The notes under the pieces are model-generated. The model did not search any database. It was not told the DNA's origin and worked only from the letters and a program-made list of their open reading frames with translations. This document shows positions 1 to 64,000 of a stretch of 64,000 nt of DNA, piece after piece. The stretch spans positions 124,001-188,000 of the forward strand of contig NZ_JAJVKW010000010.1 in NCBI RefSeq assembly GCF_024198255.1. Reading direction: 5' to 3'. The position numbers were made by a program, and so were the translations under genes. How positions within the stretch are numbered: the first letter of the stretch is position 1; each line of letters begins with the position of its first letter. Origin of the DNA: Myxococcus guangdongensis (GTDB taxonomy: Bacteria > Myxococcota > Myxococcia > Myxococcales > Myxococcaceae).

Positions 1-1796
1 TGCACCAGTCCGGAGGTCTCGGGCTTCGAGGCCAGTGTCTCCACGGCCGACAGGCCGCGCGCGTCACCGAAGCTCGCGAGCGTCACCGCCGCGGCTTGAC
101 GGACCCACAGGGACTCCGTCTGGAGCAGCGCGACCAGGTCCTCGCTGGCCTCGCGTGCGTTCACGAGGCTCAGTGCCTCGATGACGTCGGTGCGCATCTG
201 GCCGTCCTGCGTGCTCTTCAGCGCGGCGCGCAGGGCGGGGATGGCCTCGCGCTTGTAGCGACGCACGAGCAGCTTCGCCGCCGCGCCGCGCAGGGATGGG
301 GACTCCTGTGCATCCGCGAGCGTGGCCTCCAGCGCGGCGCGGCCCGTCTGGGCGGTCTTGTCGTCGAAGGCGTCCGCGAGCCGCAGGCGTCGCTCCTGTC
401 GCTTCGCGGAGGCGGGCCACAGCTGCGTCATCGCCTGGGCCATGGCCTCCGGTGTCTGTTTCGTGTGGCAGGTGTTGCACGCGTTGGGGATGCCGTGGCG
501 CGTGGTGTTCTGGGGCGCGGGGACGTCCAGCGCGTGGTCCGCGAACTTGTCGAGCACCCCGGAGACGACGGGCGGCATGTGACAGGCCAGGCAGTCCTGT
601 GCGTCGCGCGAGGTGTGTCGGGTGTGCTGCGCGGCCTGGGCGAAGAGGTCCGCGTGGCACTGCTGACAGGTGGCCGAGCCGACGGAGGCCTTCGTCTGGG
701 ACTTGTCGGGGAGGTTGAGCTCGTTGGGGGCGTTGGGCTCGTGGGGCGCGGTGTGACAGGTGAGGCAGGTGGCGCCGCCCTTCAGGTGACACGCGGACTG
801 GATGAGGGCCTGGTACTCGAAGCTGGAGGTGCTGGGGCGGCCGTCGGTGAAGTAGTCGCCGGAGCGCTCGTTGCCGAGGAAGAGGACGATGGGCTGGTAG
901 AAGTCCTCGTAGCGCTGGCCGGGCTGGTAGCGGTGCGTGGTGTCGAGGATGGGGAAGAGGGGACGGCGCGGGCCGTGGCACTGCGCGCAGACGGCGAAGC
1001 CCAGCTCGGTGGACAGCTTCGACGGTTGGACGATGTCCCTGGGCTCCTGCGTGTCCGCGTGGCGCGCGCCCGGGCCGTGGCAGCTCTCGCACGCGACGCC
1101 CGCGTCGGTGAAGGCCGTGGTCCACGTGTGTTGGTCGCGGTCATAGCGCGCGTCGAGTCCGGTGACGTGACAGTCCAGACAGGCGTGCTGCGCGCTGCGA
1201 CGGAAGTTGGTCCAGAAGAATGGATGCTCGGGCGTGAGCGCGCCCTGCTTGGTCTCCGAGTAGTCCACCCACTCGCCCTTGCCGGTGACGTGGTAGTAGA
1301 CGGGCAGCACCTGCCAGCGGCCGTCGGGCATCACCGCGACGGGGTCCTGCATGCGCTTGCCGCCGATGACCCACTCCACGGGGAACTCGGCGAGCTGACC
1401 GTCCGAGCCCTTGGTGCGCATGAAGTGGCGCTCGCCGTCGCGGCGCATCCACGCCTCGCTGGAGTCGCCCTTGAAGTGCGTGCGCTTCGCGTAGTCGCCC
1501 ACCACGAACTTGCGCGTCCCGGGGGACAGCGCGCGCGAGTGCCAGTCCTTTCCCCACGCGGCGTGCTCGTCCTCGTGGCACTCGCCGCAGGACTCCGAGC
1601 CCGCGTAGACACCGCGCGCGGGATGCGCGTCCTTCACCACGGGGAGAGGCGCGCTCGCCTGGACCGGAGCCGCGGGCGCGGGCGCGGGAGTCGGGGGCGG
1701 CGAGCCCGGTGAGCGCAGCGCGAGGGTGATTCCCGCGGCGGTGCCAAGCAGCGCGAGGAAGACGAGGACGAGCAGGACGGGACGGGCGGGGCGCAT
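1..1796 (-). CDS. Multihaem cytochrome c with C-terminal HEAT-like region (3' end outside window)
   Basis: Read on the minus strand from ATG at 1796, this open frame runs off the left edge (598 codons visible). It begins with a hydrophobic signal/anchor (about residues 5-28) and a Pro/Ala-rich linker. Eight CxxCH haem-binding motifs follow: CGECH, CLDCH, CESCH, CAQCH, CLTCH, CQQCH, CLACH and CNTCH. An extra CH (SACHLKGG) may supply an axial ligand. After the last haem the protein becomes an Ala/Leu-rich helical repeat region resembling HEAT repeats. Known of such proteins: periplasmic electron carriers or oxidoreductases. The substrate cannot be named. Overlapping long open frames on the other strand are shadows. 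The gene is divergent from the ATPase at 2055. Confidence 0.85.
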   Translation of the reverse strand, partial: MRPARPVLLVLVFLALLGTAAGITLALRSPGSPPPTPAPAPAAPVQASAPLPVVKDAHPARGVYAGSESCGECHEDEHAAWGKDWHSRALSPGTRKFVVGDYAKRTHFKGDSSEAWMRRDGERHFMRTKGSDGQLAEFPVEWVIGGKRMQDPVAVMPDGRWQVLPVYYHVTGKGEWVDYSETKQGALTPEHPFFWTNFRRSAQHACLDCHVTGLDARYDRDQHTWTTAFTDAGVACESCHGPGARHADTQEPRDIVQPSKLSTELGFAVCAQCHGPRRPLFPILDTTHRYQPGQRYEDFYQPIVLFLGNERSGDYFTDGRPSTSSFEYQALIQSACHLKGGATCLTCHTAPHEPNAPNELNLPDKSQTKASVGSATCQQCHADLFAQAAQHTRHTSRDAQDCLACHMPPVVSGVLDKFADHALDVPAPQNTTRHGIPNACNTCHTKQTPEAMAQAMTQLWPASAKRQERRLRLADAFDDKTAQTGRAALEATLADAQESPSLRGAAAKLLVRRYKREAIPALRAALKSTQDGQMRTDVIEALSLVNAREASEDLVALLQTESLWVRQAAAVTLASFGDARGLSAVETLASKPETSGLV

Positions 1797-1828
1797 GGCG
1801 GGCGGAGCCCTGAGCCTGCCCTTCGCGC

Positions 1829-1842
1829 CTTGTCATGACAAG
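1829..1842. promoter_or_regulatory. 14-bp perfect palindrome between divergent genes
   Basis: The sequence CTTGTCATGACAAG is its own reverse complement. It lies 33 bp upstream of the cytochrome start (1796, minus) and about 210 bp upstream of the ATPase at 2055. The position suits a dimeric repressor or activator site, but no regulator can be assigned. The role is inferred from symmetry and position only. Confidence 0.4.
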
Positions 1843-2054
1843 CTGGGCTCCCAGGGATGGCGGGGCTTGGCCACCCTTCTGGGTCGGAGGCTCGGACGGT
1901 GGATGGGCTGGCGGAGAGGCGCTGTCAGTGGATTGCTCCTGCAGCCTGCCTGCTGGGTTTGTCTTCACATGGGACGACGTCTGGCTTCTCTCGGGGGGCG
2001 TTTCGTCCCGCGCAGGGTTGACCCTGGCGCACCGCGAGGGGAGGCTCTGGGGCG

Positions 2055-3305
2055 ATGCTCAAGCTCCAGTGGCTGCAGGTCCACCGTTTCCGCTCCGTGA
2101 AGCCCGGCACGCGGCTGTCGTTCAGCCCGTCCTTCAACGTGCTGCTGGGACGCAACGGCACGGGGAAGACGCTGCTCCTGGACCTGGTCGCCGCCGTGGC
2201 CAGCTCGGACTTCACCACGCTCGCGGCGGAGCCGTTCGACCTGGAGTACGCGCTCGCCGCGGACACCGGCCACATCACCGTGCGGGTCCGCAACGAGCCG
2301 GTGCCCCCCCAGAGCGGCCCCGTGGCCGCCGGCCTGTTCATGGACATCGTCGTCTCGCCGCGCGACATGGCCTGGCCATTGGTCATCCGCCGCGAGGGAC
2401 TCCAGGTCACCGTCTCGCGCCAGGACGACGCGTCGCTCGTCGTGCAGGAGCGCCTGGCGCCGGAGGTCGCCGGTCGCCTGTGGCTGGTGCTCATGTCCGG
2501 AGGCATCGCCTGGGTGGAGAAGACCGGCGAGGGCTCGGCCACCGTGGAGCCGCTGCTCGCCATGGCGCGCGAGGTGTCCGCGCTCGCGGGGCTGAGCCGC
2601 TTCGACGAGGGGCTCGCGTACTTCGAGCAGCTCTATCAGGTGGAGCTGCGCCTCTCCCGGCGCGCGGAGGGCGTGCTGGCCACGGGCACGGGGCTCGCGT
2701 CCGAGGCGCTCCTGGATGGCCTGCGCCGGCTCGCGGCCGCGCAGTGGGGCTCACCGCGCTTCGTCGTCCCGTCGGACGCGGTGCCCTTCCTGCGCGACGC
2801 GGCGCGGCTGCTCGGCTTCACCTCCGCGGAGGCCGTGCTCGTACCGGTGGTGGTGCCGCCCGAGGGCAAGTACGAGTCGCTGACGCTCGGCGGGCTGCAG
2901 CTGGACTTCCTGGGCCCCGCGGGGACGCGGGTCTCCGCTCGCCACCTGGGCCACGGCCAGAAGCGGCTGCTGGCGCTCCAGCATTACCTGGCCCGGGCGC
3001 GCGCGGTCGTGGTCGCGGACGAGGTGGCCCACTCGCTCCACCCTCAGCTGGTGCGGGCCAGCGTGGAGCCCCTGAAGGGCCGGCAGAGCTTCTTCACCAG
3101 CCAGAGCCCGGGCCTGATGGACCTGCTGTCCTTCGACTCGGCGGACCAGGTGCGCTCGAGCCTGGTGCTGTGCCGCCGCGACGAGGCCACCGGCCTCTTG
3201 TCCTGGGAGAACCCGTCCCCAGACGCCGCCGAGCGCCTGTTCACCGCCACCACCGCCACGCCCGGCCAGCTGGGCACCCTGCTGCAGACCCAGGGCCTCT
3301 GGTAA
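2055..3305 (+). CDS. AAA family ATPase (AAA_21/RecF-like), orphan
   Basis: The 416-residue protein opens with a strand typical of SMC/RecF-like ATPases (LQVHRFRSVKPGT) followed by Walker A GRNGTGKT at about residues 33-40. A region near residue 295 (GHGQKRLLALQHYL) is in the place of an ABC signature, then VVVADEVAHSLHP looks like Walker B, and SFFTSQSP is a probable switch-histidine region with Gln in place of His. This matches stand-alone AAA_21 ATPases that often accompany nucleases. No nuclease partner sits beside it: the next gene is an alpha/beta hydrolase 124 bp downstream. The start is supported by a purine-rich GAGGGGAGG stretch upstream. The ATPase fold is clear; the biological role is unknown. 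Confidence 0.8.
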   Translation: MLKLQWLQVHRFRSVKPGTRLSFSPSFNVLLGRNGTGKTLLLDLVAAVASSDFTTLAAEPFDLEYALAADTGHITVRVRNEPVPPQSGPVAAGLFMDIVVSPRDMAWPLVIRREGLQVTVSRQDDASLVVQERLAPEVAGRLWLVLMSGGIAWVEKTGEGSATVEPLLAMAREVSALAGLSRFDEGLAYFEQLYQVELRLSRRAEGVLATGTGLASEALLDGLRRLAAAQWGSPRFVVPSDAVPFLRDAARLLGFTSAEAVLVPVVVPPEGKYESLTLGGLQLDFLGPAGTRVSARHLGHGQKRLLALQHYLARARAVVVADEVAHSLHPQLVRASVEPLKGRQSFFTSQSPGLMDLLSFDSADQVRSSLVLCRRDEATGLLSWENPSPDAAERLFTATTATPGQLGTLLQTQGLW

Positions 3306-3428
3306 CCCCGGGACGCCCGCCCGCACCCCAGGCGTCCGCGAGTCGACAGCCGGCGCACCGCGGCAAGACTGTTGCCGTGTCGCGTCAGGTGCTGGCCTAT
3401 CCTGCCCGCAGGTGGGGAGGGAACCGCG

Positions 3429-4265
3429 ATGCCGATGCTGTCCGTGAATGGAACCGAGTTGCATTACGAGGATACGGGTGGCTCGGGTGAGCCCATCCTC
3501 TTCAGCCATGGGCTCCTGTGGAGCACGCGGCTGTTCGACCCGCAGGTGGACGCGCTGCGAGGGCGCTACCGGTGCATCGCGTATGACCACCGGGGGCAGG
3601 GCCGCAGCGCCGTCCCCGACGTCAGCGCCATCGACATGGAGACGCTGTACCTGGACGCGGTGGGGCTCTTGGAGCAGCTCGACGTGGGGCCGTGTCACTT
3701 CGTCGGCCTGTCGATGGGCGGCTTCATCGGGATGCGCATCGCGGCGCGGCGGCCGGAGCTGTTGCGCTCGTTGACGCTGATGGAGACGTCGGCGGACCCG
3801 GAGCCGCTGGCGAACGTGCCGCGCTACACGCTGCTCAACCTCATCGCCCGGCTGGCCGGCCTGCGTCCGGTGGCGGACCCGGTGATGCGCATCATGTTCG
3901 GGCGCAACTTCCTGTCGGACCCGAACCGCGCCGAGGAGCGGGCGCTGTGGCGCGCGCGCCTGTTGGAGAACCGCCGGGACATCTGGCGCGCGGTCAACGG
4001 GGTGATTCGTCGCAACGCGGTGTCGCACGAGGTGCCGAGCATCCGCGTGCCCACGCTCATCGTGGTGGGCGAGGAGGACGTGGCCACCGTCCCGGCGAAG
4101 GCGGAGCGGCTCCACCAGCTCATCCCCGGCTCCCGACTGGCGCGACTGGCGCGAGGCGGGCACTCGTCCACGGTGGAGGAGCCCGCGCTCGTCAACGCGG
4201 CGCTGGGCTCCTTCCTGGAGTCACTGGAGCGTCCGCACGCATCGCCCCGCGTGGGACTGGGCTGA
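3429..4265 (+). CDS. Alpha/beta hydrolase
   Basis: This 278-residue alpha/beta-hydrolase fold protein has the oxyanion-hole HG at residues 27-28 and the nucleophile elbow GLSMGG with Ser95. A later Asp lies in VVGEEDVATV, and a C-terminal His in GGHSSTVEEP completes the triad. The ATG at 3429 was chosen because GGGGAGGG lies just upstream and the protein then begins with the usual first strand of the fold; the frame is open further upstream. There is no signal peptide, so it is cytoplasmic. Similar proteins are esterases, haloperoxidase-like enzymes or 3-oxoadipate enol-lactonase-like enzymes. Substrate cannot be predicted. Confidence 0.85.
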   Translation: MPMLSVNGTELHYEDTGGSGEPILFSHGLLWSTRLFDPQVDALRGRYRCIAYDHRGQGRSAVPDVSAIDMETLYLDAVGLLEQLDVGPCHFVGLSMGGFIGMRIAARRPELLRSLTLMETSADPEPLANVPRYTLLNLIARLAGLRPVADPVMRIMFGRNFLSDPNRAEERALWRARLLENRRDIWRAVNGVIRRNAVSHEVPSIRVPTLIVVGEEDVATVPAKAERLHQLIPGSRLARLARGGHSSTVEEPALVNAALGSFLESLERPHASPRVGLG

Positions 4266-4277
4266 GCGGACCATCCC

Positions 4278-4302
4278 CTCGCCGCGATTCGCTCGCGGCG
4301 AG
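4278..4302. terminator. Bidirectional terminator-like hairpin
   Basis: A perfect 10-bp stem (CTCGCCGCGA / TCGCGGCGAG) with a 5-nt loop lies between the convergent ends of the hydrolase (4265) and the SWIM gene (4313). There is no T-tract, as is common at this GC content. Confidence 0.6.
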
Positions 4303-4312
4303 AGGGCCCGGC

Positions 4313-7201
4313 TCACCCCTTCAGCCCGAGCAGCTTCTTCGCCGTGCGCGACAGGTCCTTGTCCATCGCGGCCTCGGGGATGTCGAGCAGGGCCGTCGCC
4401 ACCACCTTCCCCGCGCCGTGCGTGTTCTCACCGGCGAGCTTGAGGTAGGTCCCGAAGCGGGCGAGCCGCTCGGGGTGCGAGCGCGCGAGCTCCACCCGGG
4501 CGAGCAGCGCCTGGGACAGCGCCGCCTTCGGGAACTTCTCGAACAGGTTGCGCAGCGCCTGTCGCTCCATCGCCTCCGGCCGCGTCTCCGCCAGTCGCAC
4601 GGCGGGCTCGAGCATCGCCAGCCCGAAGGTCTTCAGCGCGGTGGACACCACGTTGGGCTTCCAGCCATCCACGAACGCGGAGAGCAGCGCCTCCGCCCCA
4701 CGCACGTCTCCGAGCACCCCGAGGGCATACACGGCGGCCTTGGCCCCCTCGTCGTCCGTGTCGCGCTCCTCCACGGCGTGGACGAAGCGGTCCAGCACCT
4801 CGGTGTCCCCCAGCCACGCGAGCGCCATGGCCGCGCGACGTCGCACGTCCTGGGACGCGTCCCCGTAGAACACCTGTCGCAGCACCGGCCACGCCTGCGT
4901 CAGTCCCAGACCCTCGAGCTGGTCCACCGCCGCCTGTCGTCCCTCGCGGTTCGACTCCGTCAGAGCGCGCTGCGCGAAGGGCCGCAGCCGCTCCTGCCGC
5001 TCCCGAGCGAGGCGCGCCACCGCCTCCGGCCCCCTCTCCCGCGCCTGCACGTCGTCGAGCACCTCGCGCACATAGAGCCCGAGCCCGCTGTCATGCCGCC
5101 TGCGCGACAGCCCGTCCAACAGCACCCGGGCCTCGGGCCTCCCCAGCTGCCCCAGCACCTGGACGGCCGTGCGATGCACCCGGTGGCTGTGATGCTCGGC
5201 CAGGGCGCGCTTCACCACCTCCAGCGCCTGCTCCCGAGGACGTGCCACCACCGCGCGCACCACGAAGGTGCTCGCCGCGCCGTCGCTCCACGCGGGATAC
5301 AGCGACTCCAGCAGCGCGTCCGTGCCCAGGCCCGCGTAGTAGTGCGCGGCGTGCGCCGCGGCCTCGTAACGCGTCAGCTCCCCGCGAGCCCGCTTCCTCA
5401 GGGCCTCGCCCGGATGCAGCGGCGCCTCGGGCTTGCGGATGCGGATGCTCGGATGCGTGGGCACCGGCTCCAGCGCGCCCGCCTCCACCTGCACCGCGCC
5501 CGCCAGCCGCACCAGGGCGATGCCCAGCACCTGGTACACCTTGATGAAGTCCTCCAACCGCTCCGCCGGGTCCGTCCGCTGCGCCAGCGCCTCCAGGAGC
5601 GCCCCGGGCTTCTCCAGTCCCAGCTCCCGCAGCCGCGCCACCAGGGGCTCCACCGCGCGCGGTGACACCGAGGGCAGTCCGTTCGAGAACCGCTCCGCCA
5701 GCTCGTCGCGCACCTCCGCCAACGCGATGGCCGCCCGGGACGCGCCCGCCGCGCGCGCCGCCTCCGCCCAGCCTCCCCGTGGCACCGCCACCGGCGCCTC
5801 GACGCGCGCGCTCCTCCGACCGCGCCGAGGCTCCTCGTGCGGCTCCTGTTGCCCCAGGCCGCGCAGCTCCAGGCCCTCGGAGGTCTCCACCACCACCGCG
5901 AGCGGGAAGAGCGTGGGCAGCGCGGCCTCCAGCCCCACGTTGCCCAGCACCACCTTCAGCGTGGCCCCCTCCAGCGCCGCGGACAGGGGCTCGTCGAGTC
6001 GCGAGTCCGCTGGGAGGAACAGCCCCCGGTCACCGGAGTCCACGAGCTGCGAGCGCTGCCCGCTCGCCAGCAGCGTCTGCACCCGCAGCGCCACCGGGAA
6101 CAGCTCTGGCGCGAACACGTCCTTGCGATGCTCCTGGAAGGCCGCCAGCGCCGCGCCGACGTCCGGCAACGCCACCTCCACCAGCCGGCGAAGCGCCGCG
6201 CCGCCCAGGTCCCGCGTCTTCTCCGTGCCCTCCAAGTCCAGCCGCACCGGCGCGAAGCCGGGATACCGGCCCCCCTTCGCGCCCTCCAGCACCGTGCCCG
6301 CGTGGCTCCGCTTGGGCTCCACGCTCCGGAGGAACGCGGGGAGGATCTGCTTCTCCGCGTAGTGCGCACCCGAGCCCAGGTCGATGAAGCGGCTCTCCCG
6401 GATGACGAAGTTGTCGGGTGTGGTGCGGGTGGTGAACGCGTACTCCAACAACCGCAGCCCCTCGACGGGCGCGCGGTCCTTCTTCGTCCACGTCTTGCCG
6501 ATGAGCTCCTCGACGTAGCGGTCCTCCAGCACCTCGCCGCCCAGGTGCTTCTCCACCTTGCGCGCGGTGAGCAGCATGTCCGCCATCAGGTCCGTGAAGA
6601 CGGGAGGCTCGAATGTCCCCGTGCGCGCCGCCGCCTGCTCCAGGAGCCCCGCCACCTCCACCGCGCGCGCCGCGAGCCTGCGCAGCCCGTTCGCGCGCAG
6701 CGCCTCGCCCAACGTGCGCACCTGCGCGGCCCGGTCCTCGGACAGCGCGGCCACGCCGGACATCCCCAGCTCACGCACCAGCGTGGACACCTGCGCCACG
6801 CCGGACCTCATCAGCTCGGCGGTGTCCGTCTTGCCCTTCTTCACGCTCTTCTTCGCGGGCCCCCCCGCGCCCACGGGCGCCGCGTCGGTGGTGACGAAGG
6901 CGTCGGGCGCGCGCGACCACGCCACGAGCAACGCCGCCGCGTGCTTGCAGAAGGGCCGCGAGCGCGCCGCCATGCACGAACACTTCCCCTTCACCTCGCG
7001 CCCATCGCCGAACACCAGGGACACCTTGTACGGCGAGGCCCCCGAGCCCGCCGCGTCCGCGAACAGCCGGTTCTCGAAGCGCGACAGGTGCGTGAGCTGC
7101 TTGTCGTCGAAGATGCGCGCGCCCTTCGACAGCTCGTCGCGGTCGCGGATGATGTCCGTCAAGGCCCCCATGCCCGGGGCCAGCCTTCGCACCTCATCCA
7201 T
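4313..7201 (-). CDS. SWIM zinc-finger protein with HEAT-like repeats
   Basis: This 962-residue protein has an N-terminal SWIM zinc finger: Cys74-x-Cys76 then Cys85-x-His87 (KCSCMAARSRPFCKH), the CxCx(n)CxH pattern. The C-terminal third (about residues 620-960) is made of Ala/Leu/Arg-rich helical repeats of HEAT type. SWIM fingers bind DNA or proteins. The gene is the last in a four-gene minus-strand operon; its ATG at 7201 overlaps the VWA stop by 8 nt, implying coupled translation. SWIM proteins recur beside MoxR/VWA genes in many bacteria, and the repeat-rich part may act as a scaffold or recognition module; that role is inference. Confidence 0.85.
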   Translation of the reverse strand: MDEVRRLAPGMGALTDIIRDRDELSKGARIFDDKQLTHLSRFENRLFADAAGSGASPYKVSLVFGDGREVKGKCSCMAARSRPFCKHAAALLVAWSRAPDAFVTTDAAPVGAGGPAKKSVKKGKTDTAELMRSGVAQVSTLVRELGMSGVAALSEDRAAQVRTLGEALRANGLRRLAARAVEVAGLLEQAAARTGTFEPPVFTDLMADMLLTARKVEKHLGGEVLEDRYVEELIGKTWTKKDRAPVEGLRLLEYAFTTRTTPDNFVIRESRFIDLGSGAHYAEKQILPAFLRSVEPKRSHAGTVLEGAKGGRYPGFAPVRLDLEGTEKTRDLGGAALRRLVEVALPDVGAALAAFQEHRKDVFAPELFPVALRVQTLLASGQRSQLVDSGDRGLFLPADSRLDEPLSAALEGATLKVVLGNVGLEAALPTLFPLAVVVETSEGLELRGLGQQEPHEEPRRGRRSARVEAPVAVPRGGWAEAARAAGASRAAIALAEVRDELAERFSNGLPSVSPRAVEPLVARLRELGLEKPGALLEALAQRTDPAERLEDFIKVYQVLGIALVRLAGAVQVEAGALEPVPTHPSIRIRKPEAPLHPGEALRKRARGELTRYEAAAHAAHYYAGLGTDALLESLYPAWSDGAASTFVVRAVVARPREQALEVVKRALAEHHSHRVHRTAVQVLGQLGRPEARVLLDGLSRRRHDSGLGLYVREVLDDVQARERGPEAVARLARERQERLRPFAQRALTESNREGRQAAVDQLEGLGLTQAWPVLRQVFYGDASQDVRRRAAMALAWLGDTEVLDRFVHAVEERDTDDEGAKAAVYALGVLGDVRGAEALLSAFVDGWKPNVVSTALKTFGLAMLEPAVRLAETRPEAMERQALRNLFEKFPKAALSQALLARVELARSHPERLARFGTYLKLAGENTHGAGKVVATALLDIPEAAMDKDLSRTAKKLLGLKG

Positions 7202-8405
7202 GGCGAGTCTCCTTGTCGGCGTCGAGCAGGGACGTCAGGTCCTGGTTCCGCATCACCCGCTCCACCACGTCCACCAGCTTGCGAGGCGTGCACCCGAAGC
7301 ACGGGATGCCCATCGCGGTGAGCTTCTCCGCCATGACGGGGTCGTACGAGGGCCTGCCTCCGTCCGACAGCGCCAGCAGGCACAGCACCTTCGCCCGCGA
7401 GTCCACCAGCTGCCGCAGCCGCGCCACCAGCTCCTCGGCGTCGCCGCCCTCGCACAGGTCCGTGATGAGGATGAAGAGCGTCTTCTCCGGGCGCTCCACG
7501 TAATGCGTCTGCGCATACGCCACCGCCCGGTTGATGTCCGTGCCGCCGCCCAGCTGCGCGCTGAAGAGCACCTCCACCGGGTCCGACAGCACGGGCGTCA
7601 TGTCGACCACCTCGGTGTCGAACAGGATGAGCCGCGTGCGCAGCACCTCCAGCGACGCGAAGATGGCCGCCATCACCGAGCTGTACACCACGCTCTCCGC
7701 CATGGAGCCGGACTGGTCCACCACCAGCGTCACGTCCCACTCGTGGTGACGGCGCTGGTTGGGCCAGAAGTAGAAGCGCTCGGGGACCAGCCGGCGGTGC
7801 TCCGCGTCCCAGCCCTTCAGGTTCTGACGAATCGTGCGCTTCCAGTCGATGTTGCGCGCAATCGGCAGCGGGCTCGTCCTGTCGCGCCTCAGCGCGCCGA
7901 ACACCGCCGTGCGCACGGTGGACTCCAGCTTCTTGCGCAGCGCGTCCACCACCTCGCGGACGATTTGCCGCGCCAGGGACTTGGCGTCCTCGGGGATGAG
8001 GCCGCGTGCGCTCACCAGCGTGGTCACCAGCTCCACGTTCTTCTCGAGGAAGGGCAGCGTCTCCGGCTCGAAGAGCAGCTGGGTGAGGCCCTTCTTCTCG
8101 ATGGCGTCCTTCTGGACGAGGGCAATCACGTCGTCGCGGAAGAAGCCGCGCAGCGCGCCGAGCCACTCGGGGATGTACGGCCGTGAGCCGGAGGACCCCG
8201 CGCTCTTCTCGCCGTAGACGAAGGACAGCGCGTCATCCAGCGCCTCCAGCTCCGTCTGGCCCACGCCCACCGCGCTCGCACCGGCGCCCAGCGCGTGCAG
8301 CGACGGACAGCTGCCCGTCTTCTCCGCGGCGGGGCCCAGCGCGAGCCGCCAGCGCAAGAGCGCCTCGCGGTCCTCCGGTGCCAGCTCCTTGGGGTCCACG
8401 CTCAT
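7194..8405 (-). CDS. VWA domain protein (CoxE-like) of the MoxR operon
   Basis: The 403-residue protein has a helical N-terminal half and a C-terminal von Willebrand factor A domain with a complete MIDAS metal site: DQSGS at residues 230-234, a Thr in GGGTDIN and an Asp in LITDLCEG. VWA proteins of this class work with MoxR AAA ATPases as adaptors in metal- or cofactor-dependent remodelling. The start codon overlaps the stop of the preceding DUF5682 gene as ATGA, and the 3' end overlaps the SWIM gene. No signal peptide, so it is cytoplasmic. The domain is certain; the client of the complex is unknown. Confidence 0.9.
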   Translation of the reverse strand: MSVDPKELAPEDREALLRWRLALGPAAEKTGSCPSLHALGAGASAVGVGQTELEALDDALSFVYGEKSAGSSGSRPYIPEWLGALRGFFRDDVIALVQKDAIEKKGLTQLLFEPETLPFLEKNVELVTTLVSARGLIPEDAKSLARQIVREVVDALRKKLESTVRTAVFGALRRDRTSPLPIARNIDWKRTIRQNLKGWDAEHRRLVPERFYFWPNQRRHHEWDVTLVVDQSGSMAESVVYSSVMAAIFASLEVLRTRLILFDTEVVDMTPVLSDPVEVLFSAQLGGGTDINRAVAYAQTHYVERPEKTLFILITDLCEGGDAEELVARLRQLVDSRAKVLCLLALSDGGRPSYDPVMAEKLTAMGIPCFGCTPRKLVDVVERVMRNQDLTSLLDADKETRHG

Positions 8406-10720
8406 AGCAGGTCATCCAGGTCGGCGAGCGCCTTGCCCAACTCGGCGCTCATGTCCTTGAGCTTCTCGGTGTCCTTCTCCGCGAGAATCGTCTTCACGGC
8501 CCGGCCCTTGTCTCCGAGCTGGCGCACCGCGACGACGTTCTCCAGGAGGTATCGCCGCTCGGTGGGACCGAGCACGCCCAGTGCCCTCCTCAATACCGGG
8601 AGGGTCTGACGGAAGCGCTCCGGGTCCACGCTCGACAGGAATGCATCCAGGGCCCGCACCACCTCGCGGTTCTTCACCAGCACCAGCGCGTTGACGCGCA
8701 GGAAGCCCTCCAGCCACGACGCGCCCGCCTCGGGCTCCACCGCCAGCGACAGCCGCAGCCCCACCTCGCGAGCCACCTCCGACTCACTCAGCTCCTCGGC
8801 CAGGTACAGCAGCCCCGTGGCCAGTCCCGACGTCGCCGGGTGCACGACGGTGCTCGACATCAACCCGCGCGCCTCGACGAGCCAGCCGGCCTTGTCCGCC
8901 AGCGGCTGTGCGAGGGCCACCTCGTGCAACGTCCTCAGCGCCGCCATCATCGAGGGCACGGCGTCCTGGGCGCAGGCGCACGAATCGGACACGCGCAGCA
9001 GCGCGCGAGCGAAGGTCTTCTGGCACAGCGCCGCCACGGCCTCGTCGCCCAGCGCCGTATGGGTTCGCGAGGTGCCATAGGCCACGAGCCCCGACAGCGC
9101 CCGCGAGGCCGAGGCGAGCGAAGGCAGGTCCGCGTCGGTGGCCGCATGGCCATCACAGGCGCGCAGGGCCGAGGCCATCGTCTGGGGACAGCCGGTGATG
9201 ACGGACTCCAGCAGCACCGCCGCCGCCGTGCCCGTGGACTTGGCGAGGCTCAGTTGCTCCTGGAGGACGCGCGTCGTCACCGCCTCGAGCGAGTCCCCGA
9301 GGACGATCTTCTCCACCAGCGCCACGTCGGTGGATGGCGTCCACTGCGCCTGCCAGGCCTCCCGCACGCGCGTCAGCGCGGCCTGTCCTCCCGCCTCCTG
9401 CGCCGTGGCCTTCTGCTGGCCAGTGGCGGCGAGGCCCGCGTAGGGAATGCCCACCACGCGCAGGCGGTGCAGGAAGACGGAGGAGCCCACCTCCACGGGG
9501 TTGTTCAACCGCAGGGTGAAGGTCTCCGCGCTGTCGGTGCTCGGCAGTCGGCGTGACTCGACCTCGCGCCAGAACTCCGCCTGCAGCGAGTTGCGGCCGA
9601 TGCGGCTCGCGACCCGCCCCACCTGGTGCCCCACGACGCTCTTCCACAGGAAGTCGTCGACGTGCGTTGCATCCCCGCGGCACAGCGTGGCCACGGTGGC
9701 CTCGCGCAGCTCGTCCAATCCAGGTGCGCTCTTCTCGCGAAGGTCCGCGAGCGTCACCGCGAGCCGGTACGCCTCCAGCACGTCGGACAGCGACGCGGTG
9801 AAGCCACGCATGCGCAGGTGTCCCGCGAAGTCGATGAGCACCTCCAGCGTGGCGCGCCGGAAGTCGCACTGGGCCTCGTGGGCCTTCTGGTAGAAGTGCG
9901 GCGCGCGGTTGCCGGCGCCGTAGCCGAGCTGCTCGGACAGTCGAGGGAAGCTGTACGGAATCACCGTCACCGCGCAGGGCACGGCGGTCGGGAGCTTCGC
10001 CTCCAGCGTCGGGTCCACGTCCCGGGCCAGGAACGCCGCCACATGGGCCGCGCCCGCCACCACGGCGATGCGCTCCGGAGGCACGCCGCTCGCGATGACC
10101 TCCAACACCTGACGCGCCATGAAGGCATCGCGCCAGCGGTGGTAGTCCGGCCGAGGGCCCGCGTTGAGCACGTCCGCCCAGGCGAGCAGCACGGGCCGGA
10201 AGCCCTCGGGCGTCCAGTCGGGGGCCTCGAACATCGCCTCCCACAGCTCCTCGAAGGAACGGTAGCCGCGCTCGCGGGCGAAGCGCGCGGTGAGCGGCTC
10301 CTCCAGGCGGGCGCACGCGGAGTCCTCGGCGTCCGCCTCGGAGGAGGGTTCGCCCTCGAGCGCCACGGCCTCCAGGTGACGGTCCACGCCCAGGCTGACG
10401 CCGACGGGGATGTCGATGAAGCGGGCGTGGGCGCCATGGGCCTTCGCCCAGCGCAGGGCGGCGTACTCGGGCGAGTAGTCCGCGAAGGGCCACAGCGCGG
10501 ACCCTGGGGTGTCGTCGGTGCGGTAGCCGAGCAGGGCGATGGGCGGCTTCGTCTCCGCGTCACACAGCACATCCACCAGCTCCGAGGCGTCACAGGGGCC
10601 CTCGATGAGGATGACCTCGGGCTTCACGTGCTCGAGCCAGCGCGTGAGCACGGCGGTGGTGCGAGGCGAGTGGTGGCGCACCGGGAACAGGTGGGCGCCC
10701 AGGAGCAGGTCCAGGTCCAT
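8402..10720 (-). CDS. DUF5682 family protein
   Basis: This 772-residue protein begins MDLDLLLGAHLFPVRHHSP and resembles DUF5682, a family almost always found between MoxR and VWA genes. The N-terminal part contains His/Asp-rich conserved stretches (FPVRHHSPRTT, LIEGPCDASEL) and a region recalling the TraB/ChaN-like haem-binding or erythromycin-esterase fold. The remainder is helical. The start at 10720 was preferred over an upstream in-frame Met because it forms a TGATG junction with the moxR stop (1-nt overlap). The 3' end overlaps the VWA start by ATGA. No biochemical activity has been assigned that I can name. Confidence 0.75.
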   Translation of the reverse strand: MDLDLLLGAHLFPVRHHSPRTTAVLTRWLEHVKPEVILIEGPCDASELVDVLCDAETKPPIALLGYRTDDTPGSALWPFADYSPEYAALRWAKAHGAHARFIDIPVGVSLGVDRHLEAVALEGEPSSEADAEDSACARLEEPLTARFARERGYRSFEELWEAMFEAPDWTPEGFRPVLLAWADVLNAGPRPDYHRWRDAFMARQVLEVIASGVPPERIAVVAGAAHVAAFLARDVDPTLEAKLPTAVPCAVTVIPYSFPRLSEQLGYGAGNRAPHFYQKAHEAQCDFRRATLEVLIDFAGHLRMRGFTASLSDVLEAYRLAVTLADLREKSAPGLDELREATVATLCRGDATHVDDFLWKSVVGHQVGRVASRIGRNSLQAEFWREVESRRLPSTDSAETFTLRLNNPVEVGSSVFLHRLRVVGIPYAGLAATGQQKATAQEAGGQAALTRVREAWQAQWTPSTDVALVEKIVLGDSLEAVTTRVLQEQLSLAKSTGTAAAVLLESVITGCPQTMASALRACDGHAATDADLPSLASASRALSGLVAYGTSRTHTALGDEAVAALCQKTFARALLRVSDSCACAQDAVPSMMAALRTLHEVALAQPLADKAGWLVEARGLMSSTVVHPATSGLATGLLYLAEELSESEVAREVGLRLSLAVEPEAGASWLEGFLRVNALVLVKNREVVRALDAFLSSVDPERFRQTLPVLRRALGVLGPTERRYLLENVVAVRQLGDKGRAVKTILAEKDTEKLKDMSAELGKALADLDDLL

Positions 10721-11805
10721 CAGCCCCTCAGGAGCTTCTTGCTGGCGGAGTACAGCTCCTTCCACGCGCCGGGGCGGCCCTTGGCCACGGTCTCCATGTA
10801 TTCGCGCAGGGCCTTCACGTCGTCGGCCTGCTCCTTCACCACCGCGCCCACGAGCGAGGCGGCCAGCTCCTGCGCGGTGACCTTCCCGCCGCCGAACTGC
10901 TGCGCGAGGATGGAGCTGTTGAACAAGACGCTGATGGCCTCCGCGGTGGAGAGCACCGCGCCCGGCGTGCGGACCTTCGTCTTGCCATCCTTCGTCACGC
11001 CCTCGCGCAGTTCCTGGAAGAGCGTGAGCAGCATGCGCGACAGCTCCTCGGTGGGCGGGACGCCGACCTGATAGTCATTGCGCAGCTCGGCCTCGCGCCT
11101 GGTGACGATTTGGATTTCCTGTTCCAGGTCATCGACGATGGGGACGGTGACGAAGTTGAAGCGGCGCTTGAGGGCGGCGCTCATCTCGTTGACGCCGCGG
11201 TCGCGCGTGTTGGCGGTGGCGATGAGGTTGAAGCCGCGCTGGGCGCTGACGACTTCGCCGAGCTCCGGGATGGAGACCTGCTTCTCGGAGAGGAGGGAGA
11301 TGAGGGCGTCCTGAATCTCGGGGGAGGTGCGCGTCACCTCCTCGAAGCGGGCGAACTTGCCGGTGCGCATGGCGCGCAGGACGGGGGAGGGGACCAGGGC
11401 CTCGGGGGTGGGGCCCTGCGCGAGCAGCAGGGCGTAGTTCCACGAGTACTTGAGGTGGTCCTCGCTGGTACCGGCGGTGCCCTGCACGATGAGGGCGGAG
11501 GTGCCGCTGATGGCGGCGGAGAGGTGTTCGGACAGCCAGCTCTTCGCGGTGCCGGGCTCGCCGACGAGCATCAGCGCGCGGTCGGACGCGAGCGTGGCGA
11601 TGCAGACCTGGATGAGGCCCCGGTCGCCCACGTACTTGGGCGTGATGGTGACGCCGCCCACGGGCTTGGGGCTCCCGAGGATGTAGGCCTCCACGGCGCG
11701 CGGCGACAGGGCCCACCCGGGAGGGCGAGGCTTGTCGTCGTGGGCGGCGAGGGCTTCCAGCTCACTCCTGAACTTCGCTTCGGCGGGCAGTCGGATGTCC
11801 GGCAT
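10720..11805 (-). CDS. MoxR-type AAA+ ATPase
   Basis: The 361-residue AAA+ protein has Walker A GEPGTAKS at residues 82-89, an acidic stretch FEEVTRTSPEIQDAL occupying the Walker B/pre-sensor region, a sensor-1 motif LIATANTRDRG and an arginine-rich ALKRRFNF segment. These fit the MoxR/RavA branch, which remodels protein complexes together with VWA partners. It is the first gene of the four-gene minus-strand operon and is divergent from the Septu-like pair. The start is ATG at 11805. High confidence in the family; the substrate is unknown. Confidence 0.9.
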   Translation of the reverse strand: MPDIRLPAEAKFRSELEALAAHDDKPRPPGWALSPRAVEAYILGSPKPVGGVTITPKYVGDRGLIQVCIATLASDRALMLVGEPGTAKSWLSEHLSAAISGTSALIVQGTAGTSEDHLKYSWNYALLLAQGPTPEALVPSPVLRAMRTGKFARFEEVTRTSPEIQDALISLLSEKQVSIPELGEVVSAQRGFNLIATANTRDRGVNEMSAALKRRFNFVTVPIVDDLEQEIQIVTRREAELRNDYQVGVPPTEELSRMLLTLFQELREGVTKDGKTKVRTPGAVLSTAEAISVLFNSSILAQQFGGGKVTAQELAASLVGAVVKEQADDVKALREYMETVAKGRPGAWKELYSASKKLLRG

Positions 11806-11876
11806 GCGTGAAAGCTACCGGCCCGGTCTGACACGCCACGCTCCGTCAGGTTGTCTCGATAGTGGCGGGAAAACCG

Positions 11877-11901
11877 ACCCTGGAGGAAACGCCTCCAGGG
11901 T
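11877..11901. promoter_or_regulatory. 10-bp inverted repeat between moxR and the Septu-like operon
   Basis: ACCCTGGAGG and CCTCCAGGGT form a perfect 10-bp stem around AAACG. It is 72 bp upstream of the moxR start (minus) and 50 bp upstream of the ATPase start at 11951 (plus), with no coding end nearby. A terminator is therefore less likely than an operator or a 5'-leader hairpin. The function is inferred from position. Confidence 0.45.
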
Positions 11902-11950
11902 GGCGACGTAGCAGTTGACCCCCTTGAGGGTTTCGGGCGTGCTACGCCCC

Positions 11951-13264
11951 ATGTACCTGAAGAAAGTGACCCTCGAGAACGTTCGCTCCATCGATGCGTT
12001 GGAGTGGGCGCCGTCATCGGCTCCGACGCTCGCGGGATGGCACGTCATCATCGGGGACAACGGTGCTGGCAAGAGCTCCGTCCTTCGCGCGATGGCTCTT
12101 GCGATGGTGGGCCCCAGCGAGGCTATTGCCTTGCGTCAGGATTGGAACGAGTGGCTGCGATGGCGAACCCAGTCCGGTTCGATTCACCTGACCCTGGATT
12201 GGGAATCGGAATGGGACCACTTCGCGGGAGGAGGAAGGGCACCGAAGAACGTCGACCTCCAGGCCCGATTGAGGTTCCAGCGCGCTGAGGCGGGGGCGGT
12301 TCAGCTCTCGGGGGAAGCTGTCACAACCGACCCTAACCGGAACATCTGGGGAGATGGCTACGGTTGGTTCTGCGCCTCGTATGGGCCCTTCCGAAGGTTC
12401 ACGGGGGGAGACAAGGACCAGGAGAAACTGTTCTTCTCCAATCCCAAGCTCGCGCGGCATCTCTCGGTGTTCGGTGAATCCGTCGCGCTGACGGAGTGTC
12501 TGGAGTGGCTCAAGCTGCTCCAGTTCAAGAACCTGGAAACGGATGGGAAAGGAAAGGAGGGCAAGCTGCTCGAGGCGCTCAAGCAGTTCATCAACCAGCC
12601 CGACTTTCTCCCGCACGAGGCCAGGCTCCACTCCATCAGCTCGGATGGCGTGCGCTTCGTCGACGGCAATGGCTGCGAGATTCCTGTCGAGAACCTGAGT
12701 GACGGCTATCGCTCCGTCCTCAGCATGACGTTCGAGCTCATCCGCCAGCTCGTGAAGACCTATGGCGCGGAGCACCTCTTTGCCTCGGGTGATGCGACGA
12801 CGGTCCAGGTGCCGGGGGTCGTCCTCATCGACGAAATCGATGTCCACCTCCACCCCACCTGGCAGCGCCGTGTCGGGCACTGGTTCCGGAAGCACTTTCC
12901 TCACATCCAGTTCATCGTCACCACGCACAGCCCGCTCATCTGTCAGGCCGCGACAGTGGGCAGCATCTTCCGGTTGCCCCGCCCCGGAAGTGAGGAGTCG
13001 GGTGGAATGGTCACTGGCATCGCGAGGGACAGGTTGCTGTACGGCAACGTCCTGGATGCTTATGGGACAGGGGTCTTCGGAGACGTGCCCACGCGTTCGG
13101 TCGAGGCCATCGCGCAGCTCGAGCGCCTGGCGATGCTCAACCAGAAGGAACTCTCCGAAGGGCTCAATGACAAGGAGCGACAGGAGCAGGAACGCTTGAG
13201 GGCACAGACCCCGACGGCCGCGAGCGCGCTTCCCTCTCCTGCCGTGGAGGACCTGCTCAAGTGA
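11951..13264 (+). CDS. ptuA-like: ABC-type AAA ATPase, Septu PtuA-like
   Basis: The 437-residue protein starts MYLKKVTLENVRSIDAL, a RecF/SMC-type first strand, and has Walker A GDNGAGKS at residues 35-42. Later come an ABC signature-like NLSDGYRS, Walker B VVLIDEIDVHLHP and a switch histidine in VTTHSPLI. It overlaps the HNH nuclease gene by 4 nt. ATPase plus HNH nuclease is the arrangement of the Septu phage-defence system (PtuA/PtuB), also borrowed by some retrons; no reverse transcriptase is present here. The ATG at 11951 was chosen over an upstream in-frame TTG at 11915 because it gives the canonical N-terminus. By eye, codon use is less G/C-extreme than in the neighbours, hinting at transfer. 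Confidence 0.8.
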   Translation: MYLKKVTLENVRSIDALEWAPSSAPTLAGWHVIIGDNGAGKSSVLRAMALAMVGPSEAIALRQDWNEWLRWRTQSGSIHLTLDWESEWDHFAGGGRAPKNVDLQARLRFQRAEAGAVQLSGEAVTTDPNRNIWGDGYGWFCASYGPFRRFTGGDKDQEKLFFSNPKLARHLSVFGESVALTECLEWLKLLQFKNLETDGKGKEGKLLEALKQFINQPDFLPHEARLHSISSDGVRFVDGNGCEIPVENLSDGYRSVLSMTFELIRQLVKTYGAEHLFASGDATTVQVPGVVLIDEIDVHLHPTWQRRVGHWFRKHFPHIQFIVTTHSPLICQAATVGSIFRLPRPGSEESGGMVTGIARDRLLYGNVLDAYGTGVFGDVPTRSVEAIAQLERLAMLNQKELSEGLNDKERQEQERLRAQTPTAASALPSPAVEDLLK

Positions 13265-14070
13265 TTCGTCTGCCGCAAGGGCAGTTGCCAGAAGCCGCTC
13301 GCCAAGGGCTCGAGGGATATCAACAGTCCATCGACGCCCTGCCTGACTACGCGGGGCGAGTGGCGCTGGCGAAGAAGCGCTTCTCTTCGCTCAACAAGAT
13401 TGGCAATCCGACCTTCGACCACGTCAAGTCGACGCTGACGCAGATGTGCTCGGGCGCGCGGCGCTGCGCCTATTGCGAGGACTCGGTCGCGGACGAGGTG
13501 GAGCACATCCGCCCCAAGACGCTCTACCCAGAGGTCGCCTTCGCGTGGATGAACTATCTCTATGCGTGCGGCTCCTGCAACGTGCGCAAGAATGACCACT
13601 TTGCTGTCTTCGACGAAGCCTCGAACGTGTTGACGAAAGTGGCCCGGCCCCGGCTGGCGCCCGTGACGCCGCCCATTCCTGGCAGGCCCGTGTTCATCGA
13701 CCCTCGTGTCGAGGAGCCCACGGACTTCCTTGAGCTCGACCTCCGCGACACCTTCTTCTTTCGTCCCAGGGCAACCCCGAAGACGGAGGCGTATCACCGC
13801 GCGGAGTACACGATTGATGTCCTGCAATTGAACCTGAGGGAGGTGCTCCCGCATGCGCGTCGTGCCGCCTATTGGGATTATATGGCGCACTTGAACGGCT
13901 ACCTCCGGGCGAAGTCACAGGGAATGCCCCAGGAGCACCTCGACATGCTGGCACGGCAGGTCCGAACGAGGCAGCACCCCTCGGTGTGGATTGAGATGAA
14001 GCGTCAGCATGAGCGTCTTCCCGAGCTGCTACTCCCGTTCACCCTCGCTCCCGAAGCGCTCGGGTGGTGA
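13261..14070 (+). CDS. ptuB-like: HNH endonuclease, Septu PtuB-like
   Basis: This 269-residue protein carries a zinc-supported HNH fold: Cys69-x-x-Cys72 (CAYC), Glu81-His82 in DEVEHIRPK and Cys103-x-x-Cys106 followed by Asn107 (CGSCNVRKND). The segment FAWMNYLYACGSCN is typical of HNH partners of defence ATPases. The GTG start at 13261 overlaps the ATPase stop as GTGA, so translation is coupled. In Septu the nuclease is held by the ATPase and released on infection; that mechanism is known for the family and only inferred here. Confidence 0.8.
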   Translation: MIRLPQGQLPEAARQGLEGYQQSIDALPDYAGRVALAKKRFSSLNKIGNPTFDHVKSTLTQMCSGARRCAYCEDSVADEVEHIRPKTLYPEVAFAWMNYLYACGSCNVRKNDHFAVFDEASNVLTKVARPRLAPVTPPIPGRPVFIDPRVEEPTDFLELDLRDTFFFRPRATPKTEAYHRAEYTIDVLQLNLREVLPHARRAAYWDYMAHLNGYLRAKSQGMPQEHLDMLARQVRTRQHPSVWIEMKRQHERLPELLLPFTLAPEALGW

Positions 14071-14083
14071 GGTCGACAACTCC

Positions 14084-14554
14084 TCACTCCGCGCAGGGGA
14101 ACGCGGTGTCCAGCGTGCGAGTCCCCTGCACCCCGGGGCCCGTCAGCGTGGCCACCACCTTCACGGTGGCCGCGCACTGGTATGTCATCAGGAACGGGAC
14201 CACCGTGACGCCGCCCTCCGCGAGCACGTGAAGCTCACGCGTCTGCGCCGTCTTCCACGCGCGGCGCGAACCCGCCTCCGACTCCTCCTTCGGGGCGCTC
14301 GCCGTGAGCTTCAGCCGCAGCGGCTTGTCGCCCTCGTACGTGCCCTTCACCTTCACCAAGAGCACCGCGTCCACGTTCATCCCATACGGGTCCGAGGCCT
14401 CGTCCACCGCGACGATGGCCCCCTTCGCGCGGTCGAACACACGAAGCTCGACTCCCTCGATCGCCACCGCCGGCGCGCCCGCGCTCCCAGCCGTGGATGA
14501 CATCAACAGGGCGCCCCCCAGCAACCACGAGCGCAGCTTCGTCCGTGACGACAT
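14084..14554 (-). CDS. Exported protein of unknown function
   Basis: The 156-residue protein has a signal peptide (KLRSWLLGGALLMSSTAGSA) with likely cleavage near residues 26-28, then a compact beta-rich domain. Two cysteines (Cys127 and the near-terminal Cys154) could pair in the periplasm. ATG at 14554 gives the correct signal peptide; the open frame upstream of it is out of register with any gene. It converges on the HNH nuclease gene with a 13-bp gap. I do not recognise the family. Confidence 0.65.
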   Translation of the reverse strand: MSSRTKLRSWLLGGALLMSSTAGSAGAPAVAIEGVELRVFDRAKGAIVAVDEASDPYGMNVDAVLLVKVKGTYEGDKPLRLKLTASAPKEESEAGSRRAWKTAQTRELHVLAEGGVTVVPFLMTYQCAATVKVVATLTGPGVQGTRTLDTAFPCAE

Positions 14555-14700
14555 TCCCGGCCTCCAAGCCTCACGACAGGGTGTCCGGGAACTGTACGCC
14601 AGCCCGCCCCCTCTCGTGCCCGGTCGGCGGCCGTGTGGACATGCCCTGGCCCGTCGCCGTGTCGCCAGCTCTGCAATCCCCCGTGGCCGTGCCCAGCCTG

Positions 14701-14733
14701 CGGAAGACACCCCATCTTCCGGAGACACCCCAT
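14701..14733. promoter_or_regulatory. Hairpin plus direct repeat at the oxidoreductase start
   Basis: CGGAAGA (14701-14707) and TCTTCCG (14715-14721) form a 7-bp inverted repeat around CACCCCA. The 11-mer AGACACCCCAT occurs twice, 18 bp apart (14705-14715 and 14723-14733), the second running into the ATG at 14732. The GGAG ribosome site lies just 3' of the hairpin. This could be an operator or translational control element; the role is inference. Confidence 0.35.
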
Positions 14734-15706
14734 GAACCCCTCCATTCCTTCCCAGATGAAGGCCGCCGCCATCGACCGCTTCGGCGGTCCCGAGGTGCTC
14801 GACACGCGCACCGTCCCCGTCCCCCAAGTAGGTCCCGGTGAAGTGCTCATCAAGGTCGAGACCGCGGGCATCGGCCAGTGGGACCCCTCCGAGCGCGCGG
14901 GCGAGATGGAGGGCTACAAGCCGGGCAAGACGTCCTTCCCCCACGTCCTCGGCACGGATGGCTGCGGCACCGTCGCCGCCGTGGGCGACGGCGTGAAGAA
15001 CCTGAAGGTCGGCGACAAGGTCTACGCCTTCGGCTTCCTCAACGACAAGGGCGGCTTCTACGCCGAATACACCGCGGTGAAGGCCAACGACACCGCGCCC
15101 ATCCCCAAGGGCCTGAGCGCGGAGCAGGCGGGCGTCCTGGCGGCGGATGGCATCACCGCCCTGCAAGGCGTGGAGGACACGCTGAAGGTCGGCAAGGGCA
15201 CCACGCTCCTCGTCTACGGCGCCAGCGGCGGCGTGGGGCATCTCGCGGTACAACTCGCGAAGCGGCTCGGCGCGCGTGTGCTCGCGGTGGCCTCCGGCTC
15301 CGACGGCGTGGAGCTCTTGAAGAAGCTCGGCGCGGACAAGGTCGTGGACGGCCGCGCGGATGACGTGGTGAAGGCCGCGCGTGAGTTCGCGCCGGACGGC
15401 CTGGACGCGGCCCTGGTGCTCGCCGGCGGCGACAAGACGAACCAGGCGCTCTCGTGCGTGAAGTCCGGCGGCCACATCGCCTTCCCCAACGGCGTCGAGC
15501 CCGCGCCCAAGGGCAACGATGGCGTCAAGGTCTCCAGCTACAACGGCGAGGCCAACTCCAAGGTGCTCGCGCGGCTAAACGGCCTCATCGAGTCCGGCCC
15601 CTTCCACGTCGAGGTCTCCCAGGTCTTCCGCCTGGACGAGGCCCGCAACGCGCACGAGGCCGTGGGCAAGCACCACCTGGGCAAGCTGGCGCTGCGCATC
15701 CACTGA
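14732..15706 (+). CDS. NADP-dependent quinone oxidoreductase (zinc-independent MDR family)
   Basis: The 324-residue protein has the GroES-like N-terminal fold of medium-chain dehydrogenases (QMKAAAIDRFGGPEVLDT, VETAGIGQWDP) and a Rossmann domain with YGASGGVGHLAVQLAK, the NADP-binding signature of quinone oxidoreductases. The zinc-ligand cysteines of alcohol dehydrogenases are absent, so it should reduce quinones, enones or similar substrates with NADPH. It is cytoplasmic. ATG at 14732 has GGAG 7 nt upstream; the upstream in-frame extension is Pro/Cys-rich and unlike the family. A strong hairpin terminator follows. Confidence 0.88.
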   Translation: MNPSIPSQMKAAAIDRFGGPEVLDTRTVPVPQVGPGEVLIKVETAGIGQWDPSERAGEMEGYKPGKTSFPHVLGTDGCGTVAAVGDGVKNLKVGDKVYAFGFLNDKGGFYAEYTAVKANDTAPIPKGLSAEQAGVLAADGITALQGVEDTLKVGKGTTLLVYGASGGVGHLAVQLAKRLGARVLAVASGSDGVELLKKLGADKVVDGRADDVVKAAREFAPDGLDAALVLAGGDKTNQALSCVKSGGHIAFPNGVEPAPKGNDGVKVSSYNGEANSKVLARLNGLIESGPFHVEVSQVFRLDEARNAHEAVGKHHLGKLALRIH

Positions 15707-15722
15707 CACGACTTCGACACGA

Positions 15723-15757
15723 CGGGCCCCGCTTCCTCGAACGTGAAGCGGGGCCCG
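15723..15757. terminator. Strong bidirectional terminator hairpin
   Basis: A perfect 13-bp stem (CGGGCCCCGCTTC / GAAGCGGGGCCCG) with a 9-nt loop lies between the convergent ends of the oxidoreductase (15706) and the Ntn hydrolase (15777). Confidence 0.75.
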
Positions 15758-15776
15758 CTCCGTCCCACGGAGCGCC

Positions 15777-16802
15777 TCAGCGCGTCAGCTTGTCCGTGAT
15801 GTCGATGGACCCGGGGCTCGAGGGCACGGCGAAGGTCTTCCCGTTGGCGGCCTGGAAGTCGAGCGACTCGAGGTCCACCGAGTAGATGAGCGGGTCCTCG
15901 TAGAACCGCACGTTGAGGACGTTGTGGGTGAGGTCCTTCACCACGGTCCACTGCGTGTAGTCGTCCTCTTCCTTCTGGGTGTTCTCGTTGAGTGCGCGCA
16001 CGGTGCCTCGCGGGATGTCCACCGTGTTGAGGAGGTGGAAGGCGAGGGTGGTGGCCTCGGAGGCGTTGGCGACGGGGCGCGCGAAGTTCTTGAGGTACGT
16101 GGCGCGCACGAAGCGGGACGGAGGCATCGGGTCTCCGGGCAACCCGCGCAGGCCGCTGCCGTGGCCGGGCTGCGCGAAGCTCTCGCTGCCCAGCTCCACC
16201 TTCTTCGCGTCCCACGGGGACAGGCCCACGTACTCGCGCAGGTTCTTCAGCTGGAACGGGAAGGGCGGCGCGTTGGTGAGCACGGCGACGGGGTTGTCGT
16301 GCAGGTGCATCACGCCGTCGAGGAACTCCACCACCAGGCTGTTGCCCTGGGCGTCATGGATGGGGAAGTGCAGCGGCAGGTACTGCGCCAGCCAGTCCGC
16401 CTCCCAGACCTGCGCCTCGCCCTTCTCGAGCGCCCCGCGCACCTCCGCGACGGTGGCGAAGTTCCCCAGCACCCAGCCGGCGAAGTACGCCAGCGCCAGC
16501 GCCTTCGAGTTCTCGGTGACCTTCGGGTAGCGCGAGTCCGGCAGCCACAGGCAGCCGGTGGACAGCCCCTCCGTGTTCAGGCCATCGACGATGATGGGCA
16601 GGTCACCCTTCCCGGTGAGGCCCACGTAGCCGTACTTGGAGCTCCACGCCAGGCCATTGGTGAGTCCCGAGGGCGAGGGCGAGGCGAACTTCGAGCCAGG
16701 GGCCCTGACGAGCAGCTTGGAGTTGAGGTCGACGCCGAACTCCATGCTGCGTCCATTGACCACGCTCTTATCCGAGGCGACGACGAGGAAGTCGGTGCAC
16801 AT
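15777..16802 (-). CDS. Linear amide C-N hydrolase (choloylglycine hydrolase/penicillin V acylase family)
   Basis: The 341-residue protein starts MCTDFLVVASDKSVVNGRS. Removal of Met leaves Cys2 as the N-terminal nucleophile of the Ntn-hydrolase fold. Arg18 and the following SMEFG match the CBAH/PVA family; a Tyr/Asn-rich core (NGLAWSSKYGYVGLTG, DGLNTEGLSTGCLWLP) is also characteristic. AAGGAG lies 7 nt upstream of this ATG; a longer in-frame extension would bury the nucleophile and is rejected. No signal peptide. Family members hydrolyse bile-salt conjugates, penicillin V or N-acyl homoserine lactones. In a soil predator, acyl-amide or signal degradation is plausible but unproven. Confidence 0.88.
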   Translation of the reverse strand: MCTDFLVVASDKSVVNGRSMEFGVDLNSKLLVRAPGSKFASPSPSGLTNGLAWSSKYGYVGLTGKGDLPIIVDGLNTEGLSTGCLWLPDSRYPKVTENSKALALAYFAGWVLGNFATVAEVRGALEKGEAQVWEADWLAQYLPLHFPIHDAQGNSLVVEFLDGVMHLHDNPVAVLTNAPPFPFQLKNLREYVGLSPWDAKKVELGSESFAQPGHGSGLRGLPGDPMPPSRFVRATYLKNFARPVANASEATTLAFHLLNTVDIPRGTVRALNENTQKEEDDYTQWTVVKDLTHNVLNVRFYEDPLIYSVDLESLDFQAANGKTFAVPSSPGSIDITDKLTR

Positions 16803-17064
16803 GCCAGGCTCCTTGCGTGAGGTGGGGGAAACAGGGGGTGACGCGGGCGGCCCCTGTGCACCGCTCGCGCCACGCACGCTCCTGTCAGCGAATCCGCGCG
16901 GGTGAAATCGCGCCCCGGTCGCGCTCCAGGTCCGCGTGTCGGCTACTGCACGTGAGTCACCCGCGCGCCGCGTTCGAGCGGGAGACGCGCACGCCCGACC
17001 CGGACGCGATGCCGCGTGAACGGGAAGTTTCGGACACATGGGCGTTCGTGCTGTGGTGCCCGCC

Positions 17065-17931
17065 ATGTCGAACTCCCGAGTCGTGGTCATCGACCACCAT
17101 GCTCCCGCGCTGCAATCCGCCTTCTGCGACTACGTGCCCCGGGTCTTCCGCACCGTGGACTTCAAGCGCTGGCGCGAGTGGGGCGAGTGGACCGACGACT
17201 ACCGCGCGTTCGGCGTCATCGAGGACGGGCGCGTGGTGGCGAACGCGTCGGTGATGCGCATGTGCCTGCGCGTGGAGGGGCGCGACGTCATCGGCTACCA
17301 ACTGGGCGCGGTGGGCTGTGTCCCCGAGCGCCGAGGACACGGCCTCGCGCGGGTGGCGATGGAGGCGGCGATGGAGGCCCTCGGCGACGCGCCCGTGATT
17401 CTGTTCGCGAACAAGACGGTGCTCGATTTCTATCCACGCTTCGGCTTCGCGCCGCGAGCGCAGTGCCTGTTCGGCGTGGACCACGAGGTGACGCCGTCGG
17501 CCGACCCCGCGCCGACGCTGGAGCTGGCCGACCCCGCCATCCGTCAGGGATTGCTGACGCTCGCGAGCACGGGCACGCCGGTGACGGAGCGCTTCGGCGC
17601 GCGGCTCCACGCGCGCATCGCGAGCTGGTACGCGGCGGCGAACTTCGCGCGCCCGCTGCGCCAGCTGCGCGAGGACGCGTGGGTCTTCGCGAGCGTGGAG
17701 GACGGCGTGCTCCACATCGACGACGTCTTCGCGACCGAGGTGTTCGACCTGCGCCCGTACCTGGGCCGACTGGTGACCGAGCCCGTGAAGCAGCTCCAGT
17801 TCGGCTTCACGCCGGAGCGCTGGTGGCCGGATGCGCGGGTGCTCGAGGAGGACGCGGAGGCGGACCTGTTCGTGCGCGGGCTGTCCTTGCCCACGGGGCC
17901 GGACCGCTTCCCAGTGATGGCGCGGACGTGA
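17065..17931 (+). CDS. GNAT family N-acetyltransferase
   Basis: The 288-residue protein has a GNAT domain in its N-terminal half: VIEDGRVVANASVMRM forms the central strands, then QLGAVGCVPERRGHGLA carries the acetyl-CoA-binding R-x-G-x-G/A motif, followed by FANKTVLDFYPRFGFAP. The C-terminal half (about residues 150-288) is a further domain with no clear motif, perhaps a degenerate second GNAT or sterol-carrier-like fold. ATG at 17065 starts the protein at a canonical strand; an in-frame ATG at 17038 would add nine residues and cannot be excluded. It converges on the AraC regulator. The substrate is unknown. Confidence 0.82.
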   Translation: MSNSRVVVIDHHAPALQSAFCDYVPRVFRTVDFKRWREWGEWTDDYRAFGVIEDGRVVANASVMRMCLRVEGRDVIGYQLGAVGCVPERRGHGLARVAMEAAMEALGDAPVILFANKTVLDFYPRFGFAPRAQCLFGVDHEVTPSADPAPTLELADPAIRQGLLTLASTGTPVTERFGARLHARIASWYAAANFARPLRQLREDAWVFASVEDGVLHIDDVFATEVFDLRPYLGRLVTEPVKQLQFGFTPERWWPDARVLEEDAEADLFVRGLSLPTGPDRFPVMART

Positions 17932-17934
17932 CGC

Positions 17935-18945
17935 TCACGAGCCCGAGCGCGCGCCGAAGCGGCTGGGCGGCTGTCCCGTCCACCGACGGAAGGCGCGGGT
18001 GAAGGTGCTCACGTCGGAGAAGCCGAGCAGGTACGCGATTTCGCTCACCGAGCGCCCGGGCTCGGAGAGATAGGACAGCGCCAGCGTGCGGCGGGTCTCC
18101 GCGAGCAGCTCGCGGAAGCCCGAGCCCGAGTCCACCAGCTTGCGCTGCAGGCTGCGCGAGCTCATGTGCAGCCGCTCCGCCACCTTCTCCTGCGACGGCT
18201 CGCCCTGGGGCATCAGCTCCAGCAGCATCGCGCGCACCCGCGTCACCAGGTCCTGCCCCGCGTGCCTCGCCAGGTGCCGGGTGATGAGCTCGTCGTTGAT
18301 GCGCGCCAGCTCCGGGTTCGCCCCCGGCAGCGTCACCTCGAACGGCGCCCGCTCGTACACCAGCACGTCCGCGTTGGCCCCGAAGGTCACCTTGCACCGG
18401 AACAGCTTCTCGTACGGCCTCAAGTCCGAGGGCGCCTGCCGGCGCAGCAGCACCTCGCGCGGGGACAGCTCCCGCGTGTAGACGACCCGGCAGAAGCGCA
18501 CGAGCAGGTACGCCACCGCGTCCGTCTCCTCCTCGCACAGGTGCGGCCCGTCGCCGCCGTCGAAGAGCAGCACCTGATAGCAGTCCCCATCCCGCGTGAA
18601 GGCCGGCCGCAGCGCGTCCGACACCAGCGCCACCGCGTGCACCAGCCGCTCGAAGGCCTCGCGCAGCGTGCTGGACGCGTTGAGCCGGTAGCCCACCGCG
18701 TGGAACGTCGTCGGGCTCACCTGCCGCGCCATCTCCAGCCCAATCGCCGGGTCCCCCGAGCTCTCCACCGCCAGCCGCCACAGCCGCGTCAGCCCCTCCT
18801 GCGGATAGCGCGCGTTGGCGTCACCCAGGAGCCCCGGATTCAACCCGGCCTTCACGAACAGCCCGTGGGAGTCCAGGCCACGCAGCTCCAGCGTGCGATG
18901 GAGCGCGAGGGCCCAGCTCGTCAACAGGGTCGCCGGAGAGCTCAT
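17935..18945 (-). CDS. AraC family transcriptional regulator with arabinose-binding-type sensor
   Basis: The 336-residue protein has an N-terminal ligand-binding domain of the Arabinose_bd type (GLNPGLLGDANARYP, GLEMARQVSPTTF) and a C-terminal AraC DNA-binding domain with two helix-turn-helix units; the second includes SVSEIAYLLGFSDVSTFTRA and FRRWTGQPPSRF. Such regulators (OruR/GbuR-like) control catabolic genes in response to small molecules. ATG at 18945 has GAAGG upstream; the in-frame upstream extension is not helical or conserved-looking. It is divergent from the dihaem cytochrome gene, a possible but unproven target. Confidence 0.88.
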   Translation of the reverse strand: MSSPATLLTSWALALHRTLELRGLDSHGLFVKAGLNPGLLGDANARYPQEGLTRLWRLAVESSGDPAIGLEMARQVSPTTFHAVGYRLNASSTLREAFERLVHAVALVSDALRPAFTRDGDCYQVLLFDGGDGPHLCEEETDAVAYLLVRFCRVVYTRELSPREVLLRRQAPSDLRPYEKLFRCKVTFGANADVLVYERAPFEVTLPGANPELARINDELITRHLARHAGQDLVTRVRAMLLELMPQGEPSQEKVAERLHMSSRSLQRKLVDSGSGFRELLAETRRTLALSYLSEPGRSVSEIAYLLGFSDVSTFTRAFRRWTGQPPSRFGARSGS

Positions 18946-19297
18946 GTTGTCGCCTTCGGCCAAGGGAATTGGCGCAATGGGGCAAGCGGTCCAGGGCCGC
19001 TCAGCGATACCTTGGCTTCCTCGGAATCCTGCCATGTCGGAGGTGAGGATGCTCAATCCCGCATCAGTGTGTCCTCTCGGTAACGCATTGCATCATGTCT
19101 GTCTGTAGACCGGTCCGAGCGTAGCCGTTCAAGGGCTCCACGCTTTTCCACCCCGCTCACATTCCTGCAGCCCATTGCCGTCGGCGTAGGTCCCCGCCGC
19201 GTGGGGCCGGCGTGTGCGTGGGGTCTCGCGGTTCGCGGCGTGGGATGGGCTCTCGCCGTGGTCGTCCCCCTGTCATCCCCAGAGGTCTGGCATCCCC
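18946..19297. other. Gene-free divergent promoter region
   Basis: This 352-bp stretch separates the AraC regulator (minus) from the dihaem cytochrome (plus). I see no convincing coding region, repeat or RNA gene. It should hold both promoters, but no clear -35/-10 pair can be asserted. Confidence 0.4.
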
Positions 19298-22099
19298 ATG
19301 ACTCCCACGAGACTCAGAGGTATCCAGAAGTCCTTGCTGGCGGCGGCGGCGCTGCTCGCCGTCATGTCGCCGGGCTTCACTCCCGCGCGCGCGGCGCCGC
19401 CGTCGTTCATCGCCTTCGAGAGCGGTCAGGTGCGCCCGCTGGCGTTGTCGCCGGACCGCACGCGGCTGTTCGCGGTGAACACGCCGGACAACAGCCTGTC
19501 CATCTTTACCGTGGGCGCCAATGGCCTGACGCTGCAATCGCGCGTGCAGGTGGGCCTGGAGCCCGTGGCTGTCGCCGCGCGCAACGACAATGAAGTCTGG
19601 GTGGTCAACCACCTGTCGGACAGCGTGAGCGTGGTGTCGCTCACGGGCACGCCGCGCGTGGTTCGCACGCTGCTGGTGGGGGACGAGCCGCGCGACATCG
19701 TCTTCGCGGGCACGGGGGGCCGGGCCTTCATCACCACGGCGCACCGAGGCCAGCACCGCACGCACGCGTCCATCGCGGCGGTGCCGGGCGCCGGAGACCC
19801 GAAGCTGACCACGCCGGGTGTGGGCCGCGCGGACGTCTGGGTGTTCGACCCGGCCAACCTGGGCGCCACGCTGGGCGGCACGCCCGTGCGCATCCTCAAC
19901 TTCTTCGGAGACACCCCGCGCGCGCTGACGGTGAGCCCGGACAAGCAGACGGTGTACGCGGCCGTGTTCAAGTCGGGCAACCAGACGACCTCCATCCTGG
20001 AGGAGACCGTCTGTGAGGGCTTCAATCCCTATCTGCCCTGTCTGGTGAACGGCTCCATCTATCCGGGTGGAAGCCCCGGCCCGGGCACCAACCACGAGGG
20101 CATCCGCGCGCCCGAGGTGGCGCTCATCGTGAAGTACAACAACCAGACGAGCCGGTGGCAGGACGAGCTGGGGCGCAACTGGAACAACGCGGTGCGCTTC
20201 CGGCTGCCGGACCAGGACGTCTTCGCGGTGGACGCGAACTCGCTGGGGCAGAAGGCGGCGTACTCGCAGGTGGGCACCACGCTGTTCAACATGGTGACCA
20301 ACCCGGTGACGGGCACGGTGTACGTGTCCAACACGGAGGCCTTCAACCACGTGCGCTTCGAGGGCCCCGGCAACTACGGCGGCACCACGGTGCAGGGCCA
20401 CCTGGCGGAGACGCGCATCACCGCCATCCTCGGCGGCAGCGTGCTGCCCCGTCACCTCAACAAGCACCTGGACTACACGAAGCTGGCCACGGACCCGGCC
20501 TTCGACCGGACGGCGAAGAACCACAGCCTGGCCACGCCGGTGGACATGGCGGTGAGCTCGGACGGGCGCACGCTGTACGTGGCCGCGTACAGCTCCAGCA
20601 AGGTGGGCGTGTTCGACACGCAGGCCTTGGAGGCGGACAGCTTCAACCCTCGGCTCAACAGCGCGGCCTACATCCCCATCAGCGGCGGCGGCCCCAGCGG
20701 CCTCATCCTGGACGAGGCGCGAGGTCGCCTCTACGTGCTGACCCGCTTCGACAACGCGGTGAAGGTCATCGACCTGGCCACGCGCGCGGAGCTGGGCAAG
20801 CAGGTGCTGCCCAACCCGGAGCCCGCCGCCGTGGTGCAGGGCCGCCCCATCCTCTACGACGCGGCGACGTTCTCGGCGAACGGCGAGGCGTCGTGCGCCA
20901 GCTGCCACATCTTCGGTGACATGGATGACCTGGCGTGGGACTTGGGCAACCCGGATGACGACGTGACGAAGAACCCGATTCCGGGGCGCCTGCTGGGCGC
21001 GGCGGAGTTGCTCAAGCCGCACATCAACGGCTCGGGCAACGTGGAGGACTTCCACCCGATGAAGGGCCCCATGACGACGCAGACGTTGCGCGGCATGGTG
21101 GTGTCGGGGCCGATGCACTGGCGTGGCGACCGCTCCACGGGCTTCTTCGGCACGTCGGGGACGGACCCCAACCTGTCGTTCATGAACTTCATCGTCGCGT
21201 TCGAGGGGCTCCTGGGCCGCTCCACCGCGCCCACGCAGACGGAGATGCAGCGCTTCACCGACTTCCAGCTGCAGGTGCAGCTGCCGCCCAACCCGGTGCG
21301 CAACCTGGACAACTCGCTGACGGCGGCGCAGCAGCGGGGGTTGGACTTCTACGCGGGCTCACGCCGCTCGGACGGCATCCCGTTCGGGGAGGGATTGGGC
21401 TTCACGTGTGAGGGGTGCCACCGGCTGAGCCCGGCGCAGGGCTTCTACGGCACGGATGGCATGGCGAGCTTCGAGAACATCCCGCAGATCGTGAAGATTC
21501 CGCACCTGCGCAACCTGTACCAGAAGGTCGGCATGTTCGGGAACCCGACGACGCCGTTCTTCCTGGCGCCGGACAGCGGCTGGCAGGGGGACCAGGTGCG
21601 CGGGTTCGGCTTCGTGCACGACGGCGCGGTGGACACGGTGGCGCGCTTCCTGTCGGCCATCGTGTTCATCCCGAGCCTCGGCGTGGGCTTCCCGCTGAAC
21701 AACCCGGATGCCACGCGGCGGGACGTGGAGCAGCTGTTGCTCGCGTTCGACACGGACCTGGCGCCCATCGTCGGGCAGCAGGTGACGCTGAGCAGCACGA
21801 ATGCGTCGGCGGTGGGGCCGCGCATCGATTTGTTGCTGCAGCGTGCGCGCACGCCGTTCGCCTCGAAGATTCTGGGCACGGGCGTGACGGAGTGTGACCT
21901 CATCGCGAAGGTGGCGTTGGGGGGGCGGGTGAAGGGGTTCCTCTTCAGCCCGTCGGGCAACGGCTTCATCCCGGATGACGGCACCACGGCGAGCGTGTCG
22001 GACGCGGCGCTGCGCAACTACGCGAAGACGGCGGGCCAGGAGGTGACCTACACCTGCGTGCCGCCGGGCTCGGGTCCGCGCATCGGCCTCAATCGCTGA
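19298..22099 (+). CDS. Secreted beta-propeller dihaem cytochrome c (MauG/CCP-like C-terminal part)
   Basis: The 933-residue protein has a signal peptide ending near residue 32 (SPGFTPARA). A YncE-like seven-bladed propeller follows with repeated DxxNNSLS- and VSxDGRTLYVA-type strands (about residues 35-500). The C-terminal part has two haem motifs, CASCH near residue 532 and CEGCH near residue 704, as in dihaem peroxidases and MauG-like enzymes. It should act in the periplasm in electron transfer or oxidation of a substrate or cofactor. ATG at 19298 is the start that gives a clean signal peptide. A terminator follows. Related lines of descent include methanobactin-type and surface-exposed oxidases; the exact reaction is unknown. 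Confidence 0.83.
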   Translation: MTPTRLRGIQKSLLAAAALLAVMSPGFTPARAAPPSFIAFESGQVRPLALSPDRTRLFAVNTPDNSLSIFTVGANGLTLQSRVQVGLEPVAVAARNDNEVWVVNHLSDSVSVVSLTGTPRVVRTLLVGDEPRDIVFAGTGGRAFITTAHRGQHRTHASIAAVPGAGDPKLTTPGVGRADVWVFDPANLGATLGGTPVRILNFFGDTPRALTVSPDKQTVYAAVFKSGNQTTSILEETVCEGFNPYLPCLVNGSIYPGGSPGPGTNHEGIRAPEVALIVKYNNQTSRWQDELGRNWNNAVRFRLPDQDVFAVDANSLGQKAAYSQVGTTLFNMVTNPVTGTVYVSNTEAFNHVRFEGPGNYGGTTVQGHLAETRITAILGGSVLPRHLNKHLDYTKLATDPAFDRTAKNHSLATPVDMAVSSDGRTLYVAAYSSSKVGVFDTQALEADSFNPRLNSAAYIPISGGGPSGLILDEARGRLYVLTRFDNAVKVIDLATRAELGKQVLPNPEPAAVVQGRPILYDAATFSANGEASCASCHIFGDMDDLAWDLGNPDDDVTKNPIPGRLLGAAELLKPHINGSGNVEDFHPMKGPMTTQTLRGMVVSGPMHWRGDRSTGFFGTSGTDPNLSFMNFIVAFEGLLGRSTAPTQTEMQRFTDFQLQVQLPPNPVRNLDNSLTAAQQRGLDFYAGSRRSDGIPFGEGLGFTCEGCHRLSPAQGFYGTDGMASFENIPQIVKIPHLRNLYQKVGMFGNPTTPFFLAPDSGWQGDQVRGFGFVHDGAVDTVARFLSAIVFIPSLGVGFPLNNPDATRRDVEQLLLAFDTDLAPIVGQQVTLSSTNASAVGPRIDLLLQRARTPFASKILGTGVTECDLIAKVALGGRVKGFLFSPSGNGFIPDDGTTASVSDAALRNYAKTAGQEVTYTCVPPGSGPRIGLNR

Positions 22100-22115
22100 A
22101 AAGTCGACACTTCGG

Positions 22116-22149
22116 ACGCCCGCGAGGAGCCACGTGCCCTCGCGGGCGT
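22116..22149 (+). terminator. Rho-independent terminator after the cytochrome gene
   Basis: A perfect 12-bp stem (ACGCCCGCGAGG / CCTCGCGGGCGT) with a 10-nt loop starts 16 bp after the cytochrome stop and is followed by a T-rich TCGTGTTTGTAT. Confidence 0.75.
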
Positions 22150-22308
22150 TCGTGTTTGTATCAGTCGGAGTTCATGTCTGCAGTCGGGGTGCACGGTGTT
22201 TCCGTGTCAGTGGTTGGATTGTCGTGGGGGTGCATCCCGAGCAGACAATGTTTCGCGAGACTCGGGTTGTCGTGGCTTTCGAGGTGGGTCGCGTGCAACC
22301 TGGGTCGC

Positions 22309-23859
22309 ATGCAAGCCAAGTGTATTCAGGTGGGGATGGGGTTGTTGTTGATGTGTGTGATGACGGCCTGTGGTTCATCGGAGTCGAAGGGTGGGCCGGG
22401 GCCGGTGGTCGACGACGACGCGGGTGTCTCCGAGGGGCCGGATGCGGGAACGCCGGATGCGGGGGCGCCGGACGCGGGGCCCGTGGACGCGGGCGCGGAT
22501 GGGGGCGTGGTGGAGGCGGGGCCGCCGTGTGAGAAGACGCACGGGGTCTGCGCGGGCGCGAAGCGCGCGAGGGTGGATGGCGCGTACGAGTCGGTGTGCA
22601 CGGCGCTCTCCTATGGCGCGGACTACGAGGGGGCGGAGACGCGGTGTGACGGGTTGGACAATGACTGTGATGGGGTGACGGACCCGTCGAGCACGTCTCG
22701 GGTGGCGGCGCTGGGCTTCTCGGTGCACGGTGGGTTGGTGTCGAGCCTCCGGACGGAGACGGGGGTGTGGGTGGCGGTGCTGGATTCGGCGAGCGAGGCG
22801 CGCATCCTGCGATTGGATTCGAACCTGGTGCTCCAGGGGAGCTCGGGGGTGCCGTATCCGTGGACGCGCACGGGAGGGGCGGCGGCGCTGCCGCGGAGCG
22901 CGAGGCTGGTGCGCACGCAGGAGGGGCCCGCGCTGTACTACGCGACGACGGAGGGGGCTTTGCCGCCGCTCCGGGCGTATCTGGTTCCGCTGGATGGGGA
23001 GGGTGCGCCGAGGACGGACGGTGGGGGCGCGCTGGTGGAGTATCCGGTGTTGGACCGGGAGCTCGACAGCTCGGCGTCGTTCGTGGCGGCGTCGCCGACG
23101 GGGGAGCGCGTGGTGGTGTTGTGGCGTGCGGGTTCCGAGCAGGCGCCGCCGCGGCAGGTGATGGGGAAGGTGACGGATGCGCGGGGGCAGGTGCTCGTGG
23201 CGCCGAAGGTGCTTTTCGAGAGCGCGTCGGGCGGGACGCCGTATCCAGCGAGTGTGCTGTGGCTGCGCAACGGCGAGGTGTTGGTGGCGATGGGGGAGGC
23301 GCAGTCGGGGGTGGCGCAGGAGGTGGTGCGGGTGCGCCGGCTCGACGAGTCGTTGGAGCAGGTGGGGGAGGAGCGGGTGTTCACGGCCTCGGAGTCACCG
23401 ATGCCGTTGTTGGTGGAGCGGGGCGAGGCGGCGGGAGCGCCGTTGGTGTCGCCGGTGTTGGTGCTGCGGGGGCGGGAGGCGCCGGACTTCCGCAATCGCA
23501 TTCAGGTGACGGGCAGCCTGTTCGAGGGAGGGATGCCTACGACCTGGACGGAGGAGCCCGAGGGGTTCGTGCCGTGGTACGGCGCGTACGGTGGCGACGG
23601 GGTGGTTCGGCTGTCCTGGTTGTCGAAGGTGTACGACCAGGAAGAGGGCGGCGCGGCGCGGTTCTGGGGGCGGCTGTGGGCGCAGGAGCCGGGCGTTGCG
23701 GCCGTGGAGCGGACGCCAGCGCTGGAGCCGATGCGGCTGACGGCGGAGGCGCAGTGGGTGTTGATGGAGAAGGTGGCGCCCCGGCGCATGGCGGCGATGT
23801 ACATGGTGTCCACGGACGAGGGGCTGTTCCTGGACGCGGTCCGCTACTGCACGCAGTGA
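22309..23859 (+). CDS. MopE-like metal-binding-motif lipoprotein, copy 1
   Basis: The 516-residue protein has a lipoprotein signal peptide (LLLMCVMTAC), an Asp/Ala/Gly repeat linker (DAGTPDAGAPDAG), then the compact block CEKTHGVCAGA...CTALSYGADYE and RCDGLDNDCDGVTD. The last is the MopE-type metal-binding motif, related to calcium- or copper-binding DxDxDG loops. The remaining 380 residues look like a beta-propeller and end in VLMEKVAPR...LDAVRYCT. It is the first of three tandem paralogues. ATG at 22309 gives the shortest sensible signal peptide; upstream in-frame Met codons exist. Expected on the cell surface or outer membrane; function unknown. Confidence 0.75.
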   Translation: MQAKCIQVGMGLLLMCVMTACGSSESKGGPGPVVDDDAGVSEGPDAGTPDAGAPDAGPVDAGADGGVVEAGPPCEKTHGVCAGAKRARVDGAYESVCTALSYGADYEGAETRCDGLDNDCDGVTDPSSTSRVAALGFSVHGGLVSSLRTETGVWVAVLDSASEARILRLDSNLVLQGSSGVPYPWTRTGGAAALPRSARLVRTQEGPALYYATTEGALPPLRAYLVPLDGEGAPRTDGGGALVEYPVLDRELDSSASFVAASPTGERVVVLWRAGSEQAPPRQVMGKVTDARGQVLVAPKVLFESASGGTPYPASVLWLRNGEVLVAMGEAQSGVAQEVVRVRRLDESLEQVGEERVFTASESPMPLLVERGEAAGAPLVSPVLVLRGREAPDFRNRIQVTGSLFEGGMPTTWTEEPEGFVPWYGAYGGDGVVRLSWLSKVYDQEEGGAARFWGRLWAQEPGVAAVERTPALEPMRLTAEAQWVLMEKVAPRRMAAMYMVSTDEGLFLDAVRYCTQ

Positions 23860-23877
23860 GGTCGTGAGGCGCGGGCC

Positions 23878-24336
23878 CTACTCGTTGAGCCAGTAGATGC
23901 GGTCTCCTCCCGTGAGTGCGCGCTCCAGGAACTCACGGAACGAGGAGGCAATCCGCCGACAGCGCTGTGGGTAGCTCTCGTGCCAGCCATCCAGGAGCGG
24001 GTAGCGCGAGGGCGCGGAATCGATGTCCACGAGGGCGTAGTCGCCGTCCTGGACATCGACGAGTGTCCACCAGCTGGGAGGGCCGGCCGAGTCCTCGTCC
24101 CTTCCGCGAATCGCGACGCGTGCACGGCGGATTTCCGCGAGGGACAGGATGCTGTAGCGCGCCTCGGGCAAGGGCTCGAAGAGTTCGGCGCCGTTGCTGT
24201 GCAGATAGAAGGCGCGCAGTTCGTCGTCGAGCTTCCATCCGACGCGTGCTTCGAAGTCGGCAATCGCCTCGCGGGTGGCTGGCGGGTGTGGGTGATGGGC
24301 TCGAGAGATTTCGGCGAGGAGTTCATCCAGCGTCAT
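23878..24336 (-). CDS. SMI1/KNR4 (SUKH) family protein, probable immunity protein
   Basis: The 152-residue protein shows the SUKH fold signature: an N-terminal helix (TLDELLAEIS), VGWKLDDELRAFYLHSNGAELF (the characteristic LPxELRxFYxxSNG pattern) and a DYALVDIDS strand near the end. SUKH proteins are widespread immunity proteins that neutralise nuclease toxins. Its ATG at 24336 follows the upstream toxin stop by 2 nt (TGA-CG-ATG), so the two are translated together. Cytoplasmic, no signal peptide. The assignment as the immunity partner of the adjacent toxin is inferred from coupling and family. Confidence 0.85.
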   Translation of the reverse strand: MTLDELLAEISRAHHPHPPATREAIADFEARVGWKLDDELRAFYLHSNGAELFEPLPEARYSILSLAEIRRARVAIRGRDEDSAGPPSWWTLVDVQDGDYALVDIDSAPSRYPLLDGWHESYPQRCRRIASSFREFLERALTGGDRIYWLNE

Positions 24337-24338
24337 CG

Positions 24339-24833
24339 TCAGTCCACGTAGGGTTTCACGGGGCCGATGGAGAGCCACCGCGGGTCTCTGGAGTAGCAGG
24401 CAGGGTACGCGTCATTGAGGAGCTTGTGCACGTCCTCTGGAACAGGCAGGACGTTGGACCTCGCGACGGGAGCGCCCCCGTGCAGCAGGTCGTGGATGTG
24501 GTGGCCGGGCCAGTTCCTGCCACCTGTCTGGGGCCATGCCCCGAACTCCTCAGCCCAACCGCGACGGAACGTCCTGCGCGCATTGTCCCAGAACCTGCGC
24601 AGCTCCTCCGCGCTGCTCACTTCAGGATAGCTGCAGCAGCAGTGCTTCACGGCGTAGCGAGTGCCTGCCTTGGCGGGGAGACCGAGGAATCGGCCCGTCC
24701 AGTCTCCCTTGATGTCGGCAAGCCAGATGCAGCCCAGTAGCGCATGCCCCTCCATGGCACAGCGGCTCTCGCACTGGGCCATGTACGTGGCGTTGCATTG
24801 CCACGGGCCGTAGTAGATGACCGTCTGCACCAT
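24339..24833 (-). CDS. SitA-like polymorphic toxin body with HNH/GHH-type nuclease domain
   Basis: This 164-codon frame begins at ATG 24833, preceded by GGAGGGAGGA, and encodes a cysteine-rich middle (CESRCAMEG, KHCCCSYPE) and a C-terminal domain with WPGHHIHDLLHGG and NVLPVPEDVHK. The HH pair, Asn and distal His fit a treble-clef HNH/GHH nuclease toxin. Cysteine richness suggests export, yet a good lipoprotein signal peptide lies in another frame just upstream (24984-24834). The intact gene is therefore probably a lipoprotein toxin like the SitA proteins passed between myxobacteria by TraA/TraB outer-membrane exchange. Either a frameshift has broken it or the assembly has an indel. The partner SUKH gene follows by 2 nt. 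Confidence 0.7.
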   Translation of the reverse strand: MVQTVIYYGPWQCNATYMAQCESRCAMEGHALLGCIWLADIKGDWTGRFLGLPAKAGTRYAVKHCCCSYPEVSSAEELRRFWDNARRTFRRGWAEEFGAWPQTGGRNWPGHHIHDLLHGGAPVARSNVLPVPEDVHKLLNDAYPACYSRDPRWLSIGPVKPYVD

Positions 24834-24984
24834 TCCTCCCTCCGGGGAGGGGAACGGACGGGCCCACCCATTTCGCTGTGGCCGGGCCACTACCGACGCC
24901 ACCCACGGTGGCGGAGCCGCAGGCTGTCGTGAGCAGCAGGGCGAGAATGCCTGCTGAGTTGATGGGGGCACGGTGGGAATTCAC
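24834..24984 (-). other. Out-of-frame lipoprotein signal peptide of the toxin gene
   Basis: From GTG at 24984 a frame reads as a classic lipoprotein leader, with hydrophobic ILALLLTTAC and lipobox Cys22, then GSATVGGVGSGP. It does not continue into the toxin frame, which is one register away. From 24984 to the toxin stop is 646 nt, so removing one nucleotide (or adding two) between about 24971 and 24834 would fuse leader and toxin into one protein of about 214 residues. Both frames are open across that interval, so the exact indel site cannot be fixed. Confidence 0.6.
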
Positions 24985-25131
24985 AGCACACCGAGATAGC
25001 GCCAGCGGGCTGACGGTACAAGACGATGGAGCTCGAACAGCCCGGTTGCGATTCCTCCAGGTGCGTGGGTTGGATGTCGTACCGCAGCGATGATTGGCTC
25101 GTGCACAGGATGCCGTGCGAGGCTTCGGGGA

Positions 25132-26637
25132 ATGAATGCTCGGTTCTGGTGGTCCGGGGTGGTCCTATCGTGTCTGGCGATGGCGGGGTGCGAGTCGTCA
25201 GGCGGGAAGGGTGACGCGGGCGTGGTGGTGGAGGACGACAGTGGCACTTCAGTCGACGGAGGTCCGGGAGACGCGGGGCCTGGTGATGCAGGCACGGACC
25301 CGCTGGCCTGCGAGAAGCAGCACGGTGTCTGCGCGGGAGCCAGGCGCGCGATGGTGGATGGAGCGTACGAGCCGGAGTGCACGGCGCTCTCCTATGGCGC
25401 GGACTACGAGAGCTCGGAGACACGCTGTGACGGGCTCGACAACGACTGTGACGGCGTGACGGACCCGTCGATTGAGTCCCGCATCACGGCACTCCCTGGT
25501 GGGTACGCGTTGGGACAGATCTCCAGCCTCAGGACAGAGGCCGGGGTGTTGGTGGCGGTATTCGACGGAGCTGAATCCGCGCGTGTCCTCCGGCTGGACG
25601 ACGACCTGAAGGTTCAGGAGACGTCGAGCGTGCCGATGGCCTGGGTGCGCACGGGAACGGCTCGGCAGTACGTGCGCTCCTCGAAGCTGTTGCGGACCTC
25701 GGAAGGGCTCGCGCTGTTCTACTCCACCGCGAACTTCCTGGTGCGTCCGCTCAAGGCCTACCTCGTCCCGCTCGATGAGAATGGGGCACCGAAGAGAGGG
25801 CCGGACGGTGAGGTGGTGGAACATCAGTTGCTCGATCGGCCGCTGGATGAGGGGCGTACGGTGGTGGCTGCGTCGACCACGGAGGACCGGGTGGTGGTGC
25901 TCTGGACGACGGGTGGGCCCCTGACTCCTCCCATCCAGGTGATGGGCACCGTGGTGGATTCGAAGGGGCAGGTGCTCGTGGCGCCCAAAGCGCTCTTCGA
26001 GAGCACGTCGGGATGGACGCCCGCTCCGGAGAGTGCGTTGTGGCTGCGCAATGGTGAGCTCCTGGTGGCGCTGACGGAGGAGTCGGGGTCGGGGCAGGGC
26101 ACTGTCCGGGTTCGCCGACTCGACGCGGCGTTGGCTCAAGTGGGTGAGGAGCGAGCCTTCACGACGTCCGAGTGGCCGGCCCCGCAGTTGGTCGACCTGG
26201 GGGAGGCGGCGGGAGCTCCGCTTGCTTCTCCGGTGTTGGTGTGGCGAAGCCGAGAGGCGCCGGAGTCCCTCCGCTGGATTCGCGTGGCGGGCCACCTGTT
26301 CGACGGTGGCCAGCCGGTGACCTGGCTGGAGGACACCCCTGGCGATATCCCCTGGTTCGGAGCGTTCGTCGACGAGGGCGAGCTTCGACTGTCCTGGCTG
26401 TCGAGGTTCTATGCGCCAGGCGAGAACAACACGCCGCTCTATTGGGGCCGGCTGTGGACGCAGGACCCAGGTGTCGCACCGGTGGAGCGGACGCCGGGAC
26501 TGGAGCTGATGTCCCTGAACGAGCATGCGATGTGGGTGTTGATGGAGAAGGTGGCGCCCCGCCGCATGGCGACGATGTACACGGCGACCACGGCAGAGGG
26601 GCAGGTCCTGGACGCAGTCCGCTACTGCACGCCGTGA
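25132..26637 (+). CDS. MopE-like metal-binding-motif lipoprotein, copy 2
   Basis: The 501-residue paralogue has signal peptide VVLSCLAMAGC, an acidic linker shorter than in copy 1, then CEKQHGVCAGARRAMVDG, CTALSYGADYESSETRC and DGLDNDCDGVTD. The remaining propeller-like region ends in VLMEKVAPRRMATMY and LDAVRYCT. ATG at 25132 has CGGGGA just upstream, matching copy 3 at the same place. It starts divergently from the toxin gene (24984), so the two share a 147-bp upstream region. Expected as an outer-membrane or surface lipoprotein; the ligand of the MopE-type motif is unknown. Confidence 0.8.
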   Translation: MNARFWWSGVVLSCLAMAGCESSGGKGDAGVVVEDDSGTSVDGGPGDAGPGDAGTDPLACEKQHGVCAGARRAMVDGAYEPECTALSYGADYESSETRCDGLDNDCDGVTDPSIESRITALPGGYALGQISSLRTEAGVLVAVFDGAESARVLRLDDDLKVQETSSVPMAWVRTGTARQYVRSSKLLRTSEGLALFYSTANFLVRPLKAYLVPLDENGAPKRGPDGEVVEHQLLDRPLDEGRTVVAASTTEDRVVVLWTTGGPLTPPIQVMGTVVDSKGQVLVAPKALFESTSGWTPAPESALWLRNGELLVALTEESGSGQGTVRVRRLDAALAQVGEERAFTTSEWPAPQLVDLGEAAGAPLASPVLVWRSREAPESLRWIRVAGHLFDGGQPVTWLEDTPGDIPWFGAFVDEGELRLSWLSRFYAPGENNTPLYWGRLWTQDPGVAPVERTPGLELMSLNEHAMWVLMEKVAPRRMATMYTATTAEGQVLDAVRYCTP

Positions 26638-26642
26638 AGCGC

Positions 26643-26680
26643 GAGCCCCGCGGACGCCATGTCAGGCGTTCGCGGGGCTC
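26643..26680 (+). terminator. Terminator hairpin after copy 2
   Basis: A 16-bp stem (GAGCCCCGCGGACGCC / GGCGTTCGCGGGGCTC, one G-T wobble) with a 6-nt loop begins 5 bp after the copy 2 stop. It separates copy 2 from copy 3, so each tandem copy is probably its own transcription unit. Confidence 0.7.
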
Positions 26681-26739
26681 CTGGTCATGACGCAACCATG
26701 ACTGGTCCCAACGCGCATCGACGTGCAAGGCTTCGAGGA

Positions 26740-28254
26740 ATGACTGCAAGGTATTGGCGGGTCGTCCTGGTCCTGTTGTGGGTGGTGACGGGGTGTGATT
26801 CCTCGGAGGGGAAGGGGGACGCGGGCACGGTGGTGGAGGACGGTGGTGCTCGGGAGGATGGCGGAACGCCGGAGGACGCAGGGCCCGGTGATGCAGGCAC
26901 GGACCCGCTGGCCTGCGAGAAGCAGCACGGCGTCTGCGCGGGAGCCAGGCGCGCGATGGTGGATGGAGCGTACGAGCCGGAGTGCACGGCGCTCTCCTAT
27001 GGCGCGGACTACGAGAGCGCGGAGACGCGCTGTGATGGGCTCGACAACGACTGTGACGGCGTGACGGACCCGTCGTTCGCGTCACGCGTCACGAACCTGG
27101 ATATGCCTTATGTGGACGGCCTCTCCATCCTCCGGACGGACCAGGGCGTCTTCGTGTCCATGAGCGGCAATGGGGTTCGCATCCTGCGGTTGAACACGGA
27201 CCTGGTGCTGCAGGGAACCGGGACAGTGTCGATGCCCTGGACGCGCAAGGACGCGCCGGTGGGAGTGAGCTATGCGGCGAAGCTCCTGCGAACTCAGGAC
27301 GGGCTCGCGTTGGTCTACGCCACGCATGGCCCGAGCCTCGGGCCCCCATTCCACGCGTATCTCGTCCCGTTGGATGCCCAGGGCTTGCCGAAGACTGGGC
27401 CCGAGGGTGACCTGCTGGAGTTCCCTCTCGTCGACTGGCAGGGAGATGGGCGAGCGCCTCGGATGGCGACGTCTCCCCAGGGAGACCGGGTGGTGGTGGT
27501 CTGGCGCACGGGGACCGAGCAGACACCTCCGTTTCAGGTGATGGGAGCGGTGACGGACCTCCGGGGACAAGTGCTCGTCGCGCCGAAGGTGCTCTTCACG
27601 AGCCCCGAGAGAAAGCAGCCATGGCCCAGTGACGTCCTCGTGCTGCGCAACGAAGAGGTCCTGGTGGCAGTGAACGATGAATCCCCCGCGCTGGGGGGCG
27701 ATACCGTGCGGCTGCGCCGCTTCAACACCCACCTGGACCCGGTGGGCGACGAGCGCTCCTTCGAGCTTGCCTACGGCGCGGCGCCCCGATTGGTGGAGCT
27801 GGGGGCCACGCGTGGGGGACCGCTGGAGTCGCCGGTGTTGCTGATGCGCTCGAGAGTCGGACCGCCGTGGGTCACCCAGGTCCAGGTCGTCCAGAACCTC
27901 TTCAGTGGAGGCGTGGGGGAGACCTGGAGCGAAGTGCCCACGCCCCAGGTCGCCTGGTACGGCGCGCTCGCGGACGAAGGCGTGCTGCGGTTGGCGTGGC
28001 TCTCCAAGCACAAGGACTACGGGGCTCCACCTCCTGGTGGTGATTCCTTTCTGGGCTGGGAAGGGCGTCTCTGGACTCAGGACGAGGGGCATGCGTCAGC
28101 GGATCGCTCTCCCACTCCGGACCTCCTGCCGCTGCATGCCCATGCCCAGTGGGTCCTGATGGAGAAGCTCGCGCCTCGTCAGGTGGGCGCGCTCTACATG
28201 ACGTCCACGGTGGAGGGCAGCTCCCTGGACGCGGTCCGCTACTGCACGCCGTGA
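26740..28254 (+). CDS. MopE-like metal-binding-motif lipoprotein, copy 3
   Basis: The 504-residue paralogue has signal peptide VVLVLLWVVTGC (lipobox VTGC), an acidic Gly/Asp linker, and a motif block nearly identical to copy 2 (CEKQHGVCAGARRAMVDG, DGLDNDCDGVTD). The downstream region is more divergent but ends in VLMEKLAPRQVGALY and LDAVRYCT. ATG at 26740 follows GAGGA and sits at the same place as in copy 2. The strong conservation of the motif block against the drifting propeller suggests recent duplication or gene conversion there. Function unknown. Confidence 0.8.
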   Translation: MTARYWRVVLVLLWVVTGCDSSEGKGDAGTVVEDGGAREDGGTPEDAGPGDAGTDPLACEKQHGVCAGARRAMVDGAYEPECTALSYGADYESAETRCDGLDNDCDGVTDPSFASRVTNLDMPYVDGLSILRTDQGVFVSMSGNGVRILRLNTDLVLQGTGTVSMPWTRKDAPVGVSYAAKLLRTQDGLALVYATHGPSLGPPFHAYLVPLDAQGLPKTGPEGDLLEFPLVDWQGDGRAPRMATSPQGDRVVVVWRTGTEQTPPFQVMGAVTDLRGQVLVAPKVLFTSPERKQPWPSDVLVLRNEEVLVAVNDESPALGGDTVRLRRFNTHLDPVGDERSFELAYGAAPRLVELGATRGGPLESPVLLMRSRVGPPWVTQVQVVQNLFSGGVGETWSEVPTPQVAWYGALADEGVLRLAWLSKHKDYGAPPPGGDSFLGWEGRLWTQDEGHASADRSPTPDLLPLHAHAQWVLMEKLAPRQVGALYMTSTVEGSSLDAVRYCTP

Positions 28255-28514
28255 CCGCTCGGGCCACGCACAGGACGCGAAGCTGGCTGGTCGCGCTGTC
28301 GCTGTGGTGGTCGTCTCCCCAACCCTGGGCGCACCCATTCCCTTCCATCTGTGGGGTGGTGACTGGCGCATGGGGCGCACGTGGCCCGGTGAGTGGAGCC
28401 GATTACTGATGCGCGAGCTGGCCGGATGTTGACGCGGGATGCCGTCCCCAAGGTCGTCACCAAGCAAATGAAGGACTATAAGATTCCAATGAGCTTCACC
28501 TCTTGGAGGGGCCG

Positions 28515-28985
28515 ATGACCGCCCGGCATCCGTGGGAGGGTGACGTGCGGGCCCGTTTGTATGAGAGGGTCTGAGAGCGGGGTTACGATTCGCTCTCCGC
28601 CTTTGCTGAAGCCCGCCCTGCCGTCCCGCTGCATGCTCTCGCCGACGAGCTGGGGGCAGAGGATGTCGCCGCGGTGCAGGTATTCAGCGGGCTTCTCGCC
28701 GAGGCAGAACAGCGCCGGCGGGTCACGCGTCTTGTTCGGGATGTGCTCGTTCGCGAGCTGTCCGACGATTTCGCTAACGGCTGGCCGGCGGTGATGGACG
28801 ACGAAACCCGGATGGACGTCGTCATCGCCCTCGGCCGATGGAGCGGCTACACGCCGGAAACCCATCAAGAGCGCGTAGAGCGGGCCAGCAGTGCGCTCCT
28901 CGCCCATCCCCCATCAGCGGGTTGGCGCCCACTCGGCCCCGACGACCAGCTCCTCCGCCAGCTCCTCCCCGACGACGAAGCCTGA
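28515..28985 (+). pseudogene. Small conserved gene interrupted by an in-frame TGA
   Basis: From ATG at 28515, with GGAGG 5 nt upstream, the frame reads MTARHPWEGDVRARLYERV, then TGA at 28572-28574. It continues without a break (ERGYDSLSAFAEARPAVPLH...LLRQLLPDDEA) to the stop at 28983-28985. Ignoring the TGA gives a 156-residue soluble helical protein. Coding character is the same on both sides, so the stop is probably a single-base change (for example CGA to TGA, Arg) or a sequencing error. A GTG at 28674 could restart translation of the last 103 residues. I do not recognise the family. Confidence 0.7.
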
Positions 28986-28994
28986 ACCCCGTCC

Positions 28995-29786
28995 CTACGT
29001 CGTCCGCCCCCGCTGCGCGCGTCGCCGCAGGTAGTTCTTGAGGAACGCCTGCACGGCGGGGTGCTGGGATTCACGGAAGGCGTCCGGCGGCCCGTACTCG
29101 ACGATTTTCCCCTCGTGCATCAGCGCCAGGTGGTCCGCCATGCCGAACGCCGAGGCCACGTCTGGCGTAATCACCACCGACGTGGCACCCAACTGCTGCT
29201 TGCCCGTGAAGATGATTTCGTTCACCGACGCCGTCGTCAGCGGGTCCAGACCGGCGGTGGGGTCGTCGTAGAGCAGGATCTTCGGCTGCAGGATGGCCGC
29301 GCGCGCGAAGCCCACGCGCTTCTGCATGCCTCCCGACAACTCACCCGGGAACCGCGTGGTGGCATGCGACAACCCCACCATCGCCAATGTCTTGTCCACC
29401 GTCTGGCGAATCTCGTCCTCCGACATCTTCGTGCGCTCCCGCAGCGGGAACGCCACGTTGTCGTAGACGTTCAGCGAGTCGAACAGGGCATTCGCCTGGA
29501 AGAGGACCCCCTGCTGACGACGCATCTGGTTCAGCGTCGCCTCGTCCATCTTCGCGACCTCGTCCCCGTACACCTTCACGAAGCCCCGGTCCGGCCGCAT
29601 CAGCCCCATGATGTGCTTCATCAGCACCGACTTGCCGGAGCCAGAGACCCCCATCAGCACGCACGTGGTGCCCTCGGGGACCTCCAGGTTCACGCCCCTC
29701 AGCGCGGCGTTGTCCCCGAAGGTCTTGTGCAGGTCCTTCACCTCGATGACCAGCTTCGCCGACGCCTGTCCGCCCGAGTCACTCAT
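28995..29786 (-). CDS. mlaF: MlaF-like ABC transporter ATP-binding protein
   Basis: The 263-residue ATPase has Walker A GVSGSGKS, Q-loop VLFQANALFDSLNVYDN, signature ELSGGMQKR and Walker B ILLYDDPTAGLDP. The wording around the signature and the FDSLNVYDNVAFPLRE stretch is typical of MlaF, the ATPase of the retrograde phospholipid transporter that maintains outer-membrane asymmetry. A variation is VITPDVASAF where most ABC ATPases have a switch His (VxTHD). No mlaE/mlaD permease or MCE genes sit next to it. ATG at 29786 gives the usual N-terminus; the longer in-frame extension is basic and unlike the family. It converges on the disrupted small gene. Confidence 0.85.
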   Translation of the reverse strand: MSDSGGQASAKLVIEVKDLHKTFGDNAALRGVNLEVPEGTTCVLMGVSGSGKSVLMKHIMGLMRPDRGFVKVYGDEVAKMDEATLNQMRRQQGVLFQANALFDSLNVYDNVAFPLRERTKMSEDEIRQTVDKTLAMVGLSHATTRFPGELSGGMQKRVGFARAAILQPKILLYDDPTAGLDPLTTASVNEIIFTGKQQLGATSVVITPDVASAFGMADHLALMHEGKIVEYGPPDAFRESQHPAVQAFLKNYLRRRAQRGRTT

Positions 29787-29941
29787 CGCCCACCACCTTA
29801 GTGCCCCACAGCCCCTCCGTCCTCGGTAACCACCCTTCGCTCGATAGTCGACGCCTCGGACAGTCAAGTCTGTTTAGTCAGTTATTTCTGGATATGAGGT
29901 CCACAGGCCTTGCAGGCCCCACCCCTCACCCTCCGAGAGCC

Positions 29942-30709
29942 ATGAAGACGAGAACGCTGGGAGTCATCGCAGGTGCATCGCTGGTGTCGTTCGCGCTGGT
30001 CGCCCACGCCGCACCCCTGTTCCGCAACACGGGGACACTGGCCGGGTGGAACGCGGTGAGCCGGGAGCACCAGGGCTCGGTGAACGAGGTGACGAACGTC
30101 ACCTACGAAGGAGGCACCGCGCTCAAGATGACGCAGATTCACGACGCGTCGTACGGCGGGCGGTACCACTCGGAGGTGATGCGCTCCAACGTGTACCGCC
30201 GGGGCGACACCGGCTTCTACGGCTTCGCCTTCCGGCTGCAGCAGGACTGGCAGTTCCAGCCCCAGTCCTACAACATCGCGCAGTTCATCGCGGACTTCTC
30301 CGACACCGGCTGTGACGACTACATGCCGTCCAGCATGGTGTGGCTCTCCGGCAACCAGCTCTTCACGCGGGTGAAGCAGGGCACCATCTGCAACCAGAAG
30401 ACGGTGACGTTCGGCAACCTGGCCACGGTGTCGGCCGGGGTGTGGCACAAGATTGTCATCCAGGCGAAGTGGGCGAGCGACGGGACGGGCTTCTACAAGC
30501 TGTGGTTCGACGGCGTGAAGGTGCTCGAGCAGTACAACCTCAACACCACCATCGCCGACGACCGCTTCTTCCAGTTCCGCGTCGGCCTGTACGCCAATGG
30601 CTGGCACGACGATGGTTACATGCAGGGCAGCCAGCCCAACCGCAGCGTCTGGTTCGACGAGATTGGCGTCGGAACCACCTTCGCCGACGCCGACCCCGCC
30701 CAGTGGTAG
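29942..30709 (+). CDS. Secreted polysaccharide lyase (heparin lyase I/PL20-like fold)
   Basis: The 255-residue protein has a signal peptide (IAGASLVSFALVAHA, cleavage near residue 23) and a single jelly-roll domain. Landmarks are RYHSEVMRSNVYRRGDTGFYGFAF, QFIADFSD, WHKIVIQAKWASDGTGFYKLWFDG and the C-terminal FRVGLYANGWHDDGYMQG, which fit bacterial heparin lyase I or glucuronan lyase-like enzymes. It would cleave acidic polysaccharides by beta-elimination outside the cell. The upstream 29787-29941 region is A/T-richer than average and should contain divergent promoters shared with mlaF. Substrate unknown. Confidence 0.75.
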   Translation: MKTRTLGVIAGASLVSFALVAHAAPLFRNTGTLAGWNAVSREHQGSVNEVTNVTYEGGTALKMTQIHDASYGGRYHSEVMRSNVYRRGDTGFYGFAFRLQQDWQFQPQSYNIAQFIADFSDTGCDDYMPSSMVWLSGNQLFTRVKQGTICNQKTVTFGNLATVSAGVWHKIVIQAKWASDGTGFYKLWFDGVKVLEQYNLNTTIADDRFFQFRVGLYANGWHDDGYMQGSQPNRSVWFDEIGVGTTFADADPAQW

Positions 30710-30761
30710 TCCGTGACGAGGACCCGGCGGCGAACAGCCCCGCCGGGCCCGTCACCCCGTG

Positions 30762-32300
30762 CTACGGCAGCGCGCTCGAGGGAATCTCGACCGTGTACGC
30801 GTCCACGTCCGTGTCGCTGCCGCTGCCCCAGTTGGAGTTCCACACGACGCGCGTGAAGTCACGGTTGACGCTGGCGAGCGGCTCCGTCCAGTAGCCGTTG
30901 GACGCGGTGCGGTGGTGCGCCAGCGTGTAGATGTTCGGGTTCGCCTGGAGCGGCACGGCCATCAGCTTGCGGTGCAGCCACTGCAGGCCGCCGCCGTAGT
31001 CCGCGTAGGTGCTGACGAGCACCCAGCCGGGCCTGGCGTACGCCTTGCCGGAGATGTGCAGCGCCGTCGCCGTGCCGCTCACGTACGTGCTGAACAGCGC
31101 CGTGCGCACGCCCGTGCGCAGGTTCAACATGAACACCTCGCCCGTGCTCGACCGGTAGTCCACGGCCACGTAGACGTCGTCGCCGTTGGCATCGCGCGCC
31201 AGGTCCGAGTGCTCGGACTTGTGCAGCAGCTGGCGCTGGCTCGAGAAGTCGCGCGAGAAGGCCACGGTGCCGCGCGGGCCGTCGCCGGACACCACGCAGT
31301 GGTTCCCGCTGGGGGACATGCTCACGTGGTCCGGGCGGTCTCCCTGGGTGTTGTACCAGCCCAGGATGGTGTCGGTGTCACGGTCCCAGCTGAACACGCC
31401 CAGCGTGCCCCAGTTGGCGTCGTCGACCATGAAGCACCAGTAGCGTCCATCCGCGGAGGGCGAGCCCTCCGAGCGGGTCCACGCCGCGTTCGCCGTCGGC
31501 CACCGTGCTCGCAGCCGCGCGCCGAAGTCCGCCACCACGCGGGTGGTCCCCGTCGTCACGTTCTCCTCGCGCAGCTGCATGCCCACGCCGTTGGTGGGCA
31601 GGTAGTAGAGCAGGTCCGGGTTCGTGGGGTGCCACTGGGGCTCTGCGTCGCTGCCCGGGCCGGAGAGCTGACGGAGCCGCGCGCGGGTGTTGGCGTCGTA
31701 CAGGTGCCAGGTGCTGTCGTACGAGTACACCACCTGCTTCGTGTTGTTCGTGTTGAAGGCCTGCCGGCGCGAGTAGTCGTTGCGCGCGAACGTGGAGACT
31801 CCATCCGCGGCGTGGTCCGTGGCGCGGACCACGCACGTGTTGAAGGTGGGCTCGGTGACGGCCACGCCCTTGGCGGGTTTCGCCAGCGTGGGGATGGGCT
31901 GGGCCGCGCGCGTGCTGGAGAGGGTGAAGCCCGTCGGATAGAAGCTCGCGCACGCGGGGCTGAGCCCCGACGTGGGCGCGGGAGGTTGGGTGGCGCGCTG
32001 ACACGTCTTGAAGATGCCGGGCGCCGGGTCCGGGTAGAAGAAGCAATACACGCTGCCCGCGGCCAGCTCGCGGGTGACCCACTTGTCCCCGACGCCGAAC
32101 CGCACCGTGGCCGGCTGGCTCAGCGTGAAGCTCTGATATTGCTGGGCGATGGTCTCCCAACCTTCCGGGGCGAGCCTCGCCGCCGCCTCGGGGAGGGGCG
32201 GAGTGGGAGGCTCCTCGGCGCCATCGCCACAACCCACCACGGAGAGACACGCCAGCGTCACCGCCCACCGGGATACGCCTTGCTTCGGGCCAGTCTTCAC
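30762..32300 (-). CDS. Lipoprotein with beta-propeller (TolB/oligogalacturonate-lyase-like)
   Basis: The 512-residue protein starts at GTG 32300 with GAGGAG 8 nt upstream. Its signal peptide ends in the lipobox VVGC (ACLSVVGCGDG). Repeated propeller-type strands follow: KQVVYSYDSTWHLYDANT, AEPQWHPTNPDLLYYLPTNG and PDHVSMSPSGNHCVVSG resemble TolB or oligogalacturonate lyase WD-like blades. It converges on the polysaccharide lyase gene (52-bp gap), and a shared role in polysaccharide use is possible but not shown. An in-frame ATG nine codons upstream is an alternative start with no ribosome site. Confidence 0.75.
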   Translation of the reverse strand: MKTGPKQGVSRWAVTLACLSVVGCGDGAEEPPTPPLPEAAARLAPEGWETIAQQYQSFTLSQPATVRFGVGDKWVTRELAAGSVYCFFYPDPAPGIFKTCQRATQPPAPTSGLSPACASFYPTGFTLSSTRAAQPIPTLAKPAKGVAVTEPTFNTCVVRATDHAADGVSTFARNDYSRRQAFNTNNTKQVVYSYDSTWHLYDANTRARLRQLSGPGSDAEPQWHPTNPDLLYYLPTNGVGMQLREENVTTGTTRVVADFGARLRARWPTANAAWTRSEGSPSADGRYWCFMVDDANWGTLGVFSWDRDTDTILGWYNTQGDRPDHVSMSPSGNHCVVSGDGPRGTVAFSRDFSSQRQLLHKSEHSDLARDANGDDVYVAVDYRSSTGEVFMLNLRTGVRTALFSTYVSGTATALHISGKAYARPGWVLVSTYADYGGGLQWLHRKLMAVPLQANPNIYTLAHHRTASNGYWTEPLASVNRDFTRVVWNSNWGSGSDTDVDAYTVEIPSSALP

Positions 32301-32732
32301 TTTGCACGCTCCTCGTTGTCCAGGCACGACAGGGGGCTCACGAGAGACATCCGTCCTGAGTCACCGGACTTTTATCCCCAGCGAGGTTTCTCGCTTCTCG
32401 AGGTCGAAGGCACACAGGCGCACCGGGTGAGAGGGATTGTCGCAGAGGGCCGCGCAATGCGTGGCAATCGACCATCGCCGGTGATGCGAAGCAATTGATG
32501 GACCATCCCAGTCGCACGACTCTTCAAGAGGGCAGGGTGTCCCTCGAGTGCCGCACGAGGCGCTTCACGAGGGGGACAGTCCCCCTCAACCTGCTGGTGG
32601 CGCCCCTCAACGGAGATGTGGATGCCATGGAGTTGCTGATGTGTCTCCATGCCGGGCAGGGCCCGGAAGGGCCCCTACCCGTGGCGCATCGCCGGGGTGC
32701 TGCTCACGCCGCCGGCGGCCTTCGACGGGGTT
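32301..32732. other. Gene-free stretch with a small palindrome
   Basis: No convincing gene is seen in these 432 bp. Positions 32569-32587 (GAGGGGGAC A GTCCCCCTC) form a 9-bp inverted repeat with a 1-nt centre. It is not next to a gene end and has no T-tract, so its role is unclear. The promoter of the lipoprotein at 32300 must lie at the left end. Confidence 0.4.
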
Positions 32733-33323
32733 TCAGGAGGAGGGGGTGGTGCCGCGGCGCTCGATGATGGTGCGCAGCTGCGTCTGCACGCTGTTGAGCG
32801 TGTTGCGCAGGCGCGCGTGGCGCAGCGAGCCCGCCAGCGCGTTGGACAGGGCCTGGAGCACATGGCTCTCCTCGCCCGGCCAGGTGCGCTCGGTGCGACA
32901 GTCGTCGAAGCCCACGAAGCCCCACCACTCGCTGCACAGCACGATGGGACACACGAGCAGCGAGCGGATGTCCTGTCGCTCCAACAGCTCCCTCGCGGGT
33001 GAAGGGAAGTCGCGCGGCCCGCCCTTGAGCACGCGCCCCGAGGACAGGGGCTCCACCCACGACGGCATCACCGCGTCGTAGGGCACGTTCTGCAGGTCGG
33101 GGTTGTCCTGCTGCGCGGAGGCGCTCGCCGCGGTCCACTCGTAGCGCTGACTGGCCAGCAGCCTCCCGTCGGGCGCGGTGCTGTTCTCGAAGATGTAGAC
33201 CCGGTCCACATCCAACGCCGCGCCCACCTGCCCGAGCGCGAGTGTGACGTTGCTGGGCTCGAAGCCCTTGTCCAACAAGAGCTGCGAGACGTTCATGAGG
33301 GATGCGAAAGCACTCGTGGCCAT
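32733..33323 (-). CDS. GAF domain protein
   Basis: The 196-residue protein starts ATG 33323 (MATSAFASLM). A GAF fold occupies most of it: DVDRVYIFENSTAPDGRLLAS, then VPYDAVMPSW, LLVCPIVLCSEWWGFVGFDDC and a final helix. The LVCPIV-xx-xxxxGFVGFDDC ending is classic GAF as in phytochrome-like and histidine-kinase sensors. No kinase or output domain is attached, so it may sense a ligand and act through a partner, or be a separate input subunit. A long in-frame extension upstream of 33323 is Arg/Pro-rich and is rejected. Confidence 0.8.
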   Translation of the reverse strand: MATSAFASLMNVSQLLLDKGFEPSNVTLALGQVGAALDVDRVYIFENSTAPDGRLLASQRYEWTAASASAQQDNPDLQNVPYDAVMPSWVEPLSSGRVLKGGPRDFPSPARELLERQDIRSLLVCPIVLCSEWWGFVGFDDCRTERTWPGEESHVLQALSNALAGSLRHARLRNTLNSVQTQLRTIIERRGTTPSS

Positions 33324-33587
33324 GAGAGGGGGATGCTCCAGGAGGGGGACGGGCCAGACGCGCGTGAGGGGACGACGCGAGCACCTGAAGCGTCGCACGC
33401 CCCCGCGCCCTCGGGTCAAGCCATGCGCCGCGCGCGTCCAGTCCTCGCACGCATGGAGTTGCTTTCGCCCGAGCCCCGGCCTCTTTGAGAGACCTGACAC
33501 CCCCGCGTCCGCCCTTCGTTGTCCGGGCCACGTTCGCTGGCACGGATGGATTGAGCGGGTGCTGTTCATGCTCTAGGCACACACACC

Positions 33588-34283
33588 ATGCGTTCGCACC
33601 TCCCCCGCCTCCTCGCCCTCCTGCTGTGCTCCGTGGCTGCTGCCCCCGCCGCCGTCGCCCGGCCGATCAGCTCCGAGGCGCAGTTCTGGTACACCGTCAG
33701 CGCCCAGGGTCCGATCTCCGAGCCGTTCCTGTATTACCTGGAGGCCCAGCCCCGCTTCGGCAAGGACGACGGCCGCGCCATCTTCCGCGCCGCGGGCGGC
33801 TCCCGCGTCACCCAGGACCTCTCCCTGTGGCTGGGCTACGGCTGGATTCCCGTCTGGGTCTGGGATGGAGACCCCGCGCTCCGCCAGAACGAGAGCCGCC
33901 TGTTCCAGCAATTCCTGTTCACTCCGAGGCTGGGCGAGGTGCGTACGACAGTCCGCGCGCGCCTGGAGCAGCGCTTCCTTCCGGGCACCACGGCGGTATC
34001 CCACCGCGCCCGGGTGATGCTGCGGGGTGGGCTGCCGGTGGCCGCCGAGGGCCGGCTGTCGCTCATCGTCTGGGACGAGGCCTTCGTCCACCTCAACTCC
34101 GTGGACAACGGGCCCCGCCAGGGCTTCGACATGAACCGCGCCTTCGTGGGCGTGGGCTGGAAGTTGGGGGACCACTCCTCCGTGGAGGTCGGCTACCTCA
34201 ACGTCTTCACCCGCCGCCCCACCGCCGAGACGGACCAGCTCATCCACACACTCTCCGTCTCCACGCCCTTCAACTTCCTGTGA
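33588..34283 (+). CDS. DUF2490-type outer-membrane protein
   Basis: The 231-residue protein has a signal peptide (LLALLLCSVAAAPAAVA) and then alternating short strands with aromatic residues (LYYLEAQPRFGK, SLWLGYGWIPVWVW, VEVGYLNVFTRR), ending in FNFL with a C-terminal Phe-x-Leu consistent with beta-barrel insertion. DUF2490 proteins are small outer-membrane barrels of unknown function. It is divergent from the GAF gene with a 264-bp gap. Confidence 0.72.
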   Translation: MRSHLPRLLALLLCSVAAAPAAVARPISSEAQFWYTVSAQGPISEPFLYYLEAQPRFGKDDGRAIFRAAGGSRVTQDLSLWLGYGWIPVWVWDGDPALRQNESRLFQQFLFTPRLGEVRTTVRARLEQRFLPGTTAVSHRARVMLRGGLPVAAEGRLSLIVWDEAFVHLNSVDNGPRQGFDMNRAFVGVGWKLGDHSSVEVGYLNVFTRRPTAETDQLIHTLSVSTPFNFL

Positions 34284-34441
34284 GCTGAAACGGGCCTCGG
34301 GAGGCTTCTCGAAAAGCAAGAAGGCTCGCGTGCACGGGCGCGTCCTGGAGCGCGCGGGCCTTCGTTTCGAGATGAGCGCAACTTCTTGATACATTCTCGC
34401 GATAACTCTTCAGCCACCTCGTATGGAGTCCTGAGACCCCC

Positions 34442-36613
34442 ATGAGCATTCGCCGCACTGAAGGTTCGAAGCCGTCGGTTCTCCCCACCATCTCCTCCGA
34501 GGCTCGGCCCAAGAGCGCCGCGAAGACCCCGACGGCCGCGAACGTCATCAAGGACGGGTTCGGCCCGGCCGCGAAGACGTCCGACCTGGCCCGCGCGGAG
34601 AACACGCTCAAGCCGCTGCCTCCCCCCGTCGGCCGCCTGTCGCTGGACAGCAAGGAGGCGCAGAGCGCCATCCAGACCGCGCTGCAGCACCTGGACGTGG
34701 GCACCAAGCTCCCGTCGCAGGGCCTGCGCGGCGGCATCCAGTACCCCTCCTTCGTCCCCAAGAACGTGGAGCGGGACGAGCTGGGCATGACGCACGTGCG
34801 CCTGGACCGCAGCCACGAGGGCGTGAAGGTCTACGGTGAGCAGGTCGTCGCGCACCTGGCCAAGGACGGCAAGGTCGACAGCGTCACGGGTGACCAGACC
34901 CAGATTCCGGCCGGCATCGGCACGCAGAAGCCCGCGCTGTCCAACGCCCAGGTGCTGGACATCGCGCTGAAGGAGTTCAACGGCACGCCGGACCGCCAGC
35001 CGCACTCCGAGCGCATCATCTACAAGGACCCGTCGGGCCAGTACCGCTCCGCGTACCGCGTCGAGGTCGCCGACACCACGGCCACCGAGAACCCGCGCAA
35101 GATGAACTACTTCATCGACGCGAACAGCGGGAAGGTCTACGAGAAGTTCAACACCATCGACGGCTTCAAGAACTGCCCCTGCGCCACGCACGGCACGGGT
35201 GACGCCGCCGCCACCAAGGGCGCGGCCGGGACGAAGGGCGCCGCCGCGGCCCCCGCGGACGTGAAGGTCTCCACGTCGCCCAACGCGCAGATCAAGGACA
35301 AGGGCTCGGTCACCTCCAAGGTGACGGTCGCCGACGACGTCACGGTCGACAAGCTCAAGCTGTCCCTGGACATCACCCACACGTACAAGGGTGACCTGAA
35401 GGTCACGCTGACCAGCCCCTCCGGCAAGACGTTCGACGTGCACAACCGCACGGGCGGCAGCGCGGACAACATCAAGCAGGACTTCGACCTGACCGCCTTC
35501 GCGGGCGAGTCCGCCAAGGGCGAGTGGACGCTGAAGGTGAGCGACCACGCCGCGGGCGACAAGGGCAAGCTGGTCAAGTGGGGCCTGTCCATCACCCCCA
35601 AGACGACCCAGCAGCCGCCCACCGAGCCGCCCGCGCCGGGCGCCGCGGACGACACGTCCATCTACAGCGGCAAGGTCGCGCTGGAGACCAAGAAGCAGGC
35701 GGACGGCACGTACACGCTCGAGGACGGCACCCGCGGCAAGGGCGTGGCCACGTACGACGCGCGCAACCAGGAAGAGGCCAGCGGCCAGACGCAGATCAAG
35801 GACGACAACAACATCTGGGGCGAGGCCACGGACCCGGAGCGCAACCGCGCCGCGGTCGACGCGCACTACGGCGCGGCGATGACGTACGACTTCCTGAAGA
35901 ACGTCCTCGGCCGCGACTCCATCGACGGCAAGGGTGAGAAGCTGGTCTCCTACGTCCACGTCAGCGAGAACTTCGTCAACGCGTACTGGGACGGCGAGAA
36001 GATGAGCTACGGCGACGGCGACGGCGTGGACTCCGGTCCGCTCACCGCGCTGGACATCGCGGGCCACGAAATCGCCCACGGCCTCACCGAGCGCACCGCC
36101 GGCCTCATCTACCGCGGCGAGTCGGGCGGCCTGAACGAGGCGTTCAGCGACATCATGGGCGCGGGCGTGGAGTGGTACGCGTCCACGCAGAACCCGGCCG
36201 TGAAGTTCAACTGGACCATCGGCGAGACGGCGTGGACGCCGACCAACGGCGATGACACGGACGGCCTGCGGTACATGGACGACCCGAAGAAGGACAATTA
36301 CTCCATCGACAACTACAAGGACTACCCGAAGCAGACGGAAGTCCACGGCTCCAGCGGCATCGCGAACAACGCGTTCTACCTGCTGGCCAACGGTGGCACG
36401 AACCGCACGTCCAAGATTGAGGTCAAGGACGGCATCGGGATGGATAAGGGCCTGAAGATCTACTACCGCGCCCTGGCCCACTACATGACGCCCAGCACCA
36501 CGTTCGCCCAGGCGCGCACGGCCACCATCAAGGCGGCCACGGACCTGTACGGCGCGGACTCGGCCGAGGTGACGAAGGTGAAGGAGAGCTGGACCGCCGT
36601 CGGCGTGAACTAG
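34442..36613 (+). CDS. M4 (thermolysin) metalloprotease with P-domain before the catalytic domain
   Basis: The 723-residue protease has a propeptide (FTP/PepSY type, about residues 65-240) and a proprotein-convertase P-domain at about 272-386 (DKLKLSLDITHTYKGDLKV). The catalytic domain spans about 405-723, with zinc motif HEIAH at 542-546, the third zinc ligand Glu566 in GGLNEAFSD and a later His in VHGSSGIANNAFY. The P-domain is usually C-terminal; here it is between propeptide and enzyme. No signal peptide is visible; the N-terminus is a Ser/Lys/Pro-rich tail. Extracellular digestion of prey protein is plausible, but the export route is unclear. Two hairpins follow the gene. Confidence 0.85.
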   Translation: MSIRRTEGSKPSVLPTISSEARPKSAAKTPTAANVIKDGFGPAAKTSDLARAENTLKPLPPPVGRLSLDSKEAQSAIQTALQHLDVGTKLPSQGLRGGIQYPSFVPKNVERDELGMTHVRLDRSHEGVKVYGEQVVAHLAKDGKVDSVTGDQTQIPAGIGTQKPALSNAQVLDIALKEFNGTPDRQPHSERIIYKDPSGQYRSAYRVEVADTTATENPRKMNYFIDANSGKVYEKFNTIDGFKNCPCATHGTGDAAATKGAAGTKGAAAAPADVKVSTSPNAQIKDKGSVTSKVTVADDVTVDKLKLSLDITHTYKGDLKVTLTSPSGKTFDVHNRTGGSADNIKQDFDLTAFAGESAKGEWTLKVSDHAAGDKGKLVKWGLSITPKTTQQPPTEPPAPGAADDTSIYSGKVALETKKQADGTYTLEDGTRGKGVATYDARNQEEASGQTQIKDDNNIWGEATDPERNRAAVDAHYGAAMTYDFLKNVLGRDSIDGKGEKLVSYVHVSENFVNAYWDGEKMSYGDGDGVDSGPLTALDIAGHEIAHGLTERTAGLIYRGESGGLNEAFSDIMGAGVEWYASTQNPAVKFNWTIGETAWTPTNGDDTDGLRYMDDPKKDNYSIDNYKDYPKQTEVHGSSGIANNAFYLLANGGTNRTSKIEVKDGIGMDKGLKIYYRALAHYMTPSTTFAQARTATIKAATDLYGADSAEVTKVKESWTAVGVN

Positions 36614-36635
36614 CTCCCACGTCGTGCTTGCAGGA

Positions 36636-36660
36636 CCCGGGCACGCAGAAGGTGCCCGGG
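36636..36660 (+). terminator. First of two terminator hairpins after the M4 gene
   Basis: A perfect 9-bp stem (CCCGGGCAC / GTGCCCGGG) with a 7-nt loop lies 23 bp after the stop codon. Confidence 0.6.
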
Positions 36661-36661
36661 A

Positions 36662-36698
36662 GGCCCGACGTGACGGGGTGGCCTTCGCCCGTCGGGCC
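36662..36698. terminator. Second hairpin after the M4 gene
   Basis: A 9-bp stem (GGCCCGACG / CGTCGGGCC) spans a 19-nt loop directly after the first hairpin. It could also serve the minus-strand genes ending at 36846. Confidence 0.5.
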
Positions 36699-36845
36699 CT
36701 GTGATTCGGGACGCTCCAGGAGCCTCAGCGGCTCCTGAGCGGGAAGGGGGGCGTTCCGAGTCCTCTACCGCGCGGCGGCTGTTGCTTCGGAGTTGCGAGG
36801 CGACAGTCGACCGCGCGGTTGTTTTTTGGGCGCGGCGCGCGCGGC

Positions 36846-37115
36846 TCAGGACTCGGGCGGCGGGCAGGTGATGGGGCAGGTCTGGCTGGTGGGCAGGCAC
36901 AGGCCGCCGCAGCAGCCGGGGTTCCACGAGCACCCGGCCTCCAGCCGGCACGTGGCCTGGGTGGTGCTGGTGCACGAGGCCAGGGCGGACTCGGAGGACG
37001 TCGCCTCCGACGCGGTGTCTCCGCTGGCGGTGGCCTCGTCGGGCCCGGAACAGCCCGTGAGCAGCGTGGCGACGGCGGCACATGCGAGGAACAGCGCTCG
37101 ACCGGGGAGAGTCAT
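36846..37115 (-). CDS. Small cysteine-rich lipoprotein
   Basis: The 89-residue protein has signal peptide ACAAVATLLTGC with lipobox LTGC and ATG 37115 preceded by AGGAG. The mature part ends in a cysteine cluster (CTSTTQATC, GCSWNPGCCGGLC, CPITCPPPES) that is nearly the same as the C-terminal end of the next minus-strand lipoprotein at 37292. This suggests a small disulphide-rich domain duplicated between them. Expected in the periplasm or on the outer membrane. The family is not recognised. Confidence 0.7.
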   Translation of the reverse strand: MTLPGRALFLACAAVATLLTGCSGPDEATASGDTASEATSSESALASCTSTTQATCRLEAGCSWNPGCCGGLCLPTSQTCPITCPPPES

Positions 37116-37291
37116 TGCAGGCTCCTGTGGGACGGCGTGGATGCTGCTTGGCGGGACAGCATGGACAGACACTCCGACGGCACGGGCCTGGGGCCCGCAT
37201 GGAGTGTCTGTCCAATCATGTCATTTCCGGGCGACTTCAATGACGTCGTCAGGACTGTGTGGTTGTGAGCGAGGGTGGGATGCGGGGCGGC

Positions 37292-38014
37292 TCATCCCTC
37301 GGGCGGCGGACAGGTGATGGGGCAGGTCTCGCCAGGCGCGAGGCACATGCCACCGCAGCACCCGGTCACCCAAGCGCAGCCGGACTCGGCGGTACACGTG
37401 CCAGAGGTCGTGCCCGCGCACTCTGGCGGGGGACACTGGTTCTGGTTGCACGCGAGCGCTCCACCGCTACAGGTTCCACAACTGGCGACCACACGCCGAA
37501 CGCCACAGTTGTCCGTCCCCAGGAACTGGCCACAGGCCGCGCCGAGCCGTGAGCAGAAGGCCACGTCCGACTCAGGGACACAGGATGAGAGCTGAAGGCT
37601 CAGTTGTGCCGTGAGGGCCTGGTCGTAGGTGTTGTCCGTGACGACCAGGGTGCCCGTGAAGATGGTTCCGCTGAGGGTGCCCGTGATGGCATCGCCACCG
37701 GTGGTGGACCACTGGGCGGAGGTGCCCGTCCGGGTGCCTGTCAGGGTGCCGGTCTTGATGTACTGATTGCGTCCAGGCTCCAGGTCGAAGGCATTCCCGG
37801 AGAGCTGTCCATTGTTGTCCGTGATTTCGTAGCGGACCGACGCGGGGGTCTCTCCGGTCTTGCTCATGGTGCCGACCCAGGTGCCTGTCAGGCTGCCCGT
37901 GAGGGGCGCCGTGGTCGAGGAGGCGGACGGTGTCGACCGAGGTCGCTCCGAGCAGCCGGTAGCCATGAGGACCAGCAGCAATGGAGCGAGAAGGGCGTGG
38001 CGATTCAAGTGCAT
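37292..38014 (-). CDS. Lipoprotein with beta-rich body and cysteine-rich C-terminal module
   Basis: The 240-residue protein starts at ATG 38014 with signal peptide LLAPLLLVLMATGC. The body is rich in Gly/Thr strands (GSLTGTWVGTM, GTLTGTRTGTSAQW, GTLSGTIFTGTL), a lipocalin- or META-like repeat style. The last 75 residues hold about 16 cysteines (CVPESDVAFCSRLGAAC, GCAWVTGCCGGMC, CPITCPPPEG). The ending matches that of the 36846 lipoprotein. Both genes run the same way with 176 bp between them and may have arisen by module duplication. Function unknown. Confidence 0.7.
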   Translation of the reverse strand: MHLNRHALLAPLLLVLMATGCSERPRSTPSASSTTAPLTGSLTGTWVGTMSKTGETPASVRYEITDNNGQLSGNAFDLEPGRNQYIKTGTLTGTRTGTSAQWSTTGGDAITGTLSGTIFTGTLVVTDNTYDQALTAQLSLQLSSCVPESDVAFCSRLGAACGQFLGTDNCGVRRVVASCGTCSGGALACNQNQCPPPECAGTTSGTCTAESGCAWVTGCCGGMCLAPGETCPITCPPPEG

Positions 38015-38058
38015 GCGAGGACCCTTGGCGCGGCGGGAGGCAGAGCGAGACTCCTGAG

Positions 38059-39039
38059 TCAGGGGCAGCAAATGCAGGCCTCCTTCTGCGCGCTGTCGTA
38101 GGCGTTCCGGCCCGCGCTGTGGGTGAGGAGCGCGATGCCATAGGTCGCGGCGATGTTGATGCAACGGCCGAGCTGGGTGCTCGCTGTCGCTGGGTTGAAG
38201 GTGTTCCGGCAGACCGTGAGCATGTTGGTGGTGAGCATCGTGTCGCAGAGGACCTTGTTGCTGTTGCAGGTGCCGTAGCAGGCATCGTGCGCACGGCAAG
38301 GGCTCACGAAGCTCGCGGTCCCCTTGGTGCTGACGTACGAGTCAGGTACAGGGAACATGGAGGTCTCCGAGCCACACGCATCATTGGGATTGGGGACGTT
38401 GGGGTCCCAGCCTGGGCGGGGCGCGCGATTGGGGCAGTCGGCCAGGTTGGTGATGACGAACTTGGGGCGGACCGTCTCGTTGACGCAGCACTGGGTGGCG
38501 GGATTGTAGGAGGTCGTCCCGCAGGTGAGAGGGACGCAGGTGCCGCTGACGCACGTCTCATCGGCCGCGCAGCACTGGTTGCCACACAAGGGCGCGGATG
38601 GGCTCTGGACGCAGGCCACCGAGGTCGAGCCACCGCTCGAGTCGGGCGGTGTGTAGGAACAGCTCCCGGGGCACCCATTCCCAGTGGTGCAGCTCTGCCC
38701 CGGAGTGCACGCCCACTGGTTGCAATGGGTCGTCGAGGAGGGGTAGGTCTCCCACGACGCGCAGTGGTTGCCGATGTTGTAGCAGGACGGCCCCATGTTC
38801 GAGCCGTACTGGGGCGGAGGTGACTGGGACGAGCCGTCACAGGTGCACATGTGGATGGCGCCGTTCGGGTAGTTGATTCCGCCCGGGCCACAGTCGAAGA
38901 AGCAGCCCGGCGTGCCGGGCTGGGAAAAGCACTGGTACTGCGCGAGGGCTGGAAGAGGGAGGGTGGTCAGCAGGGTTGCGAGGAGGGCGGTGAGCCATCC
39001 TCGCAACCGATGGGAGTTCTGGGGGCCGGGTTGGTTCAT
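38059..39039 (-). CDS. Secreted cysteine-rich protein with phospholipase A2-like domain
   Basis: The 326-residue protein has a signal peptide (LLATLLTTLPLPALA, cleavage near residue 33). The N-terminal half holds several cysteine-rich blocks (CFFDCGPGG, CTTGNGCPGSC, CGNQCCAADETC). The C-terminal part contains CRAHDACYGTC at about residues 248-258, the calcium-dependent PLA2 active-site pattern CxxHDxCYxxC with His251-Asp252, followed by NSNKVLCD as in group XII-like PLA2. A secreted phospholipase attacking prey membranes is plausible. No calcium-loop GxG is obvious, so activity is uncertain. A 10-bp hairpin abuts its start codon. Confidence 0.78.
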   Translation of the reverse strand: MNQPGPQNSHRLRGWLTALLATLLTTLPLPALAQYQCFSQPGTPGCFFDCGPGGINYPNGAIHMCTCDGSSQSPPPQYGSNMGPSCYNIGNHCASWETYPSSTTHCNQWACTPGQSCTTGNGCPGSCSYTPPDSSGGSTSVACVQSPSAPLCGNQCCAADETCVSGTCVPLTCGTTSYNPATQCCVNETVRPKFVITNLADCPNRAPRPGWDPNVPNPNDACGSETSMFPVPDSYVSTKGTASFVSPCRAHDACYGTCNSNKVLCDTMLTTNMLTVCRNTFNPATASTQLGRCINIAATYGIALLTHSAGRNAYDSAQKEACICCP

Positions 39040-39040
39040 G

Positions 39041-39063
39041 GAGGGCCCTTGGAAAGGGCCCTC
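39041..39063 (-). promoter_or_regulatory. 10-bp hairpin directly upstream of the PLA2-like start codon
   Basis: GAGGGCCCTT and AAGGGCCCTC form a perfect 10-bp stem with a 3-nt loop, one base upstream of the ATG at 39039-39037. In the mRNA the ribosome-binding region would be within this stem, so translation may depend on opening it. A protein operator is an alternative. The role is inferred from position. Confidence 0.45.
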
Positions 39064-39161
39064 GGATACGTCACGAACTCTGGCGTTGGGTCGTTCTGAG
39101 ATGCGTTTCCGGTGCCACGGTATGAATGTGTCCCCCTTGGGAGGGTTTGGCCCCTGAAAGC

Positions 39162-40739
39162 CTACAGCCGGCTCGGGTCGTCCACGCGGTAGTGGCCCAG
39201 CCAGTAGTCGTCATCGAAGCCGGGCAGGTCGATGTTGATCTTCTGCATGTGAATCTGGCCGCGCGCGCCCATGCGCGGGTCGGCGTCCAAATCCCAGAGG
39301 TCCAGGCCCTCGAACTCGTCGGTGGAGCCGTAGGGGACGTAGTAGTAGCCCTGCACGTAGCCGTTGACGACGTCCACCATGTAGATGCCGGACGTCTGGC
39401 CTCCGCCGCCCACGCTCACGTAGAGGTTGCCGCGCGCGGAGATCTTGCCGCCCTGAATCCACGTGCCCTGGGGGATGTTGCTCGAGAAGGACAGCGTGCG
39501 CTGGTGCGTGATGGACACCGTCGTGCCGGACAGCGTGATTTGATAGCCGCGCAGCACCGTGTAGCCCGGGTGGTTCGTCGCCGCGTAGAACAGGCCGTCA
39601 CGCGGGTTGTGCGCGATGAAGGCCACGCCACCCTCCCACTGCGGCAGGGACGCGTAGCCGATGTACTGCATGCTCGTGTTGAACACGCCCACCGCGCCGC
39701 TGCGCCCCGGACCGTCCATGGCGATGTAGAGGTAGCCGTTGACGTGCACCAGGTCGCCGTAGTGCCGGAAGCCCGCGTTGTACCAGGGCGAGGGCATGCG
39801 GTAGGTGCCACCGGGGTTGTTGTTCAGCCCCGACATCGGCCACCAGGCGATGAGCCCCTCGGTGGACTCGTCCTTCCAGAAGTTGGTCGCGTTGCGCGTC
39901 TGGTACCAGTAGTAGGCGTCGTGGGTGAGGCCCTGGAGGTTGTCGGAGAAGCCCGTGTAGCTGCGGTCGCTCGGGAAGTCCGGCAGGTTGGCGACGATGT
40001 TGGGGATGGCGTAGCGGTAGCGCTCCATGAACAGCGCGTTCGCGGTGGCGTCGATGCCGGAGCGGTACTGGGCCGCGCCCACCGCCCACGTGCACGTCCA
40101 CCACCACTTGGGCAGGCTGGCCGTCTGCAGGCGCTGCCACGCGCCGCTGCCCCAGCGCTCCAGCCACAGCGTGCCGGTGGCCTCACCCGTGGTGGCGCAG
40201 GCCTGGTAGTACTTCTGCACCGGACCCCAGCCGGAGTGCGCCCAGCTGTACACGTTCGTCGGGCACCAGATGGCGTCGTACTCCCGGTTGAGCCCCTGGC
40301 AGAAGCTCGATGACCACCACGCCGTGTCCGGCAGGGCCTGCTGACTGACGACGCCGGGCCCCACGTCGGCGGAGCTCCGGGCGGGCCCCTCGGGCGCCAG
40401 GGCCTCTCGGGTGGGCGTCAGGTGCAGCATGGACGGCGCGCGGCTGGCGGCCTCCACCAGCTTCGCGGGCGGCTCCTGCCCGCCGGACAGCTTGCGGTAG
40501 ACCTCCGTGATGGGCATGCCGTCGAACGCCGCCGCGTCCGGCATGGGCGTGCCGCGCGGGCCCTTCACCACGGTGACGATGCCGTAGTCGGGCACCTCGT
40601 GGAACGAGATGGATTGACCCTCGGGGAGCGTCACGCTCGCCAACCGCGTACCCAGGTCCTCACCGGCCTCGTCCGTCTCCGGACCGCCACACGCCACCAA
40701 CATCGCCGCACAGCCAGCCCACTTGAACAGACCTCGCAC
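39162..40739 (-). CDS. Lipoprotein of unknown function, propeller-like
   Basis: The 525-residue protein starts at GTG 40739 with AGGAGG 9 nt upstream. Its signal peptide ends in lipobox AAMLVACGGP. The mature part has an early linker and then Trp/Tyr-rich strands (SWAHSGWGPVQKYYQAC, WLERWGSGAWQRL, KWWWTCTWAVG) and repeated propeller-like segments (HVNGYLYIAMDG, ISARGNLYVSVGGGG). It ends near DDDYWLGHYRVDDP. The family is not recognised; it resembles secreted glycan- or surface-associated proteins by composition only. It is divergent from the FAD oxidoreductase cluster. Confidence 0.68.
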   Translation of the reverse strand: MRGLFKWAGCAAMLVACGGPETDEAGEDLGTRLASVTLPEGQSISFHEVPDYGIVTVVKGPRGTPMPDAAAFDGMPITEVYRKLSGGQEPPAKLVEAASRAPSMLHLTPTREALAPEGPARSSADVGPGVVSQQALPDTAWWSSSFCQGLNREYDAIWCPTNVYSWAHSGWGPVQKYYQACATTGEATGTLWLERWGSGAWQRLQTASLPKWWWTCTWAVGAAQYRSGIDATANALFMERYRYAIPNIVANLPDFPSDRSYTGFSDNLQGLTHDAYYWYQTRNATNFWKDESTEGLIAWWPMSGLNNNPGGTYRMPSPWYNAGFRHYGDLVHVNGYLYIAMDGPGRSGAVGVFNTSMQYIGYASLPQWEGGVAFIAHNPRDGLFYAATNHPGYTVLRGYQITLSGTTVSITHQRTLSFSSNIPQGTWIQGGKISARGNLYVSVGGGGQTSGIYMVDVVNGYVQGYYYVPYGSTDEFEGLDLWDLDADPRMGARGQIHMQKINIDLPGFDDDYWLGHYRVDDPSRL

Positions 40740-41232
40740 GCGCTCACGCCTCCTGAAGAATTTCAGGGTGAACGCATCCGGTGGTTTTGCTTCGGTCCGC
40801 GCGGGCGCGCGCGGTGGGCCACGCGCGCGCTCCCGCCAGGGCTTGTGGGGGACTTGTGGACAAGCGCCGCGTGCGCGCCGCGCTGGCCGCGGAAGTTCCG
40901 AGCGCCGTTGCTTGGCGTTCCCACGGACGCGGGTGTGCCCCTCCCGTGACGGAGGGCGTGCGCCACGGCGATACGAGAGGGCCACCAGGTGGCGATTGCC
41001 CGCGACGCCGGCGCGCGGAGCGTGACGGCCCGTCGTCCCCAGGCCGCCTCGCGCCTCCGACTCCGGACGGTGTCTGACATGGGGCCAGACGCCGCACCCG
41101 GCGCGTCCTTCCGAATCCAGACGCGAACCGTCAATAGTGGCAAATCAAGTTAATCGAGCAAGTCACGATTCTGAAAACTCTCCGTCATGAACACTGTGTG
41201 GCGGGGGCTGCGTGCCTTTGAGGAGACCTTCC
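40740..41232. other. Gene-free divergent region, A/T-rich at its right end
   Basis: This 493-bp stretch lies between divergent genes. No convincing coding region is seen. The segment 41130-41190 (with CAAATCAAGTTAATCG) is clearly A/T-richer than the surroundings and is the likely promoter of the 41233 operon, but no sigma-factor consensus can be fixed with confidence. Confidence 0.4.
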
Positions 41233-42405
41233 GTGACGCGAGACCTGCAGCGGTATGACGTGGTGTTGGTGGGGGGCGGGGTGACGGGATTGATGGCGAG
41301 CCACAAGCTGGCGCGGCTCGGCCTGCGGTTGTTGTTGTTGGAGAAGCAGCCGACGTTGGCGAGCGGGCCGTCCACGCGCAACGAGGGCTGGCTGCACCGG
41401 GGCAGCTACCACGCGGGCTCGGTGAAGGACCGGCAGGCGGCGGTGCAGGTGGCGCGGCGCTGCATCTACGGCCACGAGCAGATTCGCGCGTTCGCGCCGG
41501 AGGCGGTGGAGGACGCGGACCGTCCGCCGCTGGTGCTGGTGCGGGACGCGGACCGGCTCCAGGAGCTGGTGTCGCGTTGGGAAGAGGCGGGGGTGTTCCA
41601 CCGGCCGCTGACGAAGGCGCAGGCCTCCGCGCGCTTCCCGTCGGCGGACCTGGCGCGGGCCTCGGCGGTGTTCGAGGTGGCGGACGTGAGCATCAACACG
41701 CGGATGCTGTACCGCAAGCTGCTCACCTCCGCGCAGCAGGGCGGCGCCGAGGTGCTCACCGGCGCGCGACTGGAGCACGTGCGCGGCTCGGAGGCCACCG
41801 TCGTCACCGCGGACGGCTCGACGCTCCAGCTGGAGTCGCGGCTGTTCGTCTACTCGACGGGCTTCGGCGCGAGGGACTTGTTCCGCCAGTTCTTCGAGCT
41901 GGAGCTGCCCATCCGCTACTGGAAGAGCCACCTGGTGGTGGTGCCTCGGCTGGGCGGCCACGGGCTGTTCTACGTGGACCCGCACGAGGCGGCGATGATG
42001 CACCACGGGGACTACAGCGTCGTGGGGCTCAATGAGGACGCGCTCCTGTGCGCGAACCCCGACTATCTCGTGGTGCCCGAGCGCGCCGACAACCTCCACC
42101 GCGCGCTGGGGCGCCTGGTGCCGGGCTGGAGGAGCGCGGGCACGTACAGCGACGTCGCGTGCACCAAGGTGGACTTCGCGCCGGATGCCACGTCCGCGCG
42201 CTCGCTCAACATCGCCATCCACGAGCCGGTGCCGGGCCACATCTGCATCCTGCCGGGGAAGATGACCGAGGCGCCGTTCCTCACCGACGTGCTCACGGCG
42301 CGGCTCTACGAGCGACTGGAGGACGGGCTCATCGCGAAGCGGCCGTGTGACGTGCTCCACGCCAGCCTCGCCGCCGTCACGCGGGAGGCCCACCATGCGG
42401 CTTGA
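41233..42405 (+). CDS. FAD-dependent oxidoreductase (DAO family)
   Basis: The 390-residue protein starts with the FAD dinucleotide-binding fold VVLVGGGVTGLMASHKLARLG and an acidic end of the second strand (LLLLEKQ), then STRNEGWLHRGSY, typical of glycine oxidase/D-amino-acid oxidase-like flavoproteins. The GTG at 41233 has AGGAG about 8 nt upstream; another GTG seven codons earlier is possible. The gene overlaps the next by 11 nt, and that one the next by 4 nt, so three genes form one operon. Deamination or dehydrogenation of an amine or hydroxy acid is expected; the substrate is unknown. Confidence 0.82.
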   Translation: MTRDLQRYDVVLVGGGVTGLMASHKLARLGLRLLLLEKQPTLASGPSTRNEGWLHRGSYHAGSVKDRQAAVQVARRCIYGHEQIRAFAPEAVEDADRPPLVLVRDADRLQELVSRWEEAGVFHRPLTKAQASARFPSADLARASAVFEVADVSINTRMLYRKLLTSAQQGGAEVLTGARLEHVRGSEATVVTADGSTLQLESRLFVYSTGFGARDLFRQFFELELPIRYWKSHLVVVPRLGGHGLFYVDPHEAAMMHHGDYSVVGLNEDALLCANPDYLVVPERADNLHRALGRLVPGWRSAGTYSDVACTKVDFAPDATSARSLNIAIHEPVPGHICILPGKMTEAPFLTDVLTARLYERLEDGLIAKRPCDVLHASLAAVTREAHHAA

Positions 42406-43021
42406 GCTGCTCGCGGCCCTGGACGCGCCCCGGCGCTCGGCGGGGTTGTTGACGGTGACGGAGGTGCTCGCGCTCGCGGACACCGGCAACGTCATCTACG
42501 ACCCGTTCTCCGTCCTCATCTCGCGGCACCTGACGCTGGGCGAGGGCAACGTCATCTACCCGTGTGTCACGCTCACCTGCGCGCCCACGGCGGAGCTGCG
42601 GTTGGGGAGTCGCAATGTGTTGCACACCGGCACGCTGCTGGCCGCGGAGACGGGCGCCATCCTCGTGGGCGATGGCAACCAGTTCGGCGAGGGGGGCTTC
42701 ACCGCCAAGGCCAATCGTCCCGGCGCGCGCATCTCCATCGGCGATGGGGGCCGCTATCTCGGCGGGGCGTCGGTGTTCGGTGAGTGCTCGCTCGGCTCGG
42801 GCACGCAGTTGCTCGGGGCCATCACGGTGGACAGCTGCCGGCTGGCGGCGGGCGCACCCTTCAGTGACGCGGACTCGGACGCGCGCGCCGCGGTGCTCAA
42901 GGGCTCGGGGACGGCGCGGGGACTGGTGCTCGAGGTGGGGCAGGTCATCCTGGGCAACGGCGTGTTCCGCGCCGAGGACGTGAAGCCCCAGGCCTTCTAT
43001 CACCCGAAGGTGAAGTCATGA
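42395..43021 (+). CDS. Hexapeptide-repeat (left-handed beta-helix) protein
   Basis: The 208-residue protein (ATG 42395, MRLELLAALDAP) shows hexapeptide-like repeats: LTLGEGNVIYPCVTLTC, LRLGSRNVLHTGTLL, ILVGDGNQFGEGGFT and ISIGDGGRYLGGASVFGEC, forming a left-handed beta-helix as in acyl- and acetyltransferases. There is no N-terminal nucleotide-binding part. Located within an oxidoreductase operon, it could transfer an acyl group to a product of the neighbours or be a carbonic-anhydrase-like fold; this is inference. Confidence 0.7.
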   Translation: MRLELLAALDAPRRSAGLLTVTEVLALADTGNVIYDPFSVLISRHLTLGEGNVIYPCVTLTCAPTAELRLGSRNVLHTGTLLAAETGAILVGDGNQFGEGGFTAKANRPGARISIGDGGRYLGGASVFGECSLGSGTQLLGAITVDSCRLAAGAPFSDADSDARAAVLKGSGTARGLVLEVGQVILGNGVFRAEDVKPQAFYHPKVKS

Positions 43022-43779
43022 GCGCGGTGGAGTTGGGGTTGGGGTTGCTATCACTCGGGCGCACGTGGGGCTATCGCTCCGAGCCGCCTCCGACCGAGGC
43101 CGATGGACAGCACCTGCTCGACACCGCGTTCGAGCTGGGCGTGCGCTGCTACGACACCGCGCCCGCGTATGGCTCGAGCGAGCAGCGCTTCGGCGCCTTC
43201 CTGTCGCGGCTCGGCGCCGAGCGGAGCTCCGTCTTCGTCGCCACCAAGCTGGGGGAGCACTGGGACGCAGGGACGCAGACGTCGTTCACGGACCATTCGT
43301 ACGACGCGCTCCGGAGGAGTCTGGACGAGAGCGCGCGGCGGCTCGGGCGCATCGACCTGCTCCAGGTGCACAAGGCGACGGCGGCCAACGTGGGCTCGCC
43401 CGACGTGTTGCGGGTGCTCGAGTCCGCGGGGGCGCTCGGGGTGCGTCACGTGGGCGTCAGCGTGAGCGATGTGGCCGCGGCCGAGGCCGCGTGTGACGTG
43501 GGCATCTACTCGTTCCTCCAGTTCCCGTTCAACGTGTTGAACACCACGCTCGCGCCCGCGTTCGACCTGGCCTCGCGCCACGGGTTGCAGGTCCTGGTCA
43601 ACCGGCCCTTCGCCATGGGGCAGCTCGTCCAGGAGGAGGGGAGGAACCCCTCACGGAGCGCGCGGGAGTCGCTCCAGCACATCCTGGCCCAGCGCTTCTG
43701 CGGCTACGTGCTCACGGGCACCAAGTCCGCGAAGCACCTGCTCGAAACCCACGCTGTCTTCCGCTTGCTCCAGCGCTGA
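43018..43779 (+). CDS. Aldo/keto reductase
   Basis: The 253-residue TIM-barrel protein has AKR landmarks: DTAPAYGSSE with catalytic Asp and Tyr, FVATKLGEH with catalytic Lys, LLQVHK with catalytic His and a C-terminal nucleotide-binding loop (YVLTGTKSAKHL). It is somewhat shorter than typical AKRs (about 280-330 residues). It overlaps the upstream gene as ATGA, so it is cotranslated with the FAD oxidoreductase and hexapeptide proteins. It should reduce an aldehyde or ketone with NADPH. The substrate is unknown. Confidence 0.85.
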   Translation: MSAVELGLGLLSLGRTWGYRSEPPPTEADGQHLLDTAFELGVRCYDTAPAYGSSEQRFGAFLSRLGAERSSVFVATKLGEHWDAGTQTSFTDHSYDALRRSLDESARRLGRIDLLQVHKATAANVGSPDVLRVLESAGALGVRHVGVSVSDVAAAEAACDVGIYSFLQFPFNVLNTTLAPAFDLASRHGLQVLVNRPFAMGQLVQEEGRNPSRSARESLQHILAQRFCGYVLTGTKSAKHLLETHAVFRLLQR

Positions 43780-43892
43780 CGAATCTCGCTGGCGGCCGGA
43801 AGGACTCGCCAGCATCCGACCCGGCGACACGAGCGCCCAGCCGGGCTCTGCGTCGACCGGGCGGGCCCCCTCTTGTCTCGGAGAGCCCCACC

Positions 43893-44777
43893 ATGTGGAT
43901 TGCGTATGGCCTGGGCGCGGGCGTGATGCTCGGCCTGTATGACGTGTGGACGAAGAAGGCGATGACGGGCAACAGCGTCATCCCCGTCGTCATGTGGTCC
44001 TCCCTCTTCGGCGCGCTGTGCTGGGTGCCGGCGTTGATTCCAGGCGCGCTGCCCATCGCCATCGACCCCTTCGGCCTCACATGGCGCGAGCAGGCGTGGC
44101 TGCTCCCCAAGGGCGTGGCGATGACGGCCTCGTGGATCCTCGCGTACTACGCGGTGCGCGAGCTGCCCATCTCCATCGCCGGCGCGGTGCGAGCCTCGGG
44201 CCCGCTGTGGACGCTCGCGGGCGGGTTCCTGATGTTCCGCGAGCTGCTCACGCCCCTCCAGTTCCTGGGGCTGATGCTCACCGTCTGCTCGTACTACGTG
44301 CTGTCCATCGTGGGCCGCAAGGAAGGGCTCTCGCTGTCGAAGAGCCGCTCCTTCTGGTGGATGCTCGCCGCCACCGCGCTGTCGGCGGCGACCACCGTCT
44401 ACGACAAGTTCCTCGTCGCGCGTCTGGCGCTGCCGGTGCTGGAGCTGCAAGCCAGCTCCGCGTTCCAGCGCTGCCTGCTGTCCGCGCTCGTCTTCGTCCC
44501 GTACATGTGGCGACGGGGCGCGTGGGGCCTGGGGCTCACCTGGAGCTGGGGCATCCCCCTGGTGGGGGGCTCGTGGGTGGCGGCGGAGCTCATCTACTTC
44601 GTCGCCATCTCCGAGCCCCAGGCCTTGGTGACCCACCTGTCCGTGCTGCGCAGGACGAGCCTCATCGTGGGCTTCGTGCTGTCGGCGCTCTTCTTCCGCG
44701 AGGCCAACCTCGCGCTGAAGTCCGGGATGATCGCCGTGCTCATCCTGGGCATGGCCATCCTCATCCTGGGAGGTTAG
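43893..44777 (+). CDS. EamA-type DMT transporter
   Basis: The 294-residue protein consists of about ten hydrophobic segments in two EamA halves. Helix-ending motifs such as LPISIAGAVRASGPLWTL and QALVTHLSVLRRTSL occur at matching places of the two halves, as expected for the drug/metabolite superfamily. ATG at 43893 has GGAG upstream. It lies 113 bp after the aldo/keto reductase in the same direction and may export or import that pathway's product. Its last 17 nt overlap the convergent aminomutase gene. Confidence 0.85.
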   Translation: MWIAYGLGAGVMLGLYDVWTKKAMTGNSVIPVVMWSSLFGALCWVPALIPGALPIAIDPFGLTWREQAWLLPKGVAMTASWILAYYAVRELPISIAGAVRASGPLWTLAGGFLMFRELLTPLQFLGLMLTVCSYYVLSIVGRKEGLSLSKSRSFWWMLAATALSAATTVYDKFLVARLALPVLELQASSAFQRCLLSALVFVPYMWRRGAWGLGLTWSWGIPLVGGSWVAAELIYFVAISEPQALVTHLSVLRRTSLIVGFVLSALFFREANLALKSGMIAVLILGMAILILGG

Positions 44778-46116
44778 CCGCCTCTCCGAGGGAGAGGTCC
44801 GCTTCCCACGGGAAGCGCGAGGCGCCCAGCGCGGGCTTCAAGTCGTGCAGCCACGTGGCGTGCTCGTCGTAGCGCGCGAAGAAGGGCTTGCCCACGAGCT
44901 GGGCGTCGCGCGCCTGGATGAAGTGCAGCATGAAGACCTTCTCGCCGCCCAGCTCGAGCACGCCGTCCACGCACACCTTGCCTGGCGTGGCGGACATGGA
45001 GGGCCCGCGCACCGTGCGCGCCAGCCCCGACACTCGCCGGTACGCCTGCTGGAAGATGTCGTACGCGGACGCGAGCGGCACGGCGAAGTAGTCCTGCGGC
45101 CCGGTGTCGCGCTCGACGAACATGTAATACGGCACCATGCCGTGGCGCAGGTGCGTGCGCCACATGCGCTCCCACGTGGCCGCGTCGTCGTTGATGCCGC
45201 GGATGAGCGGCGCCTGGGTGCGGATGACCGCGCCCGTGGAGCGGATGCGGCGCACCGCCTCCTGCACGATGTCCGACTCCATCTCCCGGGGATGGGAGAA
45301 GTGCGCCATGAAGGCCAGGCTCTTGCCGGACGCCACCACCTTCTCGAACAGGCGCAGCGTGTCGTCCGCGTCCGGGTCCGTCACGAAGCGCTGCGGCCAG
45401 TACGCCAGCGACTTGGTGCCGATGCGGATGGCCTCCAGGTGCTCGATGTCCAGGAGCGGCTCGATGTAGCGCGACAGCACCGCCTCGCCCATCACCATGG
45501 GGTCGCCCCCGGTGAAGAGCACGTTGGTGACCTCCTCGTGCTCGCGCACGTAGTCCACCATGGGCGCGATGTCCTTCGACGCGAACTTCAAGTCCGCGTC
45601 CCCCACGAACTGCGCCCAGCGGAAGCAGTACGTGCAGTAGGCGTGACACGTCTGCCCCTGCTTGGGGAAGAACAGCACCGTCTCCTGGTACTTGTGCTGG
45701 AGCCCCGGTATCGCCTCCTCGTTCGCCTGCCGGGGCACGTTCAGCTCCATCTGCCCGGCGGGATGCGGATTGAGGCGCGCGCGCACCTCACGCACGTACG
45801 CCGCCAGCTCCAGGCTGGCCGTGCCCTCGCGCATCAGGTCGACCAGGCGTGACACGTCCTGGGCCGGCAGCATGTCCGCCTGCGGGAACACCAGCTTGTA
45901 GATGGGGTCGTCCGGCGCGGCCGACCAATCGATGAGTTCCTCGACGACGTAGCTGTTGACCCGGAAGGGCAGCACCTGGGCCACCGCTTGGACGGCCAGC
46001 CGCTCCTCCGCGGAGAGCCCCGCTCGGGTCGTCAACTCGTCCAGGTTTCTGTGGGTGAAGGCACGGTACCGCTGTCCCACGGACAGAGACCGCACCGCGT
46101 TGGATGAAGCGCTCAC
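44761..46116 (-). CDS. kamA-like: KamA family radical SAM aminomutase (lysine 2,3-aminomutase-like)
   Basis: The 451-residue protein carries the radical-SAM cluster motif C157-x3-C161-x2-C164 (CHAYCTYCF), then NVLFTGGDPMVMG for SAM binding and PLIRGINDDAATWERMW, all typical of lysine 2,3-aminomutases and their relatives. Lysine 2,3-aminomutase converts L-lysine to L-beta-lysine with PLP; the PLP lysine was not located with certainty. Glutamate 2,3-aminomutase or a biosynthetic beta-amino-acid enzyme is an alternative. It is convergent with the EamA transporter (17-nt overlap). Confidence 0.85.
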   Translation of the reverse strand: MSASSNAVRSLSVGQRYRAFTHRNLDELTTRAGLSAEERLAVQAVAQVLPFRVNSYVVEELIDWSAAPDDPIYKLVFPQADMLPAQDVSRLVDLMREGTASLELAAYVREVRARLNPHPAGQMELNVPRQANEEAIPGLQHKYQETVLFFPKQGQTCHAYCTYCFRWAQFVGDADLKFASKDIAPMVDYVREHEEVTNVLFTGGDPMVMGEAVLSRYIEPLLDIEHLEAIRIGTKSLAYWPQRFVTDPDADDTLRLFEKVVASGKSLAFMAHFSHPREMESDIVQEAVRRIRSTGAVIRTQAPLIRGINDDAATWERMWRTHLRHGMVPYYMFVERDTGPQDYFAVPLASAYDIFQQAYRRVSGLARTVRGPSMSATPGKVCVDGVLELGGEKVFMLHFIQARDAQLVGKPFFARYDEHATWLHDLKPALGASRFPWEADLSLGEAANLPG

Positions 46117-46520
46117 GCGGTTCCTCGCTTTGCATGACAGGGCCCTCCGCGCGGCTCCACGGAAGCGGCCCTGGGATGAGAGGTGAGTCGATGGTCAGAC
46201 GTGCCTTTTGACCACCAACGAGGTGGAGGTTCGGGTTACCATGGGCTGCTGGATGTGTCACCCCTCCGAGGCTGAAACCGCCCGGAAAAATGACGGGGTG
46301 AGCGTGGACCCCGGGGCGGATTGATACTTTCCGTCTGTGCGGGCCGAGCGCATGGCGCGTGACGCCACGCGCAACGCGGTTGCACGTCTGTCATTGAATG
46401 CGGAGGTGGCGGAAAGCGCCTGGGCGAGCGGCCCGCGTGGGCGTGGATTTTCCGTGCGCCAGGGGAGGCGGCGGGGCCTCTAGGATGTGGGCGCCGGGTC
46501 CTCCGGCGCTCCGAGACGCC
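46117..46520. other. Gene-free divergent region
   Basis: This 404-bp stretch lies between the aminomutase (minus) and the zinc-ribbon protein (plus). A 7-bp inverted repeat GCGCGTG/CACGCGC is at 46355-46372. No gene, RNA or clear promoter consensus is seen. Confidence 0.4.
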
Positions 46521-47138
46521 ATGACCGCTCCACTCGAGTCCGATGTCCCGCCGGCCCCCGCCCCCAAGCCCTTCGTACCGCGGGTGGTCCCCCGTCCCGA
46601 GGGCGCCGCGGGTGGGCTGAAGAAGCTCTTGGGGGTGCTGGGGGTGGTGGCGGGGTCGCCGCTCATCGTGTTCGGGCTGTTGGGGTTGATGGTGGGCGTG
46701 GTGAAGATTTTTTCGCCGGACGAGGGGAAGAAGGCCTCGGATGGCGTGTTGATTCTGTTGCTGGCGGGGGTGTTCATCGGGGTGGGGCGCTTCTTGTGGA
46801 AGAAGGGCATGGCGCCGTTCCGCGAAGCGCGGCGCAGGGAGCTGCTGTTTGGACTCATCCGTGCACAGTCACGCATCCCCACGAGCGACGTGGCCGAGCT
46901 GCTCAAGGTGTCGGAGCCCGAGGCGCGGGAGCTGCTCGCGACCATCGTCGCTCGGCACGAGGCGGACCTCGTCTTCCTCTGGGCGACGCGCGAGTACGTG
47001 CACCGGGTCGTCCTGGTCCGGGCGCATGGTGTGGCTCGCAACTGCCCCACGTGTGACGCGCCGGTGGGCGCCATGAGCGTGCTGCCAGGGGACAAGCTGG
47101 AGTGTGCCTACTGTCAGACCACCTTCCTGGTGGCGTGA
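46521..47138 (+). CDS. Membrane protein with C-terminal zinc ribbon
   Basis: The 205-residue protein has a Pro-rich cytoplasmic start, two transmembrane helices (about residues 35-60, VLGVVAGSPLIVFGLLGLMVG, and about 75-95, LILLLAGVFIGVGRFL), then a helical winged-helix-like segment (SDVAELLKVSEPEARELL) and a zinc ribbon CPTC...CAYC. A membrane-anchored regulator or assembly factor is possible. ATG at 46521 begins the conserved region; the frame is open further upstream without a signal. Family not recognised. Confidence 0.68.
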   Translation: MTAPLESDVPPAPAPKPFVPRVVPRPEGAAGGLKKLLGVLGVVAGSPLIVFGLLGLMVGVVKIFSPDEGKKASDGVLILLLAGVFIGVGRFLWKKGMAPFREARRRELLFGLIRAQSRIPTSDVAELLKVSEPEARELLATIVARHEADLVFLWATREYVHRVVLVRAHGVARNCPTCDAPVGAMSVLPGDKLECAYCQTTFLVA

Positions 47139-47230
47139 CGAATCGTTTCACCTGTCGGGGCAATGGCGTCCCGCGCGGGCTCGTAGTGGCCTCGTCGTTT
47201 CGACGTACGGCCAGGTTTCAGGGAGGGTCG

Positions 47231-48661
47231 ATGAGAAGAGTCCTCGGAGCGGTTACCGCCGCCGCGTTCCTCGGGTGCGCGGCTTCACGTGAAGCAGCCC
47301 AGCCCACGCCCCCGCCGCCTGCGCCCGAGCCGGCGAAGGTGGAGGCCTCCGCCCAGGCGCCGAAGCTCCAGGTGCCGGTGGAGTACTACAAGCTCGACAA
47401 CGGCTTGAAGGTGGTGCTGTCGCGCGACACCACCGCGCCCAAGGCGATGGTGGGCGTCTACTACAACATCGGCTTCCGCATCGAGCCGAGGAACCGCACG
47501 GGCTTCGCGCACCTGTTCGAGCACATGATGTTCCAGGGCTCGACGAACCTGGGGAAGATGGAGCTGGCGCGGCTCATCCAGAAGAACGGGGGCACGTTCA
47601 ACGGCTCCACGCGCTTCGACTTCACGAACTACTTCGAAATCGTCCCGTCGAACACGCTGGAGACGATGCTGTGGGCCGAGGCCGACCGCATGCGCGGCCT
47701 GGAGGTGACGCCGGAGAACCTCAAGAACCAGCAGGGCGTGGTGGCCAACGAGGTGAAGGTCAACGTCCTCAACCGGCCCTACGGCGGCTTCCCGTGGCTG
47801 GACATGCCGCAGGTGGCGAACACCAACTGGTACAACGCGCACAACTTCTACGGCGACCTGAAGGACCTGGAGGCCGCCACGCTCGAGGACGTGCGGGCGT
47901 TCTTCAAGACGTACTACGCGCCGAGCAACGCCGCGCTGGTGGTGGTGGGGGACTTCGAGCCCGAGCAGGTGAAGGGCTGGGTGCAGCAGTACTTCGGGGC
48001 CTTGCCCAAGGCGCCGGTGCCCCAGCTGCCGGACATCTCCGAGCCTCGCCAGGAGAAGGAGAAGCGGCACGACAAGAAGGACGCGCGAGTCACGCGGCCG
48101 GCGTTCGCGGCGGGCTACCACATGCCCCCGGTGGGCACGCCGGAGTTCTACGCGATGGCGCTCATCGACGAAATCCTGCTGCAGGGCAGCGACAGCGCGC
48201 TCTACCAGCAGCTGGTGCAGAAGAAGGGCATCACCGGCGAGCTGAGCGGTGGGGTGAACGAGCTGGGCAACCAGTGGAACTACAACGGGCCCATGCAGTG
48301 GACCGTCTACATGTATCACGACACGGTCATCTCGCCGGAGACGATTGCCGGGGAGATTGATGGGGTGGTGGCGAAGCTGGTGGAGAAGCCGGTGGACGCG
48401 GCGACGCTGGCGCGCGCGCGGGTGAAGGCGCGCTCGCGGTTGTACGAGCACGTGGAGAGCATCCTTGGCTTCGGCCGGGCGGACCTGCTGGCCTCGTCCG
48501 CGCTGTTCTTCGACGACCCGGAGCGGCTCAACCGGCTGGAGGACGAGCTGATGAAGGTGACGCCCGAGGTGATTCAGCGCACGGCCCGCGAGTACCTGCG
48601 TCCGACGAACCGCACGGTGCTCACGGTGTCGGCTTCCCCCCAGACGCTCCAGGCTGACTGA
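47231..48661 (+). CDS. M16 zinc metalloprotease, active subunit (lipoprotein)
   Basis: The 476-residue protein has a lipoprotein leader (AAAFLGC, lipobox FLGC) and ATG 47231 behind AGGGAGGG. Its active-site motif is H94LFEH98 (inverted zinc motif HxxEH), with a downstream Glu in VVANEVKVN as the third ligand. The rest follows the M16 two-domain fold. It forms an operon with the next M16 gene, 11 bp downstream, which lacks the zinc motif; such active/inactive pairs (mitochondrial processing peptidase-like) form heterodimers that degrade peptides. Anchored in the periplasm or outer membrane, it could act in nutrient or prey-peptide digestion. Confidence 0.88.
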   Translation: MRRVLGAVTAAAFLGCAASREAAQPTPPPPAPEPAKVEASAQAPKLQVPVEYYKLDNGLKVVLSRDTTAPKAMVGVYYNIGFRIEPRNRTGFAHLFEHMMFQGSTNLGKMELARLIQKNGGTFNGSTRFDFTNYFEIVPSNTLETMLWAEADRMRGLEVTPENLKNQQGVVANEVKVNVLNRPYGGFPWLDMPQVANTNWYNAHNFYGDLKDLEAATLEDVRAFFKTYYAPSNAALVVVGDFEPEQVKGWVQQYFGALPKAPVPQLPDISEPRQEKEKRHDKKDARVTRPAFAAGYHMPPVGTPEFYAMALIDEILLQGSDSALYQQLVQKKGITGELSGGVNELGNQWNYNGPMQWTVYMYHDTVISPETIAGEIDGVVAKLVEKPVDAATLARARVKARSRLYEHVESILGFGRADLLASSALFFDDPERLNRLEDELMKVTPEVIQRTAREYLRPTNRTVLTVSASPQTLQAD

Positions 48662-48672
48662 GGACCGCGACC

Positions 48673-50082
48673 ATGACCTTCCATTCCATTCGCAATCGTC
48701 TCGTCGCGTCCTCGCTGTTGGTGTTCGGGCTGGCCGCGGCGCCCGTGCTCGCCGCGCCCGCGGCGAAGGAGGCGCCTCCGGCTCCGGCGGCGCCCAAGCC
48801 CTTCAACGTTCCCGAGCGCACCTCGTTCAAGCTCGACAACGGGCTGGAGGTGTCGCTGTTGCCGTATGGCGACATGCCCAAGGTGGCCATCCAGCTGGTG
48901 GTGGACACGGGCAACATCCATGAGAAGTCGGACGAGGTCTGGCTCATGGACCTGGCGGGCAAGCTGCTCAAGGAGGGCACGACGACGCGCTCCGCGGAGC
49001 AGGTGGCCCAGGCCGCCGCGGAGCTGGGCGGACAGTTGGAGGTGGGCACGCAGCAGGACCAGTCCCACGTGGGCCTGGAGGTGCTCTCCGAGTTCGCGCC
49101 GAAGGCGGTGACGCTGGTGGCGGACGTGGTCCAGAACCCGGCCTTCCCCGCGTCGGAGGTGGAGCGGGTGAAGGGCGACCTGGTGCGCGAGCTGGCGGTG
49201 TACCGGACGATGCCGCAGGTGTTGGCGAACGAGGTGATGGCGAAGGCGATTTATGGGGACCATCCCTACGGGCGCACGTTGGCGACGGAGGCGCAGCTCC
49301 AGCGGTACACGCGGGAGCACGTGGTGAAGCACTACGAGGCCAACGTGGGCGCGGCGCGCTCGCGGCTGTACGTGGTGGGGCGCTTCGAGCCCGCGCAGGT
49401 GGAGAAGGTGGTGCGCGAAGCCTTCAGCGGCTGGCGCGCGGGCCCCGAGCGGGTGAAGAACGTGCCGAAGCAGCAGGTGGCGAAGTCGGTGCAGTTCCTG
49501 GACCGGCCGGGCTCGGTGCAGTCCACGGTGCGGGTGGCGACGAAGGCGCTGCCGCCGACGAGCGAGGACGCCATCGCGTTGGAGGTGCTGGACACGATGC
49601 TGGGGGGGTACTTCAGCTCGCGCATCACCGCGAACATCCGCGAGAAGAAGGGCTATGCGTACTCGCCGTACAGCGCGGTCTCCGAGCACGTGGAGGATGC
49701 GTACTGGGTGCAGAACGCGGACGTGACGACGGCGAACACGGGCGATTCGCTGAAGGAGATCCTCAAGGAGGTGGACACGCTGAGGAAGACGGCGCCGCCG
49801 GCGGAGGAGCTCCGCGACGTGCAGAACTACCTGGCGGGGGCGTTCCTGCTCCAGAACTCGTCGCGCATGGGCCTCATCTACAAGCTGCGCTACGTGGACC
49901 TGCACGGCCTGCCGGAGACGTACCTGAAGGACTACGTGAGCCGGGTGATGGCGGTGACGCCGGACCAGGTGCGCGCCGTGGCGGCGAAGGTGCTCGCGCA
50001 GGACGCGATGACCATCGTCATCGTGGGTGACATGAAGGTGGTCAAGCCGCAGCTGAAGGTGCTGCCGCCGAAGCTGCGCTGA
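48673..50082 (+). CDS. M16 protease, inactive partner subunit
   Basis: The 469-residue protein has a signal peptide (LLVFGLAAAPVLAAP) and M16 domains throughout, but where the zinc motif should be it reads VWLMDLAGKLLKEGTT, with no HxxEH. Family practice is that this partner supplies the Arg/Tyr pair to the substrate pocket of the active subunit. It lies 11 bp after the active gene and ends before a terminator hairpin. It is periplasmic, probably in a complex with the upstream protein. High confidence on family, inferred for the complex. Confidence 0.88.
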   Translation: MTFHSIRNRLVASSLLVFGLAAAPVLAAPAAKEAPPAPAAPKPFNVPERTSFKLDNGLEVSLLPYGDMPKVAIQLVVDTGNIHEKSDEVWLMDLAGKLLKEGTTTRSAEQVAQAAAELGGQLEVGTQQDQSHVGLEVLSEFAPKAVTLVADVVQNPAFPASEVERVKGDLVRELAVYRTMPQVLANEVMAKAIYGDHPYGRTLATEAQLQRYTREHVVKHYEANVGAARSRLYVVGRFEPAQVEKVVREAFSGWRAGPERVKNVPKQQVAKSVQFLDRPGSVQSTVRVATKALPPTSEDAIALEVLDTMLGGYFSSRITANIREKKGYAYSPYSAVSEHVEDAYWVQNADVTTANTGDSLKEILKEVDTLRKTAPPAEELRDVQNYLAGAFLLQNSSRMGLIYKLRYVDLHGLPETYLKDYVSRVMAVTPDQVRAVAAKVLAQDAMTIVIVGDMKVVKPQLKVLPPKLR

Positions 50083-50095
50083 CTTGAAGTTCCCG

Positions 50096-50127
50096 GGAGC
50101 GGAAGGCCGTCATGGGTCTTCCGCTCC
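50096..50127. terminator. Terminator hairpin between M16 operon and DUF5953 gene
   Basis: A perfect 10-bp stem (GGAGCGGAAG / CTTCCGCTCC) with a 12-nt loop lies 13 bp after the M16 stop and 21 bp before the end of the convergent gene. Confidence 0.65.
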
Positions 50128-50148
50128 TGGATTGCCGATGGCCGCGAC

Positions 50149-50901
50149 TCACGCCGTGCGCCGACCCAGCGCGGGGAATCGCTCGTAGGCCCGTCGAAGC
50201 GCGTCCAGATGTGAGGGATTGTCGTAGTCGAGCGGCGAGTCCGTCAGCTGCACGACCCACCCGTCCGACGCCGTGCGCCGTGCTCGTGAGAGCAGCCCGG
50301 TGTCGTGGTCAGGGGAGGGGAATCCGATGACCTTGGCGGCGGCGCTGGACCAGTGGTTCAGCCACCCGAGGAAGCAGGGCGTCTCTGGCGCGGAGAGTTT
50401 CTCCGGGAGGTCGAGCATGGGAAGCCCGCGAGGTGAGCGTTCGGGGGCTTGGGGGGAGCGGCGAAACTGTCGCGCGACCTCGGAGCCGTAGCTTTCCGGG
50501 GACGCATGGCCCCAGAACGCGGACGCGCCCTCCGCCATGCCCTCGAGCAGGGCCGACGCCGCGGCGATTCCGGCTTCGTCCAGTGGCAGTCGTGCATGGA
50601 CTTCGAGCTGGTCCTGACCGCCTGGGCTGAAGAGCCCGGACCGGTCCCTTCCCGAAACCGTGATGGGGTAGCTCTCATCGCCGTTGCACAGGAGGGGGAA
50701 CGCCCCGTCCAAGGTGTGCTCCGCGAGCCACGCATCACGGTCGGGCAATGCGGTGGGGCGGCCGCCTTCGGCGAGCTTCCACTGCAGGCGCAAGCCTGGG
50801 AGCGACTGTTCCATGCGATGGACGATGGCGAGCGCGCGGTCATCGTGTCTCGCGAGTGCTGGGGCGTAGGCGATGACGATGAGGGTTCTGCTCTTGTTCA
50901 T
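50149..50901 (-). CDS. DUF5953-like protein, probable immunity protein
   Basis: The 250-residue soluble protein (MNKSRTLIVIAYAPALARHD) matches, in my recollection, the myxobacterial DUF5953 family, often placed after lipoprotein toxins. Landmarks are LPGLRLQWKL, DGAFPLLCNGDESYPITV and GLPMLDLPEKL. It starts inside the toxin stop (ATGA overlap at 50898-50901) and is the second gene of the pair. No signal peptide. Its role as immunity to the upstream nuclease lipoprotein is inferred from coupling. Confidence 0.65.
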   Translation of the reverse strand: MNKSRTLIVIAYAPALARHDDRALAIVHRMEQSLPGLRLQWKLAEGGRPTALPDRDAWLAEHTLDGAFPLLCNGDESYPITVSGRDRSGLFSPGGQDQLEVHARLPLDEAGIAAASALLEGMAEGASAFWGHASPESYGSEVARQFRRSPQAPERSPRGLPMLDLPEKLSAPETPCFLGWLNHWSSAAAKVIGFPSPDHDTGLLSRARRTASDGWVVQLTDSPLDYDNPSHLDALRRAYERFPALGRRTA

Positions 50902-51809
50902 CGTGGGCACCCCGTGACGACGATATCGAGCGTGGGGTCCTGTGCTTCCAGCATGTCCCGATGGGCCGCGGTGCTCACTCCGATGACGAAGTGATAGCCG
51001 CAGGCCGCGGCCGCTCTCCGCTCCTTGCCGAGTTGCGCCATCTCCTTCTCTATCTCCTGACTCTGGATGAAGCCGTTATAGGTATCGAAGCGGTGGGTCT
51101 TGATTTCCCAGAGCACGCGCACGCCGACTTGCAGTGCATCGAAGCGAACCCCGTCCACGAGGACGTCCATGCCTGGATACCGGTTGGGTGGAAACCTGTC
51201 GGCGCACGCATTGTGCGGCGCGTCCTTGCCTGCGTGAGGCACCGGGATGGGTCTGCACTCAGGGCGGCGCTCGGACTCCCGAGGCTCCGTTGGCCCAGGG
51301 GGAAACGCGTCCTGTTCCGATGGGGCTGGAGTGGGCTTTCGATTCGCCGAGGGATCTCGCAGGGCCGACTTCGTTCGGGGTGTGGATTCATCCTCGGTCG
51401 GATGGTTCCCGCTCAGCTCATACGCATCCAACGCTTCCTTGATGGCGACACCCACCACCACCGCGCCAAGGACGACCACCGCGCCCACGATGATTTCGGG
51501 CGCAGCGAGGACGCAAAGGCCAACGCCCAGGGCCGCCGCACCCGCAGACGCGACGGTACATCGGCCCGTTCGATCATTCAGTCGGACCCTGTCATGGTCG
51601 AGCGCCGCGAAGCATCGCTCAGCGAGCACAGGCCAGGGATGGGCGGCCTCGCGAACGACGCACTGTCCTCCGTCAGTCCATGGCAGCGGCGCGGCCCGCC
51701 GGAGGTTGGCGAGCTGCGGGCTCCGTGACGTACGCTCTCCTGGGCTCGGTGTCGACGTGGCACAGGCGGAGATGAAGAGCAGGAGTGCGGCGCAGGCGCG
51801 AAATCGCAT
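50898..51809 (-). CDS. DUF6310-like lipoprotein toxin with PD-(D/E)xK-type nuclease domain
   Basis: The 303-residue protein has a lipoprotein leader (ACAALLLFISACATS, lipobox ISAC). Its middle is hydrophobic (ALGVGLCVLAAPEIIVGAVV and following, about residues 93-123), then comes a proline-rich linker, and the C-terminal domain contains RFDALQVGVRVLWEIKT, an Asp...ExK pattern of restriction-like nucleases, followed by FDTYNGFIQSQEIEKE. This matches myxobacterial DUF6310 lipoprotein toxins in my recollection. The lipidated form could be traded between outer membranes as in the SitA system. Overlaps its partner gene by ATGA. No assay evidence. Confidence 0.7.
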   Translation of the reverse strand: MRFRACAALLLFISACATSTPSPGERTSRSPQLANLRRAAPLPWTDGGQCVVREAAHPWPVLAERCFAALDHDRVRLNDRTGRCTVASAGAAALGVGLCVLAAPEIIVGAVVVLGAVVVGVAIKEALDAYELSGNHPTEDESTPRTKSALRDPSANRKPTPAPSEQDAFPPGPTEPRESERRPECRPIPVPHAGKDAPHNACADRFPPNRYPGMDVLVDGVRFDALQVGVRVLWEIKTHRFDTYNGFIQSQEIEKEMAQLGKERRAAAACGYHFVIGVSTAAHRDMLEAQDPTLDIVVTGCPR

Positions 51810-51883
51810 GGTCTCGTTCTGGTCGATGCGGTGAGCCGTGGGTGATGCCGGCTGCTCGTGGAGTATGTCAGCAACGCTGACGG

Positions 51884-54073
51884 CTACAGGTGTTGATGGA
51901 AGTAGCGCGCCGTCTCCTCCCACAGGCGCTCGGCGAGCGCGGGGTCGGACACCCTGTGCCCCATGCCGCTCAGGGGGATGAGCTCGTGGGGCTGGCCCGC
52001 GCGGAACAGCGCGTCCGACAGCTTGAGCGCCTGGGAGAAGAGGACGTTGTCGTCCGCGGTGCCGTGCACCACCAGCAGCTTGCCCATGGGCTTGTCGGCC
52101 TTCACGTGCGTGAGCAGCGAGGCCTGCTCGTAGGCCTGGGGCTGCTCTTCCGGCAGACCGAAGAAGCGCTCCGTCAGGTGTGAGTCGTAGTCCCGCCAGT
52201 CCGTCACCGCGGACACGGCCACCGCGGCCTTGAAGACCTCTGGGTGCGTGAGCACCGCCAACGCGGACATGTAGCCGCCGTTGCTCGCGCCCGTGATTCC
52301 CACGCGACTCAGGTCCAGCTCCGGCACCTCGGCCGCGAGCGCTCGCAGCGCGGCCACCTGCTCGTCGAGAATCCGGCGCGGCCAGTCGTACTTCGGCTTG
52401 CGCAGCTTCGCGTCCGCCGTGGGCGACACGCCGCGCCCGTCGAGCTTCACCACGATGAAGCCCTGGTCCGCCAACCACTGGTCCGTGAAATGCTGCGTCA
52501 TGCTCTGGGAGACCATGGCCATGCCGGGCCCTCCGTAGATGTCCACGATGACCGGCAGCTTCACCCCGGGCTTCGCGTCTCGCGGACGCACCAGTGACGT
52601 GGGATAGCGCTCCTTGCCCACGTGCCGTACCTCCACGCGCGGCTGCAGCGTCGGCTCCTTCGCCAGCGAGGGCAGCTCTCCCACCCGCGTGCCATCCGCC
52701 TTCAGCACCGTGGTGTTCTTCATCCGCCGCGGTCCTTCGGCGCTCAGTGCCAGGAATCCGCCTCGCTGGGAGAGCTTCGCCTGCTCCAGCGCGGGACGCT
52801 CGGTGGTGACACGCGTCGGCTTGCCTCCAGGGCTCAGTCGCCACACGTAGCGCTCCTCCGACGCGGGGCCGCCGGAGAAGTACACCGTGCCGTCCTGCTC
52901 CACGTAGCCGACCAGGTCGTAGAAGCCCGCGTCGGGCGGCACGAGCGAGCGCACGAGCTTGCCCGTGGCATCGCGCAGCTCCAGCTCACCGGCCCCGTTG
53001 CGCTCGGTGTACCAGAGGAACCCGCTCCCGTCCGCGAGCCACTGGGGGAACGTCTGGTGCAACGTGAGCCAGGCGTCGTCCTTCTCCACGAGCAGCGTGC
53101 GCGTGCGCCCCGTCCTCGGGTCCACCGCGAGCAACAGCTCCTCCGTCTGCGCGCGGTTCTGCACCAGCACCGTCAGCGGTCCCTTCGCGGGCCAGCGCAC
53201 CGTGGCGAGATAGGGATACTTCCCCGCATCCCACTGCACCCACGTCGTCTTTCCTCCCGTGACGGGGATGATGCCCAGGCGCACCTGAGCGTTGGGCTTG
53301 CCCGCGCGCGGATAGGCGAGCCGCTGCTCCTCCCGCTCGGGATTCAGCGCGTCCGGGACGATGAGCTTCTCCACGCCGCTCGTGTCGGACTCCGTGTAGG
53401 CCAGGGACTTCCCGTCCGGGCTCCACCAGTAGCCGGAGAAGCGCATCATCTCGGCGGCGGCGATGAACTCCGGCGTCCCGTGGCTCCTGCCCTCCGTGCC
53501 GCCCTTCGTCACCGCGCGCTCGGTGTTCGTCGCGAGGTCCAGGCGATACACGTCGTGGCCCCGCACGTAGGCCACCTGCGTCGCATCTGGCGAGAAGCGC
53601 ACGTCCATCGCGCCCGTGCCCGTCTTCAGCTCCGTCACCTTCCCGGTGGCGCGCGTGACGACGTACTGCTTGCCCGACATCCCCACGAGCAGCTTCTCGC
53701 CGTCCTCGGACAGCGCGTAGGAGCTCAGGCCCCGCGGTGAGGCGCGCGCGGGCTCGACTCGCAGCTTCGCCTCGGCGGTGAGGCCCTCCTGTGCTCGCTG
53801 GAGGAGGCTCTCCGCGGTGAGGTGCTCGCGCGTCTGTCCCGTGGCGGTGTCGAACGCGTGGAGTGAGACGGCACGCGAGCCCTCCGCGGTGCGCAGGAAG
53901 AAGAGCGTCCGTTCATCCGGCGTGAAGCTCGTGGCCATCGGCCGGCCACTGTTGAAGTAGCGCGTCTCCGTGAGCTGACGGATGAAGCTCTCCGTCTTCG
54001 GCGCCGACGCGGAAGGAGGCTGGGCGAGAACGGGCGCGCTCAGCAGGACCAGGGCGGTGAGGAGGGTTCGCAT
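51884..54073 (-). CDS. S9 family peptidase (dipeptidyl peptidase IV-like), secreted
   Basis: The 729-residue protein has a signal peptide (ALVLLSAPVLAQPPSA) and an N-terminal beta-propeller (about residues 40-470) followed by an alpha/beta-hydrolase domain. The nucleophile is Ser597 in GASNGGYM, Asp675 is in HGTADDN and His706 is in GMGHRVSD. The elbow GASNGGY is between the prolyl oligopeptidase GGSNGG and the dipeptidyl peptidase GWSYGGY. It should release dipeptides, often after Pro, in the periplasm or outside. It starts at ATG 54073. 74 bp separate its end from the toxin start, same strand. Confidence 0.88.
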   Translation of the reverse strand: MRTLLTALVLLSAPVLAQPPSASAPKTESFIRQLTETRYFNSGRPMATSFTPDERTLFFLRTAEGSRAVSLHAFDTATGQTREHLTAESLLQRAQEGLTAEAKLRVEPARASPRGLSSYALSEDGEKLLVGMSGKQYVVTRATGKVTELKTGTGAMDVRFSPDATQVAYVRGHDVYRLDLATNTERAVTKGGTEGRSHGTPEFIAAAEMMRFSGYWWSPDGKSLAYTESDTSGVEKLIVPDALNPEREEQRLAYPRAGKPNAQVRLGIIPVTGGKTTWVQWDAGKYPYLATVRWPAKGPLTVLVQNRAQTEELLLAVDPRTGRTRTLLVEKDDAWLTLHQTFPQWLADGSGFLWYTERNGAGELELRDATGKLVRSLVPPDAGFYDLVGYVEQDGTVYFSGGPASEERYVWRLSPGGKPTRVTTERPALEQAKLSQRGGFLALSAEGPRRMKNTTVLKADGTRVGELPSLAKEPTLQPRVEVRHVGKERYPTSLVRPRDAKPGVKLPVIVDIYGGPGMAMVSQSMTQHFTDQWLADQGFIVVKLDGRGVSPTADAKLRKPKYDWPRRILDEQVAALRALAAEVPELDLSRVGITGASNGGYMSALAVLTHPEVFKAAVAVSAVTDWRDYDSHLTERFFGLPEEQPQAYEQASLLTHVKADKPMGKLLVVHGTADDNVLFSQALKLSDALFRAGQPHELIPLSGMGHRVSDPALAERLWEETARYFHQHL

Positions 54074-54251
54074 GGGGTGGGGGCGGAGTCATCGGGAGGA
54101 TGGCTCACGAGGTGAGGAGACCATGTCATCCCGTGGGCGAGGCGCGTGGAAGTGCCCCTCGGTCCGACGCACGACATGACGCGCCGGGCGATGCCCGTTG
54201 ACCATGACCGTTCCATGGCCCCGTCCGCGAACCGGCCTGTATGCTCAGCCC

Positions 54252-54785
54252 ATGCGTGAGCACCCCGACGTGCCCCGAGTCCTTGTCGCGCGGCCGCTGA
54301 CACCCGAGGGCTTCGCGCCCTACGGCGACGTGGTCAGCGCGGGGCTCGGGCCCGGAGCGCTCGCGAACCAGGGCACCGCGGTGCGCTTCGACTGGTCCGC
54401 GCGACTGGAGAACGCTCGCGAGTCCGCCAGGCCGAACCTCGCCGTGTTCCGCTCGGTGGCGCGCTCACTGCCCTTCACCGTGAAGCTGCTGGAGCACCAT
54501 CCGTACTCGAGCCAGGTGTTCCTGCCCATGCGCTGCGAGCGCTACCTCGTGTGCGTCGCGCCGACGGCGCCCTCGGGCGGTCCGGACCTGGAGCGACTGG
54601 AGGCGTTCGTCTGCGGTCCCGGTGAGGGTGTGAACTACCACCGGGGCGTGTGGCACCACCCCATCGTCGCGCTCGACGCGCCCGCGGAGCTGGCCATGCT
54701 GGCCTGGGAGGACGGGAGCGAGGGTGACTGCGTGGTGCGCCACTTCGAGCCGTCCGCGCACGTCCAGGTGCGATTCGACGGCTGA
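54252..54785 (+). CDS. allA: Ureidoglycolate lyase
   Basis: The 177-residue cupin-like protein fits AllA: ARPLTPEGFAPYGDVVSAG at the start, LLEHHPYSSQVFLPM, YLVCVAPTA and GEGVNYHRGVWHHPIVAL, the core of the ureidoglycolate lyase fold with its conserved His residues. AllA converts ureidoglycolate to glyoxylate and urea in purine/allantoin use. No other allantoin genes are nearby. ATG at 54252 (MREHPDVPR) was preferred to an upstream in-frame Met because it begins the family's first strand. Confidence 0.82.
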   Translation: MREHPDVPRVLVARPLTPEGFAPYGDVVSAGLGPGALANQGTAVRFDWSARLENARESARPNLAVFRSVARSLPFTVKLLEHHPYSSQVFLPMRCERYLVCVAPTAPSGGPDLERLEAFVCGPGEGVNYHRGVWHHPIVALDAPAELAMLAWEDGSEGDCVVRHFEPSAHVQVRFDG

Positions 54786-54867
54786 GGCGTGACGTCGACG
54801 CGGACGGACGCTCGCGCTTCCCCTATCATCCGGGGCCTTCCTCGTGGGTTGGACCTGGAGGCTCCGG

Positions 54868-56523
54868 ATGGGACAGCAAGCGGACGTCATCGTGGTGGGC
54901 GCGGGGCTGGCGGGGCTCGTCGCCGCGACGGAGCTCGCCGACGCGGGCAAGCGCGTCATCGTCGTGGACCAGGAGGGCGAGCAGAACCTGGGAGGGCAGG
55001 CGTTCTGGTCCTTCGGCGGCCTGTTCCTGGTGGACTCGCCCGAGCAGCGGCGCATGGGCATCCATGACTCGCACGCGCTCGCGCTTGAGGACTGGCTGGG
55101 CACCGCGGGCTTCGACCGCGAGGAGGACCACTGGCCCCGCAGGTGGGCCGAGGCCTTCGTCGACTTCGCCGCCGGCGAGATGCGCCCGTGGCTCTACAAC
55201 CAGGGCCTGCGCTGGTTCCCCGTCGTCGGCTGGGCCGAGCGCGGTGGTTACGGCGCCGTGGGTCACGGCAACTCCGTGCCGCGCTTCCACGTCACGTGGG
55301 GCACGGGGCCGGGCGTGCTCGCGCCCTTCGTGCGGCGGGCCCAGGAGGCGCGGACGAAGGGGACGCTCACGTTCCTGTTCCGTCACCGCGTGGACGAGCT
55401 GCTCACGGAGGGCGGCGCCGTCGTCGGCGTGCGGGGCATGACGTTGGTCCCCTCGGAGGTGGAGCGCGGCGTGAAGAGCTCGCGCGAGACGGTGGGCGAC
55501 TTCGAGGTGCGCGCGTCCGCCGTCGTCGTCACTTCGGGCGGCATCGGCGGCAACCACGAGCTGGTGCGCAAGAGCTGGCCGTCGCGCCTGGGCCCCGCGC
55601 CGTCCTTCATGGTGCAGGGTGTCCCCGACCATGTCGACGGACGGATGATTGCCATCACCGAGTCCGCGGGCGGACGGGTCATCAACCGCGACCGCATGTG
55701 GCACTACACGGAAGGGCTCCGTAACTGGAACCCCATCTGGCCGCGCCACGGCATCCGCATCCTGCCGGGGCCGAGCTCGCTGTGGCTGGACGCCACGGGC
55801 AAGCGATTGCCTCCGCCGCTGTACCCGGGCTTCGACACGCTGGGGACGCTCGAGCACATCCTGAAGACGGGGCACGACTACTCGTGGTTCGTGCTGAACC
55901 AGGCGATCCTGAAGAAGGAGTTCGCGCTCTCCGGCTCCGAGCAGAACCCGGACCTCACGGGCAAGGATTGGAAGGGCGTGCTCAACCGCGCCGTGGGCAA
56001 GAAGGCCATGGGCCCGGTGGAGGCGTTCAAGGAGCACGGCGCGGACTTCGTCGTCGCCGATGACCTGCGCACGCTCGTGGCGAAGATGAACGAGAAGACC
56101 GACACGAAGCTGCTCGACTTCGCCGCGGTGGAGCGCGAGGTGCTCGCGCGGGACCGGCAGCTGGACAACCCGTTCGGCAAGGACCTGCAGATCGCCGCGA
56201 TTCGCCAGGCGCGCAACTACCGGGGAGACCAGCTGGTGCGCACCGCGAAGCTGCATCGGCTGCTGGACCCGAAGGCCGCGCCGCTCATCGGCGTGAAGCT
56301 GAACATCCTCACGCGCAAGACGCTGGGCGGCTTCGAGACCGACCTGTCCAGCCGCGTGTTCGGCGCCGAGGGCAAGCTGGTCCCCGGGCTCTATGCGGCG
56401 GGCGAGGTGGCCGGGTTCGGCGGCGGCGGCGTGCACGGCTACCGCGCGCTCGAGGGCACCTTCCTGGGCGGGTGCATCTTCTCGGGGCGCGCGGCGGGAA
56501 GGGCGCTCGCGGCGGCGGTGTAG
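54868..56523 (+). CDS. FAD-binding dehydrogenase (KsdD/fumarate reductase flavoprotein-like)
   Basis: The 551-residue flavoprotein starts with ADVIVVGAGLAGLVAATELADAG and a second strand ending VVDQE, followed by NLGGQAFWSFGGLF. A C-terminal FAD-binding region, PGLYAAGEVAGFGGGGVHGYRALEG, matches the FAD_binding_2 family of 3-ketosteroid dehydrogenases and related enzymes. GGAGG lies upstream of the ATG at 54868. Cytoplasmic, no signal. Substrate is uncertain; ketosteroid or other unsaturated ketone oxidation is possible. It is 82 bp after allA, same strand, but a functional link is not evident. Confidence 0.82.
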   Translation: MGQQADVIVVGAGLAGLVAATELADAGKRVIVVDQEGEQNLGGQAFWSFGGLFLVDSPEQRRMGIHDSHALALEDWLGTAGFDREEDHWPRRWAEAFVDFAAGEMRPWLYNQGLRWFPVVGWAERGGYGAVGHGNSVPRFHVTWGTGPGVLAPFVRRAQEARTKGTLTFLFRHRVDELLTEGGAVVGVRGMTLVPSEVERGVKSSRETVGDFEVRASAVVVTSGGIGGNHELVRKSWPSRLGPAPSFMVQGVPDHVDGRMIAITESAGGRVINRDRMWHYTEGLRNWNPIWPRHGIRILPGPSSLWLDATGKRLPPPLYPGFDTLGTLEHILKTGHDYSWFVLNQAILKKEFALSGSEQNPDLTGKDWKGVLNRAVGKKAMGPVEAFKEHGADFVVADDLRTLVAKMNEKTDTKLLDFAAVEREVLARDRQLDNPFGKDLQIAAIRQARNYRGDQLVRTAKLHRLLDPKAAPLIGVKLNILTRKTLGGFETDLSSRVFGAEGKLVPGLYAAGEVAGFGGGGVHGYRALEGTFLGGCIFSGRAAGRALAAAV

Positions 56524-56530
56524 CGGGCTG

Positions 56531-56872
56531 CTACTTGCCGTAGACGGTGCTGCGCACGTCCGTCAGCTTCCCGTCGGTGAAGGTCACCACCTGCATGAGG
56601 CGGTTGGGGCCGAAGTTGTAGGTCCACTCCTCGACGTCGACCGTGACGGTCTTCGACGTCGAGGACTCGTCCTTGCCGTCGCGCACCCGCTCCTTCGTCG
56701 ACGTGGACTCGGTGCGGCGCTGCTTGGCCAGGGGCTCGCCGCACTTGATGACGGCGTCGGTGGTGGTGGCCCCATCGGAGATGAGGTTGTTTCCACAGCG
56801 CAGCGTGGCGGCGTCCGCGTGCAGGGGCAGCAAGAGGCCAGCGAGGACGAGCGGGGCGAGGACCAGACGCAT
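56531..56872 (-). CDS. DUF2845-like secreted protein
   Basis: The 113-residue protein has a signal peptide (APLVLAGLLLPLHADA). The mature domain begins TLRCGNNLISDGATTTDAV, with KCGEPLAKQ, and ends with EEWTYNFGPNRLMQVVTF, typical of DUF2845 small periplasmic proteins. Two Cys (CGNN, KCGE) probably form a disulphide. It lies 75 bp downstream of the calpain-associated lipoprotein, same strand, and may or may not belong to that operon. Function unknown. Confidence 0.78.
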   Translation of the reverse strand: MRLVLAPLVLAGLLLPLHADAATLRCGNNLISDGATTTDAVIKCGEPLAKQRRTESTSTKERVRDGKDESSTSKTVTVDVEEWTYNFGPNRLMQVVTFTDGKLTDVRSTVYGK

Positions 56873-56947
56873 GGGGGCTCCACGGGGGAATGAAGGTGGG
56901 CGTCCGACGCGCGGGCCTTCGGGTTATTCACGCTGTTTCCGAGAAAC

Positions 56948-57340
56948 TCAGGGGGCGCGGAGCTTGAGCCGCAGGCGCTGGTCGTCGCCCCGGTCGATGA
57001 CCTCGGAGACCTCCAGCACCGAGCCCGCGGCCTCCACCGTCTGACCCGCGCGCACGCGCACGTGCTGCTGCGAGGGAGGCTGGAGGTTCGCGTCGAAGAT
57101 GAACAGCGCGGCGGTGGGCTCACGGCCGCCCGCGTCGGTGTCCTCGGGCCAGAAGTTGCCCGTGGCCAGGCTCAAGCGCGGCGTCACCTGCAGCGGCCCG
57201 TGGTTCTTCGTCAGGGTGATGACGCCGGGCGACGCCTCGGAGGATGGCGCCACGGAGGGCGTCTCGCGGGCGCACGCGGTCAGCGCCAGCCCGAGGGCCA
57301 GCGCCAGCCTTGCGTACCCGCGCGACGCCCGGGGACTCAC
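56948..57340 (-). CDS. Calpain-associated small lipoprotein (paralogue of 58456)
   Basis: The 130-residue protein starts with GTG at 57340, overlapping the calpain stop as GTGA, and has a lipoprotein leader (ALALGLALTAC, lipobox LTAC). The mature part resembles the small cytoplasmic protein at 58456: both carry ITL-K--GPL, an LATGNFWPE or LASGNFWPE strand, ALFIFD or GLFIID and HVRV-A. The pairing of one exported and one cytoplasmic homologue around a protease suggests protein inhibitors or immunity proteins. This is inference from layout; no homologue of known function is recognised. Confidence 0.68.
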   Translation of the reverse strand: MSPRASRGYARLALALGLALTACARETPSVAPSSEASPGVITLTKNHGPLQVTPRLSLATGNFWPEDTDAGGREPTAALFIFDANLQPPSQQHVRVRAGQTVEAAGSVLEVSEVIDRGDDQRLRLKLRAP

Positions 57341-58323
57341 TTGGTGGGGTTGCTGTTGGCGTACTGGAAGGACTCCTGGAACTCCTTCTGGGTCAGCACG
57401 ATGTCCGGCGTGCCGGCGCCCCAGGGGTTGCGCAGCGTGACGGTGCCGGCCTTGGTGTCCACGCCGGTGACGAAGTACTCGTGGTCCGCCACCAGGGTGC
57501 CGTCCTTGTAGCGCGCGCCGTCGGTGCCGTCCGGCAGGTCGAAGCCGAGAATCTTGATGTCGTCGTGCGTGCCCGCGGTGATGGCCTCGCCGGCCTTGAG
57601 CCGCTTGTCCAGGTCCGCCAGCGTGGTGCTGTCGACGTCCAGGCTGCTGCTCTTCTTGCCGGTGATGGCCTCCATCGCCTTGGCGCTGTTGCCGTGGACG
57701 ATGTCGGGGTAGCCGCCCTTCCACTGGGCATAGGCCTTCTCGACGATGGCGGGCCACAGCTCCGCCTTGCCGTTCTCCGGCGGGGTGCCGGCGTAGGCCG
57801 GGTTGCCGCTGGAGTTGAGGGGCAGGTCCGGGGTGACGGTGATGTTCACCGGCTTGCCCTTGTCCTGGAAGGTGACGGTGTAGTTGCCGGCCTTGTCCGG
57901 GCCCTTGACCATGTTCTCGATGAGGGACGGGTTGGCGCGGGCGATGGCGCCCATGGAGGTCATCAGGTAGCAGTCGCCAATCTGGCCCTGCTGCACGTCG
58001 TTCCAGTGAGCCTTGGTGCCGTCGGCGCCGGCCTCGAAGAGGCTGCCGTTCTTCACCTGGCCATAGGTGACGTTCTTGTCGAGCGCCTTGGGGTCCTTGG
58101 TCTTCGGCGTCTCGGAGCCGCTCGTCTGGAGGGTCTGTCCGAGCGCGGCGGCGAACTGCTCGCGGCGGCTGGGAGGCAGCATCCCGTCCTGGGTCCGGCC
58201 GCTGGCCCACTCGGGCTTCGTCTCGCGGACCTCCTGCTTCTTCACCTCGGGACGCACCGCCTCGGTCTCCTGGCGGGTGGTCTGGGTGACGCGGGACCCT
58301 TCATTCCCAATCTTGAAGCTCAT
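57337..58323 (-). CDS. Calpain family (C2) cysteine protease
   Basis: The 328-residue protein has a calpain catalytic domain: Cys118 in QGQIGDCYLMTSMG, His281 in DHEYFVTGVD and Asn299 in LRNPWG. The first 85 residues are a polar Arg/Gln/Thr/Lys tail (MSFKIGNEGSRVTQTTRQ). No signal peptide, so it is either cytoplasmic or exported by a non-Sec route. It lies between two paralogous small proteins and overlaps the downstream one by 4 nt. Calpain-type domains also occur in secreted effectors; an intercellular effector role is plausible but unproven. Confidence 0.85.
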   Translation of the reverse strand: MSFKIGNEGSRVTQTTRQETEAVRPEVKKQEVRETKPEWASGRTQDGMLPPSRREQFAAALGQTLQTSGSETPKTKDPKALDKNVTYGQVKNGSLFEAGADGTKAHWNDVQQGQIGDCYLMTSMGAIARANPSLIENMVKGPDKAGNYTVTFQDKGKPVNITVTPDLPLNSSGNPAYAGTPPENGKAELWPAIVEKAYAQWKGGYPDIVHGNSAKAMEAITGKKSSSLDVDSTTLADLDKRLKAGEAITAGTHDDIKILGFDLPDGTDGARYKDGTLVADHEYFVTGVDTKAGTVTLRNPWGAGTPDIVLTQKEFQESFQYANSNPTK

Positions 58324-58455
58324 GAGCGTACTCCCCCTCGATACGACTGACTTTGAACCTGGGACCGCCGTCCCCCAAGGACGGTGGTGGATGTCTGGAT
58401 TATCTCAAAGGCACTGCCCCGAGTTGCGTGGGGCCCGCACTTACGGTGCGGGGGA

Positions 58456-58746
58456 CTAGCGGACCTTCAGGTGGATGGCGGCTTGCTGTCCGTCCTCGCC
58501 GCTGACCTCGAGGATCTCCAGCTTCGCTCCGTCCACCTCGACGACCTGGGACGCGTGGACGCGCACGTGGTCCTGCTTCGAGGGGGAGGTGCGGGTGTCG
58601 ATGATGAAGAGGCCCGCGGTGAGCTGCTTTTCGCGACCGTCCACTTCCTCGGGCCAGAAGTTGCCGCTGGCCAGGCGCAGGTGCGGCTTCTGCGGGAGCA
58701 CGAGAGGCCCCTGGCCCTTGATGAGTGTGATGGTGTCGGATGACAT
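58456..58746 (-). CDS. Small cytoplasmic protein, paralogue of the calpain-associated lipoprotein
   Basis: The 96-residue protein (MSSDTITLIKGQGPLVLP) has no signal. It shares strands LASGNFWPEEVDG, AGLFIID and DHVRVHASQVVEV with the lipoprotein at 56948. The start at 58746 was preferred to the ATG five codons upstream. It lies upstream of the calpain on the same strand with 132 bp between. Together the three genes look like a protease with two matching partners. Family not recognised. Confidence 0.65.
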   Translation of the reverse strand: MSSDTITLIKGQGPLVLPQKPHLRLASGNFWPEEVDGREKQLTAGLFIIDTRTSPSKQDHVRVHASQVVEVDGAKLEILEVSGEDGQQAAIHLKVR

Positions 58747-59036
58747 GCCTGTTTCCCCCAAGCGTCAGGACGTGCGGACCCGTGGAACGGGCCTCGCGTC
58801 AGATGTTCCCGGACGTTAGCACGGGGCCCTGTCCCCAGCGGGAGAGGCTTTGACTCGGAGTGTGGGAGTGGGTGGGCGGGTGGCGGTGGACGGCTGTCCG
58901 CAGGTGCACGTCTGCGTGACAGCGTGCTTGCCGTGCGGGGTGGTGCGGTGATGCTCGGGTGTCATGCACCCGCGGACGACAGCTTCGATTCGGACGACAT
59001 GGGCCCGGGCTCCGGGCCTCGGGGAGGCCTAGCCGC

Positions 59037-60056
59037 GTGGCGACGGTATCCCTGGAGGATGTTCGCAAGGTGTACCGGGGCGGCGTGGCCGCCGTGAAGG
59101 GCGTGACGCTCCACATCGCCGACGGCGAGTTCGTGTCACTCGTCGGTCCGTCCGGCTGTGGCAAGTCCACCACCCTCAACCTCATCGCCGGACTGGAGGA
59201 GCTGTCCTCCGGCACGCTGCGCATCGATGGCGACGTCGTGAACGGCATGTCCCCCAAGGAGCGGGACATCGCCATGGTCTTCCAGAGCTACGCCCTCTAT
59301 CCGCACCTGGATGTGGCTCGGAACCTCGCCTTCCCCTTGGAGGTCGCCGGCCTGCCTCGCTCGGACATCGATGCTCGCGTGCGCGAGGTCGCCTCGGTGC
59401 TCGGCCTCGAGGCCCTGCTCTCGCGTCGCCCGAAGGAACTCTCCGGCGGACAGCGTCAACGCGTGGCATTGGGCCGCGCCCTCGTGCGCCGCCCCAAGGT
59501 GTTCCTGTTCGATGAGCCTCTCTCCAACCTGGACGCCGCCCTGCGCACCCAGATGCGTGGCGAAATCAAGAAGCTGCACGAACGACTCCAGGCCACCTTC
59601 ATCTACGTCACCCATGACCAGGCCGAGGCCATGACGCTCTCGGACCGTGTCGTCGTCATGAGCCAGGGTGAAGTTCAGCAGGTGGCGCCTCCGCGCGAGC
59701 TCTACGACGCTCCCGCCAACCTGTTCGTCGCGGGCTTCTTCGGCTCGCCTCGCATCAACCAGGTGAAGCCTCGGACCTTGGGACTCGTCGGGGATGAGGT
59801 GGTGCTGGGGCTGCGTCCAGAACACCTGGAAGTGATTGCGTCCCCCTCGACGGACGGCGCGCTGACGGGCCGTGTGTATCTGGTGGAGCCCATGGGCGCC
59901 GAGAGCTGGGTGACGGTGGACGTGGGCGGTGAACACCTGGTGGCCCGTGCACCCGGTGACTTCCGCGCGGCGTCGGGCTCGGAGGTGGCGCTGCGCTTCG
60001 ATGCGTCCAGGTTGCGCCGCTTCGATGCGCGCACGGGCCGCGCGCTCGCTCAGTAA
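59037..60056 (+). CDS. ugpC-like: ABC sugar transporter-type ATPase (MalK/UgpC-like)
   Basis: The 339-residue ATPase has Walker A GPSGCGKST, Q-loop FQSYALYPHLDV, signature ELSGGQRQR, Walker B VFLFDEPLSNLDA and switch VTHDQAEA. A C-terminal TOBE region follows (about residues 240-339; RVYLVEPMGAE, LRFDASRLRRFD), as in MalK/UgpC proteins that energise sugar or glycerol-phosphate importers. GTG at 59037 has GGGGAGG 9 nt upstream. No permease or binding-protein genes adjoin it, so it is an orphan ATPase that may serve several importers. Confidence 0.87.
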   Translation: MATVSLEDVRKVYRGGVAAVKGVTLHIADGEFVSLVGPSGCGKSTTLNLIAGLEELSSGTLRIDGDVVNGMSPKERDIAMVFQSYALYPHLDVARNLAFPLEVAGLPRSDIDARVREVASVLGLEALLSRRPKELSGGQRQRVALGRALVRRPKVFLFDEPLSNLDAALRTQMRGEIKKLHERLQATFIYVTHDQAEAMTLSDRVVVMSQGEVQQVAPPRELYDAPANLFVAGFFGSPRINQVKPRTLGLVGDEVVLGLRPEHLEVIASPSTDGALTGRVYLVEPMGAESWVTVDVGGEHLVARAPGDFRAASGSEVALRFDASRLRRFDARTGRALAQ

Positions 60057-60571
60057 TCGGGCTGGAGCGCTTCGCTGTCGAACGGAAGCCCGCGCGCCTC
60101 GCCCGGACGGTCGTGGATGATGGCGCCGAGATACGGCGCCTCCACGCCCACGAAGTCCGCGACGCGCAGCTCCAGCGCTTCATCGTGCGAGCCCGCGCGG
60201 AACAGCAGCGTCTCCGCTTCGCCCAGGTGCCCGTCCATCACCACCGGCAATCCATAGCGCCTGCCGAACGGTGGCTCCGCGCCCACCTCGCAGTCGGGGA
60301 AGAGCGTGGCGAACTCGGCCTCGTCCGCGAGCCGCAAGCCCTTCGCGCCCGTCACCTCCGCGACGCGGTCCACGTCCACCGTGTCCGGCGCTGCCACGAC
60401 ACAAATCCAGAACGAGTCCTCCGCGCGGAGGATGACCGACTTGGCCACCTGGAAGCCGCTGACGTGCAGCGACGCCGCGAGCGCCTGCGCGGTGATGGCT
60501 CGCGGATGCGGTCTTCGCTCGAAGGGAATCTGGTGACGCTCCAGGTACTGGAGGATGTTCTGCGGAATCAT
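60050..60571 (-). CDS. YbaK/EbsC-type aminoacyl-tRNA deacylase
   Basis: The 173-residue protein has a YbaK/ProX-like fold: ERRPHPRAITAQALAASL, then GFQVAKSVILRAED with the conserved Lys, DTVDVDRVAEV, GLRLADEAEF and GAEPPFGRRYGLPVVMD. Such proteins hydrolyse mischarged tRNAs, for example Cys- or Ala-tRNA(Pro). ATG at 60571 follows from the conserved start. It overlaps the ABC ATPase end by 7 nt in convergent orientation. Cytoplasmic. Confidence 0.85.
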   Translation of the reverse strand: MIPQNILQYLERHQIPFERRPHPRAITAQALAASLHVSGFQVAKSVILRAEDSFWICVVAAPDTVDVDRVAEVTGAKGLRLADEAEFATLFPDCEVGAEPPFGRRYGLPVVMDGHLGEAETLLFRAGSHDEALELRVADFVGVEAPYLGAIIHDRPGEARGLPFDSEALQPDY

Positions 60572-60693
60572 GGCGCGGCCTCCCTCGGTCCTGCCCAAGG
60601 AAGGTGCGCCCCACCACCCGCGCGGACCAACCGCTGTCCCTCGCGCGCATGGTCCGCGAGCCGCCACCCTGGCGCTCTGCTCCGCGCCCTCGC

Positions 60694-60891
60694 TCAGGCG
60701 TAGACGGGATTGCCCTCGAGCGACATCTCCAGCCGACGGTTGAGCTGCTCCAACCGGTCATGCCGCTCGCGCAGCATGTCGCGGTAGGCCCGCTGGTCCG
60801 TCCGGGAAATCTCGTCGAGCAGCTCGCGCAACGCCGTGTCCAATGCCTGCTTCAGCTCGCGACCTTCTACATCGGAGAGCTCCAGTAACAT
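60694..60891 (-). CDS. Small coiled-coil protein
   Basis: The 65-residue protein (MLLELSDVEGRELKQALD) is a single charged helix or coiled coil with GGGAGG upstream of ATG 60891. Its composition (LRELLDEISRTDQRAYRDML) and good ribosome site make it credible despite size. It resembles short conserved proteins of unknown role in myxobacteria. It is upstream of the deacylase on the same strand. Confidence 0.62.
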   Translation of the reverse strand: MLLELSDVEGRELKQALDTALRELLDEISRTDQRAYRDMLRERHDRLEQLNRRLEMSLEGNPVYA

Positions 60892-61113
60892 GCCGCACCT
60901 CCCGTGACGGAAAGTAGGCACCTCCTCCTCTCGCGGGCAGGGCCTGCTCGCTCGGCGCGGACCCCGGTGTCCTCTCGGCCGCTGTCCTTCCACCCGGAAT
61001 GCGCCACGAGGTGATGCGAGCGCCTCCTCGCCTGCTCTCTCGGACTGTCATCGGCCACCCGGTGCCCGCAGGTTCTCCCTGACGAGGGCACGGTGTGGCC
61101 GCGAGGAGGTCCG

Positions 61114-61440
61114 ATGATTCAGCCCGGCGAAGTGCGTGAGGGAATGACGGTGAGGACCGCGGATGGACGCAAGCTGGGGCGCGTCGCCGCGGTCGGTGAC
61201 ATCCACTTCGAGCTCGAGCAGGGCCTGGTGCCCGTGCCTCGCCGCGACTACCTCGTGGAGTTCCGCGACGTGGACTACGTCAGCGCTGGCGACGTGTACC
61301 TCGCCAACGCGGACCATCCGCTGTTGACGCTCGAAGTGGATGACGACGGAAGCGCGCTGCCACCCCGTCGCTCACGCGGCATGGACGCCGAGCCGGTGAA
61401 CACCTCGGCCCCCGGGGACGACGAGTCCGTGCGCCACTGA
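61114..61440 (+). CDS. DUF2171/PRC-barrel-like small protein
   Basis: The 108-residue protein (MIQPGEVREGMTVRTADGRKLG) has a PRC-barrel-like core: REGMTVRTADGRKLGRVA, then HFELEQGLVPVPRRDYLVEF and VDYVSAGDVYL, and an acidic C-terminal tail. Such domains adapt RNA- or photoreaction-centre-related partners. GAGGAGG lies just upstream of ATG 61114. Cytoplasmic. It is divergent from the small coiled-coil gene. Confidence 0.7.
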   Translation: MIQPGEVREGMTVRTADGRKLGRVAAVGDIHFELEQGLVPVPRRDYLVEFRDVDYVSAGDVYLANADHPLLTLEVDDDGSALPPRRSRGMDAEPVNTSAPGDDESVRH

Positions 61441-61585
61441 AGGCTCGCGAGGCCTCCTCCGAGAGGTCTCCCGCCCGACCCTTCAGGCGGGTCAAGCGTC
61501 TGGAATCACTCAGGTTGGGCATCCCTGGAATGTCAGACCGTCAGGCTACACGGGCTCTCTTCGACCTGCGAGGCGAGTGGGCTCC

Positions 61586-62836
61586 ATGCGACGTGTTCCG
61601 ACATCCTTTCTGGGCGTGGCGCTGTGCGCGCTGGTGTTCTCGTGCGGCGCCGCTCCGCGTCCGGACGAGGGCACTCGGGACGCCGTCGCCGAGCCGCTGC
61701 GGCTGCTGACGCCGCGCAAGCTGCTGCCGTTCGTCACGCTGGCGGATGGCCGTGTGCTGGCCTCGGGTGGGCATGAGGGTCAGCGCACGCTCGCGAGCTG
61801 CGAGGTGTTCGAGCCGGAGACGGGCCTGTGGCGTGCGACGGGGGCGCTGAACAAGTCGCGTCGCAGCCACGCGGCGGTGCGCCTGTTGGATGGTCGGGTG
61901 CTGGTGGTGGGGGGCGCACAGGCCGTCGCGCCGGGCGCGCTGGTGGACGCGGAGGTGTACGAGCCGACCACGGGACAGTGGACGCTGGTGGCCCCGATGT
62001 CCGAGCCGCGCAACGACCCGGCCGCGGTGCTGCTGCCGGACGGGCGCGTGCTGGTCGCGGGTGGCACGGACGCGGACCGTCGGCCGCTGCGCTCGGCGGA
62101 GCTGTTCCATCCGGAGACGGGCACGTGGCGGCCCACGACGCCGCCGGGCTTCGTGCGAGGTGGCGCGGGGACGGCGGTGGTGCTCGGGCAGGGCAAGGTG
62201 CTCTTCGCGAGCGGACTCCAGTCGGAGCTGTATGACGTGGCCACGGGGCGCTGGGAGAAGGCGGGCCTGACGGGGGGCGCGGCGGGGACACACCGCGTGG
62301 GGCACACCGTGACGGCGCTGCCGGATGGACGCGTGTTGGTGGTCGGCGGCTCCACCGCGCGCGCGTCGAGCACGGCGGAGCTGTATGACCCCATGACGGG
62401 CCTGTGGACGTTGGTGGCCGCGCCGTCCGTGCCTCGCGAGCACCACGCGGCGGTGGTGACGAAGGAGGGGACGGTGCTGGTGCTCGGCGGTGAGCACTTC
62501 ACCACGGGGGCGCTCACGTCCGTGGAGCGCTTCAACCCGATGACGGGCCAGTGGTCCTCGGCGCCGGCGCTCGATGAGCCTCGGAGGTTGTCACACGCGC
62601 TGTTGATGTCGGACGGCGCGGTGTTGCTCGTGGGCGGAGCGAACGAGATGACGGGCATGCTCGGCTCGGGCGAGAAGTATCTGCCTGGAGGCTGCGTGCC
62701 CGTGACGTGTGAGGCTCGCGTGGGCGCGTGTGGCGCGGTGCCGGATGGCTGCGGCGGGGAGCTCCAGTGCGCGCCTTGCTTCGTGGACCGCTGTGACTCG
62801 CCTCCGTGTCACGCGGAGGGACTCACGCGACGGTGA
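61586..62836 (+). CDS. Kelch-repeat lipoprotein
   Basis: The 416-residue protein has a lipoprotein leader (LGVALCALVFSC, lipobox VFSC) and six or seven kelch repeats, each with the pattern LxDGRVLVxGG...SxELYxPxTGxW (for example LLDGRVLVVGGAQ, ELYDPMTGLWTLV). A cysteine-rich tail follows (CEARVGACGAV, CAPCFVDRC). This forms a beta-propeller on the surface or in the periplasm, likely for protein or glycan binding. ATG at 61586 was chosen as the closest start for the leader. Confidence 0.82.
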   Translation: MRRVPTSFLGVALCALVFSCGAAPRPDEGTRDAVAEPLRLLTPRKLLPFVTLADGRVLASGGHEGQRTLASCEVFEPETGLWRATGALNKSRRSHAAVRLLDGRVLVVGGAQAVAPGALVDAEVYEPTTGQWTLVAPMSEPRNDPAAVLLPDGRVLVAGGTDADRRPLRSAELFHPETGTWRPTTPPGFVRGGAGTAVVLGQGKVLFASGLQSELYDVATGRWEKAGLTGGAAGTHRVGHTVTALPDGRVLVVGGSTARASSTAELYDPMTGLWTLVAAPSVPREHHAAVVTKEGTVLVLGGEHFTTGALTSVERFNPMTGQWSSAPALDEPRRLSHALLMSDGAVLLVGGANEMTGMLGSGEKYLPGGCVPVTCEARVGACGAVPDGCGGELQCAPCFVDRCDSPPCHAEGLTRR

Positions 62837-62925
62837 CGGTGGCACGTCGTGGAGCGGCACCCACGACGTGTCCGTCGTTCTCACGCGTCGAGCGAAGATG
62901 ACAGCCGTGGAGGATTCCGGCTGGA

Positions 62926-63318
62926 ATGCACCGCATGCACGGGTGGCTCGTCGGAATCGTCGTGGGAATGGGACTGACTGGCTGCGGCGGTGACGGTGTC
63001 CCCCAGCTCACCTACGACGAGTGGGCCGAACGTTCGGCCATCGCGCAGTGCTCCCACGCGCGCACCTGCGCGGGCTCCACGGTGGAGCAGGAGCCCTGCG
63101 TCGCCCAGGTCTTCGACAGCTATCAGCAAGTCGAGTCCGCGCTGGAGGTCGCCGAGGGCGCCAGGTCCGGCTGCGTCCAGTGCATGCGCATCCGAACCGA
63201 GGAACTCACCACCGCGCTCGACAGCGACTGCCAGCGTCCACCGGACACCGCGCGCATCGACGCGGCCTGTGGCGCCGAGCGTCAAGCGTGCCTCGGTGCG
63301 CCATCGCTCACACCCTGA
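62926..63318 (+). CDS. Small cysteine-rich lipoprotein
   Basis: The 130-residue protein has a lipoprotein leader (GIVVGMGLTGC, lipobox LTGC). The mature domain has several cysteines (QCSHARTC, CVQC, SDCQRP, AACGAERQAC) in helical context, so a disulphide-bonded domain is likely. A second in-frame Met three codons downstream is a possible start. It is 89 bp after the kelch lipoprotein, same strand. Family not recognised. Confidence 0.68.
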   Translation: MHRMHGWLVGIVVGMGLTGCGGDGVPQLTYDEWAERSAIAQCSHARTCAGSTVEQEPCVAQVFDSYQQVESALEVAEGARSGCVQCMRIRTEELTTALDSDCQRPPDTARIDAACGAERQACLGAPSLTP

Positions 63319-63443
63319 GCCGTGCCCGCGTGCGACGGCGTGAGCACTCCCGCACGGAAAGCCTCGCAACCCACGAAGCCCCTGACGCGCGTGCCCCGAG
63401 CGACGCGAGACGGCCCCGGCCGTGCGTGCCACACTGCGCGCCC

Positions 63444-64000
63444 ATGCGAACCCGCCTCCGCCTCCTCGCACCGCTCATGCTCACCACCGCATGCGCCTCC
63501 GTCTCCTCACAGACTCCGGATGCCCCCGCCGCGACGGTGAAGCCCACCGCGCCCGAGCGCCCCTTCGGCACGCTGCGCGAGCAGGCCGAGCGGCAACAGG
63601 CCTGGCTGCGCGAGCGCATGGACACGGCCCTGCCCCAGCTCATGCGCAAGTACGGCGTCGAGCTGTGGGTCATCCCCATGCGCGAGTACAACGAGGACCC
63701 CGTCTTCAAGGCGCTCGTGTCCCCCACGACGTTCGCCGCCCGCCGCCGCACCATCTACGTGTTCCATGACCGCGGCCCCGAGAAGGGCGTGGAGCGCCTG
63801 GCGCTCGGCGGTGGACCCCAGGGCGGCGTCTACGTGCCGCGCCGCGCGCAGCAGCAGGTCAGCCACGGCGGCCAGGGCCTGCGTCAGGCGGAGCTGTGGG
63901 GCCCGGACCAGTGGCTCGTCCTCAAGCAGGTGCTCGAGGAGCGTCAGCCCAAGAGCATCGCGCTCGACATCTCGCGCACCTTCGCCTTCGCGGACGGCCT
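63444..64000 (+). CDS. M24 (Xaa-Pro aminopeptidase-like) lipoprotein, N-terminal part
   Basis: From ATG 63444 a frame runs to the right edge (185 codons). It has a lipoprotein leader (LLAPLMLTTAC, lipobox TTAC) and then LRERMDTALPQLMRKYGVELWVIPMREY, the N-terminal creatinase/Xaa-Pro aminopeptidase region, plus FAARRRTIYVFHDRG and a substrate-binding region. The metal-binding catalytic domain would lie beyond the window. M24 proteins cleave peptides N-terminal to proline; here probably anchored in the envelope. Confidence 0.75.
   Translation, partial: MRTRLRLLAPLMLTTACASVSSQTPDAPAATVKPTAPERPFGTLREQAERQQAWLRERMDTALPQLMRKYGVELWVIPMREYNEDPVFKALVSPTTFAARRRTIYVFHDRGPEKGVERLALGGGPQGGVYVPRRAQQQVSHGGQGLRQAELWGPDQWLVLKQVLEERQPKSIALDISRTFAFADG

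Follow-up and report, generated by a model that had tools for sequence, protein, structure and literature searches.

A myxobacterial MoxR-DUF5682-VWA-SWIM/HEAT operon related to Escherichia coli yehL-yehM-yehP-yehQ, with a predicted Tiki-superfamily domain in DUF5682

The window analysed here is a 64,000-nucleotide stretch of Myxococcus guangdongensis (contig NZ_JAJVKW010000010.1, forward-strand positions 124,001 to 188,000), and all coordinates below count from its first letter. Four coupled genes occupy positions 11805-4313 on the minus strand. They encode a MoxR-family AAA+ ATPase of the YehL type (gene 1, 10720-11805, 361 aa; AAA_5, E = 1.4e-39), a DUF5682 protein of the YehM type (gene 2, 8402-10720, 772 aa; PF18934, E = 3.9e-128), a CoxE-type VWA protein of the YehP type (gene 3, 7194-8405, 403 aa; VWA_CoxE, E = 1.5e-48) and a SWIM/HEAT protein (gene 4, 4313-7201, 962 aa; HEAT_2, E = 2.6e-21; SWIM, E = 0.0013). 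These Pfam matches agree with the four open reading frames and domains given by the initial annotation, and its description of a single translation-coupled unit that includes a MoxR/VWA pair also holds: the genes are joined by TGATG (10722-10718), ATGA (8405-8402) and an 8-nt overlap (7201-7194), and two of the proteins indeed have no assigned function. Since the unit is kept in relatives and its motifs are conserved, the arrangement is more than chance. A 145-bp intergenic region (11806-11950) separates the operon from a divergent gene pair and contains, as had been noticed, a perfect 10-bp inverted repeat (arms 11877-11886 and 11892-11901, 5-nt loop), whose arm length was reached in 8 of 500 shuffles. 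The suggestion that a promoter of the operon faces its neighbour is not supported, because no sigma-70-type promoter or terminator was detected by a scan of 11806-11950. The neighbouring pair, which lies outside the module on the plus strand, is a true Septu system, as proposed, with adjacent genes for the PtuA ATPase (11951-13264; PADLOC, E = 1e-166) and the HNH protein PtuB (13261-14070; PADLOC, E = 1e-117).

The closest known gene order is found in E. coli. The MoxR, DUF5682 and VWA proteins are homologous over nearly their full length to K-12 YehL (44% identity, E = 5e-91), YehM (25%, E = 4e-23) and YehP (37%, E = 2e-71), respectively. The order of genes in yehL-yehM-yehP-yehQ is identical to that of the window: the DUF5682/YehM-type gene lies directly 3' of MoxR, the CoxE-type VWA gene 3' of DUF5682, and the gene for the SWIM protein comes last. 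The fourth gene is the least similar, since YehQ, with 614 aa, has no HEAT half and can be aligned with the protein of the window at most around the SWIM motif that both contain; blastp returned no significant match, the profile match to a YehQ-like set reached 24%, and homology beyond the SWIM motif is not clear. A further difference is the DUF4132-type YehI encoded upstream of the E. coli operon, as DUF4132 is absent from the type found in the window. The operon is thus well supported as a myxobacterial version of the ancient protein-remodelling operon known in E. coli as yehL-yehM-yehP-yehQ, of which it represents a type-A variant. An operon of the yehLMPQ type is present on the chromosome of 5301 of 5426 E. 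coli genomes (98%); nearly all E. coli, together with many other bacteria, carry this operon, to which no function is assigned.

The module extends over many phyla, where its usual order is SWIM, helical protein, MoxR, DUF5682 and VWA (80 sampled loci). Among the 58 loci with enough flanking sequence, MoxR, VWA and the SWIM protein were each found in 56, and a gene lay between SWIM and MoxR in 46. This gene encodes DUF5691 or an unnamed protein of about 650 aa. The widespread operons share the order of MoxR, DUF5682 and VWA with the window, and the window's operon is a type-A variant of this wider set as well; in contrast, their SWIM and helical proteins are encoded by separate genes 5' of MoxR, whereas the window has a SWIM-HEAT fusion at the 3' end. 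In type C (E. coli-type) operons a WGR-DUF4132 gene stands upstream, and genes resembling DUF4132 are found repeatedly in Bacteroidota. Across phyla, the neighbours of the module include no recurrent gene for a metabolic enzyme or a cofactor, and no recurrent DNA-repair gene.

The motifs of the MoxR and VWA proteins are intact. In MoxR, the Walker A motif GEPGTAKS, FEE, the sensor N199 and RRF are each conserved in at least 97% of 105 relatives. The VWA domain spans residues 162-378 of 403 and is the only domain of its protein; its MIDAS site is complete (D230xSxS, T289, D316), with residues conserved in at least 97% of 104 relatives. The CxC..CxH motif of SWIM is present in 96 of 97 proteins. 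In gene 4, the SWIM match was just over its cut-off when the N-terminal half was scanned alone (E = 5e-4), and the C-terminal half matched HEAT_2 (E = 6.5e-23). When the profile of residues 1-440 was compared with those of stand-alone SWIM proteins, the probabilities were 98.8% (E = 9e-17) and 99.4% (E = 1e-21); the N-terminal half of gene 4 and the SWIM protein of the widespread operons are homologous over a length of about 400 residues. These profiles indicate that gene 4 is a fusion, described here for the first time, of the stand-alone SWIM protein of the module with a HEAT solenoid. The possibility that the HEAT half is a homologue of DUF5691 or of the Bacillota protein of about 650 aa is not supported (profile E = 0.006-0.045), and the resemblance is one of position only.

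The literature searched mentions neither DUF5682 nor MoxR together with SWIM, and no solved structure was matched by the DUF5682 sequence with phmmer, or meaningfully by profile. The AlphaFold2 model (pLDDT 87) shows an N-terminal domain followed by a helical C-terminal part. Because the latter filled the structure search made with the whole model, which was uninformative for the N-terminal domain, residues 1-286 (9863-10720, minus strand) were folded alone (pLDDT 88). The model of this domain has the central parallel beta-sheet fold of the Tiki/TraB/ChaN/EreA superfamily, and its nine best VIA-align chains all belong to this superfamily (Z = 10.0-5.9; the next chain has 4.6): they comprise ChaN (Z = 7.7), HopBA1, EreC, Ere-like proteins and a subunit of ciliate complex IV that is very probably the TraB-family protein of this complex. 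Foldseek yielded a weak match to EreC (E = 9e-3, TM 0.33), and weak Pfam matches recurred only for ChaN (10 of 66 members) and TraB (7 of 66), all others appearing once. It is therefore predicted, for the first time here, that DUF5682 carries a Tiki-superfamily domain of the hydrolase type.

Four residues of this domain are invariant where aligned, namely H16 (65 of 65 members) and E40, R197 and H226 (66 of 66 each), and their conservation makes them candidate active-site residues. In a profile alignment of low probability (about 4%), R197-M201-G223xxH226 falls onto the RN..M...GxxH of TraB and its ChaN equivalent. The Tiki endopeptidase RRSP requires its His/Glu/Arg/His set for function and shares with DUF5682 the spacing of 29 residues from Arg to His (PMC6254334). 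The first Glu of the ExH motif of Ere and RRSP is absent, position 14 being occupied by I or V in every aligned sequence, although this residue (of a 2His/2Glu set) defines the Ere/RRSP-type site and not the whole Tiki superfamily. DUF5682 would thus share with EreC, ChaN, HopBA1 and RRSP a predicted fold and a conserved His/Glu/Arg/His set, but it differs from them in the long insert between Glu40 and Arg197, the fused helical C-terminal half and its tie to a MoxR-VWA pair. The placement in a hydrolase superfamily provides the first testable residues, together with a mechanism that can be examined in K-12.

MoxR ATPases and VWA proteins are known as remodelling pairs in RavA-ViaA, NorQ-NorD and CoxD-CoxE, and the pair of the window resembles them in this respect; however, these belong to other MoxR subfamilies and are not known to include DUF5682 or SWIM proteins. 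The interpretation that we favour, with a probability of about 0.55, is that of a YehL-type MoxR-VWA remodelling module with a DUF5682 Tiki-fold hydrolase, which would act in conserved cell physiology, such as protein maturation or quality control, and would not be a dedicated anti-phage system. We infer a physical complex in which a MoxR hexamer would hydrolyse ATP, the VWA protein would use its MIDAS site to connect this hexamer with a client or with DUF5682, and the SWIM/HEAT protein would serve as a scaffold or recognition subunit. The ATP-driven remodeller would then control or feed the hydrolase, which would probably cleave a peptide or ester bond of the substrate that the complex offers to it. 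A tentative extension is that the motor and the hydrolase form an ATP-dependent processing machine, in which VWA and SWIM/HEAT would choose the client and DUF5682 would cleave it; if true, this would be AAA+-linked proteolysis of a kind not described before in the literature searched.

An alternative, clearly less probable, is that DUF5682 is not a hydrolase but the client or cofactor carrier of a maturation factor. The MoxR-VWA pair would then remodel DUF5682 or a partner enzyme, as in CoxDE, NorQD and CbbQO, and the Tiki-like domain would bind a cofactor, as ChaN binds haem. ChaN shows that the same fold can serve binding instead of catalysis, and it is among the structural matches of DUF5682. 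The VWA protein of the window is also of the CoxE type, and MoxR-VWA pairs of known role mature dedicated complexes (PMC3893208). Nevertheless, the lack of a recurrent metabolic or cofactor gene beside the module weakens this explanation, as does the invariance of the His/Glu/Arg/His set, a feature of enzymatically active Tiki proteins.

The initial annotation had rather pointed to a conflict or defence system. In a system of the MoxR-VWA ternary type, DUF5682 would be an effector released once infection is sensed. MoxR-vWA ternary conflict systems occur in myxobacteria and, like the operon of the window, unite a MoxR ATPase, a VWA co-chaperone and additional components (Kaur et al. 2020, PMC7159879). 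Tiki-fold proteins can be effectors, HopBA1 being among the structural matches, a weak match links the SWIM region to the PADLOC candidate PDC-S62 (E = 6e-8), and a divergent Septu adjoins the operon. Yet the evidence makes this role unlikely. The ternary systems have the order third component, MoxR, vWA and carry variable effectors C-terminal to vWA, whereas the window has MoxR, DUF5682, VWA and a VWA protein without such an addition; their publication mentions neither YehL, YehM nor SWIM (PMC7159879). The window MoxR scores 20.6 bits against bpMoxR, under the cut-off of 27, and membership in the ternary class was rejected, as the operon contains no VMAP, iSTAND or beta-propeller type Pfam domain. 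The anticipated enrichment of defence genes near the module is absent: among the 252 nearest neighbour proteins (up to two genes away on either side, from 79 loci that lie outside the genus), the PADLOC matches listed comprise a single cluster of type I restriction genes and a few matches of a generic ATPase kind, while several defence matches, a share no lower than that of the near genes, are listed for 135 genes further out. Moreover, the operon is chromosomal in E. coli, plasmids carry the module very rarely, phages contribute one record and IMG/VR no relative, and its components are constant across phyla in the sampled loci instead of diversifying. A third explanation, that SWIM (with the WGR of the DUF4132 protein in E. 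coli-type operons) contacts nucleic acid or its proteins while MoxR-VWA-DUF5682 processes a DNA- or RNA-bound protein, is very improbable, since the near-constant SWIM protein and the recurrent DUF4132-like genes which suggest it are offset by the capacity of SWIM to mediate protein contacts, the lack of DUF4132 in the window's type and the lack of recurrent DNA-repair neighbours.

The situation within the genus is also informative about the Septu neighbour. Conservation in all relatives at a fixed housekeeping location, with no defence link, had been named as the pattern that would contradict a defence role. The site is indeed mostly fixed, but the operon is missing from 9 of 27 genomes, with no remnants beside the retained flank genes, and 8 of the 18 genomes that carry it have Septu no more than about 10 kb away, more than expected by chance. 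Nevertheless, Septu comes and goes beside the operon, and the closest relative (G003) lacks it. Septu is a changeable neighbour of an old operon and no sign of its function, and the adjoining pair gives no basis for assigning a defence role. The absences in the genus also agree with observations in enterobacteria in showing that the operon is dispensable, a point against the favoured interpretation: yehM and yehL have been lost in lineages of Shigella sonnei (PMC12795559), and E. coli DGF-298 is viable with the operon deleted (PMC10652928).

The operon (11805-4313, minus strand) is formed by four ORFs whose positions and joints (TGATG, ATGA and an 8-nt overlap) agree with the initial annotation: MoxR (11805-10720, AAA_5), DUF5682 (10720-8402), VWA (8405-7194, VWA_CoxE) and a protein with SWIM and HEAT domains (7201-4313). 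MoxR retains its ATPase motifs, the VWA protein its MIDAS site and the fourth protein its SWIM cysteines and histidine, all of them intact and conserved. The order is that of yehL (MoxR), yehM, yehP (VWA) and yehQ (SWIM) in E. coli K-12, with identities of 44% for MoxR/YehL, 25% for DUF5682/YehM and 37% for VWA/YehP, and PF18934 matches the E. coli control genome. YehL is one of the seven recognised MoxR subfamilies (PMC3893208). There is good support for identifying the operon as a YehLMPQ-type MoxR-VWA module. The yeh region is present in 5301 of 5426 E. coli genomes and is chromosomal at 5320 of 5322 places; since a deletion in the genome-reduced strain DGF-298 covers it (PMC10652928), the yeh operon is dispensable in the laboratory.

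The DUF5682 protein was confidently modelled by AlphaFold2, both whole (pLDDT 87) and as residues 1-286 (pLDDT 88). Foldseek matches of the latter were weak (E 9e-3); VIA-align, which only re-ranks Foldseek candidates, gave nine best chains with Z from 10.0 to 5.9 (next row 4.6), namely three of a ciliate complex IV subunit followed by ChaN, HopBA1, two EreC and two Ere-like chains. The ciliate subunit is very probably the TraB-family protein described in that complex (PMC10060162). Among the weak Pfam matches of 66 DUF5682 domains, ChaN (10 members) and TraB (7) are the only recurring families, which lends the superfamily fold independent support. So do profile alignments: genuine TraB and ChaN sets paired the same Arg..Met..GxxH segment with DUF5682, scoring about 26 versus 14-19 for seven control families, at low probability. 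Every DUF5682 sequence with a residue at the respective column, E. coli YehM among them, has His16, Glu40, Arg197 and His226, and the corresponding residues of the Tiki-family endopeptidase RRSP are essential (PMC6254334). The spacing from the arginine to the second histidine is 29 residues in both proteins. DUF5682 lacks the initial Glu of ExH, in which it resembles a TraB-like site more than an Ere-like one. The C-terminal half is helical, with assorted solenoid matches at the level of common arrangement only. A predicted hydrolase domain is a testable reassignment for DUF5682, and we infer that a MoxR-VWA remodeller may be coupled to this hydrolase.

Scanning bacterial and archaeal species genomes confirmed at least 568 relatives; the best 80 of them, whose make-up does not reflect true phylum frequencies, come from Bacillota, Bacteroidota, Actinomycetota, cyanobacteria, Pseudomonadota, Planctomycetes, spirochaetes and myxobacteria. 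Of the 58 loci with enough flank, 56 have MoxR, 56 VWA and 56 a SWIM protein, and in 46 an additional gene separates SWIM from MoxR. The intervening protein in Bacillota, of about 600-690 aa (6762-8756 in locus L060, and equivalents), has no Pfam match even at E 1 and is an undescribed constant partner. Myxobacteria have three layouts: A, the window's own (MoxR-DUF5682-VWA-SWIM/HEAT); B (SWIM-DUF5691-MoxR-DUF5682-VWA); and C, the E. coli type, flanked upstream by a WGR/DUF4132 protein and downstream by a YehQ-like SWIM protein. Two different DUF5682 operons coexist in some relatives (B and C in G037 and G054, A and C in G043; loci L044, L049-L052 and L054). The type C WGR/DUF4132 proteins find a match in E. 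coli YehI (280-3912 in locus L002), which therefore probably belongs to the yehLMPQ module. Because residues 1-440 of the fourth gene of the window match stand-alone SWIM proteins (98.8%, E 9e-17; 99.4%, E 1e-21), this gene is such a protein fused to a HEAT solenoid. Its HEAT half stands in for the helical partner gene of other loci, a positional analogy rather than a demonstrated homology.

The initial annotation had suggested a conflict or defence role next to a Septu-like pair. The pair is a true Septu (PtuA, 11951-13264, and PtuB, 13261-14070, both on the plus strand), divergent from the operon across 145 bp (11806-11950). The perfect inverted repeat reported in this gap, with 10-bp arms, is real, its arm length being matched by 8 of 500 shuffles; a scan of the gap found no promoter or terminator consensus. 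Septu adjoins the operon in the window and four other genomes; in another three it is no more than about 10 kb away, and the closest relative, G003, has no Septu at all. In loci L039, L040 and L171 the pair is 4-9 kb away, with other genes intervening. With 8 of the 17 PtuA copies clustered around a single locus, well above what chance would give, the link within the genus is a real location effect, due either to inheritance or to a recurrent site, two scenarios between which the PtuA tree is poorly resolved. Elsewhere, the link vanishes: by PADLOC counts that are approximate (among the 25 most frequent families listed), the 252 nearest neighbours at 79 loci contain one type I restriction cluster and generic ATPase-type matches, and 135 more distant genes include several clear defence matches. 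A defence role seems unlikely. By tblastn, 32 of 72,556 plasmid records match, several being very large replicons or apparently chromosomal, as does 1 of 50,697 phage records, and IMG/VR gave no match. The phage record (H31, MT835988.1 10611-12758) is a short unannotated 'Bacteriophage sp.' entry from faecal samples, possibly bacterial DNA.

DUF5682 is carried by 18 of the 27 genomes of the genus, and the operon flanks are common to many relatives. The nine genomes without DUF5682 measure 9.0-9.5 Mb; the flanking AAA/hydrolase pair is kept in all four that were inspected, with no operon remnant found. As all 15 listed genomes of a second genus of the family (g26) have a match, the absences are most simply explained by loss in a single clade. 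The flanking AAA_21-type ATPase (2055-3305, plus strand), with weak PADLOC matches to AriA and MAD3, adjoins the alpha/beta hydrolase (3429-4265) even in operon-less genomes. Elsewhere in the window, the two neighbouring proteins at 25351-26637 and 26956-28254 look like a tandem duplication, their starts (MVDGAYEPECTALSYGADYES...RCDGLDNDCDGVTD) being nearly identical.
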